Assembly (NCBI RefSeq): GCF_041381155.1
Contig: NC_091139.1
Span: 10,602,383-10,666,382 of the forward strand
Length of the DNA: 64,000 bases
Direction: 5' to 3'
Source of the DNA: Argopecten irradians
Taxonomy: Eukaryota; Mollusca; Bivalvia; Pectinida; Pectinidae
The first letter of the stretch is position 1. Every line of letters begins with the position of its first letter. A program made the translations under genes and the position numbers. Below the pieces are notes generated by a model. It did not search any database. It was not told the origin of the DNA and was given only the letters and a program-made list of their open reading frames with translations. This document shows, in pieces, positions 1-64,000 of this stretch.

Positions 1-1025
1 GTTTAGATCGAAATATTTCAAAAAAGCTTGCTAAGAAAGGAAATTAAGTACAAGGTTATAGTGTATGCCTAATCCGGTCGATATTCCTTGGTCTATTAAA
101 AAAGAATATTAATAATATCCTGTATATCATTTTTGAAAATGTCAATAAACGCACTATTAATTATTTTGTTTCAAATAGGTTTTATCCATACCGTATAACA
201 TAAAACATGCGTATTTATCGATTTCTTGTCCAAATATAAGACTAGGTCAGGGGTACACTGATAATTCTTGCTTTTCTTTCTTTGATAAAGACTCTTCTTT
301 TCTTTGATGTATCAACTGTCGTCTGCTGATTGTACTTATTAACCTTGAACGAACATGCCTAACTGATATAGACGATCACCTGACGTTATTGTTTCTGTAC
401 CCTTGACATCATTCTCGTTTTTCTTTCTCAACGTTGACTGTTGATTTCCTTCAAGCATTAATCTTCATGTGACACTAACTGTCGTCTTTATGCAAATCAT
501 GTTTTTTTCTTCATAATACTCAGTTTATTAATTTTATATGGTCTATGTTAGAACATAGAGCGATTAAAATAGTAATGCATTATTATTTTATTTATTTCAT
601 ATTTTAAGGTTTTCCTAATCATGATTGGTATTTTTGACATAAGATCCGATATCAATAAAACTATGATAAAAGTATGATTAGAATGAACCTTACATACGTA
701 CAAATGTATGTGAATATGCACCAGAAACTCACAGTCAATTTATTTGGTTCCTAGGCAATCAATACATTGTTAACATGTATGGTTATGAAACATTACAAAG
801 GCACAACATATATGTCGTTTACTCTGAACATTTCCAATTTAATTGAACAATGGAATTTAGGATGTTACACAGTATGTCAAATTTTTCACAAAATCACGTT
901 ATATAAATAATCTAATGAATATTTTCTCTCGTAACATATTTATCAATGAATCATTCGTTTGTTTCATGGACATGTGAAATTGCAAATTCTTTTTTAAAAA
1001 CGTGTCACCGTTGTTATGTTTGCAG
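1..1025. other. No exon recognised; probable intron or 5' flank of gene A
   Basis: I find no open frame with convincing splice sites here. The first visible exon of gene A begins at 1026 in phase 0 after a TTTGCAG acceptor, so its start exon should lie upstream. In paralogue B the matching intron is 4.4 kb, so gene A's first exon may be outside the window. Confidence 0.5.
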
Positions 1026-3306
1026 GAAATGGTCATGGAGGCATGGATGGACCTGTTCGAGCAGGAGACAGAGGACACTGTCAATGTCATAGAAGAGTCC
1101 CGAATGATGATACGTTCGACACTCCTCGATTTCAATTATGAAAACCAACAGTTGAAAAATGAGGCCCGTCTACTTGGTAAGTGATATAGCAATAATTGCT
1201 CGTGTATAAAGCATGGTCTTCTTGGTAAGTGATGTAGTGTATAAATTTCAATTCTAAAATCTAACGGTTGAAAAATGAAGCCCGTTAAGCTTGTTAAGTG
1301 AGGTAACATTAATTGATATCAAGTGTGAATGTAATTAAGACATTTGAATTAATTATTAAATAAAAAGTAACAAAAAATGCAGCTTTTTAATTAAATTGTA
1401 TTTTAATACATCTATCAATAATACTAAATAAACAGGGGAAATATCTTTTATAGTCAAGTGGTCTTTATACACAGGACACATTACGTTGAAATCGGTTATT
1501 TAGGACCTTGTTAAATTGGTCTCATAAAGCAATTTGTCATGATATACATGTAGATGTGAACGCAAATGTAGTTTATATAGTATTTCAAGTAGAATATAAC
1601 TCATACTTTGGATAATCTATCAAATTAACTCACATTCTGAAATATATAAAGTTACTACTTATTCTTTTTTAAATTTACTGCTTGCACAGGTCTGGATTTC
1701 GAATTTTATTTTTGTATATTTCTATTTTAAGAGGAAAAGCGGAAGCAGGAAAATCTCGAACATGACCAAATGAAGGGACGAGAATCAAAATTGGAAGTCG
1801 AGGAAACACGTCCAAAGAGTCGAAGCCTGGCTAAAATACGAAGCGAGCACGCTCAAAGCAGAGCACAAAGCCGCAACGAACGTAGTTGGGGTGATCTAGC
1901 AGACCTTCGCAGAGAGAAATCCTACATGCGAAGTCCAACCACACTAAGTGTCAATGAAGTACGACCAAGTAGGAGTCAAAATCGCAATGAAGAGAGCTGG
2001 GGCGAGCTTTCGGCAGGAAGACCAGACAAAATCAGAAGTCGTAGTCCTAGACCGGATATGCGGCCTTTCAGTACTCTCAGTTCAGGAGAGCCACTACTCT
2101 CTGAGGACCAGATGAAGAAGGTAAGGGAGATATTTGTTCATGATGTGACTGTCAATGATCGGTTCAAATGTAGTTCAATTGGATTGCGTCAATCATCAAT
2201 GACAGGTAGCTCTGTCAGTACAGCATCAAGCTAGGTACCAATGCAAGCCTTAATCTGGCCGCTACGTTTCCTCCTGTAGTAAAAGAGTAATAAAGGGGTC
2301 CATTACGTAGACAGTGTTCAAAGACCATCGCCATCCTCCAACTACATTGATAAAGGTTACAGAGAGAAATAATTTTTTCCAATTTTCAAGCTACTTCACG
2401 AATTTTAACCTGTAAACGGCTATATAATAGTATGGTACTTACTGTTTTTAACTCCAGTTTGCTCATGTTGTAATATCACTGGTTTATTTTTAAGGAATCT
2501 GAAATGATCCTTGGAGATATGCAGCATGCAGATTACAAGTTGATGAAGGAAAGAGAACGACAGGTGGAACAGCTACTGAAGCGCAGAGAAGAGAAGATGG
2601 AGGATAAGAAGAACGAGCTAAGAAACCAGGCCCAAGCTATCCTCAACAAGGCTATTGAGATGAGCAATGCGTAAGTAATAAATATAACTGATGGCAAAAA
2701 GAGTAAGTAATTCGGTGATGTATGCATTATATATTTCCAAGGATAAAAAGAACGCTTTCCTGTTCGTTTGAATATATATACCGACACCGGAGATATAGGA
2801 CACAACACAAAGAAGAAGAACCTCTTCCAAAACAGTTCATGTTTGGCTAAAATGGCCCTAGTCTCTGTCCTTTTGTCCTGGACCCCTCTAGATATGTCCC
2901 TTGGACGTTTGGTATGGCTACTTCGGCCTTTTCACCTATCCTCTTTTTCTTTACTTGCTCTCACTCTCCACTTTGCACGCTTTCTAACACTTCCACGTCC
3001 TAAGTGTGTCAGATAATAGCATTGTATGGAACATGAGTGCTTTAAATAATCGCAATAATCGAGTTAATTCTCGCGTTAATTCTATGACATCTTTATCATA
3101 TGCTTGCTAAATTAACTATGTCACTCCTTAACAGAAAAGAAAACTTAATGGATATTATCTTCGGTTACAGGGCTGCGACTGATAAGAAAAAGGTTGACAT
3201 GCAGCTTCAGGCTAGACTGGATGCTCTAAAGAAAAACAAAATGAGACAATCAAGCCGGGCCAGCCATCATGATGACATGGAAGATATTGAGGAAATCCAT
3301 ATGTGA
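1026..3306 (+). CDS. Gene A: SR-rich coiled-coil protein, 5'-partial (4 exons visible)
   Basis: I do not recognise the family. Exons are 1026-1176, 1732-2120, 2495-2670 and 3171-3306 (stop TGA 3304-3306), joined by GTAAGT/GTAAGG donors and TTTGCAG, TTTTAAG and TTACAG acceptors; the joined frame is open for 283 residues. The first exon begins EMVMEAWMDLFEQETEDTV and is a predicted helix. The second is basic and serine/arginine rich (SRAQSRNERSWG). The third and fourth are charged coiled coil, for example RQVEQLLKRREEKMEDKKN, with an acidic tail DDMEDIEEIHM. Gene B, 3.2 kb downstream on the same strand, has the same exon order, the same phases and an identical 151-nt helix exon length, so the two are tandem paralogues. 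The missing first exon should encode about 33 residues, judging by gene B. Exon calls are secure; function is unknown. Confidence 0.8.
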
Positions 3307-6300
3307 TAAAAAGACCATTAATGTGTGATTGTATTGATAAATATGTCAAGTGCTTAACAACTGTCATATCATCGGATCCAATTAAATCGATAAATGTAGA
3401 TTATTTATGACAACGAAGGGGATGTCATATTTTCGGATAAAATGTACATGATATTTTTATTGGTGAAGCGTCAATAGCAATTTCATAATATGATCACGTT
3501 GTTTAAAAAAATGCTAAAAGGTTAAGGGGAGATAATCCCTGACAAAAAAAAAGAGAAAGTTTCTGCAGACTTATTTATTGAAGTAAGTACATGCAATTAA
3601 CAAAATAAGACACAATAGACCATTTCTAATAGCGATAACTTCTGCTTCAAGTTGTTTTTGAGTCTCACGATGACATTTTAAACATGGGAGAGAAACCTTA
3701 AATACTTTTCTTTCAAAATAAGCAATCAAGGATGTTTTAAGACAGGATTACCCTCGTCATGAACCATTCATAGATGTACATGTATAAGTTGCATGGCCTT
3801 ACTTCATACAATGTAACATATTACTGAGATTTAATGCATATTGTACATTAAATCTTCATATTTCCTCAAATATGAAGATTCCGTTGTAATAGTCAATGTT
3901 GTTTTGATGATTTTTGAAATTTAACTAAATGTAGATATATGACATGTTCTAGAAAAATATAAGAGACTGGTGAATTTACGCTAATACAGTCAGCTGGGGA
4001 TATACATATATGCTAAATATAAAATATAAAGGAAGATTATTCATGATTACATTTAACCAACCCAGGCCACAGAAATAGATCCGGTAAGATATAATCAGAC
4101 ATAAGGTATACATTGTTTAGATATATCGTAAATTGGGATATTTTTTCCGTTGATAAATTTGGGCGTTTTTGTATCAAAATAGGGTGGTTAGTTTTTGGTG
4201 TTTTTATATTTGGCGTTTCCCTGTTTTCTGTAATTGGCGCACATTTCTTATCTGAACGAATGATTCTAAAGGTGTACATGTTTCATTTGTTTTTAGTTCG
4301 GAACAATGTACAAACACTAGAACAGGTATTATTTTCCCGGTCGACAGAGCATACCTAAATGTATATTTATATAACGTGATAAAGTAACTTACCCGATATT
4401 ACGTGATCAAGTGATAGATAGCGTGAAGATGTATTAATAACGCCTAATATACAAACAAATAAATGCATAGTCAATTATGGGGTGTTAAATTTTGGAGCTT
4501 TAGTGCAAAAACGCAAAATGAACAAACAAAAAATGCCCACACCCAAAACATTCAAATTGATGGTTTATGCAGTAAATATGACATTGAATCCAAGTCCTAA
4601 GCAAAATGTTATTAGCGTTCAGAAAATTAAACTCGTGTAAATGAGATAAGGTATTTATTATTCATTTTGTAATTTAAAACATTTGACCCTGTTGGTTATA
4701 CAGCTTTGTATACATATCTCAAAGAGCGCATGACCCACTTGTCAATGACGTTCTGTAATATCTTCTTTAAGTATTCCTAATGTTTGAGTTGATGAAAGTT
4801 TTCAAAAAAGTTTGCAATCATCTAATTTGGACACCATTAAATAAGATATCATTTTTCACCTTTTTAATCGAACTGTATCTCCTGAATTAATTGGGATATG
4901 TCAACATATGCACTTATAACGATTGGACAAAACGTCTTATTATAAAGGTAGCCATTTTCGAGAGGGTTTAATTTCGTAATGAACACATTTATTTAATTTC
5001 GTAATGAACACATTTATGTTCTGATTTTTTTAGAAAAAAAAACTACAGTAAAGTAAAGTCTCGTTGATCAAATCACCTTCGTTTCCCGGCAAATGTGTCG
5101 GAATTTTGAAGCAGCCGGAGAATAAAGAGACATCCTTCATTGGATATAAAATATATGGTAAGAACACCATTTTAAAAGTGACCGAATTGACGAGGTTTCG
5201 CTTTATTTCTAGTAATCATACATGTATGAACTCAATCAAAGTATAACGCATCTCTCCTTGTTTATTATCAAGAATTTGCTGTGTCTTTCCTTGATTTCCA
5301 TATAGAGTGGATTCCAGTGAACCATAACATACTCACTCAACCATATCATCTGGTTTCATTCTCAATAATTGTTTTTATCTTGGTTTTACGTGCAAACTCA
5401 TTTTTATTTCAGTTTATTCTTTAACTGATTTTGATAACAATTCTGTTGTAACATGATAAAATATAGAAAGAAAAGTTTGATAAATAAACAGATAACTAAC
5501 AGCATTTGTTATATTCATTTGTAAAATATTCATCTGCTTCTTATAATGTATTTAGTATTACAACAACCGCGTATGTGATTTAATGGTTTGGTGTAGATTA
5601 CTACCTTTACACGCAAGCTAATACCGTAGGTATTATTCTACCCTCTTTCTCATAGAAGGTTATTTTCCCATTTCACCCCCTCCACTCCCCTCCCCTCCCA
5701 TCTCCCGCCTACCTAGATTACGCCATTTTCACACTTGATATACCAGGTAAGATATCGTTCGAAATGTATCAATGTATCAGCACAGTTACGGCTGATCTAG
5801 TAACGAACCATTTACATATAGTAACCCCATTACATAACCCCATTAATATTCACTAGTTCTCGAGAGTTCATGCACTGTTTTTTTGTTTGTCAAGGTATAC
5901 TTTACACCTGAGCCACCTATACTGTAGACGTATACCTATTATAATATCATCATTAACAATTCATCACACAAGCATCACAAATATAATGTGCTAGTGTCCT
6001 AGCCCAAAGTTCGACCGTGAGCTGAACCGGAAAAAAAAGTATGAAGTTCCATTCATGTGAGACCGATTCTACTGTTCTTCTGCGCTGTTCAGAGTGTATA
6101 CTGTCCCATTGTGTTAGACATGCATGGCTGCATCATCGAACGCAAGGCAGGTTATGCTAATTTTCAGTTTCGTTTGAATTTTTAATGCAAATGGGTCGAT
6201 ATCGTTGAGTTTTACTGGTAGCATACATCTACGCTATTGGTTTGTTGATAGAACGTCACACGACTGGCAAAGGAGCAATTACTTTAGATACGGGCACCAA

Positions 6301-6508
6301 GGGTCAACATATATCAAACAATCATATTGTATTTCAAACGCCAAAATATCATTGAAAGTCATCGTATTGAAAACATTCAATATAACAAGTGTTCATCAAC
6401 GAAATTATTGGATATAGGATGTAACAGGACGACCATTTGTATATTTCACCATTTAAAGGAAAGAGTTTTACCGTCAAGACATTCTTCTGAATAAGGATAA
6501 AGCTTACC
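3307..6508. other. Intergenic, 3.2 kb, no gene seen
   Basis: Between paralogues A and B. It holds only short chance ORFs. A short direct repeat of about 24 bp (TTTCGTAATGAACACATTTA core) lies at 4970-5017, and a C/T-rich run at 5672-5708. The last part should contain the gene B promoter, but no clear TATA or known site was picked out. Confidence 0.5.
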
Positions 6509-9500
6509 ATGACGCAAGACGAACCACCAAACATGAATATGACGGAGAACGTCGATGACGCCGTCTTCAAATACCTCAGTGCTACAGAGATGTCGCAGGA
6601 TCTAAGGGTGTGTACATTATTATAAAAATGTTATTATGTATAGTACTCAGATCTAAAATATTGTTTTAAATATAAATTTCACAACAATAAACGGAATATA
6701 ATATGCTTCAAGAAAATGTGGTAAGAGTATGTGCCGTCATTTGTTGGGTTTATGTACATATATAAATATTTTTGATCGAATCATTAACATTAAAGCGTCT
6801 TTTCACAATTTCTCTCAATGATTGCACCACGCCATGTGATCTGCAAGCCAAATGCCAAAGCAATAACAATAAGCTGAAAAGTTCCATTGTCTGTTTACAG
6901 TTTTCTCTTCAATAATGAATACCTTACAGCAGGTTATTTTCGTTGTAATGTTTTGAAGGTTCTATCTTATTTTATGTGATTTCACGGGGCAGTTCAACAC
7001 AGTGTATTCTGATCAAGAAATATATAAATTAATTAAACTTTGATCTGTTCGATTAAGGTCGTAACATAGAATTGTTTTATCTGCGAAATTAACTTCTCAT
7101 ATGGGCATCTCAATCTACACGTTTGTTTTCTGCTGAAGCACAACGGCTCTCTTTTCGCTGATTCTTCATACAAACATGAAAGAATTTGTACACCAAGCTA
7201 TTAATTATATTAATTAGAACTACATAGGTTATAAAAAGGAAATCACATTGTTCCAAATACGAAAGTTACTGTCATTATACTTTTTGACATGATATTGTAG
7301 TCATATACGATTTGTCTCTGTTCTCGGCAAAAATTGCTACATCGTTGTTTATCGGCTAAGTGAACATTAAAATCGATTTGCAAAGTTTCAGCCATACATG
7401 CATATAGTCTGTTGATATTTTATGGAATATCTCCAAAAGTGTTTTCCTATAAGTTTCTCTTTCAGTTTTTGTAACTTTATGTTACCATCTATATCAACCT
7501 CTCGTTGGGTAAAATGCAATACTTTTGTAAACGATGTTGGTAAAATATCTGAATTTGAAGACACTGCATATCGGCCTTTTTATCATACTTTTAAATAGTA
7601 TATTTTTACACTGTGGCGTCCATTAAAATAGAAAGAGTCAATAATACTATGTAGTTGGACTATTTTGCAGCCATCGAATAATGACTGAACTATCTTGCAT
7701 GAAGACCCTTTATGGTCTGCTGCTTGCTGTTATTCTATATTTACCTGCCAAATAGCCGTTAATAATTTGAAGATTTAAAATCCTTAATGATACCTTCAGA
7801 TCTCCATGTTAAAAAGCAATATGAAATAAAGATAATCGAAAACAAGATCCATGGGTTTCGCAAAACTTCACTAATAACATACTGTCAGCAGCGCAAGCAA
7901 GAATGACGTGACCTGAACGTCGCTGTTATTTTAACGTCATTGCTTATTGTCGACGTCATGATAATAATGCTGTGATATCAGGAAGGCTGAAGTTAGTTCC
8001 GAGTTCCGTTTAAGAATATTGATGATATCATACATTTGTTAGGAACGTTGAGAACTTCAATCATATTCAGAAATAGCGACAACAAACTTTTTCATATCTA
8101 AAGTTGGTTCGGTAATGAAGTTTTCATTATCAAGGTATTTGTTGATGGTTGCTATAAAATTGGTACACCATACGTGTATAGTATGTATTATAACACTCGT
8201 GCACTATAGGTTTTGTTTGTTTCACCCTTTCAAGCTGATTAACTATTTACCATAAACCTTGCATCATATTTCCAATACTAATTTTTCTAAACGACGTGTA
8301 CTTTCAGATTATGCCATAATTTGCATTTATTTAGATTAATAATTTATTTCATTTACCGGTTTGACAAAATAAACAACCCATTCAGTCTACGAGTACTTGA
8401 TTCCCTCACTACACATTCTTTAAAACATTTTCCAGAAGATAGTTCTGGTCTCGATTTCTCGAAACAAAAGCGCAGACAAAAGTTAAAACTTACGTTTTTT
8501 CCTTAATTAACTTATGTGAAAAATGGCTCAGTTTTTTACTTAAGTCCATTTCGAGAAATGGAGGCCTGATATATCAGAGTTACTTATTAATTACCTTCTT
8601 TACTCAAGGGACATAACTCTGATAAATCATAACGAAAATTAATGTTTACATAACATATAATTAAGTAAATACTTTACAACGACATTATTACATTGAAACA
8701 AGCTAAATGGCGCTTAAAAATGGTACCTTATTATACCAACACGATATTTGCATAATGGCTACACATATCAATGGCTTCATGCATACACTCATATATCTTT
8801 CATACTACAGATGGAAAGTGTGTTGAATAATCATATCTTCCAAGTGCGTCACTTTCCATGTTTTCATCAGGGTGCCGTAACTTCGTTTTATGTCAAGGAT
8901 AGTTATTAAAATATCCAACTCTACTATATATATCACGACAAAAAGGACTCGTGTTCAATATTTAACCATCCATCGCTCTTTCGTCAGCCTTTATGGAGCC
9001 TATACATATAATCCACACAAGCAAATGGTACACGTACCGCTCCCGATTGTAGCATATAGTACGCCAGGTACAAATGCCCAGTATCAAGAGTCTTTCATGA
9101 ATGACATCCTTTCTTAACTTTCCAATATGAAATTATTACAAAAATAAAGGAAGTTCTTACTCTTGTTTGCTATCTTACATAAATATACGTGTCATTTACA
9201 TATGTAATGCTTTCTTTTGGAACCGTTAAATGAAGGACGTTTCTCTCTCTCATATCGATTAATACTGGACCAGATTTAAGCTGATATCAATAACAGCATT
9301 GGAAGAGAAAAGTAAATATGAAGACAAGAAAGAGCCAATCAAAATTATTTACAAGTGCAATCATTATGTCATGTCAGCATGTGCGAGTTCTATACACCGT
9401 CTGCCTTTGTCTAATCCATAGCAGAAAGTACCAATGATTCGTGAATTGATACTACGAAAATGCCGCTTAATATCCTTTGTCCTAACTAGTTAACTAAGCA

Positions 9501-12500
9501 ATATAGACATGTACATATATAAATCAGTAAATTACGGAATGCCGATATTGCATCATTCACAACAGGCCAATGCAATTCACAATTAGCTACATGAACTTTT
9601 TTTTCTGTTGTACTAGATACTGGACAGGTTTTGATGATCTCGCTTCATTTGTTTATTCACTCCAATTATCGTCCTCATGAATATAGTTAATGTCGGCTGT
9701 TCATTGAAACATTCGGATTTCAGTGGTGTTTCTCTTGGGAATAAACTAATTGAGCTAAATGTTCTGTGAGAAAAACTCATTTTATCTAGATCATTTATGG
9801 CTATCGTCCACTGATAAGCCAAATCCAATTTACATTTGTATATGTTTTCCAATAATTGACCAATTAAAGGATTCTGCGATTGTGGAGGGAAATGTCCTAT
9901 CACAGTTTTACATAAAACATCAATATATTGTCTTTTTTAATACATGTAAAATATCATACGGGGTTCTTGAAATTACACACAACTTCACAGGTGCATATGT
10001 CATAACTGGGAAGAATTTTTGATGTGTTATTTTTTCTTCGCTTATCTATGGGAAGCCATAAGGATTGGAGAATTACGGCGTGAAAAAGCATTCCAATGGA
10101 CAGGCAAATACATATTATGCCAAGATTAGTTACAAACAGAAAACGGATGCACTGTAACAGTTTTGTTCCTTGTGTCTTATGTATGTTTAGATGGAAACAT
10201 TTCACACTTTACAATTACTAGAAACACAATCTGATTAAAACCAGCAAATGTGTAATGAAATTTTAGACCAAAACTTACCTACATAATTTGACCATGTTTA
10301 CTAATTTCGCTCCAATGTTGAAGTAAATATAATGATTTTTGGTAGTACTGCTAAAAGCCATTTTTAACTTTTTTTATGCTAATCAAAATCTATACATTAT
10401 AAGTATTGTTATTTTCCTTTTTATTTTTTTCTAGTGATGAGTAGCGTGAAAAATGCCTTTCTTGATTCATCAGTATGAAAAATACAGCACACATAACTTT
10501 AAGTGTTATTGTTGTAAAATCACGTGAAACATGTTTTAATTAGCCATGCATTCTTATGACTTTGAATTAAAATAGCATAAAGAGAGGAAAGTAGCTTTCC
10601 AATACATGGTAACGCTTAATGATATCATGACGCTGCCTCCATTGACAAGTCAACAGTAAAATGCTCAACAGATCTAGTTCTTATGGTGTCAAACCCCGTA
10701 CAATCTTTAGTGATAGCTTGTTTGCCGATATCTCTTCTTGGATATACCTGAACAGAACTAAGTTGATAAAAACTGTGTATGCATCAGGAATAACTTAACG
10801 TATTACTGTTGAGTCGAAGGTTGTTGTGTTGCTTGTAAATTTTGGTAAATTATGTGAACTTGTTTTACTAGTAGGTGCGTTTCATTGATCAGAATGAAAA
10901 ATCAACCTTAAAAACTAGTAAAATGCTTCCATCAAAAATAATAATAAGTACTGAATACCATGATTGTTTAAAAATACATTTGTTTTGTTTAACATACAGA
11001 ACACGGTGATGACCATGTTCATGGAGCTGTTTGAGAAGGAAGCGAATGAGACGGTTGGAATCCTGGGAGAAAGTCGGCTGTTATTTAAGGCCGAGCTAAC
11101 GGACTACCACCTGGAACAGGAAACGCTCAAACTGGAGGCGCGCATGCACGGTAAGTTTATCCTTTTAAAATCAACTAAAGAACTTGATGCCAATTGTATC
11201 TGGATTTTTTTTTCAAATATTGGTATTTAGGCTAAAAGGGAAAAAACTAAGAATAATCTATATCTGCCAAACATTTTTTACAATTATTGCTAATGCCTCA
11301 ATGGTCTATTGTTTCCAAAAAGATTACAGCTGTGTGTTTTGTGTACATTCTTCATTTTTTCAGTATTTTGAAAATACTTTCCCTCTACAGAAGAAAGGCG
11401 ACAGCAAGAGGAAATAGAGTTTCAGCAAAAATGTCGTCAGTCAAAGATGAGACCTTCCTCGAGTATGGAGGAAGAACCATTGCGACCAATTAGCAGAACA
11501 CTGGCACAGATACGCAACGAGCGGTCACACAGTCGTGCGCAAAGTCGCGCACAAAGCCGTGCGCTTAGCCGTGCGCAGAGCCAAAACGATCGCAGCTCTG
11601 CAAGCTTCCGGAATAATGAAAGACCTCAAAGTTCAATGAGTATCCTAGGTGACAATGGCAGACCAGATTCCAGAAATAACCGCCCCTTCTCCAGAGCTCA
11701 TTCTAATAGTCCCCGTCCCTTCAGTACCATGTCCTCAGGGGAACCTGCTATCTCCAAGGATCAATTGAAACAAGTAATTGTATTTCTTATATATTACGGG
11801 TATAGTGGTCAGTAAATAAAATTAACTTCGTCGGCTCATATAGCCGCTGAATTTCGTGGGCCACAATTTTAGCGACTTGGACTCAAAATTAGAAAATTAA
11901 ATTTTGAAGTATGTATCGAAACCTTCGTCTGTTCTACGCATTTTCATTTTAATTTGTGTTATACATAGGCAGTCATTAATGGTCTACATTCATTAATTAC
12001 AATTGTTTCTTTCATGTATGTTTAATATTATGTAATCACATCAATTTACTCTAAACGATACGTATATTGAGGATCTGTCATGCCTTCAAAATAGATTTAT
12101 GACACGAGTTGTTTTTCTTTCGTCTTTTGCGAACCTTCGGCGGTCAATTCATCATTTTGTGGTAGAATTCGAAGTTATAAAAGAAGAAATACGTACCATT
12201 TATCGGCATCATACTAAGCAAAATACATATTGTATCACACGTGTGTGATAAATAAAGTTTATGAAGTGGATTTTTTGAATGGGGAAACACGGAAGTCATG
12301 TGATAAAAAGGTTTCACGTTATACTATTCTGCATGTTTAATCGTCAATAGATTTAACCATAATGTTTACAAGCGGAATATTGTGTTTTCTGTTTTACATA
12401 CATGTTTTTGAAGTTAGACGTTTTGAATTTTCATTTTAACAGGAATCAGATGCCATATTGTCCGGAATGCAAGCTGCTGAAAACAAACAAATGCAGGAGA

Positions 12501-14178
12501 AGAAACGACAGCAGGAGGAACTTCAGAAACGAATGCAGGATAAATTGGCCGCCCGCAATGATCTTCAAAATCAGGCTAAGGCAATACTGGACCGCGCTCT
12601 AGAAGTAACTCAAGCGTAAGTTTTCCTTATTTATGAGTGGTGGTGAGGGTAGGGAGGTTCGCTCAATTTCTTCTTTAAAATGCAATAAAAATATTTTAAA
12701 ATGCTGTATACAATTATTTATCCTGCAACTGTCCCACATACTGACCGATAACTACTGCCGGATAAACTTGTGCTTTATCCGTCAATACGATATGCTTTAT
12801 CCGTCAATACGATCACGTGAATTTGTTCCATATCTGACGGTACTTTTTCTAACTTGACCCAGAACTTGAACCTTCCGGTGAATGAAACGTCATTCAGTCC
12901 CGCTAAAACGTGACGTCACATTCACCGAAATGACGTCATTTTTACGATATCGAAAATCTCGTATGGCGGTGCCGTCTTTTTCTTGGCTCATGACAAAAGT
13001 ATGTATTGTTAAGTAATTCTTTAATAGGTATTTATTGTTATTTGAGTATTTTCATTTTCTTTCAGTGATATATCACACTGAATAGAATTACGGTGACTGT
13101 TTGTGAATGCGCTTATTTATTTCCCACGGCAGTAAAAAGGAGTGCACTCTCATTCGGTTAAGTGAATGAATCTTTACCTCCGCATCAAAGAATCGTCTCG
13201 CTTCGAGCGAAACAAAGTAAGGAACTGTCAATTTGCTTTCGTTTTGAATGCCATAATGGTTGCAGGATAAACAGAATACACGGTTAGTATCTTACAATAC
13301 AAGGTTTATTTTGGTGCTCGACACGGAAAGCCGAGATGACTCGGCAAAGCCTCGTCATCTCGGCTTTCCTAAGTCTCGCACCAAAATAAACCTTGTATTG
13401 TAAGATACTAACCGTGTATTCTCTATTTAATCAGTTATACACTTGTTAACGCAACTTAGTAAAATGCTTCCTAAGGTTTTTCCAAAAAGTCCAATAACAA
13501 TGATCGGGTTAGATTTAAATTAATTGGACGTGTTTGTTTTTACATGTATTACTATTTTGTTTGGGAGTGGGGGTTGGGGCAGAGGGGAGGAGGTTAGTTT
13601 TTTAGGGTTTTTTTCTGGGGGAGGTGACATCAAAATTACTGGTGGAGTGTTTTAGGATGTATATGCATGTTTCACCGTTCAACGTCTTGTCAACGGCTCA
13701 TATGTGCCGTGTGTTGGGTGTGAGCTTGTCTAGTTTAAGAGACTGTAATATATTTGAGGTGTTTTGTCTGCTTACTTATATCAAAAAGAAAGAAATATGA
13801 CAGCCTACTTTAATTGGTTATTTATATCGAAAAGAGTTAAACAATCACTCAATTATCTCACGACTTAGCACTCAGAGAAGGATTTTGCTATCGGATATAT
13901 ATCAATCCCATCAATAAGTTTATAATGAAACAGCCATGACACAAATGCATGTGGGAATATACACATTCACAGAAGGACATTATTTTATCCATATGACCAT
14001 ATGTTTCTGGCGATTCGTGCTTTTGATGATCATTTTCATCTTTTATCTCAGAAACAATTCCAGTAAGGAGAAGCTTGATCTGCAGCTCCAGGCAAGATTA
14101 GACAATCTGAAGAAAAAGAAACTACAGCTGCGGAACGATCCTCCAGGCGAGGAAGGGATTGAGGAAATTGACGTATAG
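6509..14178 (+). CDS. Gene B: SR-rich coiled-coil protein, complete (5 exons)
   Basis: Paralogue of gene A; family not recognised. Exons are 6509-6607, 11000-11150, 11391-11773, 12443-12615 and 14052-14178 (stop TAG), giving 310 residues. I chose ATG 6509 because its 33 codons (MTQDEPPNMNMTENVDD...) end exactly at a phase-0 GTGTGT donor, matching the phase-0 acceptor at 11000. Exon 2 is a helical segment (MELFEKEANETVGILGESR). Exon 3 has SR-type repeats (SRAQSRAQSRALSRAQS) and a PRPFSTMSSGEP motif shared with gene A (MRPFSTLSSGEP). Exons 4 and 5 form a coiled coil ending GEEGIEEIDV. No signal peptide or membrane segment is seen. The last exon lies inside unit 1 of a triplicated block, so extra copies of it occur downstream at 21688 and 29619. 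The role could be cytoskeletal or ciliary scaffolding, but that is a guess from coiled-coil content only. Confidence 0.82.
6608..10999 (+). other. Gene B intron 1 (4.4 kb)
   Basis: Donor GTGTGT at 6608 and acceptor ACATACAG ending at 10999. I see no further gene inside. The short open frames here have no splice context, no paralogue in gene A and no recognisable motif. Confidence 0.6.
12771..12814. repeat. 22-bp tandem duplication
   Basis: Two adjacent copies of a unit starting TGCTTTATCCGTCAATACGA, in intron 4 of gene B shortly before the foldback element. Confidence 0.7.
13273..13422. mobile_element. Perfect foldback (hairpin) element in gene B intron 4
   Basis: Arms 13273-13317 and 13378-13422 are perfect 45-bp inverted copies (outer end AGAATACACGGTTAG). 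Inside, 13325-13340 and 13354-13369 form a second perfect 16-bp stem (GGAAAGCCGAGATGAC). The result is a near-complete 150-bp hairpin, typical of a foldback MITE. No clear target duplication was found. Family unknown. Confidence 0.75.
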
Positions 14179-14186
14179 TCTAAAGC

Positions 14187-14925
14187 AACCAACATCCGCA
14201 TATCTACGACATAGCAACCAACATCCGCTTATCTACGGCATAGCAACCAACATCCTCATATCTACGGCATAGCAACCAACATCCTCATATCTACGACATA
14301 GCAACCAACAACCTCATATCTACGGCATAGCAACCAACATCCTCATATCTACGGCAGAGCAACCAACATCCTCATATCTACGGCATAGCAACCAACATCC
14401 TCATATTTACGGCATAGCAACCAACATCCTCATATCTACGGCATAGCAACCAACATCCTCATATCTACGACATAGCAACTAACATCCTCATATCTACGGC
14501 ATAGCAACCAACAACCAAATATCTACGACATAGCAACCAACAACCAATATCTACGACATAGCAACCAACATCCGCATATCAACGGCAGAGCAACCAACAT
14601 CCTCATATCTACGGCATAGCAACCAACAACCTCATATCTACGACATAGCAACCAACAACCATATATCTACGGCATAGCAACCAACATCCTCATATCTACG
14701 GCAGAGCAACCAACATCCTCATATCTACGGCATAGCAACCAACATCCTCATATCTACGGCATAGCAACCAACATCCTCATATCTACGGCATAGCAACCAA
14801 CATCCTCATATCTACGGCATAGCAACCAACAACCAAATATCTACGACATAGCAACCAACAACCAATATCTACGACATAGCAACCAACATCCTCATATCTA
14901 CGACAGAGCAACCAACATCACTAAA
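14187..14925 (+). repeat. 29-bp minisatellite, unit 1
   Basis: About 25 head-to-tail copies of a 29-bp unit built on ATAGCAACCAACATCCTCAT followed by ATCTACGGC, with G/A variation (GGC/GAC) and a subtype reading ACAACCAAATATC. It starts 9 bp after the gene B stop codon. Confidence 0.92.
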
Positions 14926-15053
14926 TGTGATCAATGTTTATGTATTTTCTTGGATGAATAGAACTCGCAAAATTAAATCGTTGCAAAAATGTTTTAAACC
15001 AAAATGACTCTTCACCGTGAAAATAAATCACAGTTAAGCTTGAAAACACGAAA

Positions 15054-15332
15054 TTAATCTTCGGCAAAAAATACACGTATGTTGGTATGTAATTCATTCT
15101 TATCATTTCCAATAACAAACACATTTGTATTACTGTTCATTAAGAGAGTAATTGCATTGTTTGTAATAACGAGCAATATAATACACTCTTTTTTTCCATT
15201 TTTGTCATTACCAAGTCGATATGTTCCACAATAATACTTAACTCCTAGTACATTTGCTATGTTTAACATATACAAATCCACATTTCTTACAATTTTAATT
15301 CTCAAACAATAAGCGTGACGAACCTTGAACAA
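15054..15332 (-). CDS. Hypothetical 92-residue ORF (unit 1)
   Basis: Open frame starting MFKVRHAYCLRIKIVRNVD and ending VFFAED. The same frame is whole in unit 3 (30513-30791) but changes frame in unit 2 within a T-run. No motif is recognised. Its persistence across units may only reflect recent duplication, so coding status is uncertain. Confidence 0.2.
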   Translation of the reverse strand: MFKVRHAYCLRIKIVRNVDLYMLNIANVLGVKYYCGTYRLGNDKNGKKECIILLVITNNAITLLMNSNTNVFVIGNDKNELHTNIRVFFAED

Positions 15333-15358
15333 CTAGTTGTTTGTGGAAACTTTAAATA

Positions 15359-15541
15359 ATGTCACTCATGAAAATTATGAAAATCTTTCTATTGCTCTTT
15401 TCAATTTTCCAATCATTACCACTGTTTCTATGTATTTTGCATATCTCTATAATCTTTCTAAAGTAACTGTTATCAAATCAAATTCGTTATTCAATAAGAC
15501 AGAAACATATGCTGTTGGTGTAAGTGTAAACATCAGGTACT
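15359..15541 (+). pseudogene. Small hydrophobic-start ORF, frameshifted copy (unit 1)
   Basis: Begins MSLMKIMKIFLLLFSIF, a signal-peptide-like start shared with units 2 and 3. One T is missing in the following T-run relative to those units, so the frame leaves the shared protein after about 17 residues. If the ORF is real, this copy is inactive. Confidence 0.3.
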
Positions 15542-16189
15542 TACCATATACAGGGTGTTTCAGAAAAACATGTCCTGGATTTAAACAGTGATAGCTTCTT
15601 TATGAAAAAATCTCAATTACACGACTTACGATCAGACAATTTTGAGAGCAAACGATACCACAATTTGCTGGAAAGCAATAATTTAGAGTTATGATTTCAT
15701 AATAAATCACCATGACGTCATTAATAACATCACTAAAACAATTATATACTGTTTTACCAAGGTACATTCGATTATAAAGACTTGCTGTATTGTGATAAAA
15801 TCACTGTTTCAATGATGAAAATGAGTCAGAGGTAATTTTTTGTGGGTAATTTATCTAAATGTTACACAAAAACAAGAAATTGTTTTTCTAACATCAATAT
15901 TACTGCTTGAATATATCAAGACAGTCATTTGTTTATATCATATCTTAGTTTAAATCATCGAGTATAATTACTGTCAAGTTCACGTTAATGTTCATTTGTG
16001 TATGTGTTGTAGTAATGTGATTACACTGATCATACAAATATCATGCAGCTTCCTTGGTAGTTGTTATAAGTCACTCTCTTATCTTTGATCTAAACACAAG
16101 TCAGTTCTATAGTTTTCTACAGTAAAAGAACAAATAACGTCTTCTTCTGCCTTCATTATCATTATTGTTTTTATTGCCACATTAACATT

Positions 16190-16426
16190 ATGGAACCATT
16201 TCATATTCTGCTATCATACACATATATATTAGAATCAGGAAACGACCTCAGTTTTGAATACATGCACATGGTATTCGGGGAAAACATGTGTTTCAATGCT
16301 TATGATCATACTTTCAGAAATCATTTAAAAGTCTTCATATTAAGAAAACAAAAATCATCAGACCATAATGTATTGTTGAAACTTTATATTTCAGATGATA
16401 TGTTTAAACTAGTATACATTGATTAA
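16190..16426 (+). CDS. Hypothetical 78-residue ORF inside the TIR element (unit 1)
   Basis: Starts MEPFHILLSYTYILESGND. It is also open in unit 2 (23716-23943, slightly shorter end) but has an internal TGA in unit 3. No motif recognised. Probably not a functional gene. Confidence 0.15.
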   Translation: MEPFHILLSYTYILESGNDLSFEYMHMVFGENMCFNAYDHTFRNHLKVFILRKQKSSDHNVLLKLYISDDMFKLVYID

Positions 16427-16819
16427 ACTATTCTAGATAGCTGCTCTTCGTTAATGTAAATAAAATCCATTCAAACTTTGATTTTAGTGTGTCCTGCATT
16501 GAGTACTAATCAGAAATTCAGTTGGTGACAGCTTCTTGATAAACAATGCAGAACGTAGTTGCATCAACCGAGGATTAATTCAATTATATACTAGATTTGA
16601 TCGGGACCAAAACACGGGATTCACACCCAGGTATTCGATCAAATCGAACGGAGGCACGACTGAAGAAGGAACGAACTAATAAAATGATGATTCCAGCAGT
16701 ACATCGGTATTAATGTGTCTGTACGGACCGACAGGACAAACGCTGCATATGACACGCACATACTTTCATATAGACACCATAAAGTCAGACGGACAATACC
16801 AAAAACACACGAACAAATG

Positions 16820-16943
16820 AATGGACAGACAGACGATCAGATGGATGTATGGACAGACAGACAGACGAACAGATGGATGGATGGACAGACAAACAGACGA
16901 ACAGATGGATGGATGGACAGACAGACAGACGAGCAGATGGATG
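16820..16943. repeat. (GACA/GATGG) satellite, unit 1
   Basis: Interleaved GACAGACAGAC and AGATGGATGG runs, which create long shadow frames on both strands. Units 2 and 3 hold the same block with one sub-repeat rearranged (24754-24875 and 32698-32821). Confidence 0.85.
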
Positions 16944-17974
16944 ATCACGATTTGCACACAATGACGAACGAACAGCGCTAAAAAGACAATATTAATAACG
17001 AATTTACTTAAATACACATTAAGAACCAAGTAATAAAATTAGCATGTTTTATTTTTTGTCCGTTGTAAAGATATCGTCTTAATTATATCTTCAAACAAAC
17101 GCAATCACGAAAAAAAAGAAATAACTAGCGAACGAACAAAGGAAAAGAGGATGAACTTCCTTCCGTCTGTTAATCTGTCTGTGTACACGTCCGTACGGAC
17201 GGACAGAACAGACACTACATATGACACGAACATACTGTCTAATGTGATTTCATTAGGTCAGACAGACAAACACACGAACAAATGAATGAATGGGCAGACA
17301 GACGGACAGACAAATCGCAGACACACACACAAGTCGCACACATGCACGGACGAACGGCGCTGAAAAAGTTGTAAGTTGGAACAAATCACGATGACATTAG
17401 TCCACATTAATTACGCATCAATAAAATGGCAAACACGATCAAAACATAAGTTGATAGAAATATATTTTTTCAGAACTTCTATGGTCGTGTTGGCGACGCT
17501 ATATCTATAATACTCTATAATACATATCTTTGGCTTCAGTAAAAAATGCCACCATGTGTAAAATATCTTTCTTGTAAGTAAAAGACACCGGGATCTGAGA
17601 ATTAGTTCATAATGAGGTAAAAACGGTATAAAGCTAGAATATATATATACGGCAATCCGAAATAAAAGGCCAAAATGAATTCAAAGTAAAATTAAAATCA
17701 TTTCTATGGATTATATATTAAACCACTTCACTCCAAAAATCTATTATTAGAAGTATTATGAAACACCCTGTACGATAGCAATAAATTAGCATCGTGTGAC
17801 GATGATTATCGAATTATTTTGATGAAAAAATATATTAGTTAAAATAACGTAAAATAATTGCCTTTATTTAAATCTATACTTTTGTTCGATTATGCATGCG
17901 TGACTTCATGGACTCATGCTTTTGTTGCACGCGTCAACAGTTTTGGTGATTCTGATACTGATATAACAGTCCGA

Positions 17975-17999
17975 TGACGTCACAATAATCATGACGTCA
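17975..17999. promoter_or_regulatory. Twin CRE sites upstream of gene X, unit 1
   Basis: Two perfect TGACGTCA palindromes at 17975-17982 and 17992-17999, 17 bp apart start to start and about 120-145 bp before the ATG. TGACGTCA is the CREB/CREM/ATF consensus. Unit 3 keeps both sites (33857-33864, 33874-33881); in unit 2 the first reads TGACTTCA. Confidence 0.5.
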
Positions 18000-18119
18000 C
18001 AATATGCAATACGACATAATTGACATACCCATAATTCCCTCCATAGCTACGCTTTATACATTAACGTCGGCTGCTTTTCAACACTACTAAACTTAAAACT
18101 CACTATTTTGCGATAAATT

Positions 18120-19771
18120 ATGGACAAGGAAGAGAAAGACGAGACGAAAAATGCGACGTCATTTCAGGTATCGTCTAAATGTGAACGACTGAAAAGGACT
18201 TCGAAGGACAGGTGTATGGTGATTGGTGAAACTAAGATGTACTACGGAAACAACGGGTCTGTTTATGTCATGTCTCCTATTCCGGGATCTCCAAATCCGG
18301 GAACTGAACCAGAACATATATACATCCGACCGGAGTCCCAAAAGGAAGACACGATGCCTCTTCAGGTGACACAAAAAGGTAAAAGAATTGCTTGGCTCTA
18401 ATATTTCATAAAACATTTTATCAAAACGGGAAAAACCGCTATAACATTGCTTGAAAGTTTTGTGGCAATTACGACACTACATCGATTCGCCTATTAGTTT
18501 ATTCCATCGTTAATCGTCTGACATTGAAGGTACAGTAATTAACGCATCTAATTTTTACATGCATATGTACAGAAAAACCTAAGTATGGGTATTTACTCAA
18601 GCGGGGCCGCGGTAGCGGGGTGGTTAAAATGCCCGACATATTACCTCAATCCCTTGACCTCTAGGATGCGAGTTCGAATCTTATGTTGGGCAGTTGCCAT
18701 GTACTGGCATCTGGTCGAGGGTTTTTCTCCGGGTACTCCGGCTCTCCTCTATCAATAAACCTGGCACGTCCTTACATGACACTGCCTGTCAATAGGACGT
18801 TAAACTAATAAAACCCGAATCCTCAAAGTCATCCTCGATATTCCACTCCTGTCGAGATATCCATCACTAGCCTATATCATAGCACAGCGGCTTTGTGTGC
18901 AACAATGGATGAGATAGATAAATGAGTCACTTGATGAACAACAAAAAAATCAAATAACGGTACACTGTGTGGTTTTGAAAGTTAGGCGTCCCTCTGTACA
19001 TAAGGGCAAAGTTGGACGCCTGTAGTTGGTCACCTTTCTCGTGAAACGCTCTCAGTTTTTATCCTAACATAACTCATGGGTGGGTACTGCGACAGTGATA
19101 GTAACCTATTGAATATCGAGGATGACTATAAGTAGAATTTTCCATATAGTATCGAATCGTTTCTGTACGATATTGCTTATTTTTATTTCTTTTCAACAGA
19201 TAAACCAAAGAAAGGAAAGAAAAAAAGGAAACACAAAATTACAGTTGAAAATAAGGACGTATCTCCAAAATATGCGCTGCCACCATTAAAGACCGTACCT
19301 GAAAGCAAGGGGAATTTTCCAACGAGGGAAAAAAAGGGGAGAGAACCGTGTCAATTTCAGCGTTCAAAATACTACAAAGAAAATGACTATTCAGTAGGAC
19401 AAGCAGAATCATGGATTCCACAACCAGGCTTCAAATCCAGCGGAAAGAAAACAGCACCGAAAAACACTGTGATGTCTGAATCTTCAAGTCTGACATATGG
19501 ATCACTCCTTAAACTTGTGAAATCTTCAAAGAATGTACCAGCTTCGCCGTACCTAGAAACCACTGCCATCGAGAGTGTTCGGCTTCCGCCTATCCGTGGA
19601 GCTCAGAGAAGATCAGACTCCGCTAAAACTTGTAAGGTCCCGACTGTCCCATTCATCAACCTTTACAAAGACAGTGACCAGCTCCCGCCACTCAAGGTCA
19701 GCGCCATGCCAATGTCCTACAGATACGAACAGAAGGAATATTACAAGGTAACAAAGGGCTACCAGTGGTAG
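18120..19771 (+). CDS. Gene X copy 1: uncharacterised basic protein, 2 exons
   Basis: Exons 18120-18378 and 19200-19771 give 276 residues, with donor GTAAAAG and acceptor TTTTCAACAG. ATG 18120 is the first in frame and follows an in-frame stop region. The N-terminus is acidic/polar (MDKEEKDETKNATSF). The splice junction leads into a lysine-rich stretch (DKPKKGKKKRKHKITV) that could be a nuclear signal. The C-terminal half is rich in Tyr, Pro and Ser and ends YYKVTKGYQW. There is no signal peptide, membrane span or known domain. By eye copy 2 differs at about 4 residues and copy 3 at about 6. Short Pro/Tyr-rich proteins of this kind include ciliary microtubule inner proteins, but that is only a suggestion. 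The intron holds a SINE and a small TIR element at the same place in all copies. Confidence 0.72.
18602..18814 (+). mobile_element. tRNA-derived SINE in gene X intron, unit 1
   Basis: The 5' part has tRNA-like A and B boxes (GGTAGCGGGGTGG; GAGTTCGAATCTTA). The 3' end is GACGTTAAACTAATAAAA, the same tail as the copy at 54537. It sits at the same site in all three units, so it inserted before the triplication. Confidence 0.75.
18827..19127. mobile_element. 300-bp TIR MITE in gene X intron, unit 1
   Basis: Left end AGTCATCCTCGATATTC at 18827 and its inverse GAATATCGAGGATGACT ending at 19127: 17-bp perfect TIRs, no coding capacity. It lies directly beside the SINE. Confidence 0.7.
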
Positions 19772-21044
19772 ATAGTGATATTTCGGACACTGCAATGTGA
19801 TCTTTGAAATCAGTGGCAACAAATAGAAATACAACCTTAAATATTCATTTTTATGACGGCATTTCACGAAAGAGTTCCGATGACCCTGTATATGGACCGA
19901 AAATGCGCGGGCTGGCCGCTCTTCATGGCAAACGCATCAATACAGTATACATGTACATGTACATGTGAGAGTGTAACATTTCGAAAAGGCGTCTCGATAG
20001 AGAAACATGCTTAACGTGTATTAAGTTCAGTGCCATACATGTTTGTCCTTCAATTTGCAGAAAAGATAATAATGTTAGAAATCTTGTGTTTGTGATCGAG
20101 TGTCCTCGGGAAGTTTGAAACAAATGTCTATATGATTATGTTAAAAATATTTAAAGTTATTATATTCATGGACGGTTATAATCATTTTATTAAATTGCTT
20201 ATTTACAACTTTCTTGTGTGTTTTCTGTAATATATTTCTGTATAATACTTTTCTTCATTATGGCATACTGTAAAGTGTGATATGTTCTTACCTGTACATA
20301 TCGTAATTCAACATGTCTTGCAATGACCGATTGCTTAAAATCACCGTTTGTAACGTTACCTACTTACAAAATGTATTAAAAATGCCAGTATCTCAGCAAG
20401 GATATGATTCTAGTATGTAAATGTTTCTAGCAGTACAGTAATCCAATGCACACAAAAGGCAATAAGGAAAACTCACATATCATCGATGAGAGTTCAATCG
20501 CTGGGTCAGGGGAGACAACTATTTTGCTATTAGAAATTTGTTATTTATTTACCGGGTATGTCAACTGCATTAATAACAAATGTATATTTCTATTTGGTAA
20601 CAGCTTAAACCCCAAGAACAATAGTATGGATTTACTGCTGCGCTCTCTGAGAGGATTATCTAAAATGATATTATATTGCAATTTGATTACTCTTTTTTTG
20701 TGTCCCTCCGATGCAGATATATATATGCACTGTCACCATACTTGGACGTTCTTTACCACTACGGTGTTTATACGCTTTCAAAACAAGCGTTCTGATGCCC
20801 TTGTCAGGGTTAAGTTCATTTTCCGAATTTAAACTCAACAAGCATGTCATTTAAACGTATTGAAGACCTTTTGATATGCACGTGCATGACGTTTCAAGTT
20901 GCTGCTCGTATTATGTTTGAAAAAAAAAATATTATAAAGTTTCCGTTAGCTTGTAATAAGAAGAAAACAAACAAAACAATAACAATACGGATTTCCATCC
21001 GTAAATGGAAATCCCTGATTAAGCGTACTCCATCTTTGCAGATC
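19772..21044. other. Non-coding 3' part of unit 1
   Basis: Follows gene X. A 128-codon open frame (20446-20832) is identical in unit 2, but about 255 bp of it are absent in unit 3 and it shows no motif, so I do not call it. A hyphenated palindrome GGATTTCCATCCGTAAATGG lies near 20989. Confidence 0.5.
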
Positions 21045-21173
21045 ACAAAGTTAGCTCCCTTACTTCATTATTATGTGGGCGCATTTCACGTTGTTTTCTC
21101 CGAAAAGTATGACGTTGCCCTAACAAACACATAAGGTCACACTCACTACATTCCCGTAAGGGCAGATAACTCT
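21045..21173. mobile_element. Small TIR MITE, AGTTAGCTCCCTT-type ends (unit 1)
   Basis: Left end CAAAGTTAGCTCCCTT and right end AAGGGCAGATAACTCT are imperfect inverted copies about 130 bp apart. Related copies lie at 28975-29103, 36693-36830 and 63667-63805; the last is outside the array, so this is a dispersed family. Confidence 0.6.
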
Positions 21174-21687
21174 TTCATATACAGATACAGAATACAAATG
21201 GTAAAAGTTCCAATAGAAGGATTGAATTGACGTCAAAGAACAACGTAACCTCGGAAACCGCTGTGTCTACACTCCACTACACTCCGTTTATATAGCAACC
21301 TAGTGTAGGCTTACTAGGTAAGTGACGATATGTGCCTTGTGCTGGGTGTGAGCTTGTCTAGTTTAAGAGACTGTAATATATTTGAGGTGTTTTGTCTGCT
21401 TATTTATATCAAAAAGAAAGAAATTTGACAGCCTACTTCAATTGGTTATTTATATCGAAAAGATTTAAACAACCACTCAATTATCTCAAGTCTGAGCACA
21501 CAGAGAAGGGTTTTGCTATCGGATATATATAAATCCCATCAATATAATTATAATGAAACAGACATGAAACAAATGCATGTGGGTATATACACATTCACAG
21601 AAGAACACGATTTTTACCCATATGACCATGTTATATATGTTTCTGGCGATTCGTGCTTTTGATGATCATTTTCATCTTTTATCTCAG

Positions 21688-21823
21688 AAACAATTCCAGT
21701 AAGGAGAAGCTTGATCTGCAACTCCAGGCAAGATTAGACAATCTGAAGAAAAAGAAACTACAACTGCGGAACGATCCTCCAGGCGAGGAAGGGATTGAGG
21801 AAATCGACGTATCTACGGCATAG
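21688..21823 (+). pseudogene. Orphan copy of gene B last exon, unit 2
   Basis: The CTCAG acceptor and the frame (NNSSKEKLDLQLQARLDNLK...) are intact. It ends GIEEIDVSTA with TAG 21821-21823; the last four codons and the stop are already minisatellite sequence. No other gene B exon lies in the unit, so it is either a dead duplicate or a possible alternative last exon reached by read-through. Confidence 0.7.
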
Positions 21824-22437
21824 CAACCAACATCCTCATATCTACGGCATAGCAACCAACATCCTCATATCTACGGCATAGCAACCAACATCCTCATATC
21901 TACGGCATAGCAACCAACATCCTCATATCTACGGCATAGCAACCAACATCCTCATATCTACGACATAGCAACCAACATCCTCATATCTACGGCATAGCAA
22001 CCAACATCCTCATATCTACGACATAGAAACCAACATCCTCATATCTACGGCATAGCAACCAACATCCTCATATCTACGACATAGCAACCAACATCCTCAT
22101 ATCTACGGCATAGCAACCAACATCCTCATATCTACGACATAGCAACCAACAACCAAATATCTACGACATAGCAACCAACAACCAATATCTACGACATAGC
22201 AACCAACATCCTCATATCTACGGCATAGCAACCAACATCCTCATATCTACGGCATAGCAACCAGCAACCAACATCCTCATATCTACGACATAGCAACCAA
22301 CATCCTCATATCTACGGCATAGCAACCAACAACCAAATATCTACGACATAGCAACCAACAACCAATATCTACGACATAGCAACCAACATCCTCATATCTA
22401 CGACAGAGCAACCAACATCCTCATATCTACGAGATCC
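21812..22437 (+). repeat. 29-bp minisatellite, unit 2
   Basis: About 21 copies of the same 29-bp unit as at 14187, starting in phase with the stop codon of the orphan exon. The order of variant units is almost the same as in unit 3. Confidence 0.92.
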
Positions 22438-22665
22438 TGTTAAAACTAAATGTGATCAATGTTTATGTATTTTCTTGGATGAATAGAACTCGCAAAATTA
22501 AATCGTTGCAAAAATGTTTTAAGACCAATATGACTCTTCACCGTGAAAATAAATCACAGTTAAGCTTGAAAACACGAAATTAATCTTCGGCGAAAAATAC
22601 ACGTATGTTGGTATGTAATTCATTCTTAACGTTTCCAATAACAAACACATTTGTATTACTGTTCA

Positions 22666-22857
22666 TTAAGAGAGTAATTGCAATGTTTGTAATAACGAGC
22701 AATATAATACACTCTTTTTTTCATTTTTGTCATTACCAAGTCGATATGTTCCACAATAATAATTAACTCTTAGTACATTTGCTATGTTTAACATATACAA
22801 ATCCACATTTCTTACAATTTTAATTCTCAAACAATAAGAGTGACGAACGTTGAACAA
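22666..22857 (-). pseudogene. Hypothetical small ORF, frame-broken copy (unit 2)
   Basis: Same N-terminus as the 92-residue ORFs in units 1 and 3 (MFNVRHSYCLRIKIV), but the frame shifts in the poly-T stretch near 22715, one T shorter than unit 3. Confidence 0.2.
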
Positions 22858-22883
22858 CTAGTTGTTTGTGGAAACTTTAAATA

Positions 22884-23117
22884 ATGTCACTCATGAAAAT
22901 TATGAAAATCTTTCTACTGCTCTTTTCAATTTTTCCAATCATTACCACTGTTTCTATATATTTAGCATATCTCTATAATCTTTCTAAAGTAACTGTTATC
23001 AAATCAAATTCGTTATTCAATAAGACAGAAACATATGCTGTTGGTGTAAGTGTAAACATCAGGTACTTACCATATATAGGGTGTTTCAGAAAAACATGTC
23101 CTGGATTTAAACTGTGA
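22884..23117 (+). CDS. Hypothetical small protein with signal-peptide-like start (unit 2)
   Basis: 77 residues. Starts MSLMKIMKIFLLLFSIFPII, which looks like a signal peptide or signal anchor. An internal GGT|GTAAGTG near 23043 is a good splice donor, so the real exon may end there; beyond it the frame runs into the left end of the TIR element and its last residues (GCFRKTCPGF) are transposon sequence. No family recognised. Confidence 0.3.
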   Translation: MSLMKIMKIFLLLFSIFPIITTVSIYLAYLYNLSKVTVIKSNSLFNKTETYAVGVSVNIRYLPYIGCFRKTCPGFKL

Positions 23118-23715
23118 TAACTTCTTTATGAAAAAATCTCAATTACACGACTTACGATCAGACAATTTTGAGAGCAATCGATACCACAATTTGATGGAAA
23201 GCAATAATTTAGAGTTATGATTTCATAATAAATCACCATGACGTCATTAATAACATCACTAAAACAATTATATACTGTTTTACCAAGGTACATTCGATTA
23301 TAAAGACTTGCTGTATTGTGATAAAATCACTGTTTCAATGATGAAAATGAGTCAGAGGTAATTTTTTGTGGGTAATTTATCTAAATGTTACACAAAAACA
23401 AGAAATTGTTTTTCTAACATCAATATTACTGCTTGAATATATCAAGACAGTCATTTGTTTATATCATATCTTAGTTTACATCATCGAGTATAATTACTGT
23501 CAAGTTCACGTTAATGTTCATTTGTGTATGTGTTGTAGTAATGTGATTACACTGATCATACAAATATCATGCAGCTTCCTTGGTAGTTGTTATAAGTCAC
23601 TCTCTTATCTTTGATCTAAACACAAGTCAGTTCTATAGTTTTCTACAGTAAAAGAACAAATAACGTCTTCTTCTGCCTTCATTATCATTATTGTATTTAT
23701 TGCCACATTAACATT

Positions 23716-23943
23716 ATGGAACCATTTCATATTCTGCTATCATACACATATATATTAGAATCAGGAAACGACCTCAGTTTTGAATACATGCACATGGTAT
23801 TCGGGGAAAACATGTGTTTCAATGCTTATGATCATACTTTCAGAAATCATTTAAAAGTCTTCATATTAAGAAAACAAAAATCATCAGACCATAATGTATT
23901 GTTGAAACTTTATATTTCAGATGATATGTTTAAACTAATATAA
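23716..23943 (+). CDS. Hypothetical ORF inside the TIR element (unit 2)
   Basis: 75 codons, the copy of 16190-16426 ending three codons earlier through an A/G change. No motif. Confidence 0.13.
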   Translation: MEPFHILLSYTYILESGNDLSFEYMHMVFGENMCFNAYDHTFRNHLKVFILRKQKSSDHNVLLKLYISDDMFKLI

Positions 23944-23980
23944 ATTGATTAAACTATTCTAGATAGCTGCTCTTCGTTAA

Positions 23981-24339
23981 AGATGCTCCACCGCCGACAG
24001 AGCATAAATGATATTCATTATTTGAACAATAATTGGTGTTTAATCGTGTATATATATGTCTAATTAACACAAAAAATAATATAGAAATAATTTATTTTGC
24101 TTTTGGTGCATTCGCAATCTGTACTTTATTCCATATAGGATATAGTGCCACGGAATTTTTTCGGGATGCAATTAATTATTTTTTCATATTTTCAACTTGA
24201 AGTAGAATTAGAACCTCAAACTTTTCAATGGTGGTAATGGTGTAAAGTAAGTAACTTTTGTAACTGCAGAAAATTACCAAATCGACTGCTCCTGTTTTTG
24301 GTAGTGAAAAAAATACCATTTGTCAGCGGTGGAGCATCT
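23981..24339. mobile_element. 359-bp TIR MITE with TTAA flanks (unit 2)
   Basis: TIR AGATGCTCCACCGC / GCGGTGGAGCATCT, flanked by TTAA on both sides. Unit 1 has the empty site with a single TTAA at 16451-16454, so TTAA is the target duplication (a piggyBac-like habit; TA with longer TIRs cannot be excluded). Other copies lie at 31923, 39023 and 55991. No coding capacity. Confidence 0.85.
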
Positions 24340-24753
24340 TTAATGTAAATAAAATCCATTCAAACTTTGATTTTAGTGTGTGCGTTTCGTAATAAATTTT
24401 GTTAAATGTGATCATCAAATTATGTCCTGCATTGAGTACTAATCAGAAATTCAGTTGGTGACAGCTTCTTGATAAACAATGCAGAACGTAGTTGCATCAA
24501 CCGAGGATTAATTCAATTATATACTAGATTTGATCGCGACCAAAACACGGGATTCACACCCAGGTATTCGATCAAATCGAACGGAGGCACGACTGAAGAA
24601 GGAACGAACAAATAAAATGATGATTCCAGCAGTACATCGGTATTAATGTGTCTGTACGGACCGACAGGACAAACGCTGCATATGACACGCACATACTTTC
24701 ATATAGACCCCATAAAGTCAGACGGACAATACCAAAAACACACGAACAAATGA

Positions 24754-24875
24754 ATGGACAGACAGACGATCAGACAGATGGATGTATGGACAGACAGACA
24801 GACGAACAGATGGATGGATGGACAAACAGACGAACAGATGGATGGATGGACAGGCAGACAGACAAGCAGATGGAT
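24754..24875. repeat. (GACA/GATGG) satellite, unit 2
   Basis: Same mixed tetranucleotide and pentanucleotide satellite as in unit 1, with one extra CAGACAGATGG step near the start and a shorter middle. Confidence 0.8.
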
Positions 24876-25907
24876 GATCACGATTTGCACACAATGACGA
24901 ACGAACAGCGCTAAAAAAGACAATATTAATAACGAATTTACTGAAATACACATTAAGAACCAAGTAATAAAATAAGCATGTTTTATTTTTTGTCCATTGT
25001 AAAGATATCGTCTTAATTATATCTTCAAACAAATGCAATCACGAAAAAATAGAAATAACTAGCGAACGAACAAAGGAAAAGAGGATGAACTTCCTTCCGT
25101 CTGTTAATCTGTCTGTGTACACGTCCGTACGGACGGACAGAACAGACACTACATATGACACGAACATACTGTCTAATGTGATTATATTAGGTCAGACAGA
25201 CAAACACACGAACAAATAAATGAATGGGCAGACAGACGGACAGACAAATCGCAGACACACACACAAGTCGCACACATGCACGGACGAACGGCGCTGAAAA
25301 AGTTGTAAGTTGGAACAAATCACGATGACATTAGTCCACATTAATTACGCATCAATAAAATGGCAAACACGATCAAAACATAAGTTGATAAAAAATATAT
25401 TTTTTCAGAACTTCTATGGTCGTGTTGGCGACGCTATATCTATAATACTCTATAATACATATCTTTGGCTTCAGTAAAAAATGCCGCCATGTGTAAAATA
25501 TCTTTCTTGTAAGTAAAAGACACCGGGATCTGAGAATTAGTTCATAATGAGGTAAAAACGGTATAAAGCTAATATATAAATACGGCAATCCGAAATAAAA
25601 GGCCAAAATGAATTCAAAGTAAAATTAAAATCATTTCTATGGATTATATATTAAACCTCTTCACTCCAAAAATCTATTATTAGAAGTATTATGAAACACC
25701 CTGTACGATAGCAATAAATTAGCATCGTGTGACGATGATTATCGAATTATTTTGATGAAAAAATATATTAGTTAAAATAACGTAAAATAATTGCCTTTAT
25801 TTAAATCTATACTTTTGTTCGATTATGCATGCGTGACTTCATGGACTCATGCTTTTGTTGCACGCGTCAACAGTTTTGGTGATTCTGATACTGATATAAC
25901 AGTCCGA

Positions 25908-25932
25908 TGACTTCACAATAATCATGACGTCA
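25908..25932. promoter_or_regulatory. CRE pair upstream of gene X, unit 2 (one site altered)
   Basis: The first site reads TGACTTCA (25908-25915), off consensus; the second, TGACGTCA (25925-25932), is perfect. Confidence 0.4.
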
Positions 25933-26052
25933 CAAAATGCAATACGACATAATTGTCATACCCATAATTCCCTCCATAGCTACGCTTTATACATTAACGT
26001 CGGCTGCTTTTCAACACCACTAAACTTAAAACTCACTATTTTGCGATAAATT

Positions 26053-27703
26053 ATGGACAAGGAAGAGAAAGACGAGACGAAAAATGCGACGTCATTTCAG
26101 GTATCGTCTAAATGTGAACGACTGAAAAGGACTTCGAAGGACAGATGTATGGTGATTGGTGAAACTAAGATGTATTACGGAAACATCGGGTCTGTTTATG
26201 TCATGTCTCCCATTCCGGGATCTCCAAATCCGGGAACTGAACCAGAACATGTATACATCCGACCGGAGTCCCAAAAGGAAGACACGATGCCTCTTCAGGT
26301 GACACAAAAAGGTAAAAGAATTGCTTGGCTCTAATATTTCATAAAACATTTTATCAAAACGGGAAAAACCACTATAACATTGCTTGAAAGTTTTGTGGCA
26401 ATTACGACACTACATCGATTCGCCTATTAGTTTATTCCATCGTTAATCGTCTGACATTGAAGGTACAGTAATTAACGCATCTAATTTTTACATTCATATG
26501 TACAGAAAAACCTAAGTATGGGTATTTACTCAACCGGGGCCGCGGTAGCGGGGTGGTTAAAATGCCCGACATATAACCACAATCCCTTGACCTCTGGGAT
26601 ACGAGTTCGAATCTTATGTTGGGCAGTTGCCACGTACTGGCCTCTGGTCTGTGATTTTTCTCTGGGTACTCCGGCTCTCCTCTATCAACAAACCTGGCAC
26701 TCCTTACATGATCCTGCCTGTTAATAGGACGTTAAACTAATAAAACCCGAATCCTCAAAGTCATCCTCGATATTCCACTCCTGTCGAGATATCCATCACT
26801 AGCCTATATCATAGCACACCGGCTTTGTGTGCAACAATGGATGAGATAGATAAATGAGTCACTTGATGAACAACAAAAAAATCAAATAACGGTACACTGT
26901 GTGGTTTTGAAAGTTAGGCGTCCCTCTGTACATAAGGGCAAAGTTGGACGCCTGTAGTTGGTCACCTTTCTCGTGAAACGCTCTCAGTTTTTATCCTAAC
27001 ATAACTCATGGGTGGGTACTGCGACAGTGATAGTAACCTATTGAATATCGAGGATGACTATAAGTAGAATTTTCCATATAGTATCGAATCGTTTCTGTAC
27101 GATATTGCTTATTTTTATTTCTTTTCAACAGATAAACCAAAGAAAGGAAAGAAAAAAAGGAAACACAAAATTACAGTTGAAAATAAGGACGTATCTCCAA
27201 AATATGCGCTGCCACCATCAAAGACCGTACCTGAAAGCAAGGGGAATTTTCCAACAAGGGAAAAAAAGGGGAGAGAACCCTGTCAATTTCAGCGTTCAAA
27301 ATACTACAAAGAAAATGACTATTCAGTAGGACAAGCAGAATCATGGATTCCACAACCAGGCTTCAAATCCAGCGGAAAGAAAACAGCACCGAAAAACACT
27401 GTGATGTCTGAATCTTCAAGTCTGACATATGGATCACTCCTTAAACTTGTGAAATCTTCAAAGAATGTACCAGCTTCGCCGTACCTAGAAACCACTGCCA
27501 TCGAGAGTGTTCGGCTTCCGCCTATCCGTGGAGCTCAGAGAAGATCAGACTCCGCTAAAACTTGTAATGTCCCGACTGTCCCATTCATCAACCTTTACAA
27601 AGACAGTGACCAGCTCCCACCACTCAAGGTCAGCGCCATGCCAATGTCCTACAGATACGAACAGAAGGAATATTACAAGGTAACAAAGGGCTACCAGTGG
27701 TAG
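26053..27703 (+). CDS. Gene X copy 2: uncharacterised basic protein, 2 exons
   Basis: Exons 26053-26311 and 27132-27703, 276 residues, same splice sites as copy 1. Differences seen by eye: Asn to Ile in YYGNIGSVY, Ile to Val in EPEHVYI, Leu to Ser in LPPSKTVPE, Lys to Asn in AKTCNVP. The frame is whole. The intron carries the shared SINE (26534-26746) and the small TIR element (26759-27059). Confidence 0.72.
26534..26746 (+). mobile_element. tRNA-derived SINE, unit 2
   Basis: Same insertion as at 18602, with B box GAGTTCGAATCTTA and the GACGTTAAACTAATAAAA tail. Confidence 0.75.
26759..27059. mobile_element. 300-bp TIR MITE, unit 2
   Basis: AGTCATCCTCGATATTC ends as at 18827. Confidence 0.7.
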
Positions 27704-28974
27704 ATAGTGATATTTCGGACACTGCAATGTGATCTTTGAAATCAGTGGCAACAAATAGAAATACAACCTTAAATATTCATTTTTATGACGGCATTTCACG
27801 AAAGAGTTCCGATGACCATGTATATGGACCGAAAATGCGCGGGCTGGCCGCTCTTCATGGCAAACGCATCAATACAGTATGCATGTACATGTACATGTGA
27901 GAGTGTAACATTTCGAAAAGGTATCTCGATAGAGAAACATGCTTAACGTGTATTAAGTTCAGTGCCATACATGTTTGTCCTTCAATTTGCAGAAAAGATA
28001 ATAATGTTAGAAATCTTGTGTTTGTGATCGAGTGTCCTCGGGAAGTTTGAAACAAATGTCTATGTGATTATGTTAAACATATGTGAAGTTATTATATTAA
28101 TTGACGGTTATAATCATTTTATTGAATTTCTTGTTTACAACTTTCTTGCGTGTTCGTTGTCATATATTCTGTAATACTTTTCTTCATTATGGCATACTGT
28201 AAAGTGTGATATGTTCTTACCTGTACATATCGTAATTCAACATGTCTTGCAATGACCGATTGTTCAAAATCACCGTTTGTAACGTCACCTACTTACAAAA
28301 TGTATTAAAAATGCCAGTAATTCAGCAAGGCTATGATTCTAATATGTAAATGTTTCTAGCAGTACAGTAATCCAATGCACACAAAAGGCAATAAGGAAAA
28401 CTCACATATCATCGATGAGAGTTCAATCGCTGGGTCAGGGGAGACAACTATTTTGCTATTAGAAATTTGTTATTTATTTACCGGGTATGTCAACTGCATT
28501 AATAACAAATGTATATTTCTATTTGGTAACAGCTTAAACCCCAAGAACAATAGTATGGATTTACTGCTGCGCTCTCTGAGAGGATTATCTAAAATGATAT
28601 TATATTGCAATTTGATTACTCTTTTTTTGTGTCCCTCCGATGCAGATATATATATGCACTGTCACCATACTTGGACGTTCTTTACCACTACGGTGTTTAT
28701 ACGCTTTCAAAACAAGCGTTCTGATGCCCTTGTCAGGGTTAAGTTCATTTTCCGAATTTAAACTCAACAAGCATGTCATTTAAACGTATTGAAGACCTTT
28801 TGATATGCACGTGCATGACGTTTCAAGTTGCTGCTCGTATTATGTTTGAAAAAAAAAATATTATAAAGTTTCCGTTAGCTTGTAATAAGAAGAAAACAAA
28901 CAAAACAATAACAATACGGATTTCCATCCGTAAATGGAAATCCCTGATTAAGCGTACTCCATCTTTGCAGATCA

Positions 28975-29103
28975 CAAAGTTAGCTCCCTTACTTCATTAT
29001 TATGTGGGCGCATTTCACGTTGTTTTCTCCGAAAAGTATGACGTTGCCCTAACAAACACATAAGGTCACACTCACTACATTCCCGTAAGGGCAGATAACT
29101 CTT
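28975..29103. mobile_element. Small TIR MITE, unit 2
   Basis: Copy of 21045-21173, with the same imperfect TIRs. Confidence 0.6.
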
Positions 29104-29618
29104 TCATATACAGATACAGAATACAAATGGTAAAAGTTCCAATAGAAGGATTGAATTGACGTCAAAGAACAACGTAACCTCGGAAACCGCTGTGTCTACA
29201 CTCCACTACACTCCGTTTTATAGCAACCTAGTGTAGGCTTACTAGGTAAGTGACGATATGTGCCTTGTGCTGGGTGTGAGCTTGTCTAGTTTAAGAGACT
29301 GTAATATATTTGAGGTGTTTTGTCTGCTTATTTATATCAAAAAGAAAGAAATATGACAGCCTACTTTAATTGGTTTATTTATATCGAAAAGAGTTAAACA
29401 ATCACTCAATTATCTCACGACTGAGCACTCAGAGAAGGATTTTGCTATCGGATATATATCAATTCCATCAATATAATTATAATGAAACAGACATGAAACA
29501 AATGCATGTGGGTATATACACATTCACAGAAGAACACGATTTTTACCCATATGACCATGTTATATATATGTTTCTGGCGATTCGTGCTTTTGATGATCAT
29601 TTTCATCTTTTATCTCAG

Positions 29619-29754
29619 AAACAATTCCAGTAAGGAGAAGCTTGATCTGCAGCTCCAGGCAAGATTAGACAATCTGAAGAAAAAGAAACTACAGCTGCGG
29701 AACGATCCTCCAGGCGAGGATGGAATTGAGGAAATCGACGTATCTACGGCATAG
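29619..29754 (+). pseudogene. Orphan copy of gene B last exon, unit 3
   Basis: Acceptor and frame intact; ends GEDGIEEIDVSTA with a minisatellite-supplied TAG, as in unit 2. One residue differs from unit 2 (Glu to Asp in GEDGIEE). Confidence 0.7.
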
Positions 29755-30367
29755 CAACCAACATCCTCATATCTACGGCATAGCAACTAACATCCTCATA
29801 TCTACGGCATAGCAACCAACATCCTCATATCTACGGCATAGCAACCAACATCCTCATATCTACGGCATAGCAACCAACATCCTCATATCTACGACATAGC
29901 AACCAACATCCTCATATCTACGGCATAGCAACCAACATCCTCATATCTACGACATAGAAACCAACATCCTCATATCTACGGCATAGCAACCAACATCCTC
30001 ATATCTACGACATAGCAACCAACATCCTCATATCTACGGCATAGCAACCAACATCCTCATATCTACGACATAGCAACCAACCAACCAAATATCTACGACA
30101 TAGCAACCAACAACCAATATCTACGACATAGCAACCAACATCCTCATATCTACGGCATAGCAACCAACATCCTCATATCTACGGCATAGCAACCAGCAAC
30201 CCAACATCCTCATATCTACGACATAGCAACCAACATCCTCATATCTACGGCATAGCAACCAACAACCAAATATCTACGACATAGCAACCAACAACCAATA
30301 TCTACGACATAGCAACCAACATCCTCATATCTACGACAGAGCAACCAACATCCTCATATCTACGAGA
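29743..30367 (+). repeat. 29-bp minisatellite, unit 3
   Basis: About 21 copies; same unit and almost the same variant order as unit 2. Confidence 0.92.
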
Positions 30368-30512
30368 TCCTGTTAAAACTAAATGTGATCAATGTTTATG
30401 TATTTTCTTGGATGAATAGAACTCGCAAAATTAAATCGTTGCAAAAATGTTTTAAGACCAATATGACTCTTCACCGTGAAAATAAATCACAGTTAAGCTT
30501 GAAAACACGAAA

Positions 30513-30791
30513 TTAATCTTCGGCGAAAAATACACGTATGTTGGTATGTAATTCATTCTTAACGTTTCCAATAACAAACACATTTGTATTACTGTTCATT
30601 AAGAGAGTAATTGCAATGTTTGTAATAACGAGCAATATAATACACTCTTTTTTTTCATTTTTGTCATTACCAAGTCGATATGTTCCACAATAATAATTAA
30701 CTCTTAGTACATTTGCTATGTTTAACATATACAAATCCACATTTCTTACAATTTTAATTCTCAAACAATAAGAGTGACGAACGTTGAACAA
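30513..30791 (-). CDS. Hypothetical 92-residue ORF (unit 3)
   Basis: Whole-frame copy of the ORF at 15054-15332 (MFNVRHSYCLRIKIV...VFFAED). No motif. It lies 27 bp from the divergent small ORF at 30819. Confidence 0.2.
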   Translation of the reverse strand: MFNVRHSYCLRIKIVRNVDLYMLNIANVLRVNYYCGTYRLGNDKNEKKECIILLVITNIAITLLMNSNTNVFVIGNVKNELHTNIRVFFAED

Positions 30792-30818
30792 CTAGTTTGT
30801 TTGTGGAAACTTTAAATA

Positions 30819-31055
30819 ATGTCACTCATGAAAATTATGAAAATCTTTCTACTGCTCTTTTCAATTTTTCCAATCATTACCACTGTTTCTATATATTTAG
30901 CATATCTCTATAATCTTTCTAAAGTAACTGTTATCAAATCAAATTCGTTATTCAATAAGACAGAAACATATGCTGTTGGTGTAAGTGTAAACATCAGGTA
31001 CTTACCATATATAGGGGGTGTTTCAGAAAAACATGTCCTGGATTTAAAACTGTGA
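30819..31055 (+). CDS. Hypothetical small protein with signal-peptide-like start (unit 3)
   Basis: Identical to the unit 2 ORF up to the TIR; two added G residues in the TIR run change the tail to GGVSEKHVLDLKL. The part before the GTAAGTG donor is unchanged. Confidence 0.3.
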   Translation: MSLMKIMKIFLLLFSIFPIITTVSIYLAYLYNLSKVTVIKSNSLFNKTETYAVGVSVNIRYLPYIGGVSEKHVLDLKL

Positions 31056-31656
31056 TAACTTCTTTATGAAAAAATCTCAATTACACGACTTACGATCAGA
31101 CAATTTTGAGAGCAATCGATACCACAATTTGATGGAAAGCAATAATTTAGAGTTATGATTTCATAATAAATCACCATGACGTCATTAATAACATCACTAA
31201 AACAATTATATACTGTTTTACCATGGTACATTCGATTATAAAGACTTGCTGTATTGTGATAAAAATCACTGTTTCAATGATGAAAATGAATCAGAGGTAA
31301 TTTTTTGTGGATAATTTATCTAAATGTTACACAAAAACAAGAAATTGTTTTTCTAACATCAATATTACTGCTTGAATATATCAAGACAGTCATTTGTTTA
31401 TATCATATCTTAGTTTACATCATCGAGTATAATTACTGTCAAGTTCACGTTAATGTTTCATTTGTGTATGTGTTGTAGTAATGTGATTACACTGATCATA
31501 CAAATATCATGCAGCTTCCTTGGTAGTTGTTATAAGTCACTCTCTTATCTTTGATCTAAACACAAGTCTGTTCTATAGTTTTCTAAAGTAAAAGAACAAA
31601 TAACGTCTTCTTCTGCCTTCATTATCATTATTGTTTTTATGTGCCACATTAACATT

Positions 31657-31894
31657 ATGGAACCATTTCATATTCTGCTATCATACACATATATATTAGA
31701 ATCAGGAAACGACCTCAGTTTTGAATTCATGCACATGGTATTCGGGGAAAACATGTGTTTCAATGCTTATGATCAAACTTTCAGAAATCATTGAAAAGTC
31801 TTCATATTAAGAAAAACAAAAATCATCAGACCATAATGTATTGTTGAAACTTTATATTTCAGATGATATGTTTAAACTAATATAAATTGATTAA
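31657..31894 (+). pseudogene. Broken copy of the TIR-element ORF (unit 3)
   Basis: Matches 16190-16426 but has an in-frame TGA (NH-stop-KVF) and a one-base gain in an A-run. This argues against constraint on the ORF. Confidence 0.3.
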
Positions 31895-31922
31895 ACTATT
31901 CTAGATAGCTGCTCTTCGTTAA

Positions 31923-32284
31923 AGATGCTCCACCGCCGACAGAGCATAAATGATATTCATTATTTGAACAATAATTGGTGTTTAATCGTGTATATATATG
32001 TCTAATTAAACACAAAAAATAATATAGAAATAATTTATTTTGCTTTTGGTGCATTCGCAATCTGTAACTTTATTCCATATAGGATATAGTGCCACGGAAT
32101 TTTTTCGGGATGCAATTAATTATTTTTCATATTTTCAACTTGAAGTAGAATTAGAACCTCAAACTTTTCAATGGTGGTAATGGTGTAAAGTAAGTAACTT
32201 TTGTAACTGCAGCAGAAAATTACCAAATCGACTGCTCCTGTTTTTGGTAGTGAAAAAATACCATTTGTCAGCGGTGGAGCATCT
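31923..32284. mobile_element. 362-bp TIR MITE with TTAA flanks (unit 3)
   Basis: Same insertion as 23981-24339, inherited with the duplication. Differs by small indels, including a CAG gain. Confidence 0.85.
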
Positions 32285-32697
32285 TTAATGTAAATAAAAT
32301 CCATTCAAACTTTGATTTTAGTGTGTGCGTTTCGTAATAAATTTTGTTAAATGTGATCATCAAATTATGTCCTGCATTGAGTACTAATCAGAAATTCAGT
32401 TGGTGACAGCTTCTTGATAAACAATGCAGAACGTAGTTGCATCAACCGAGGATTAATTCAATTATATACTAGATTTGATCGTGACCAAAACACGGGATTC
32501 ACACCCAGGTATTCGATCAAATCGAACGGAGGCACGACTGAAGAAGGAACGAACTAATAAAATGATGATTCCAGCAGTACATCGGTATTAATGTGTCTGT
32601 ACGGACCGACAGGACAAACGCTGCATATGACACGCACATACTTTCATATAGACACCATAAAGTCAGACGGACAATACCAAAAACACACGAACAAATG

Positions 32698-32821
32698 AAT
32701 GGACAGACAGACGATCAGACAGATGGATGTATGGACAGACAGACAGACGAACAGATGGATGGATGGACAAACAGACGAACAGATGGATGGATGGACAGGC
32801 AGACAGACAAGCAGATGGATG
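32698..32821. repeat. (GACA/GATGG) satellite, unit 3
   Basis: Same arrangement as unit 2. Confidence 0.8.
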
Positions 32822-33856
32822 ATCACGATTTGCACACAATGACGAACGAACAGCGCTAAAAAAGACAATATTAATAACGAATTTACTGAAATACACATTA
32901 AGAACCAAGTAATAAAATAAGCATGTTTTATTTTTTGTCCATTGTAAAGATATCGTCTTAATTATATCTTCAAACAAATGCAATCACGAAAAAATAGAAA
33001 TAACTAGCGAACGAACAAAGGAAAAGAGGATGAACTTCCTTCCGTCTGTTAATCTGTCTGTGTACACGTCCGTACGGACGGACAGAACAGACACTACATA
33101 TGACACGAACATACTGTCTAATGTGATTTATATTAGGTCAGACAGACAAACACACGAACAAATAAATGAATGGGCAGACAGACGGACAGACAAATCGCAG
33201 ACACACACACAAGTCGCACACATGCACGGACGAACGGCGCTGAAAAAGTTGTAAGTTGGAACAAATCACGATGACATTAGTCCACATTAATTACGCATCA
33301 ATAAAATGGCAAACACGATCAAAACATAAGTTGATAGAAATATATTTTTTCAGAACTTCTATGGTCGTGTTGGCGACGCTATATCTATAATACTCTATAA
33401 TACATATCTTTGGCTTCAGTAAAAAATGCCACCATGTGTAAAATATCTTTCTTGTAAGTAAAAGACACCGGGATCTGAGAATTAGTTCATAATGAGGTAA
33501 AAACGGTATAAAGCTAATATTATAAATACGGCAATCCGAAATAAAAGGCCAAAATGAATTCAAAGTAAAATTAAAATCATTTTCTATGGATTATATATTA
33601 AACCTCTTCACTCCAAAAATCTATTATTAGAAGTATTATGAAACACCCTGTACGATAGCAATAAATTAGCATCGTGTGACGATGATTATCGAATTATTTT
33701 GATGAAAAAATATATTAGTTAAAATAACGTAAAATAATTGCCTTTATTTAAATCTATACTTTTTGTTCGATTATGCATGCGTGACTTCATGGACTCATGC
33801 TTTTGTTGCACGCGTCAACAGTTTTTGGTGATTCTGATACTGATATAACAGTCCGA

Positions 33857-33881
33857 TGACGTCACAATAATCATGACGTCA
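33857..33881. promoter_or_regulatory. Twin CRE sites upstream of gene X, unit 3
   Basis: Two perfect TGACGTCA sites with the same spacing as in unit 1, ending 120 bp before the ATG. Confidence 0.5.
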
Positions 33882-34001
33882 CAATATGCAATACGACATA
33901 ATTGACATACCCATAATTCCCTCCATAGCTACGCTTTATACATTAACGTCGGCTGCTTTTCAACACCACTAAACTTAAAACTCACTATTTTGCGATAAAT
34001 T

Positions 34002-35662
34002 ATGGACAAGGAAGAGAAAGACGAGACGAAAAATGCGACGTCATTTCAGGTATCGTCTAAATGTGAACGACTGAAAAGGACTTCGAAGGACAGATGTATG
34101 GTGATTGGTGAAACTAAGATGTATTACGGAAACATCGGGTCTGTTTATGTCATGTCTCCCATTCCGGGATCTCCAAATCCGGGAACTGAACCAGAACATA
34201 TATACATCCGACCGGAGTCCCAAAAGGAAGACACGATGCCTCTTCAGGTGACACAAAAAGGTAAAAGAATTGCTTGGCTCTAATATTTCATAAAACATTT
34301 TATCAAAACGGGAAAAAAACCACTATAACATTGCTTGAAAGTTTTGTGGCAATTACGACACTACATCGATTCGCCTATTAGTTTATTCCATCGTTAATCG
34401 TCTGACATTGAAGGTACAGTAATTAACGCATCTAATTTTTACATGCATATGTACAGAAAAAACCTAAGTATGGGTATTTACTCAACCGGGGCCGCGGTAG
34501 CGGGGTGGTTAAAATGCCCGACATATTACCACAATCCCTTGACCTCTGGGATGCTAGTTCGAATCTTATGTTAGGGCAATTGCCATGTACTGGCCTCTGG
34601 TCGATGGTTTTTCTCCGGGTACTCCGGCTCTCCTCTATCAATAAACCTGGCACGTCCTTACATGATCCTGCCTGTTAATAGGACGTTAAACTAATAAAAC
34701 CCGAATCCTCAAAGTCATCCTCGATATTCCACTCCTGTCGAGATATCCATCACTAGCCTATATCATAGCACAGCTTAAGTCTTTGTGTGCAACAATGGAT
34801 GAGATAGATAAATGAGTCACTTGATGAACAACAAAAAAATCAAATAACGGTACACTGTGTGGTTTTGAAAGTTAGGCGTCCCTCTGTACATAAGGGCAAA
34901 GTTGGACGCTTGTAGTTGGTCACACTTTCTCGTGAAACGCTCTCAGTTTTTATCCTAACATAACTCATGGGTGGGTACTGCGACAGTGATAGTAATCTAT
35001 TGAATATCGAGGATGACTATAAGTAGAATTTTCCATATAGTATCGAATCGTCTCAGTACGATATTGCTTATTTTTATTTCTTTTCAACAGATAAACCAAA
35101 GAAAGAAAAGAAAAAAAAGAAACACAAAATTATAGTTGAAAATAAGGACGTATCTCCAAATTATGCGCTGCCACCATTAAAGACCGTACCTGAAAGCAAG
35201 GGGAATTTTCCAACGAGGGAAAAAAAGGGGAGAGAACCGTGTCAATTTCAGCGTTCAAAATACTACAAAGAAAATGACTATTCAGTAGGACAAGCAGAAT
35301 CATGGATTCCACAACCAGGCTTCAAATCCAGCGGAAAGAAAACAGCACCGAAAAACACTGTGATGTCTGAATCTTCAAGTCTGAAATATGGATCACTCCT
35401 TAAACTTGTGAAATCTTCAAAGAATGTACCAGCTTCGCCGTACCTAGAAACCACTGCCATCGAGAGTGTTCGGCTTCCGCCTATCCGTGGAGCTCAGAGA
35501 AGATCAGACTCCGCTAAAACTTGTAAGGTCCCGACTGTCCCATTCATCAACCTTTACAAAGACAGTGACCAGCTCCCGCCACTCAAGGTCAGCGCCATGC
35601 CAATGTCCTACAGATACGAACAGAAGGAATATTACAAGGTAACAAAGGGCTACCAGTGGTAG
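34002..35662 (+). CDS. Gene X copy 3: uncharacterised basic protein, 2 exons
   Basis: Exons 34002-34260 and 35091-35662, 276 residues, frame whole. Differences from copy 1 seen by eye: Asn to Ile (YYGNIG), Gly to Glu and Arg to Lys in the lysine block (KPKKEKKKKKHKI), Thr to Ile, Lys to Asn (VSPNYALPP) and Thr to Lys (SLKYGSLL). The coding frame has no run-length changes although the surrounding non-coding DNA has many, a weak sign of constraint. The intron carries the shared SINE (34486-34699) and TIR element (34713-35018). Confidence 0.72.
34486..34699 (+). mobile_element. tRNA-derived SINE, unit 3
   Basis: Same insertion as at 18602, somewhat more diverged around the B box (CTAGTTCGAATCTTA). 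Confidence 0.72.
34713..35018. mobile_element. 300-bp TIR MITE, unit 3
   Basis: AGTCATCCTCGATATTC ends as at 18827, with a few indels. Confidence 0.7.
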
Positions 35663-36692
35663 ATAGTGATATTTCGGACACTGCAATATGATCTTTGAAA
35701 TCAGTGGCAACAAATGGAAATACAACCTTAAATATTCATTTTTATGACGGCATTTCACGAAAGAGTTCCGATGACCCTGTATATGGACCGAAAATGCGCG
35801 GGCTGGCCGCTCTTCATGGCAGACGCATCAATACAGTATACATGTACATGTATATGAGAGTGTAACATTTCGAAAAGGCATCTCGATAGACAAACATGCT
35901 TAACGTGTATTAAGTTCAGTGCCATATATGATTGTCCTTCAATTTGCAGAAAAGATAATAATGTTAGAAATCTTGTGTTTGTGATCGAGTGTCCTCGGGA
36001 AGTTTGAAACAAATGTCTATATGATTATGTTAAAAATATTTAAAGTTATTATATTCATGGACGGTTATAATCATTTTATTAAATTGCTTATTTACAACTT
36101 TCTTGTGTGTTTTCTGTAATATATTTCTTCGTTATGGCATACTGTTAAGTGTCATATGTTCAGGTAGCATGTAATGTCTATATTGTACATATCGTAATTC
36201 AACATTTCTTGCAATGACCGATTGTTCAAAATCACCGTTTGTAACGTCACCTACTTACAAAATGTATTAAAAATGCCAGTATTTCAGCAAGGATATGATT
36301 CTAGTATGTAAATGTTTCTAGCAGTACAGTAATCCAATGCACACAAAAGGCAATAAGGAAAACTCACATAACATCAATGAGAGTTCAATCGCCGGGTCAG
36401 GGGAGATAACTCTTTTGCTGTTAGAAATTTGTTATTTATTTACCCAAATTTAGTTCATTTTCTAAATTTAAACTCAACAAGTATGTCATTTTAAACGTAT
36501 TGGAGACCTTTTGATATTCACGTGTATGACGTTTCAAGTGGCTGCTCTTATAATGTCTGAAAAAAAAAAGAATTATATATTATAAAGTTTCCGTTAGCTT
36601 GTAATAATAAGTAAACAAATAAAACAATAACATTAGGGATTTCCATCCGTAAATGGAAATCCTTGATAAAGGGTATTCCGTCTTTGCAGATC

Positions 36693-36830
36693 ACAAAGTT
36701 AGCTCCCTTGCGGGTAGGTATCCATTGTGACGTCATTATTATGTGGGCGCATTTCACGTTTTTTCCTCCGAAAAGTATGACGTTACCATCGCGAACTCAC
36801 TATATTCCCGTAAGGGCGGATGACTCCTTA
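36693..36830. mobile_element. Small TIR MITE, unit 3
   Basis: CAAAGTTAGCTCCCTTGCGG start and CCGTAAGGGCGGATGACTCC end. It keeps about 20 bp (CGGGTAGGTATCCATTGTG) that units 1 and 2 lack and that recalls the distant copy at 63667, so unit 3 is the fuller version. Confidence 0.6.
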
Positions 36831-36985
36831 ATATACAGGTACCGAATACAAATGGTAAACTTTCCAATAGCAGGATTGAATTGACGTCAAACAACAACGT
36901 AACCTTGGAAACCACCGTGTCTACACTCCACTTCGCTCAGTTTATATAGCAACCTAGTGTAAGCGAATTAGCTAAGTGACGATGG

Positions 36986-37972
36986 GAACAAAGAAATAAT
37001 ATGTATTAAAATTGTACTTTGTATTTTATAAGCCGCATGGCTTACAAAAATAAACAAATTGAATTGACGTGGGAATTTGATGAAAGCGAGACAAAATGGT
37101 CACTTTTTTTTGCAATTGTGCAGCACATTTTACGCACAGTTTGTTCGATATGTAGGTTTTTATGTGATGAGAAGAATTATTTTAAATTTGTGTCCATCTC
37201 ATGTGATATTTTTTTTGCTCACCCAGACTCGTAAAGCGTAACTTATCAGACATGTTTTATAAAATGTCATATAAAATGAACACTCATTCCAGATCCTTTA
37301 TCGACGACTTTTTAAAAAAAAAGAACAATGCGTTGCCGAAGAGTAAGCGCTCACTGCTAAATAACGAATCCAGGTAAGGTTACAACCTCAAATCAAAATC
37401 GAGCGCTGATAGCAGAATTAAGTTGATAATCAATTAATTAATTAATCAATAATTGATATTACAATGAGTGTATAACGCATCTTCGGTACTATCACAGCAA
37501 ATAACCGATAAAACAGCACTTGTGTCCAATTCGGATGACAAACAGTGTACAATTTGTCGTTTATCATCAATTTTCGCACCAGACGCAAATGTTCACCCTA
37601 ATTTCGATGGCGTAGATTGTAATGATAAGGGGCTTAATCCTACCTTTTTGTGTCGTTTTTTTAGCAAAACAATAAGTATATATTAAAATAAATAATATAA
37701 AATCAATAATCAGTCAAAAAATGATACGGATTTATAATACGATTTGATACGACTTAATACGACATATAATGGATGCAGGCTTTTAGCCTCTATATCCATA
37801 TCAATATTACATGAATTCAATGATACAATGATACAATAATTACTACTTCTAGTGTAATTGTAAATGTTCTTTGTATCCATATTCTTCTTCTCGCTATATG
37901 TAGAGTATACGGTATATATAATATATACTTGTAATTTAATATTCATGTTCAGTTAATAAGCATGTATTAAAG
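36986..37972. other. Region right of the array; weak ORFs only
   Basis: Two short frames are open: one from about 37034 (MAYKNKQIELTWEFDESETK) and one at 37468-37686 with a CTICR and DGVDC spacing. Neither has a clear partner exon or recognisable family. They may be exons of an unknown gene or chance. An ATTA/ATTAATCA run lies near 37430-37450. Confidence 0.3.
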
Positions 37973-38175
37973 TTAAAATGTTTGTTGACAGTTTCTCCAA
38001 TGATTATCTAAAAGAATTTCAAATTTCTTGACATCTGTTGCATCAATAACATGCTGGGGGAAATTGTTCCAGGTATCTACAACTCTATAAGAAAAAAACC
38101 GTTCCCAGTTGGTATCATTATCTATTAGATTCAGTATTATTATTTCAGTATTCTCTTAGAGGTAAAACGTCTTTA
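37973..38175 (-). mobile_element. 3' end fragment of a LINE ORF2
   Basis: Minus-strand frame ending ...NWERFFSYRVVDTWNNFP, then QHVIDATDVKKFEILLDNHW and stop. The F-F-S-x-R-V-V-x-x-W-N-x-(F/L)-P pattern is typical of the C-terminal end of CR1/jockey-type LINE polyproteins. No RT lies beside it, so it is a 5'-truncated stub of about 200 bp. Confidence 0.7.
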
Positions 38176-39022
38176 ATTTCTATAGAGCATCGTGCCTTTC
38201 TAATTCAGAATGCAGTTGTTATCGTAAAGCTTTAGATTTTCTATTTACCCATTAGAGGGGAGCTAACTCCTATATATTACCCTATATATCAATGACATTG
38301 TCATATGAAGATAATATCTGTGATTTTAAAACAACACAAAGAACTACACGGTCGATACACCTGAAGTAATCATGATCGTTTAACAAAGGAGTTGTTTGTC
38401 TGCATGGGCATTGTAACTGATACTATCTTTATAATGTTATATTGGAATAGACACTGCCAATACTATAAAGACAGTATACCTGTTTGATTTACACCTGTGC
38501 GAAGGGACGATACATGTCAATATTGATATTTATGTGAGGTTTTTCGGATATTTTGTGGTTTTAAGAAAACTTGTCTACAAAGGAATTACAATGTCATTGA
38601 TCCAGAACAGTTTTCTTAACCGACCGGGTTAAGATAGTAAGTATATCACTGACATATCAGAATATAATTAATACAACTTCATGTTATATTTATATAAATC
38701 CATGTCTGCTATCGCGCATTATGTAGTTTGTCTGCAAAGCTCTGGCATCTATATATACTCAAGTTTCAAAATGAAAGACAGTTTTAATGCTTAAATAAAG
38801 TAAAATAAATATTCATACATTTTTCACAGAGAGGAGTATTTAACGTCTAACGTACCAAATGAAAAGCCACTTAAAGTAGAGTCACTGCTAAATAGTTACA
38901 TGTATGAATAACTGTCCATTATGGATGACATGTTTAAGTGTTGCCCTTTTAAAAAGTATATATCCAGGGTAGGAAAATTTTAATGAGGAAAATAAATAAC
39001 TTTGTACAGTTAAACTATTTAA
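38176..39022. other. Intergenic, nothing recognised
   Basis: AT-rich sequence with no supported gene. Confidence 0.4.
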
Positions 39023-39405
39023 AGATGCTCCACCGCTTGACAAGAAAGCAAAAATCAATAAACATCATTTGAACAGATGATTGGTTGTTCAATTCGTGTA
39101 TATATATGCCTAAATTTACACAACAAATATTTATGTAATAATTTTATTTACAGCCTTTGGTTACATGCCACATACAGTACTTCATTCCATATATTATATA
39201 GTGCCACGTAAAATTTTTTCGTGGATTGCAATTATTATTTTTCCATATATTAAACATTATAGTAAATTAGTAAGCTTACAAACTTTTCAATGGTGGTAAT
39301 GTGTAAAGTAAGTAACTTTTGATAAACTGAAGAAAAATACTAAAGTCGTCTGCTCCTTTGGTTTTGATAGTGAAAAAATACCATTTGTCAGCGGGTGGAG
39401 CATCT
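39023..39405. mobile_element. TIR MITE, AGATGCTCCACCGC family
   Basis: Left end AGATGCTCCACCGC and right end GGTGGAGCATCT, about 383 bp. Left flank TTAA; right flank decayed to TTCA. More diverged than the copies in the array, so older. It lies about 380 bp before the start of the microexon gene. Confidence 0.78.
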
Positions 39406-39786
39406 TTCACGAAAATCATCATTATTTAGTGAATATTGATCAATTAATACCTTTATCATTCAGTGTTTGAAACAAGACTAGCGTATACACATTGTCACTA
39501 CTATATATAAGTTTATAATGTGTGTCATGTGGTAGTATATACATACGGCTAGTATTTAATCGGTATCTTAGATAAAAAATGTTAAACAATATCTATGTAT
39601 TCATATCACCGCTAGAAAATAGAACTGCGTGTTATTATATGGAGAGGGCTATATAGGATTTGCCTGCTGCCAAATCCAAGTGAAATCTTCTAGATTTAAT
39701 ACCGTATTTTTCGAAAGTGCAATTAAATTGAATATTTTGATAGGACCTACCACTACCGTGCATTTGAGATCTATTCGTAACGAAGG

Positions 39787-39820
39787 ATGGGAAGCGGGAG
39801 CTCCAAGTCTGAAGAGAAAG
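39787..39820 (+). CDS. Microexon gene, exon 1 (start, N-myristoylation motif)
   Basis: ATG GGA AGC GGG AGC TCC AAG ends in donor GTAAAT at 39821 and gives MGSGSSKSEEK. Gly2, Ser6 and Lys7 fit the consensus for N-terminal myristoylation. A TATATA at 39650-39655 lies about 135 bp upstream. A different frame is also open across this exon but would not join exon 2 in phase. Confidence 0.65.
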
Positions 39821-42800
39821 GTAAATATTGAAAATACGACATTACAACTATACATCAATATTTCCCATCTACTATTTTCTCCAAATTGAATGTCAAAGTA
39901 AAAAAATAATGTAAATATATTATTCCACGAATAAGAAAATATGAGTGTTTTGTCATTATTCTCAATTATATTCAGATCAATATAATCTGAAACGAGGAGT
40001 TGATTTTACAAACAGTTGTTCAGGTTAAGCCTGTGGTGGTCGAGAAACCAAAATTCACATACAAAAAAACTATGCCAACACGGCCAGAAAGCTCTGCATC
40101 GGAGGACTCGACAAAGGAACCGGAAAAACCTAAAGGAACGCCCCCTCCTCCGGTGGTCAAGTGGGAAGGTGATTTCCGGTGTAGGGGCCTTGGTGATGGT
40201 AGATTTTAAGATGGTGAATAGTGTAGCTAAGGGAAACGTCAAAGCTAAAAATTTACTAATTATCATATGTTTCGTTAGCTTAGAGGTGAGAAAATGTTGG
40301 AAAAAGGCGGATAAAATTTTAGTTTAGCCTTAGCAGCTTCAACTAGTTCTGCGAAATCTCAAGAAGACATTAAGTGTTATTTTAAACCAAATGTTTACGG
40401 TGTCGGATGTGTTTAAATTGTTGGTAAAGGTATTTGTTATCACATAAATAGGAATAGAATTCAAAAACAGGTGGTGGTTTGTGTACAACTATTAATAACT
40501 TGTCAATTTTTATTAACTGTGAACTCTCTTTCGCCTCCTTTTTGCCGTCAATGTTAAAGAGAAGGCAGACGATTTATAAGTGGACTTTTTACCACTCGTC
40601 AAGTATTGTACATAGTCCATATCTGACTCGGTATGGGTCATTCTCTTTGTCTTTTTGGAATCTTAGCTACGTTTATTGTAAACCATAAGTTCATATGATT
40701 ATGCTATGTCATGACATTTGTCTATATTTATTAATTTCCTGAAGGTTATTTGTAAGAAAATATATCGATTAATTATGTGATGTTTCATTTCAGAGTAAGA
40801 TAATGCTATTGCAGTTTGGGTGTGATTAAGCAAATAAAAGTATTTTGAAATAAGGTCTGTAATATGTCGTAACAATTTTAATGATTAATCGTTTAAATAG
40901 GAGAGAAACAGCGTGAAATCCTTTCTTGATTTTGAAATATATTTGGGATAATCATGATGGAAACTGCAATTATAAGTTAATTAATTTAGTTCAATAATGT
41001 CGAACATTACTAGATGAAAGCACTGTTTCGAGAAAACAAAAAAGCCAAAATTATATTCATAAACTTCGTATCAAAACTACTGTTTTTATGTGTGTGTAGT
41101 TTCAGAAATTTTGGCACAACATGACCAAGAAGAAGAAGAAGGTGATTGTCCGCCATTTATTACATCATTGATATTCGTTTAGATTCAATAAGTATAAGTA
41201 GATACGTATTGATAAGTTCGTAAGTTTCCATTCTTAAATAATAGAACGTGTTGAGTTTTTTGTATTTTGAAATATATTTGGGATAATCATAATGGAAACA
41301 GCAATTATAAGTTAATTAATTTAATTCAATAATGTCGAACATTACTAGATGAAAGCAATGTTTCGAGAAAAGAAAAGAAAATATATTCATAAACTTCGCA
41401 TTAAAACTACTGTTTTTTCATGTGTGTGTATGTTTCAGAAATTTTGGCACAACATGACCAAGAAGAAGAAGGTGATTGTCCGCCATTTATTACATCATTG
41501 ATTATTCGTTTAGATTCAATAAGTATAAGTAGATACGTATTGACTTTAAGTTCGTAAAGTTTCATTCTTAAAAAATAAATGTCTGTGCTGTTTTTAATAG
41601 TGAGATTTTTTGTATTAAATTTCCAGTACAATTATTCATATTTCTTAAATTACCTAGCATATATTTTTCATCAGATGAGAGTACGCTTGATGCTGTATAT
41701 GACTATGTGCTAAATTGTATTGATAAATGTCGTTTTGTGTTTTAGAACCAGAACGTGAACAATTTGTGGGTAAGTAGCCGGGTATAGTGGGATTTTGCAG
41801 GCATATTATATGCGGAAATGTAACAAAGATTGACATAATATCAATACGCTACTGTAAATCGCTTCATACAAATTTTCTCGAATTTATGTATTTGAAAATA
41901 ATAAAAACACGAATTATTGTACATGAGTACACGAGAAAAGTAGTATATTGTATAATTGATTAGTTTTTTACGTATACAAGCAATTGATCGGGAGTTTATC
42001 AATCCACATACATTGTATGCATACTAAATCACAATTTAAAGGACTTTTCTTTTTTACACTTTAGCCCCAAGAGCAACCTTCCCTATCGGTAAGATGCTAG
42101 TTTTAGTTGTTATCTTTCGCTATTTTTTTTTTTTTTGTCATTTTTTTCTTAATTTGTGTAGATGATTATGTTGGTAGATGTCTCGTTTCGATATGGTGCC
42201 GTAAATATATCATATTTGATAAGTAAATGTTTTTTAATGTTTATTATTATTACATCGAAATCCAAATATACGCTCCATTATGTCATTGTGGTTGGAGGAA
42301 AAACTAAACCATTGATTGTATTGTTTTTAACAACTGTGATCTTCAATGATGGCATCCTTCTTATAATGCTTAATACGTTGCTTGTGCAAATATTTGTATG
42401 TTTTGGGAGACTGCTGTATTTTCTTGTTATTTAGACATGCCAATTACACTTTGCCAAATTCATAGCAATGACAAGAAATATATAAGTATTATGAATGATT
42501 TTTTTTCTGGTAGTCTAATCAAGTACATATATATACTGGACACAAGAAATAAAATGACAAACATTTTTAGAAAAAAAATATTGGATATGCAAATAAAAAG
42601 TGATGATGAACTGCTGTGCAGAATAAACAAATAAAAAGTAGTTGAACATTATGACATTTTACATTCACGATGAACGTACGTGTATTCTAATTGATTAATT
42701 TTACAAGGCGGTGTAGCGATAGACTTATGAACTACAATCTGCATGTAATCAGCAAATATTTTTATTATCATTTACAGGTATCGGTCCTTATGCGTCCCTA

Positions 42801-45800
42801 GGTAAGATTTTTAAAATAATTCTTTCATAAGATATCAAATATATCTTTTGGTCACTGAGAATTTATATTGTAGGAAGAATTTAACATTACACCATTTGAT
42901 ATTGTACGACTATAATTCCTGATTCCTCAGTTACTCTGCTTTTGTTAATCTCAATTACTACTTTGACCATTGAAGCAGATATTGTATTGTCATGTCTGTT
43001 GCATTGGTTTTTTCCTCCCACTTCAGGTAAACCACGTAAAAGACCAGGTGAGTCATAAAGGACAGATGCAAAATCTTCTATAATTGTCCTTGCATAATAA
43101 AAGTCTATTATTAGTAAAATTATATATGCCTTAGTAAATGCTGTCAAATTTCTTTAATTGAAATATTGATGCACTGTAAATATATCTCAGCAACATTTTA
43201 CTTCTTAACTGCATATTGGTAAATTTGCTTATTTGAATATTTTTAGTTATCATTTTAACCTTATTAAAATCTGCTTCTTCTTGTGAAATTTCTATACAAA
43301 ACTCGTTTCTTATGAATTTTGTAACTAAATGTTATAATGATTTATAATGCCATGATTTCCTTTCGAAAATGAATACAAAATTATAAGTATTTGTTTTCTT
43401 GTGTAAAGGCGGATTATGGAACAAAATTAATTAACATTTCCTGAAGCAAGAGTCTGATGCAAATGTCTTTGTATTCCAGAAACAAAACTGAAGAAGAGAA
43501 AAACTCCGAAACCAGGTATTTTTAAGCCAATATAAATCGGCAAAATTTTCATATAGATTTGTTTTGTGTGAACAGGGTTAATTACAATATCAGAAAGAAT
43601 TAATTTTAAATCAGAATATTCCTATACCTTCTTCCTCTTCAAATTTCAACCAGTACGTCAAAACTGACATTTTGTGGTGGTCTAAACTGGGCGCTGTCGT
43701 GTGTGACGGTTATGTACGTTTAACATAGCGCTAGATTTTTCCATATTAATGAGGTTTTGTTGAGTGTTTATTTTTGATGATTTCAGAACCAAAAACTGTA
43801 GAAGAATTGTTGATGACCGGTAAGTTTACTAGTTATTCCCCTTTGCATGTACGTTTGTTTGTGACCTGACTGTCGCAGAAATTAATACTATACGTCAGTA
43901 ATGAATTTAATGTCCCATGATAATTGTAAGGTACTACAGGGAAGTTGAAAATATCCTCGGTAATTGTTTTTCAGGATAATTGACACTTGCCTCAAAAGTT
44001 ATTTTCCATTATTTCCGGTAAGGAATAATGTTTACCCGTTTACAAACATCTATTATTCAGTAAAACTCTCTCCCTTATGTACATGCACTTGGTTATAAGT
44101 CGTCGCCTAGGAAAAACGACCCGTACGTCTTTCTCACAAATGATGCATACTTAAAGACTATGAATCACTGAGTTCCTACTCAAACGAGTGTATCTATGCC
44201 AAGTTAAAGAGATACACAATGACAAGACTGAATTGTAAGCCTATTGTCTAAAGAAATTAGTTTCGAGTAATCGTGAAATAAAAAGTAAAAGTGCAATAGT
44301 GATAGTACTTGTAACATAACGCAGAACTACTATTAGAGTATATGTCAGTAAGAAATTAATCTACGGCGATTAATTAATTTAATCATGGTGATATTTCATC
44401 CAGAGAAACTGAAGAGTTTTAGATATAAATTTCCATGTCGTAATTTTCAAGATAGCAAAACCCTTTTTTCTGATATGAAAAAACATGTGCAAGTTAATTC
44501 AAAACAAAGTGATAAAAAAATTCCTCTAAAACCACGTACGTCACCAAGTACACACAGCATTGATATTATATAAGCTGTGTTATTACTGGCACCCACTCAT
44601 CCCTGAACTACACGCTGTCAACATCGGATTCCTTATATAAACTGCACCAAATTATATTCCTTGGAAGATTGTACATTTTAGTTCATTAATACAAAGTAAT
44701 ACAAAATAATGACTAAATATTTGCTATATTGTAGAATATTTTAAGTACATTTTATTTGTATATTTTTAAACAAACTTACTGTTACATAACGGATTATGTT
44801 TTTGTTTACCTTGAAAGACGGCAATCACAAACTTTTTTTCTTAAATGCATTTTTGGACCGCGGTGGCCGAGTGATCACCACTTGGACGCGAGTTCGAATC
44901 CCATATGAAGCTGGTGCATTCAAAGTTTTGAAATTATATTAATCAAAATGGTATTACCACCTTTACTGTATTGTATATTCTTTACTTTTGACATTGTTTC
45001 AGATGACAGTATCTGCCTTAGCGACCACATTTGATCACCTCTTTATCTATTCCTCTTCCTTAGGTTGACAAATGACACTTTATCATACGTTTGAATAAAA
45101 ACCACTTGGCTATATAGATACTTTTCCCTTGTTCATTAATTGGAGAGGTCGTTATAGACAGTTGTACAGTATATGAAATGTGTCGTTATAGTTACATTAT
45201 ATACTTCCCGGTTGTTTTATTAATCTGTTCTCAAGACACACGGTAAATCATTCCTCACACTCCTACGATCGTGGGCGTTGTCATGCCTTCATATGAAATA
45301 AATGCACACTGCATACTATCATATTATCAAGAGAACGGAAACAATATTGCAACATGGATGTTTACCTATAAATATTTTAACAACAACCCTATAAGGCATT
45401 TCACGTCATGATAATGGAATAAATTCTCTATATATATGTACATGTAGGTGTACCAGCTTACATAGTATGGCTAGATTGGTTGTACATATAAATGTATGTT
45501 TTTATTTGTTTCGGTGCCGTTATTGTTCATCCTTGGAATACCATCATGACTATAAACATTACATATTTATGGCTGTTGTATAACGGTTTATGGTACCGTA
45601 ACGTCATTGCTGCTTTTTTTGTTCACAACATCCTTGATTAATTTCATATTTAATACATATACATTTTGTATATCGATAGAGGTCTTCCTTCTTTAAACTA
45701 ACAGAGTAATTTCCTTTTTATAATGCCTTTTGCAAGTGAATTGATAATGGTGATCTAGTGGTTAAAATGTACCAATATTCCAATATATAATACCACGATC

Positions 45801-48800
45801 CTTCCATCTCTGGCCCGCGAGTTCGAATCCTAATTGGGCAGTTGCTGGTACTGACAGTAAGTCGGTGGGTTTTTTCCTGGTACTCCGGCTTTTCTCCTCC
45901 TTACCATGTTCAAAATGAAAAAGAATAACAATAGATAAGATTGAATTTAATTCAATTCGCAGTATTATTTACCTAAATGTTGTATTTCATTCTTCATATT
46001 AATTATGAATGATCATTCCTCTTTTATATTTCGAAAAAAATAGTATTTTAGCAAATGCGGTAAATATCGTACTTGTTTTTTGTAAGATACCATAACATTA
46101 TCGAAGATTTCAAGATTTTATTTAGTTTTTTTATCAAATAGGAAATTTTATACAGGAAATAAAATTTAAAAAATAAAAATGGTCGAATTATCATGTTATG
46201 CATACATTTATCTATATCAATTTAACTTAACCCTTATGATTAAGTAACCATTATCTTTTATGTGTTCATGTTGAGTTCAATAAAGCTTGGTTTATATTTG
46301 TAAGTGAGGTTTAGCTTACGAATATACCAAATGATTGATTACTTTTTGTGTGAATGTTTATAGACTCTGAAGAGGAAGAGGATGAAGAGGAAGAAGTGGA
46401 GGAAGAAAGCAAGGAACTAGAGAACAGTAAGTATGTCAAATATATTATTGATGATGCTGTGGCATGTATATACAGAATAGAAAACAGTAGATATGACAAC
46501 CGTATTATTGTGGGTGCTGTGTTATATATACTAGTGATAGAGTAAGATAGATTACCTATCTGAATACTTCTAATGTTTGAGGCCGCAGCATAATGATTAA
46601 TATAATTTACCATTGGACAGTTGTACGATGTTCATTACAATGGGATTGATCAGCTCAATTCACATTAAGTACTGGAACGTATATTCTAACGGTCAGTGGA
46701 ATGGATATTGAAGAAGCTATAGGTTGCACATAATAATTTTACGGATATACTTAGATAAACGAATGTAATATTCACGTTACACTAAGGGGGGATCTCGTGA
46801 CTAATAAGGTGAGTTGAGATATGACATAATAATATAAATGACGTCTATAAACACAGTATACAGATAATACTTACTTTTTTCATTTTTTTCTCACAAACTC
46901 TTTTTCAGTTTCAGTTCCAAGACCAAAAACTAATCAGGCAGGTACGCCATCCATCTTTTGTACAATAAATCAGAACAATATATATTCTGTAATAGATCGG
47001 CTTCTTTCACGTTATATTCAAATATTTACAGTTTGCACTGACATAGACTCAATAACCATGCTTTCTAGTATTATCAGAGTATAATGGTAGCACAACACGC
47101 GCGCCGATTCTATTGTTACGGGAACAGTCGATGGCGTAGCAACGTGGGGTCATGACCCTACTTTTGGTGGGAACTTATGAATGACTCGATTCCAATCAGC
47201 TGTTCCATCGAATTCGTTGACGATGACAGGAGTGAAAAAATGGGTATTTGGGTATTTCAATTAACAAATATGCAACTGCCGGGAGAATAATTAATATTTA
47301 TTTATGTGAAAAACTGTAAATATAAGGAATATATTTTTATTTTTTTGAGGTTATGAGGGCATAATGATAATGGAGGCCGTGTAAATTTTATGTAGCCCGG
47401 CTTCGCCGGGGTTACATAATTTACACGTGCTCCATTATCATTATAACCTCAACAAAATAAACATCTATTCCTTAATGCAACGATAATGACCTATGAAAAC
47501 TAATACGCTTTCGAAAGTGTTTGTATGTCTGAAAAAATGACATAATGTTTTGTATAAGAAAATAAGCGTACACAGATTTTTTATTGGTAAATACATGGCA
47601 TGTGTGATACTAGGATTGAAATATACGAAGTAAACAGCGTAAAACAGTGAATTAAAATAAGTCATATTCACGTCAATGTGAATATCAATATCGCACCATG
47701 TATCTTACTGATGTCATTATTCATACAAATTATTACTTATGCACTTCTTTTGGTAGAAACACGCGCCACGACTGTTATTACTGTGGTAAACAATGAAGAT
47801 AACAGTGCTGATGATGACGATGATTCAGGTTGGTTATTTATGTTTATTTTGTATGTTTACATACAAATTCATTGTTCTTTTGACAATGTCACTTTATCAT
47901 AATCAAACAGACCAGATGTCATGCATGAACAACATACATTTTACATGTGTTATGACCCATACAGTTATCGAGATGATTATCTGTATATATCATTTGCGTA
48001 TGAATTCATCACGGTTTTAACGAATCTTCAATCTATTGCGACAAAATATCTTTAAAGCCACACTATACGTAACTATCAGCAAAAATTCAAGTTAAATTCG
48101 ACTCCGATATTGTTAGTATTTGTAGTTGAGTTGAAATTAAGATATAGCAAAGAATATTTATAAATGGTTTTTTTAATAACTTTGGTACAGCAGTTGTTGA
48201 AAGTCGATACATGTAAACATGCCTTCATTTTAAACTGGTCGCCAGAAGTTACGATTATTGCCGAACGGAAGTCGGAAGGTTCATGACCCGTGTTTGGAAG
48301 AGTTCGGACAGACGTTACGTAGTTACGGTAGTCACATGACGTTCTCGGCAACAACGTTATACGGTCGGCTAACTTCGGCTTGTTTGACTAAGTGGAACCC
48401 ACCTAGAGATGTTTAATATTTATTTGATTTTTATCAAAATATTTCTAATCATAATCGCTCATCTTGACTTCGATTTAGTCCTGTCTCTGCATGATTTACA
48501 ACAGGATTTTTTTTCGACATTCTTCTAAATCACGAAAAAAATAGAAAGATACGGATATTGGGCCTTTAAGGTAGGTTTCGCCCAACCTAATAAATATTTT
48601 TGTAAAACAGATATACAAACAGAAGAAAAGACGAAACTACATATTTAACATACCTCAATTTAATTTCCTAATGCGTAAGAGGTTGAATAAACATGTCATG
48701 AATACAAAATTGGAGGAAATCCTTGTTTTATAAACGACGAATGACTGACTGGTTAGTATGCAAATGAAGCTGCGATGGTTTGGGTTGTCGAAGTTTCGCC

Positions 48801-51800
48801 CTTGTTGTGCACTAAAAATAAACATAACAAAATGGCTGAACGAAAGCGTGTGAAAAAATGGTATCTGAATCGGCAACAAAGAGGAGGAAATTGGAATGGA
48901 ATCGATATGTTAGGGAATAAAAGTCAGAGGTGGTATGCTTCAAAAGTAGAGATAAAAGCCGCGTCTGATGCGGAGCTTGCCAGGATTCTGTTGGACTCGT
49001 GGTAGGACTTCAACACATGTTAGCGGAAACGCAAGTGTTGTAGATTATATGGAATGTGTAAACGATCATTACGCAGACGAACTCGATATAGTAGGTCTAT
49101 GATCTCCGACATTTTGTTGCTAACTTTCGTTTGTTGATACAGCATCGTTTTGGACAAATTAACGTCTTTTTTCTATGTAAAACCTGACTTCCGTCTATTT
49201 TTAGAGGAGTATTTTCCTGGTCAAGTTGGACAACTGACCACCTATATTGTTCGCTGTATGTATTGAAAATGGTCCGAAGAATATACCTTTGTATAGGATA
49301 AATTCTATTTTCGTTGCCATTATATTTCATTTTGGCGAAACATACCTTTAAATCTTAACTTTCATTTTTATTTGTTTTTGCATTTGGTCATGTTTCAGAT
49401 ATCGAATTTGGCAGCCAATTTTCAGGTTAGTATAACACAGTATTGTGTTTCATATACAAAGCTTACGTAGGTCTTTACTCAGAAAATAATATTCATAATC
49501 GATAAGAAATTGGTCATTTGTACATTACATGTATGTATGAAGACTTTACACGAACGTTTAAGACTCTGCTTTCATTATATACATGTATTTATATTTTTAT
49601 TATTTTTTTTTTCATTTATTATAACAGTTTCCCAAGTACTTTTTTTTATTGGAGACAAGCCCTGTAACGATATCCATCTATATCTAAACACATAATGTTT
49701 AATTGAAATCCTATGTTGATATTATATCTATGTACGATCCTTATTAATAGTTATAACAAAAGTAATGACTATAAAATACATTTTCTTCTTTAGTTCTAAA
49801 ACATTCCAAGTTATCATCACCATGAAATATGACTCAATATGATATAAAATTTTATTTACCCAGTGTGACTGAAATACATTATGGCTCTGTCTGTTTCAGG
49901 ATTAAATACGGTATACTCAGGTAGGTGAAACCATAAGATACAATGTATAGAAGTACAAACTTTCTAATAATGTAAGGATGGAAACGAAATGCGATGATTT
50001 CCAGATTATAACACTTCTTAAACTTCATGTATTCTAGTAATGCGTAATTTCTAGACATATTGTATTATACGTTGTCATTAACAAAGTATTTTGATGGATT
50101 TATAAAGTGAATGCCAAATATGTAAATGTATTAGTTGATTAATATGATTTTACGATCGATGTAATTTAAGGACAAGTCAAATCTTAGAATATGGAGGGAA
50201 GCCTGAAAATCCTGATAACAATGTCACCTAAATGAATGCTGAAAACACAAACGCGAAATCGAATTCAGAGACGTATATAGAGTCTATTTTGGGGAGAATT
50301 AATCACAACTCTATGTTATTTATATGATACAGCAAACATGTACATATTACATATTACATTTTAAACGACATTTTATGGGGGTTGGGGAATTTAAAGCAAA
50401 GTAAGCTTAAAATATCAGACAGAATATCGAGAAATATAGTAATATAATGATTTGTTACCATTTTTTGTTTGAAGGACCTGATGTCTTGTTTGTTGCACCA
50501 GGTACGTATGCATACTTTAAGATTAAGAATTTATTATGCATGCTTTATACTTACCTCTTCATCATGGATATTCTTAAAAAGACTTTTTAAATCTTCTACA
50601 ATATGTTTTTACAATTCGACGGTAATCATACAATTCATTTCAGAATCTTAGAGTTAAATGCACACTAGGATTGAATTAGGGACGTTCGCAGTTAGTGGTA
50701 CAGGTAGATATAGTACGGTGGTTGGAGATCCAAAAAATGACGATCGTAAAGTACGGACTACCTTCTATTATTCCCATCTATCGGTGATTATGACGTCACA
50801 AAAATCACTTCAAAAGGTGACGTAAAAATCATTGAAAGATGAGACCAATCGACAGCAATGCATTACTTTACCCACATCATTTTGGGATCTCGACGTATTA
50901 ATATTCATCAATGCCACAAGACTTGTCATTTTAAGTACTAGTGATGTAATTAAGACTCAAACATGCGATAAAGAATCATTAAGATATTTCAAGTAAGTGC
51001 TTGGAATGTATCGACAATTATTCTTAATGAGGCCTACGACAGCAATTGAGACGCTCCCATATTTGTCAGATAATGATGTGGTTTAAACTAACTTATATAA
51101 CATCAAGTATTTCTGATACAAGACTATTATTAAATACAATGTGAACTTCATCCATTCTTGTTAACTTAAAAGAATGATCAATATTTTAATTCCAGAAACA
51201 AATATGCCTTCGAAAGAAATAGGTAAGCTTACGCGAAATCTATGAGAATCGTGTTTCAAGATCTAAAGATATATTGCATTAGTAAATATAATTCATCGTG
51301 CATTGCAATTTTGAAAAAAAGTGATTTTTTAACGTCCATGATGTGTTTTGATATACGTAAAACATGTATCTTTATATTTACAGTTGACCAGGGAAAACAT
51401 CAATACGCGTACGGTACGTATTTATTGCAAACCCGGCTTTGAACATTAACTCAAATATACAATTTACAAAAACAAAATAACGATTGCTTTATCTATGGGC
51501 GATAGTCTGCCCTTTAGGCCTTGGGAGCTTTCATTACATAAAATAACAATAACATTTTGATTGATAGCTACATAAAGCTTTAAAGTGAATAGTCGGGCAA
51601 AGAAAACCAGTCTAAATGCGTTCATTGGCCTTCCAAAAGTTCTCACATATTAATACGACGGTCAAGTTCTGCTTACGTTTCCCAGTTCTGACCATTGGAA
51701 AGAAGAAAGTTGAAAGCATTGAAAGCGAGGCCGCGTGGAAATGTAACCACGGACATAGTCAGCCGGGAGGACGTTTTAGGATTCCTACACTTTAAATTAA

Positions 51801-54174
51801 TTTCTTCGTACGCAGACAATTTTTGAGGAGAGATTTTATTTTTCTATTTCATAAGGAATTATACTGGATACATTCACACCATTTTTACCGACTTTAGCTA
51901 TCCTTGCCCGACTGTTCACTTTAAAGAGTTTGATGACAAATATCTTACAACGCAAGCACAATTGTTAAAGCGTGTCTTTTCCGTTACAGGTCAATATCCA
52001 AGTAAGTACCAGCGTTTTGAATATCAAATCTTTAAATTCAAGTTCTACTAACAGTAATATTTCAGCCTGATCAAATTTCCATCAAACTGATTTTGAAAAC
52101 GTCAGTTTAATGATGAATTCGAGTTCGATGAAATCTTATTTTTTATCTTAAAATGATAGAGCACATTTTTAACGCAAATGCTTTTTTAAACAACTCTGTT
52201 ATATGTAAATACAGAACTGAATTGACTTATTAAATGTATTAAATATGTGTTTTCTGCTGAAATATATCAAGTCTTTTTTCTTTGTAGTGTCTTTTTCACC
52301 TGTTCAAAGCCAAGGTAATTTTTAAACATTTTGACATTGCATATAATGCAAGGCACCCGATTGCCATAATTTAATTTGTGAACCCAATTTTAGCGGAAAA
52401 AATGAACCAGAGAGTTGTTGAAAATAACACTGATAAACCTGACTCTAAAATAAATGTGTATAGCCTCAAATAACCGCTTTTTGCGCTGTTGAAATGAACT
52501 CAATTACCTGTGTCCTACGATGCTGTTCACACAAACAACCAATAATTACCATTTATGATGCTATAGTGTGAATCAAAGTTTACAAAATGAAATTCTTTCA
52601 TTGCTGTATTAGTTCGCCTTCACTTCTTCGGAATAACATCATTCTTTATTGTGTGAAAATATTTTCCGAAAAGAGCATACCTACTTTGTACTTTGAAAAT
52701 ACTAAATACTAGTTCACCCAAGATATGAATTGTATAATGTATTAATTACAGTTGATTATAATTCGGTACCTCGATTGCTTTTTTACAGTTGACCTTCGCG
52801 CTACGATCAAAGCGCCGGAAATACGTTACACAGAGGAAGAACAGTCAGACGAAGGTAATTGGCTTATGTTACACATGCTATTTGTTAACATGTAAACAAT
52901 AACACAATACAATAGAAATTGGTGTATTTGTGGCCTGTATGTGTTTATTTGAGGGTTCTTTTTGGTGGGTTTTTTTAAATTTTATTTTCATTTTTTTTGT
53001 ATTTAATATTTTTTGTGTTAATTGATCTCAAACATGTCTCAAAATTAACCATGAAAATTATGATGATGTATTTGTATATTATCAAAAACAACTATTTTTG
53101 GGGAACAACATGAATTGATAACATATTAACATATTTATGAATAATGGACTTTTTATGAGGTTTAAGTGCTGTTTGTTGCCTTGGTAGAATTAAATAATAC
53201 CCAAGGGCATAGCTCAAAGTCATTATTTTATATTCTACTTAAGGCGGTTTAACACTATATGGATTGAATCAAAGGTCCGTAATATTCCTATTAGATATGT
53301 AGTTCCTTTGACATATCCAAAAGAATTACCCGATGTATATTTTATTAAAAAATCTGATGGATATAGGACGTTACCCTGAAAAACTCAGCTTTTGTGTATG
53401 ACGTCACAGAATCGTAAATATTGTTATATATCGATCAACGCTTGACCATATATTAGCCAACGAGAAAACAGGAAAACCAGGGCATATATAATGTATATAA
53501 ATTTTTGGCAATGCGTTTTTATCATTTTGAGTTTTTCGTCTTCACTTTCTCTTTCCATTCCATTTTTTTACAGAAAATGCCGATCCTATTCTGAATGCAT
53601 GTAAGTAGCATCATTCTATAAATCATTTGACGTACAGGAATTAATACTATGAAATCAGTTTGGTTGATCAAATTTTAGTCCCTTGCGTTAACCTATAATT
53701 ACACTACGTATGATTTGTCTATTTAAAAACAGATTTTCAACCACAAATGACGAAAACTCAACAAACAAACAAAACACCGTCTCACTCTGATTTTTCGGAT
53801 TCGGGTAAGTGCATAATTTACTAATTTAAATTGACACAAAAATAGTAATACAGAAAATATATGTAAAAATGTAATATAGAATATAATATGTTATATTGGT
53901 ATGATATGAGCTAAATCAACGATTACCCGTTAGCAATATTATTTTTATTTGGTCTAATATACTAAAGAACATACAGTTGCTGGTTATGACAAGAACTTAC
54001 TTGTCTCACCATAATAATGATGACTGAATTCTCTCATTATCCTAATGAGGACTTAATTTTCTCGTCTTCTTATGAGAACTTTCCTTTCTCATCATCATTT
54101 GTCATTATTTTTCAGAAGAAGAAGAAGATATGTCGTGGCTAGAGGATGGGAGGATAAACAAACAAATGGGATGA
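39787..54174 (+). CDS. Microexon gene: 24 exons, all introns phase 1, 326-residue disordered protein
   Basis: Exons: 39787-39820, 40016-40168, 41106-41141, 41439-41471, 41746-41769, 42065-42088, 42778-42801, 43027-43047, 43480-43515, 43787-43819, 46364-46426, 46909-46941, 47757-47828, 49399-49425, 49900-49920, 50475-50501, 51196-51222, 51384-51413, 51990-52001, 52288-52314, 52789-52854, 53574-53600, 53733-53804, 54116-54174. Each has an AG acceptor and a GT donor (mostly GTAAGT-like), all 23 introns are phase 1, the 22 internal exons are multiples of 3, and the total is 981 nt with one stop, TGA 54172-54174. The protein starts MGSGSSKSEEK (myristoylation-type), then a Pro/Lys/Glu segment ending PPPPVVKWE, then short blocks alternating basic (ETKLKKRKTPKP), acidic (DSEEEEDEEEEVEEE) and neutral (GIGPYASL), ending MSWLEDGRINKQMG. 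No domain or signal peptide. Architecture recalls schistosome micro-exon genes and titin PEVK exons; homology to either is not claimed. Single exons could be wrong; the regular phase makes the whole secure. Confidence 0.8.
40931..41625 (+). repeat. Local tandem duplication that copied a microexon
   Basis: About 330 bp repeated head to tail (copy 1 from 40931, copy 2 from about 41264), including upstream intron, acceptor, microexon and GTGATT donor. The exons encode EILAQHDQEEEE (41106-41141) and EILAQHDQEEE (41439-41471); one GAA codon was gained or lost. Both remain in phase. Confidence 0.88.
44404..44573 (+). CDS. Possible alternative last exon of the microexon gene
   Basis: After a TTTCATCCAG acceptor the phase-1 frame stays open for 56 residues (EKLKSFRYKFPCRNFQ...STHSIDII) and stops at TAA 44571-44573. 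It lies in the largest intron (43820-46363). If used, the product would end after exon 10. There is no clear AATAAA nearby, so it may be chance. Confidence 0.25.
44855..44925 (+). mobile_element. SINE fragment (tRNA-like head only)
   Basis: GGACCGCGGTGGCCGAGTG (A box) and GCGAGTTCGAATCCCA (B box), then unrelated sequence. A truncated copy of the family at 54537, in intron 10 of the microexon gene. Lack of a foldable acceptor stem argues against a true tRNA. Confidence 0.6.
45750..45910 (+). mobile_element. SINE, diverged, partial
   Basis: GGTGATCTAGTGG head, GCGAGTTCGAATCC B box, then GGGCAGTTG and TACTCCGGCTTTTCTCC as in the fuller copies; the 3' tail is lost. Same intron as the fragment at 44855. 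Confidence 0.65.
46364..46426 (+). CDS. Microexon gene, exon 11 (acidic block)
   Basis: 63 nt coding DSEEEEDEEEEVEEESKE and a short tail, ending in A|GTAAGT. It is the most acidic block; exons 8-9 just before it are strongly basic. Frames read across the donor and on the minus strand are shadows. Confidence 0.75.
47346..47451. mobile_element. Foldback element with GC-rich tip
   Basis: Outer arms TGAGGTTAT / ATAACCTCA, then AATGATAATGGAG / CTCCATTATCATT, then GTGTAAATT / AATTTACAC, with the tip CCGGCTTCGCCGG. A 106-bp imperfect hairpin in intron 12 of the microexon gene. Confidence 0.7.
48565..49352 (+). mobile_element. 790-bp candidate TIR element with a 57-codon ORF
   Basis: Left end TTTAAGGTAGGTTTCGCC and right end GGCGAAACATACCTTTAAA are near-perfect inverses. 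Inside, 48832-49005 encodes a basic 57-residue frame starting MAERKRVKKWYLNRQQRGG. No transposase is seen. It sits in intron 13 of the microexon gene; family unknown. Confidence 0.5.
51990..52001 (+). CDS. Microexon gene, exon 19 (12 nt)
   Basis: GTCAATATCCAA between CCGTTACAG and GTAAGT adds GQYP plus the first base of the next codon. The strong splice sites on both sides and the kept phase are the evidence; its size is far below what exon-definition models handle easily. Confidence 0.55.
54116..54174 (+). CDS. Microexon gene, last exon
   Basis: After TTTTTCAG the frame reads EEEEDMSWLEDGRINKQMG and ends at TGA. It opens with a run of Glu codons like exons 3 and 4. No AATAAA is evident just downstream. 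Confidence 0.75.
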
Positions 54175-55990
54175 TCACAAAAAAGACTTTTGAACTTAAT
54201 TAAAAGATAATGTATATAAATGCACAGTTAATAGATAAAGTAGATTTTATAGATACCACGTTTATAATTGTTGTATGATATTCTTCTATTAAGAGTGTAG
54301 AAATACACGTGGCAAATTGCTAATATTTTCATTCACATTGTGTATATAAAATGTGCATTATTATTCATCAGTTACTGCAACCATCTTATTTTTTGACGAC
54401 TTTATCTCTGATATTCATTGAGATATATAGTTAAACACTCTTGAAATGATGCTCGAGTGAAAATGAATTTGTTATAACAACTAAACACTTCAATAATAAT
54501 ATTAATAATATCCATAAATTAGAGGATATATTGGTTGGACCGCGGTGACCGAGTGGTTATGATGTCCCGACATAATTACCACAAGACCTCTGGGTCGCGA
54601 GTTCGAATCCCACGTGGGGCAGTTGGTAGGTACTCCTGGTTTTTTCTCCTGGTACTCTGGCTTTCCTCTACCAACAAACCTGACACGTCCTTACATGGCC
54701 CTGGCTGTTAATATGACGTTAAACTAATAAAACAAAACTAACCAAAAAAGGATATATTGCAGACGATATATGACACTTATCCTTCCATCTTCTTTTCCAT
54801 GACGCAATGAAGAACTCAGTAAAAGTAATTAATCAGGTGCAACAGACGACATAAACCCAAACTGGCCATTTCATGAATGGACAATCTCGGAAATGACAAG
54901 TGCTTGCATGTTTCCAGTAAGAGTACGAGAAATCTGAACTATTGGCGACCCTTACAAATTGAGTTTTAGATTACATGTTAATTTCCCATGTCCGTTTTCG
55001 CATGGCATCTAATGAAAGAGTCAAGCGTTGGTTGAAACATCTTGTCGCTTGACCTTGACCACACTCATCTTAGCGCTTATTGTTCAATTTCCATGTCCTT
55101 TCGCTAGACGGATAAGCCGTGCTGTGAAGTAGTTGAGGAAATTGAGTAGACCTCAAATACACATTTACTGATAGGTATTTGCCCAACGATTGAGGTAAAA
55201 GGTCAAACAAGAATACAGCAATTACATGCTGCCAACATAGTCGGGAACACTTAAATAACAATAATAGTATAGATCTTTTCCGAAGTTTTGAATACAAAAA
55301 AAGCATAGCTGTATTAAAGAAATAGATTTTAAATGCCGTGTAATCGCAATTCATATATTATACCCAATATTAATAGCTACGTTTGTTAAACGGAAATAAA
55401 ATCATGTTGAAGACAAATATTTTTGTGTATTAATGATGTGTGGAAAAACCTACCTTATTTGAAAAAAAAATGATTGCTATGTCAAAGCAAGGTGATTTTA
55501 ATTTCATTTCAAAATTTCCACTTTAAGCTCAATCAGAGCGTATTAAAGCGTATACGTGTGTCTGTCTTTGAGAATGTGAATAAATATGATCATAATACAT
55601 ATTTTCAAGGATGTGATTTACACTTAAGCTAATGTTGAAATATGGTGAGATTGACTTTGTGGCCAATCAACTAAGAATGACACTGATGCTTTTGATAGAT
55701 ATATTAGGTTACCAATCTTGATTGAAACCTGTTACAGAATTAGAAAACACAAAATTGAGGCTAATGTTGGGGAGTCAAACATTCAATTACGAAAGTAGCT
55801 TATTTTCAAGATTAATCAGTTGACAAATGATATATGACTTAACATTCTAGACATTTAGTACGAGTTAACACAAATAGGGACTAACTGGTCAATTAGTAAG
55901 ATCACCGTTGCTGAAAATAGATATATGGGCACGTTTGAATGTCAGTCTTGCCATGACCGAGAATCGACATATTTCTTTAGCAATGTTTAA
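54175..55990. other. Downstream of the microexon gene: SINE, otherwise no gene
   Basis: The 3' UTR end of the microexon gene is not identifiable. Apart from the SINE at 54537 I see only short chance frames, including a 94-codon minus frame at 55070-55354 without motif. Confidence 0.4.
54537..54745 (+). mobile_element. tRNA-derived SINE, full length
   Basis: The best copy in the window: GGACCGCGGTGACCGAGTGG (A box), GCGAGTTCGAATCCCAC (B box), GGGGCAGTTGG linker, and 3' tail ATGACGTTAAACTAATAAAA followed by an A-rich end. Confidence 0.82.
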
Positions 55991-56347
55991 AGATGCTGCA
56001 CCGCCGATGAAGTATGATACTCATCATTTGAACAAAAATGTTGTTTACTCATGTAACAATTAGCACAAAAATATTATAAGCACAAAAATATTATATAATA
56101 ATTTGTTGGTTGTTTTTTTTTAGTTTGATGGATACGCAATCAAAGATTCATTTCGTATAGGGTATAGTGCCATTGACTTTCTTTGGAACGCAGTTTATTT
56201 TTTCTAACATTTTCATCTTTAAGTGAAATAAGGAGCTCAAACGTTTCAAAGGTGGAAATGGTGTACCTTTTGCAACTGAAGAAAAATACTAATTCGCCTG
56301 CTCCTGTTTTTGATAGAAAAATACCATTCGTCAACGGTGAAGCATCT
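55991..56347. mobile_element. TIR MITE, AGATGCTCCACCGC family
   Basis: Left end AGATGCTGCACCGCCGA, right end AACGGTGAAGCATCT, TTAA on both sides. A diverged copy of 23981-24339. Confidence 0.78.
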
Positions 56348-57392
56348 TTAACATGTTTGTTTAAGAATATATGTTCTAAACAAACAACACCTTTGACGTA
56401 TCCACTCAGGTGATATTTGAATCGTCTGTTTTGAAATTGTAATGATAAACTAAACTATGGTTCTATAATGATATATAAATCGCCACCATCGGGCTTCATG
56501 ACACAATCATGAACTGATCTGTCAAATATGTATCCACTGGTGCAGACTTGGAGAATTGTACTACGAGTGTACTCATCCTGAATGGACATCACACACATCA
56601 CAGACAAAGGCGATTACATTTCATGCCTCACGAGACTGGTCATGTGATTAATATTATCTGTTTCTACAGTATGTCGTGTGTACTGAGAACTTCATTCGTC
56701 TTACGCATGTTAGTGTATGTCTGTACTGTACTTCATATTTGTTTTGGTTTCGTATCGTGCCAGACATGTTTATGAATTAAAATTGAATTTCGATATTTCT
56801 TTTCATGCTATTAAATATGTGTAACCTTTTCCAGATAGAAAATGTATTCATAAACAAACAAACCTACTTATGTAAAATGCAATGCTACTACTAACAAATA
56901 CCAATTAATCACGAAAGGGATTCGAGTTCAACCCGTTAATATAATAAGAGACTGGCCTTATAAATGTTAAGGGGTTCGTACATTAGTAGGAATCCCCTTA
57001 AGACAAAAGATCCTTGACAACTCAATTGGATTTGATAGCACTAACGTTGCCTCACACATCACTCTTTAAAAATTCAATTAAAATACCATTGACTATACGC
57101 AAGGATTTATCAAATTGCCGGCAACACTGGAATTAAAGACTTTCAAAATTCAAAATGGTGTGGGGTTTTTTCATATTTCAAATAACTGGCATTTCTCGAG
57201 CATACCTTTAAGGTGTTATACATTGCTTTTTTTGTTTGTTTGTTTGTTTTGTTGTTGTTGTTTTTTACTCATTTGATCTTCATCTGAAATTCTTGTAACC
57301 AGTCAACCTTCTGTAGATCGACAGGTATAAATGGTATACTTTAAACTGCACATATATACTCGTATTTCTAAATTTATGTAATTAATTTTATT
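56348..57392. other. Intergenic, nothing recognised
   Basis: AT-rich, with a (TTTG)n/(TTG)n run at about 57233-57267. No supported gene. Confidence 0.4.
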
Positions 57393-58140
57393 TATCAAAT
57401 AGAAGACAAACACAAAATTGATATTTACCAAGACTTAATTTTAATTGAAAATATCCAATCAATATTCAATCAATAACAACCTTCATTATAATACTTAGCC
57501 TTCAATGGGAATATTAAACTATATTTGAATATATTTTTAACCTAATAGGAATGGCAGAAGTTGGCCAAAGCTTCAACATGAGAATTAAAAACAGCTAATA
57601 TTAAAATGGAAACTGGGAACAGGAAATTCCACAAAATAGAAGCTGTTGTATATAATAGACTTACAAATTCTATATCAGCATTTTCTGTTGCTCCAAGTGA
57701 AACACCGCCAAATGGAATTTACACGGAACAATTAATTTCACGACAAAGTTCAGATAATTCTTGCTACCGCAATATGTCCCAAACAATCTGTGATGCCCTG
57801 GAATAACTTCCACTGCACTCTGGGAAATCATGCTGAAGCCTCGACGAAGGATCTTCACACAGGAAGTGATGAGCTGAAACATACAATTAAAAACCGACAG
57901 CAGAAACGCAAGATATCAATCAGCACACTAGCAATAGAAAAATGGGTGGGAAGGGTGGTTTTTTTGGCAAACAAATTTATGGAAGCAAATATTGTGCACC
58001 TTCCCTGTACGTAAACTAGATTAAAAAGGATTTTATTCACCTCCCAACAGGAGAGTTCCACTGCTATAGAAGGACAGGGGGCGTAACTCTTTTGTCTTCA
58101 TCTGATAAACTGAACTAATTGAGAGACCATTAGTTCTTAT
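57393..58140 (+). repeat. Tandem duplication, complete copy (748 bp)
   Basis: Consists of R1 (57393-57713), a middle part and R2 (about 57959-58140). R1 starts again immediately at 58141, and R2 reappears at 63276. R1 holds a short frame, METGNRKFHKIEAVVYN..., of unknown meaning. Confidence 0.8.
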
Positions 58141-58556
58141 TATCAAATAGAAGACAAACACAAAATTGATATTTACCAAGACTTAATTTTAATTGAAAAT
58201 ATCCAATCAATATTCAATCAATAACAACCTTCATTATAATACTTAGCCTTCAATGGGAATATTAAACTATATTTGAATATATTTTTAACCTAATAGGAAT
58301 GGCAGAAGTTGGCCAAAGCTTCAACATGAGAATTAAAAACAGCTAATATTAAAATGGAAACTGGGAACAGGAAATTCCACAAAATAGAAGCTGTTGTATA
58401 TAATAGACTTACAAATTCTATATCAGCATTTTCTGTTGCTCCAAGTGAAACACCGCCAAATGACAACATTAGATGTTGTCACCGCCAACAGAAATGCGTT
58501 ACAGTCAGGACAATTCCAAGAAAAAATGGCCAAATATAAATAAATTTGCTGCGTAA

Positions 58557-58684
58557 AGCCATATCAAAAATGGCATATAAAATGCTAAAATAACAAGATG
58601 CACCATACAAATAAGTGCCAAGCCATATCAAAAATAGCATATAAAATGCTAAAATAACAAGATGCACCATACAAATAAGTGCCA
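58557..58684 (+). repeat. 64-bp tandem duplication
   Basis: Two adjacent 64-bp copies starting AGCCATATCAAAAAT, differing at one base (TGG/TAG). It produces overlapping minus-strand shadow frames. Confidence 0.88.
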
Positions 58685-58922
58685 AAATAACAAATATGAG
58701 GAAGAGCAGATGTCAAAATGAGCCAATTGCTCTGCTGGAAGCGTAACCAAACAAATGTACGCACAAAAATTATGCAAATCGCATAAAAGAGGACACCGAC
58801 CCAACCAAAATTTGGGCGTATTAGGGCGACCACAAATAAAACCAGCAATATCAAACTCTTCCTCCAAAATATACAAATCAATGCAGCATAGCAAAACAAA
58901 ATCAATCAATAAATTTTGTATT

Positions 58923-58924
<2 letters not shown>

Positions 58925-58955
<31 letters not shown>
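58925..58955. repeat. Poly-T tract, 31 nt
   Basis: Uninterrupted T-run; could be the A-tail of a minus-strand retroposed copy. The pair TCAGGACAAT (58504) and ATTGTCCTGA (58964) brackets this stretch in inverted order. Confidence 0.8.
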
Positions 58956-58956
<1 letters not shown>

Positions 58957-59585
58957 ATTTATGATTGTCCTGACTGCAAGCACCAACTTAACGAAACGTG
59001 CACCAAACAATTACCAACTACATTTGCTTAAAACTAAAGCAACCAGGCCCAAGTGCCTAATTCGCCAAAAGGAGAAGAAACTCTTTCTGTGCTAGTTACA
59101 AATGCTGCAAACGATACAAAAAACAGATTACTATCCGACTCAAGTGAACACCATCCGAAAACAAAACTTAGTTCTTATCAGTTATTTCTGGATGTCTCAA
59201 TGTAACAACCACCTCACCTACCATTGCAAGACCCTATCTGGCTAATGATTCTCACTGGAATCAGTTTAACTGTAAATTAACTTCACCCCGCCAATTAATG
59301 CGAGGTAAAATGGCTGACACACCAGTCTATTGGTAGCTAGGGAACATATCCTGAAAATTCGTCAACAATCCTTAATATCAGCCTATGCCTTAACTCGCAT
59401 GAATTAACCTGTGCTACATCATTCACCCCACAATGTATAACTAAATGGGCTGGTGGTTCAACAATTGTAAAAGGCGAGCTGAAAATAATACCGACTACAA
59501 ACCACTGATAATATCTGTATTAACTTAACTAACAACTCTGGTAATCATGAGATAGGAAGATGGCTATCAACTCTATCATTTAGTC

Positions 59586-59897
59586 TTAACATGAATTACA
59601 GACATCTGTTTGTTTTTGACCAGACTTATTACCTACTACTCCAGAATTTCCATACATATAGAGGAGCCACAACTCCTGGTACACCTGATACCATCGCAAT
59701 GAATTGTGACGAACCTTTTTAAGGCGAAACTGTTCGTCATAAAATTTCCATGTCAGTCCCCCAGTTCTCCTGGCCCCTAACTTAACTGTATGCATATACT
59801 TTAACAACCCAGAAATATCCTCAGGATGGGCAGATATATAGACAGAAATGAAAATAGTAAAAGCATCCGTCCACATATCAATGTCATTTATCTTCAC
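59586..59897 (-). mobile_element. Fragment of a mobile-element gag-like ORF (fossil)
   Basis: The minus-strand frame contains IDMWTDAFTIFISVYISAHP and the words WKFYDEQFRL and YQELWLLY. I recall this W-T-D-A-F...Y-D-E-Q-F-R...E-L-W pattern from tyrosine-recombinase retroelements (DIRS/Ngaro kin) of marine invertebrates; this is memory, not a search. Only a small part is present and it is clearly a broken relic. Confidence 0.4.
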
Positions 59898-60416
59898 ACT
59901 CTTTTGTTTTTCTTACATTACCAACTGCCCGTTAACAACAGAAAAATGTTTATCTTCAACAATTGGGGCAGGTTTTGACAAAAGCTGCCAAAGGCCAACA
60001 AATTCCCTAATGATTATCTTTTGTCTTATAGTGCATGATACTGAAACACCCAAATCGTCACAAACGCTTTGAACCTGATGTAGGATTGGGTTAAAATGGG
60101 TTAAAATGGCTTACATTTCATGCCAAAGATTGTAATGAATTCTGAATTACTAGTACCTTCAGGCCGGGGAGTTGTGCAAACCAGCTCAGTTGCCTGATGG
60201 ACTGCTTCCACTAGCTGTTGGGCAACCCTGGCAGACACCTGCTCAAAACAGACTCTAGCTGATCTGCTGATAAAGGACCATGGACCGGTTCCCTGTTACC
60301 CTTTGACTTTTAAACATATCTTATTGTCATAAATGTACAAATGGATTAGGCAGTTATTTCAACTTAAGAAGCCTTCTTCAATCAACATAAAATATTTACA
60401 GGTGATGACATACATA

Positions 60417-62591
60417 CTATAGGTATAAATAATAATTACGGGTATATTTGTCAGAGTATATAACAACAAGATATATACTATGTATTATAATATTATGTAG
60501 AATTCCAAATCTTCTGCTGGACTTTATAAATGAATGCACAAGTTCAAATACATGACAGTTTACTTCCAAAGCCAAGTTTTCATTTCCATAAAGTAATAAA
60601 TTTAAATTTACTTGTATATCTAAATCATTTAAAACTTGGAGCATTTCTGTATGGGCAGCAGCATAATTTTAACATACAAAAAAGAAATGGTTAGCATTTT
60701 CACAAGTGTAGCCACAATTTATACAAATAGAATTTGGTGCCAAATTTACACGGAAAAGGTCATCGTTTAGAGAACTACACTGATGACTTAATTTAGTATG
60801 TATAATATTAAATTTTCTTTCTCCATAATTAAAATAACATGGTAGACTCATAGATATAGACTGAGAAAGAGCTAGCTTAAAGGAAGAAAAAGGTAAAGAT
60901 TTAACTTTAACATCTAAGTTGTTCGAGCTTCTTTAAGTAGTGGGAAAGAAAGATTTTGTTGTAGTGGAGTCGATAATTGGAATTTGGAAACTTTCACAAT
61001 TTCTTAAAGTATAAGGATTATGATAGCCTAGTAGGAGGTAATAAGTTATTTATCTTATAAAGTAACTGTAGTTTTCTTTTAGCTCTTCTGTCTGAAAGGG
61101 GTTCCAAATTTGTTTCAAAATATAATGATTCATTTCTAGTATAACACGGTAATCCGCTAATAATTAGCCTGAGAACATCCGTCCCAAACTTCACATGCAT
61201 ATTCAAGAACAGGTAAAATAAAAGACTTATAAATTCTTAAAAGAGCATCATGCTTTAACATATATTTGATTTTCCTTAGGATATTATTATTATTATTATT
61301 ATTATTTTTTTTTTTTTTTTTTATAACTGATTTATAAATTTCATTGATGTGATCAGACCATTTAGCATTTGAATTAAAATGACCTCAAAATGTCTATGAA
61401 AACTACTAAAATCTAAAATGTTCCATCAAAAATTAAGTCCAAATATTTGTCAATGTTATCAAAATTTGATATAAAAATTACCTCAGTTTTATTAGGATTA
61501 AAAGAAACAAGCCACGTTTTGCCCATCGATTTGATTTATCTAAATCCCTATGTAAATCTGTTTCTAATTCACGACATGAAGATGATGACTTTATAAGGGT
61601 AGTGTCATCAGCGAATAAACGTGTTGTTGATTGAAGTTCATCAGCTAAATCATTTATATAAATAAGGAAAAGAAGTGGTTCAAGAATTGAGCCTTGAGGG
61701 ACATCTTCTCATATCATACCAATATCAGAAGAAGAATTGTTTATAAATACGTTTTGATGTCTTTCTCTTAAGTAATTTTCTAACCAGGACAATAGGTTAC
61801 CCAATCGAAATACCATATGATTTTAATTTAATTATAAGACATTTGTGCCAGACTCTGTCAAAGGCTTTAGAAATGTCACAGAATATCATACAAATACCGG
61901 GTATGAGATTTAGACAAATGTTATGGTATATTTATTTCAATTAATTGGTATACTATTGAATGACCAGGCATAAATCCGGCTTGAAACTGGTAAAATAAAT
62001 TATTATTATTATTAAATAATTATGCACGTGCTTAAACATTACCCTTTTAAACACTTTCCCAACTGTGAACAGTAGAAAGGAGAGAAATGGGACGATAGTT
62101 TGATATAGAATGTCTATCTCCTTTTTTAAAGAGAGGCATAACTTTAGCCATTTTCCATTCATTTGGAAATATACAGGTAGATGAAAGAACCTTAAGAGGT
62201 TTACAAACTGTATCAGCCATGTATTTAAGTCTATGGTGACTTATACCATCTTCACCTGAAGCTTTTCCAAGCTTTAAATTAATTAAAACATCACAAATTT
62301 CATTAGAAGTAACAAGTAGATTATTTAAAACACTATTAGTTTTCAACTGTAAAATAGGCACTTGCTATCGTCAATATTAGTAAACCTACAGAAATATTCA
62401 TTTAATAGATTTGCCTTGTCTTTATCATCTACAATGTTACCCCCACTAGCTACTGCTGGAGCTGTAACACTCGAAGTACTGGGACCATTCTCACTCCGAC
62501 TGGCTGCTGCACTCAACGACATGGAACCATTCTTGTTCCTTACATAGGGGCTGGTAGAGAGCCTCGAGGGTCGCTTTCCCTTACCCCGCAC
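60417..62591 (-). mobile_element. LINE (CR1/jockey-like), 5'-truncated and decayed
   Basis: Read on the minus strand from 62591: linker with DKANLLNEYFCRFTNIDDS, then GKASGEDGISHHRLKYM and KVMPLFKKGDRHSISNYRP (RT blocks 1-2), FCDISKAFDRVWHKCLI near 61860, VPQGSI near 61700, the catalytic FADD at 61604-61615, LEPLSDRRAKRKLQLLYKIN near 61090, and a C-terminal Cys/His region CINCGYTCENANHFFFVC near 60680. The frame changes several times (for example near 62350 and 62050), so no full ORF2 remains. No endonuclease domain is seen, so the element is 5' truncated. The 3' end is near 60417. Confidence 0.85.
61279..61324. repeat. (TTA)n plus poly-T microsatellite
   Basis: ATTATTATTATT run followed by a long T-run, inside the LINE. 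Confidence 0.85.
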
Positions 62592-63275
62592 GACTGAAAC
62601 TCAAATAAGGACATATAGAACACATGTCGACATTATCCGACATACAAACATGCCCCTACATCCTCGGTAACTCGGCATTGGACATTTACCTATCAGCGTT
62701 AGCATATATAACGCCCGGGGCACCGAGGATGACACAACACTTACACATGATCAAAGGGCAGCAACTCCCATCAACGACAATACCAAAGTCCAAACACAAC
62801 TTAAACGAATTAATTATCGCCACTTACATTAAAAATAATGACGACTTACAGTCTGAAAATATATCACGATACGAATAAAAATAGTAATACTCAAAATCAA
62901 TACCTAATTCATGTCTCCGCTAATGCTAACTCCGTTTGCTATGAACTAGAAGTGCAAGATTAATTCTACAATAAAATAAAAATACCGAAATAAATTCCGG
63001 TATGGGATAATGCAGTAAAATTCCGGCAAAATATTAGCGACGATGCCAGGAACAAGACATTTCTTTTTAAACGGTGTTAACAACTGGAACCGGGACGAAC
63101 ACGTGTTCGATGGTAGGAAGGCCATGGCCGCACCATGCGGTACGGCTGATCACACGATATATCAAAATCGAACGACATCCGCTTCAATACAAACCAATTC
63201 TGTATAACAGACACACAAAGAATGTCCGTATGAACACTAAATTACTGCTGGCACCACAAAACTTCAACAAGCGAT
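62592..63275. other. Unassigned sequence between LINE and R2'
   Basis: More GC-rich than its surroundings. Plus-strand frames at 62624-62878 and 63074-63331 are open, but no family is recognised. Probably further repeat sequence belonging to the 4.8-kb insertion. Confidence 0.35.
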
Positions 63276-63459
63276 TTTTTTTGGCAAACAAATCTATGGG
63301 AGCAAATATTGTGCACCTTCCCTGTACGTAAACTAGATTAAAAAGGATTTTATTCACCTCCCAACAGGAGAGTTCCACTGCTATAGAAGGACAGGGGGCG
63401 TAACTCTTTTGTCTTCATCTGATAAACTGAACTAATTGAGAGACCATTAGTTCTTAATA
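63276..63459 (+). repeat. Second copy of R2
   Basis: About 180 bp nearly identical to 57959-58140, including GCACCTTCCCTGTACGTAAA and the stretch up to CCATTAGTTCTTA. Confidence 0.88.
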
Positions 63460-63666
63460 TTTTGAAAGCATTTATTGTGTCAGGTTTTATCGGGTAACTT
63501 ATTGGAAAACGACGTTATTTCCTCATACAAACAAATGATATCACAATAGATATCACGAGGGAGAATGATCACGCTGTAATATCTAAAGATGGTATGACCT
63601 GGCCAGCACTTTATAGCATAACTATGGTGCTATATGGCATCTGGAGCAGTTTCGTCTTTGCAAATT

Positions 63667-63805
63667 TCAGAGTTACCTCCCTTGCAGATAGGGTTCCATT
63701 GTAACGTCGAATTTTTTTAGCCAAACTCACGTCGTTTTCTCACGTTAAAATAAAAAAATACATGACCTTTGACATCGATCTTTACTCGTAAGGGCAGATA
63801 ACTTT
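63667..63805. mobile_element. Small TIR MITE, AGTTACCTCCCTT-type ends
   Basis: Left TCAGAGTTACCTCCCTTGC and right GTAAGGGCAGATAACTTTGA are inverse copies; related to 21045, 28975 and 36693. Confidence 0.62.
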
Positions 63806-64000
63806 GAAATATCTAAATACAGAATAGTACACTACATTGTAGAAATTGTGTCTGAACACGTTATATTTGTCTCCAAAACGTCTTAAAGTTTGGCTAAATC
63901 TTGTAAAACAATAGAGGTTAATGCTTTGTAATCGATGATGTTTTTCTTTTGGTGCCTGCATCAGGAAATGTGAGAAAGTGACATTATATCAGATTATGTT

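Follow-up and report, generated by a model that had tools for sequence, protein, structure and literature searches.

A chain of 24 exons lies on the forward strand of the window, the 64,000-nt stretch of Argopecten irradians DNA that was analysed, and runs from an ATG at position 39787 to a TGA that ends at 54174 (Table 1). Rebuilding the chain from the raw sequence returned, at identical coordinates, the 24 exons and the single open frame of 326 codons that a preliminary description of the locus had proposed; the exons, of 12-153 nt, total 981 nt including the TGA, and there is no frame break within the 326 codons. All 22 internal exons are divisible by three, again as described, and they are small, with a median length of 28.5 nt (12 of the 22 are 30 nt or shorter and 17 are 36 nt or shorter). 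The introns measure 132-2544 nt, introns 10 and 13 of the 23 being the longest. As chained, every one of the 23 introns is GT-AG and falls in phase 1. The preliminary description had this phase hold throughout; the run is well supported from intron 2 onward (introns 2-23), but intron 1 is unproven because the acceptor of exon 2 is weak. These observations support the reading of the locus as one gene composed of symmetric microexons in phase 1.

Table 1. Exons of the chain and associated features, with positions in the window.
Feature	Position	Strand	Remarks
Exon 1	39787..39820	+	Start codon, A at -3, G at +4; MGSGSSKSEEK; donor score 3.7
Exon 2, 153 nt	40016..40168	+	Weakest acceptor of the chain; stronger acceptor at 40024
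Tandem duplication, 335-bp period, 2 copies, containing exons 3 and 4	40922..41577	+	
Exon 3, 36 nt, EILAQHDQEEEE	41106..41141	+	Alternative in-frame acceptor at 41100
Exon 4, 33 nt	41439..41471	+	Tandem duplicate of exon 3
Exon 5, 24 nt	41746..41769	+	Chain and chain finder
Exon 6, 24 nt	42065..42088	+	Chain and chain finder
Exon 7, 24 nt	42778..42801	+	Chain and chain finder
Exon 8, 21 nt, basic GKPRKRP	43027..43047	+	Top-scoring exon of the region
Exon 9, 36 nt, basic ETKLKKRKTPKP, NLS-like KKRK	43480..43515	+	Chain and chain finder
Exon 10, 33 nt	43787..43819	+	Chain and chain finder
Exon 11, 63 nt, acidic, net charge -14	46364..46426	+	Chain and chain finder
Exon 12, 33 nt	46909..46941	+	Chain and chain finder
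Exon 13, 72 nt, acidic end	47757..47828	+	Chain and chain finder
Exon 14, 27 nt	49399..49425	+	Chain and chain finder
Exon 15, 21 nt	49900..49920	+	Chain and chain finder
Exon 16, 27 nt	50475..50501	+	Chain and chain finder
Exon 17, 27 nt	51196..51222	+	Chain and chain finder
Exon 18, 30 nt	51384..51413	+	Chain and chain finder
Exon 19, 12 nt, four residues	51990..52001	+	Chain and chain finder
Exon 20, 27 nt	52288..52314	+	Chain and chain finder
Exon 21, 66 nt	52789..52854	+	Chain and chain finder
Exon 22, 27 nt, final base T	53574..53600	+	Direct join to exon 24 gives TAA
Exon 23, 72 nt	53733..53804	+	Acceptor weak (-2.5)
Exon 24, terminal, acidic EEEEDMSWLEDGRINKQMG then TGA	54116..54174	+	Acceptor 5.1; outside the chain finder (internal exons only)
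ATTAAA, possible polyadenylation signal	54199..54204	+	Consensus match only; next is AATAAA at 54726

The chain was compared with chance using a chain finder based on dynamic programming, in which generic textbook splice matrices, taken from general knowledge and not fitted to this gene, score internal exons only; any intron phase is allowed and stops within or across exons are forbidden. On positions 39701-54250 the program returned 25 exons with a score of 120.4. It recovered 20 of the 22 internal exons exactly and found exons 2 and 3 with other acceptors (40024 and 41100, respectively). One further exon shares its donor with exon 1, which it overlaps in a different frame, and two weak extra exons, 44404-44535 (score 0.6) and 48984-49001 (score 1.3), were left out of the chain. 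Phase was free in this search, and 23 of the 25 exons were nevertheless phase 1 at both ends, the exceptions being the first two. Across 500 dinucleotide shuffles of the region the chain score had a mean of 13.8 and a maximum of 37.8, and scoring the opposite strand of this stretch gave 10.2. Fourteen scans of 14.55-kb stretches that lack the region, from seven starts on each strand, gave chains of mixed phase with scores of 13.2-51.9; the top value, 51.9 for positions 1-14550 of the forward strand, exceeds the shuffle maximum, and that stretch probably holds another gene. Recovery varied with the exon penalty, from 20 of 22 internal exons at penalties of 1-4 to 17 at 5 and 16 at 6. Furthermore, in a comparison blind to frame, the 20 best acceptor-donor pairs without overlap included 15 that enclosed a multiple of three, as against 6 of 20 on the reverse strand and a mean of 6.7 (maximum 14) of 20 in 300 shuffles. 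On the shuffles, the reverse strand and the other stretches of the window we reject chance assembly, and they bear out the earlier judgement that such regularity is very unlikely to arise by chance.

Codon-position composition also supports the frame of the chain. GC content at the three codon positions is 57/37/34%, and that of the introns is 31%. A leave-one-out test of codon-position composition, which kept the splice-forced final G of exons, chose the splice-defined frame in 17 of the 24 exons; in 300 control sets of intron pieces the agreement had a mean of 8.1 and a maximum of 16. None of the seven exons that disagree is longer than 36 nt.

At the 5′ end, the acceptor of exon 2 at 40016 scores -5.4, which places it at the 51st percentile among the 3070 AGs of the window, whereas an acceptor 8 nt downstream, at 40024, scores +2.9. 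Because 40016 is weak and 40024 is stronger, neither the junction of exons 1 and 2 nor what depends on it, the phase of one of the 23 introns and the N-terminus, is proven. Joining the frame of the exon 1 ATG to 40024 leads to a TAA after 12 residues; either 40016 is used or the 5′ end differs from the chain, and this end is insecure. We treat the lipid anchor and the phase assigned to intron 1 as provisional. The chained N-terminus, MGSGSS, contains the N-myristoylation motif MGxxxS (PMC6678300), given the chained start codon. The myristoylation-type start put forward earlier thus fits the motif, but it hangs on the weakest junction of the chain, and another 5′ route exists.

That route emerges from the chain finder. 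Started at 39701, the program favours an exon at 39744-39820, read 1-to-0, into 40024; started at 35663 or 36001, it skips exon 1 and links 37227-37373 through 38149-38161 to 40024. Exon 37227-37373, which lies upstream, is flanked by strong splice sites and runs from phase 2 to phase 2. It reaches exon 2 in frame only via 38149-38161, which is 13 nt long and scores only 0.9, together with acceptor 40024; we count it towards an alternative 5′ end rather than the chain, and it may belong to another gene. There is a substantial possibility, if one somewhat short of even, that the true 5′ end differs from the chain, with exon 2 beginning at 40024, exon 1 being left untranslated, omitted or translated in a different frame, and the first methionine of the protein lying in frame within exon 2 or farther upstream. 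Such a 5′ end would be compatible with the tether, constitutive and MEG-like readings considered below: the internal phase-1 run would stay, at least one 5′ intron would have another phase, and the lipid anchor would be lost. The relative strengths of the two acceptors and both routes of the chain finder into 40024 point in this direction. Against it stand the context of the ATG at 39787 (Table 1), the in-frame TAA just 5′ of it at 39778-39780, the MGxxxS motif, the poor score of the linking exon and the possible membership of 37227-37373 in another gene.

Exons 3 and 4 are the one clear case of exon duplication. In the aligned copies there are no substitutions in 33 exon bases (3 gap columns), whereas 243 intron bases (9 gap columns) hold 16. 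An exon free of substitutions would be expected without selection with a chance of about 1 in 9 (computed by hand); with so few bases constraint is undemonstrated, and we do not read selection from this pair. A blastn comparison of the exons with 80-base flanks yielded no convincing exon family beyond exons 3 and 4: the match between exons 22 and 23 is their common flank, and the remaining matches span 13-17 bases. We therefore do not ascribe the cassettes to an exon family, since duplication is clear for that pair only. A tblastn search of the window for a second copy of the gene (E ≤ 10) matched only the gene's own exons, exons 3 and 4 also matching each other; this search masked low complexity and missed some of the gene's own tiny exons, and single small-exon copies could escape it. 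The exon 2 peptide gave 49 pattern matches in viral_contigs and the 326 residues gave 593 in genome_contigs, none of which was confirmed, neither collection being meant for animal DNA. Among the matches listed in the open-licence literature there was no molluscan or bivalve microexon gene of this kind, which is weak evidence for the earlier suggestion that the system may be undescribed.

We also assessed which exons could be joined to one another. All but one of the 276 possible forward joins are open, the exception being that of exon 22 to exon 24, and 3145728 of the 4194304 subsets of internal exons stay open. As a potential, then, the proposal that each exon can be skipped without loss of frame holds for nearly every join. 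However, a final G is present in 20 of the 23 upstream exons. With phase-1 introns, almost every junction codon is then GNN, which cannot be a stop, and skipping usually has no effect on the residue encoded across the junction into the next exon. Given the phase and the donor consensus, open joins are thus nearly inevitable, and taken by themselves they do not indicate skipping.

The strength of the splice sites is more informative about inclusion. Among the 22 internal exons, site strength decreases as exon length grows (rho -0.66, p 0.0009; without exon 2, -0.60, p 0.004), whereas 624 exons from 100 shuffled chains gave a rho of +0.11. Mean site strength falls from 9.8 in the 12 exons of 30 nt or less to 6.9 in the five of 31-36 nt and 4.5 in the five longer ones, a trend that may partly reflect detection, as tiny exons with weak sites are hard to notice. 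Stronger sites on tiny exons are what selection for their reliable inclusion would produce, and the observation suggests that most exons are normally included. Neuronal microexons of the SRRM4 type carry a UGC motif just 5′ of the acceptor. Between -40 and -3 of the acceptors, TGC showed no gene-wide excess (8 of 23, as against 6.4 ± 2.1 at random positions). Six exons are candidates for alternative use: exons 2, 9, 11 and 23 because their sites are weaker, and exons 3 and 4 because they are tandem duplicates, exon 3 having in addition two in-frame acceptors.

The predicted product of 326 residues is acidic and lacks cysteine. It is probably disordered, judging by a mean scaled hydropathy of 0.371, below the charge-hydropathy disorder boundary of 0.453. 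Charge is unevenly distributed, exons 8 and 9 together carrying a net +9 and exons 3, 4, 11, 13 and 24 each carrying -5 to -14. The highest Kyte-Doolittle mean over 19 residues anywhere in the protein is 0.77, with no transmembrane-like stretch, and given the chained start there is no hydrophobic, signal peptide-like segment in the first 40 residues (best 12-residue mean 0.60). A Pfam-A search of the 326 residues found nothing at the cut-off and one sub-threshold match (PF09081, E 0.15), and a PDB search of 177635 sequences at E ≤ 10 found no match. These results agree with the preliminary description, both on a disordered product devoid of known domains and on a start that is not of the secreted type.

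That description named the micro-exon genes (MEGs) of schistosomes as the closest known design. The MEGs of Schistosoma mansoni are described as having short, mostly symmetric exons of 6-81 bp, the majority of 15 bp, and introns of 0.1-5 kb with the longest in the middle of the gene; their products carry a signal peptide, followed by a hydrophobic motif, and are secreted (PMC10526429). The same source describes genes of this type as difficult to annotate automatically (PMC10526429), and the isoforms of MEG 2.1 are described elsewhere as intrinsically disordered and hydrophobic (PMC10399815). The present gene shares the symmetry of the internal exons, 21 of the 22 lying within 12-72 nt and one being 153 nt, and it likewise has its longest introns in the centre. 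In contrast, none of its 22 internal exons is 15 nt long, it has no signal peptide given the chained start, its product is acidic rather than hydrophobic as in MEG 2.1, and no second copy was detected within the window, where MEGs number 35 genes. MEG isoforms arise by alternative splicing of central exons. The comparison thus stands for exon and intron anatomy and fails for secretion and the 15-bp exons. The locus is best called a putative form of symmetric-microexon gene, MEG-like by anatomy and predicted to be without a signal peptide.

Many small symmetric exons and a low-complexity protein are also found in tropoelastin, triadin and similar genes, which encode extracellular or membrane proteins. 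Unlike these, the present product has no signal or transmembrane-like stretch. The exons of the titin PEVK region are themselves symmetric and phase 1. In TTN as a whole, 311 of 363 coding exons are given as symmetric (PMC9222585), and titin has a spring region in the PEVK/I-band rich in Pro, Glu, Val and Lys. Here PEVK plus Ala amounts to 0.448 overall, and only 7 of the 24 exons reach 0.54, the per-exon cut-off given for PEVK_Finder (PMC6469411). The gene thus fails on PEVK composition, and no titin domain was found in the 326 residues. Among N-myristoylated ciliary proteins, the first residues of cystin are similar to the chained N-terminus, and, given the chained 5′ end, the two share an N-myristoylation-type start. 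Cystin is myristoylated on Gly2 and bears an AxEGG ciliary motif (PMC6678300), which is absent from the 326 residues as read by eye.

The best explanation, to which we give about an even chance, is that this is a real gene encoding an acidic, disordered tether made of small cassettes, most of them included and a minority alternative. The protein, of about 326 residues, would be put together from small internal cassettes, 22 in number and 4-51 residues long, whose boundaries follow the first base of a codon, and the default transcript would keep most of them. The product may be a flexible scaffold, which an N-myristoyl group would tether to the membrane provided that translation does begin in exon 1, and its short motifs, basic in exons 8-9 and acidic in exons 3, 4, 11, 13 and 24, would be carried on that tether. 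Gain or loss of a cassette would then alter the length, the charge and the bound partners of the tether and leave the frame untouched. Chains elsewhere in the window are mixed in phase, unlike this one, which speaks for this explanation. The evidence so far is genomic, and the 5′ junction and the seven frame disagreements count against it. That the locus is instead a pseudogene in decay, or an artefact in which splice-like sites line up by chance, seems most improbable: the weak acceptors of exons 2 and 23 could be read that way, but the chain score of 120.4, well above the shuffle maximum of 37.8, a long frame free of breaks and the codon-position signal all argue against it.

The readings that accept a real gene differ in how many of the cassettes are ever skipped. 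One of them, which we rate as a serious but distinctly less probable alternative to the favoured tether, has all or nearly all exons always included, the uniform phase being a by-product of exon duplication and symmetric phase-1 insertion with no regulatory use. It draws support from the strong sites on the shortest exons, the lack of TGC enrichment near acceptors and the visible duplication of the 335-bp tandem copy, but that duplication is demonstrated for one pair of exons only. Near-universal open joins would not be needed without skipping either, yet they are almost automatic for phase-1 introns behind a final G. At the other extreme, many cassettes could be skipped independently to generate a large population of peptide variants, as in the MEGs. 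This we consider unlikely. The exon anatomy does resemble that described for MEGs (PMC10526429), and most subsets of exons are open; however, no secretory signal is present as chained, and hence there is no obvious extracellular target for variation, and the strongest sites lie on the shortest exons.

An intracellular form of this diversity, equally doubtful in our estimation, would be a splicing repertoire at a single locus, in which a disordered tether with a lipid anchor carries about 22 cassettes, each skippable independently of the others, for about 3.1 million open combinations. In such a repertoire, skipping of exon 23 after exon 22 would be an off switch, as it produces a stop, and the distal acceptor of exon 2, which ends translation after 12 residues, would perhaps be a second one. 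If true, a MEG-like design would have evolved inside the cell and not for secretion. More generally, if the cassettes are alternative the locus would represent micro-exon protein diversification without secretion, and for constitutive cassettes the inverse relation of exon length to splice-site strength would illustrate cleanly how splicing handles a series of exons of 12-36 nt. The gene is recoverable from genomic sequence by a short script, which makes it a good test case for finding similar genes.

Upstream of the microexon gene, a chain of 24 mostly very short exons, three almost identical 211-codon open frames follow one another at intervals of ~7.9 kb (19136-35662, + strand), and further open frames in their neighbourhood are likewise repeated. 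This arrangement is a tandem triplication. The first copy, searched alone, had no match in Pfam or PDB. A 29-bp minisatellite also forms three arrays of 21-25 copies each, whose spacing matches that of the 211-codon frames.

A candidate exon lies past the triplicated gene and ahead of the microexon gene; it might belong to the latter as an upstream exon, or else to a different gene.

Features in the window outside the microexon gene
Feature	Position	Strand	Basis
211-codon frame, copy 1	19136-19771	+	open-frame listing
copy 2	27068-27703	+	open-frame listing
copy 3	35027-35662	+	open-frame listing
Candidate exon, 147 nt	37227-37373	+	splice sites strong; phase 2 at both ends (exon-chaining program)
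29-bp minisatellite arrays	14184-14919, 21810-22431, 29741-30364		tandem-repeat listing
Putative tRNA-derived SINEs	44850-44910, 45800-45900, 54535-54740	+	box-like 'GTTCGAATCC' runs, by eye
Putative LINE-type reverse transcriptase fragment, open frame	62047-62364	-	by eye
Diverged gene, copy A exons	1026-1176 with 1731-2234	+	open frames, exon chaining
Diverged gene, copy B exons	11000-11150 with 11372-11815	+	open frames, exon chaining

Judged by eye, three stretches look like tRNA-derived SINEs; a search of the window with ARAGORN found no tRNA. One minus-strand open frame resembles, again by eye, a fragment of a LINE-type reverse transcriptase. Near the window start, similar exons recur ~10 kb apart (1026-2234 and 11000-11815, + strand), as two diverged copies of one further gene, distinct from the microexon gene. 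The longer frame is Ser/Arg-rich, and the intron phases of these copies are mixed in the exon-chaining output.
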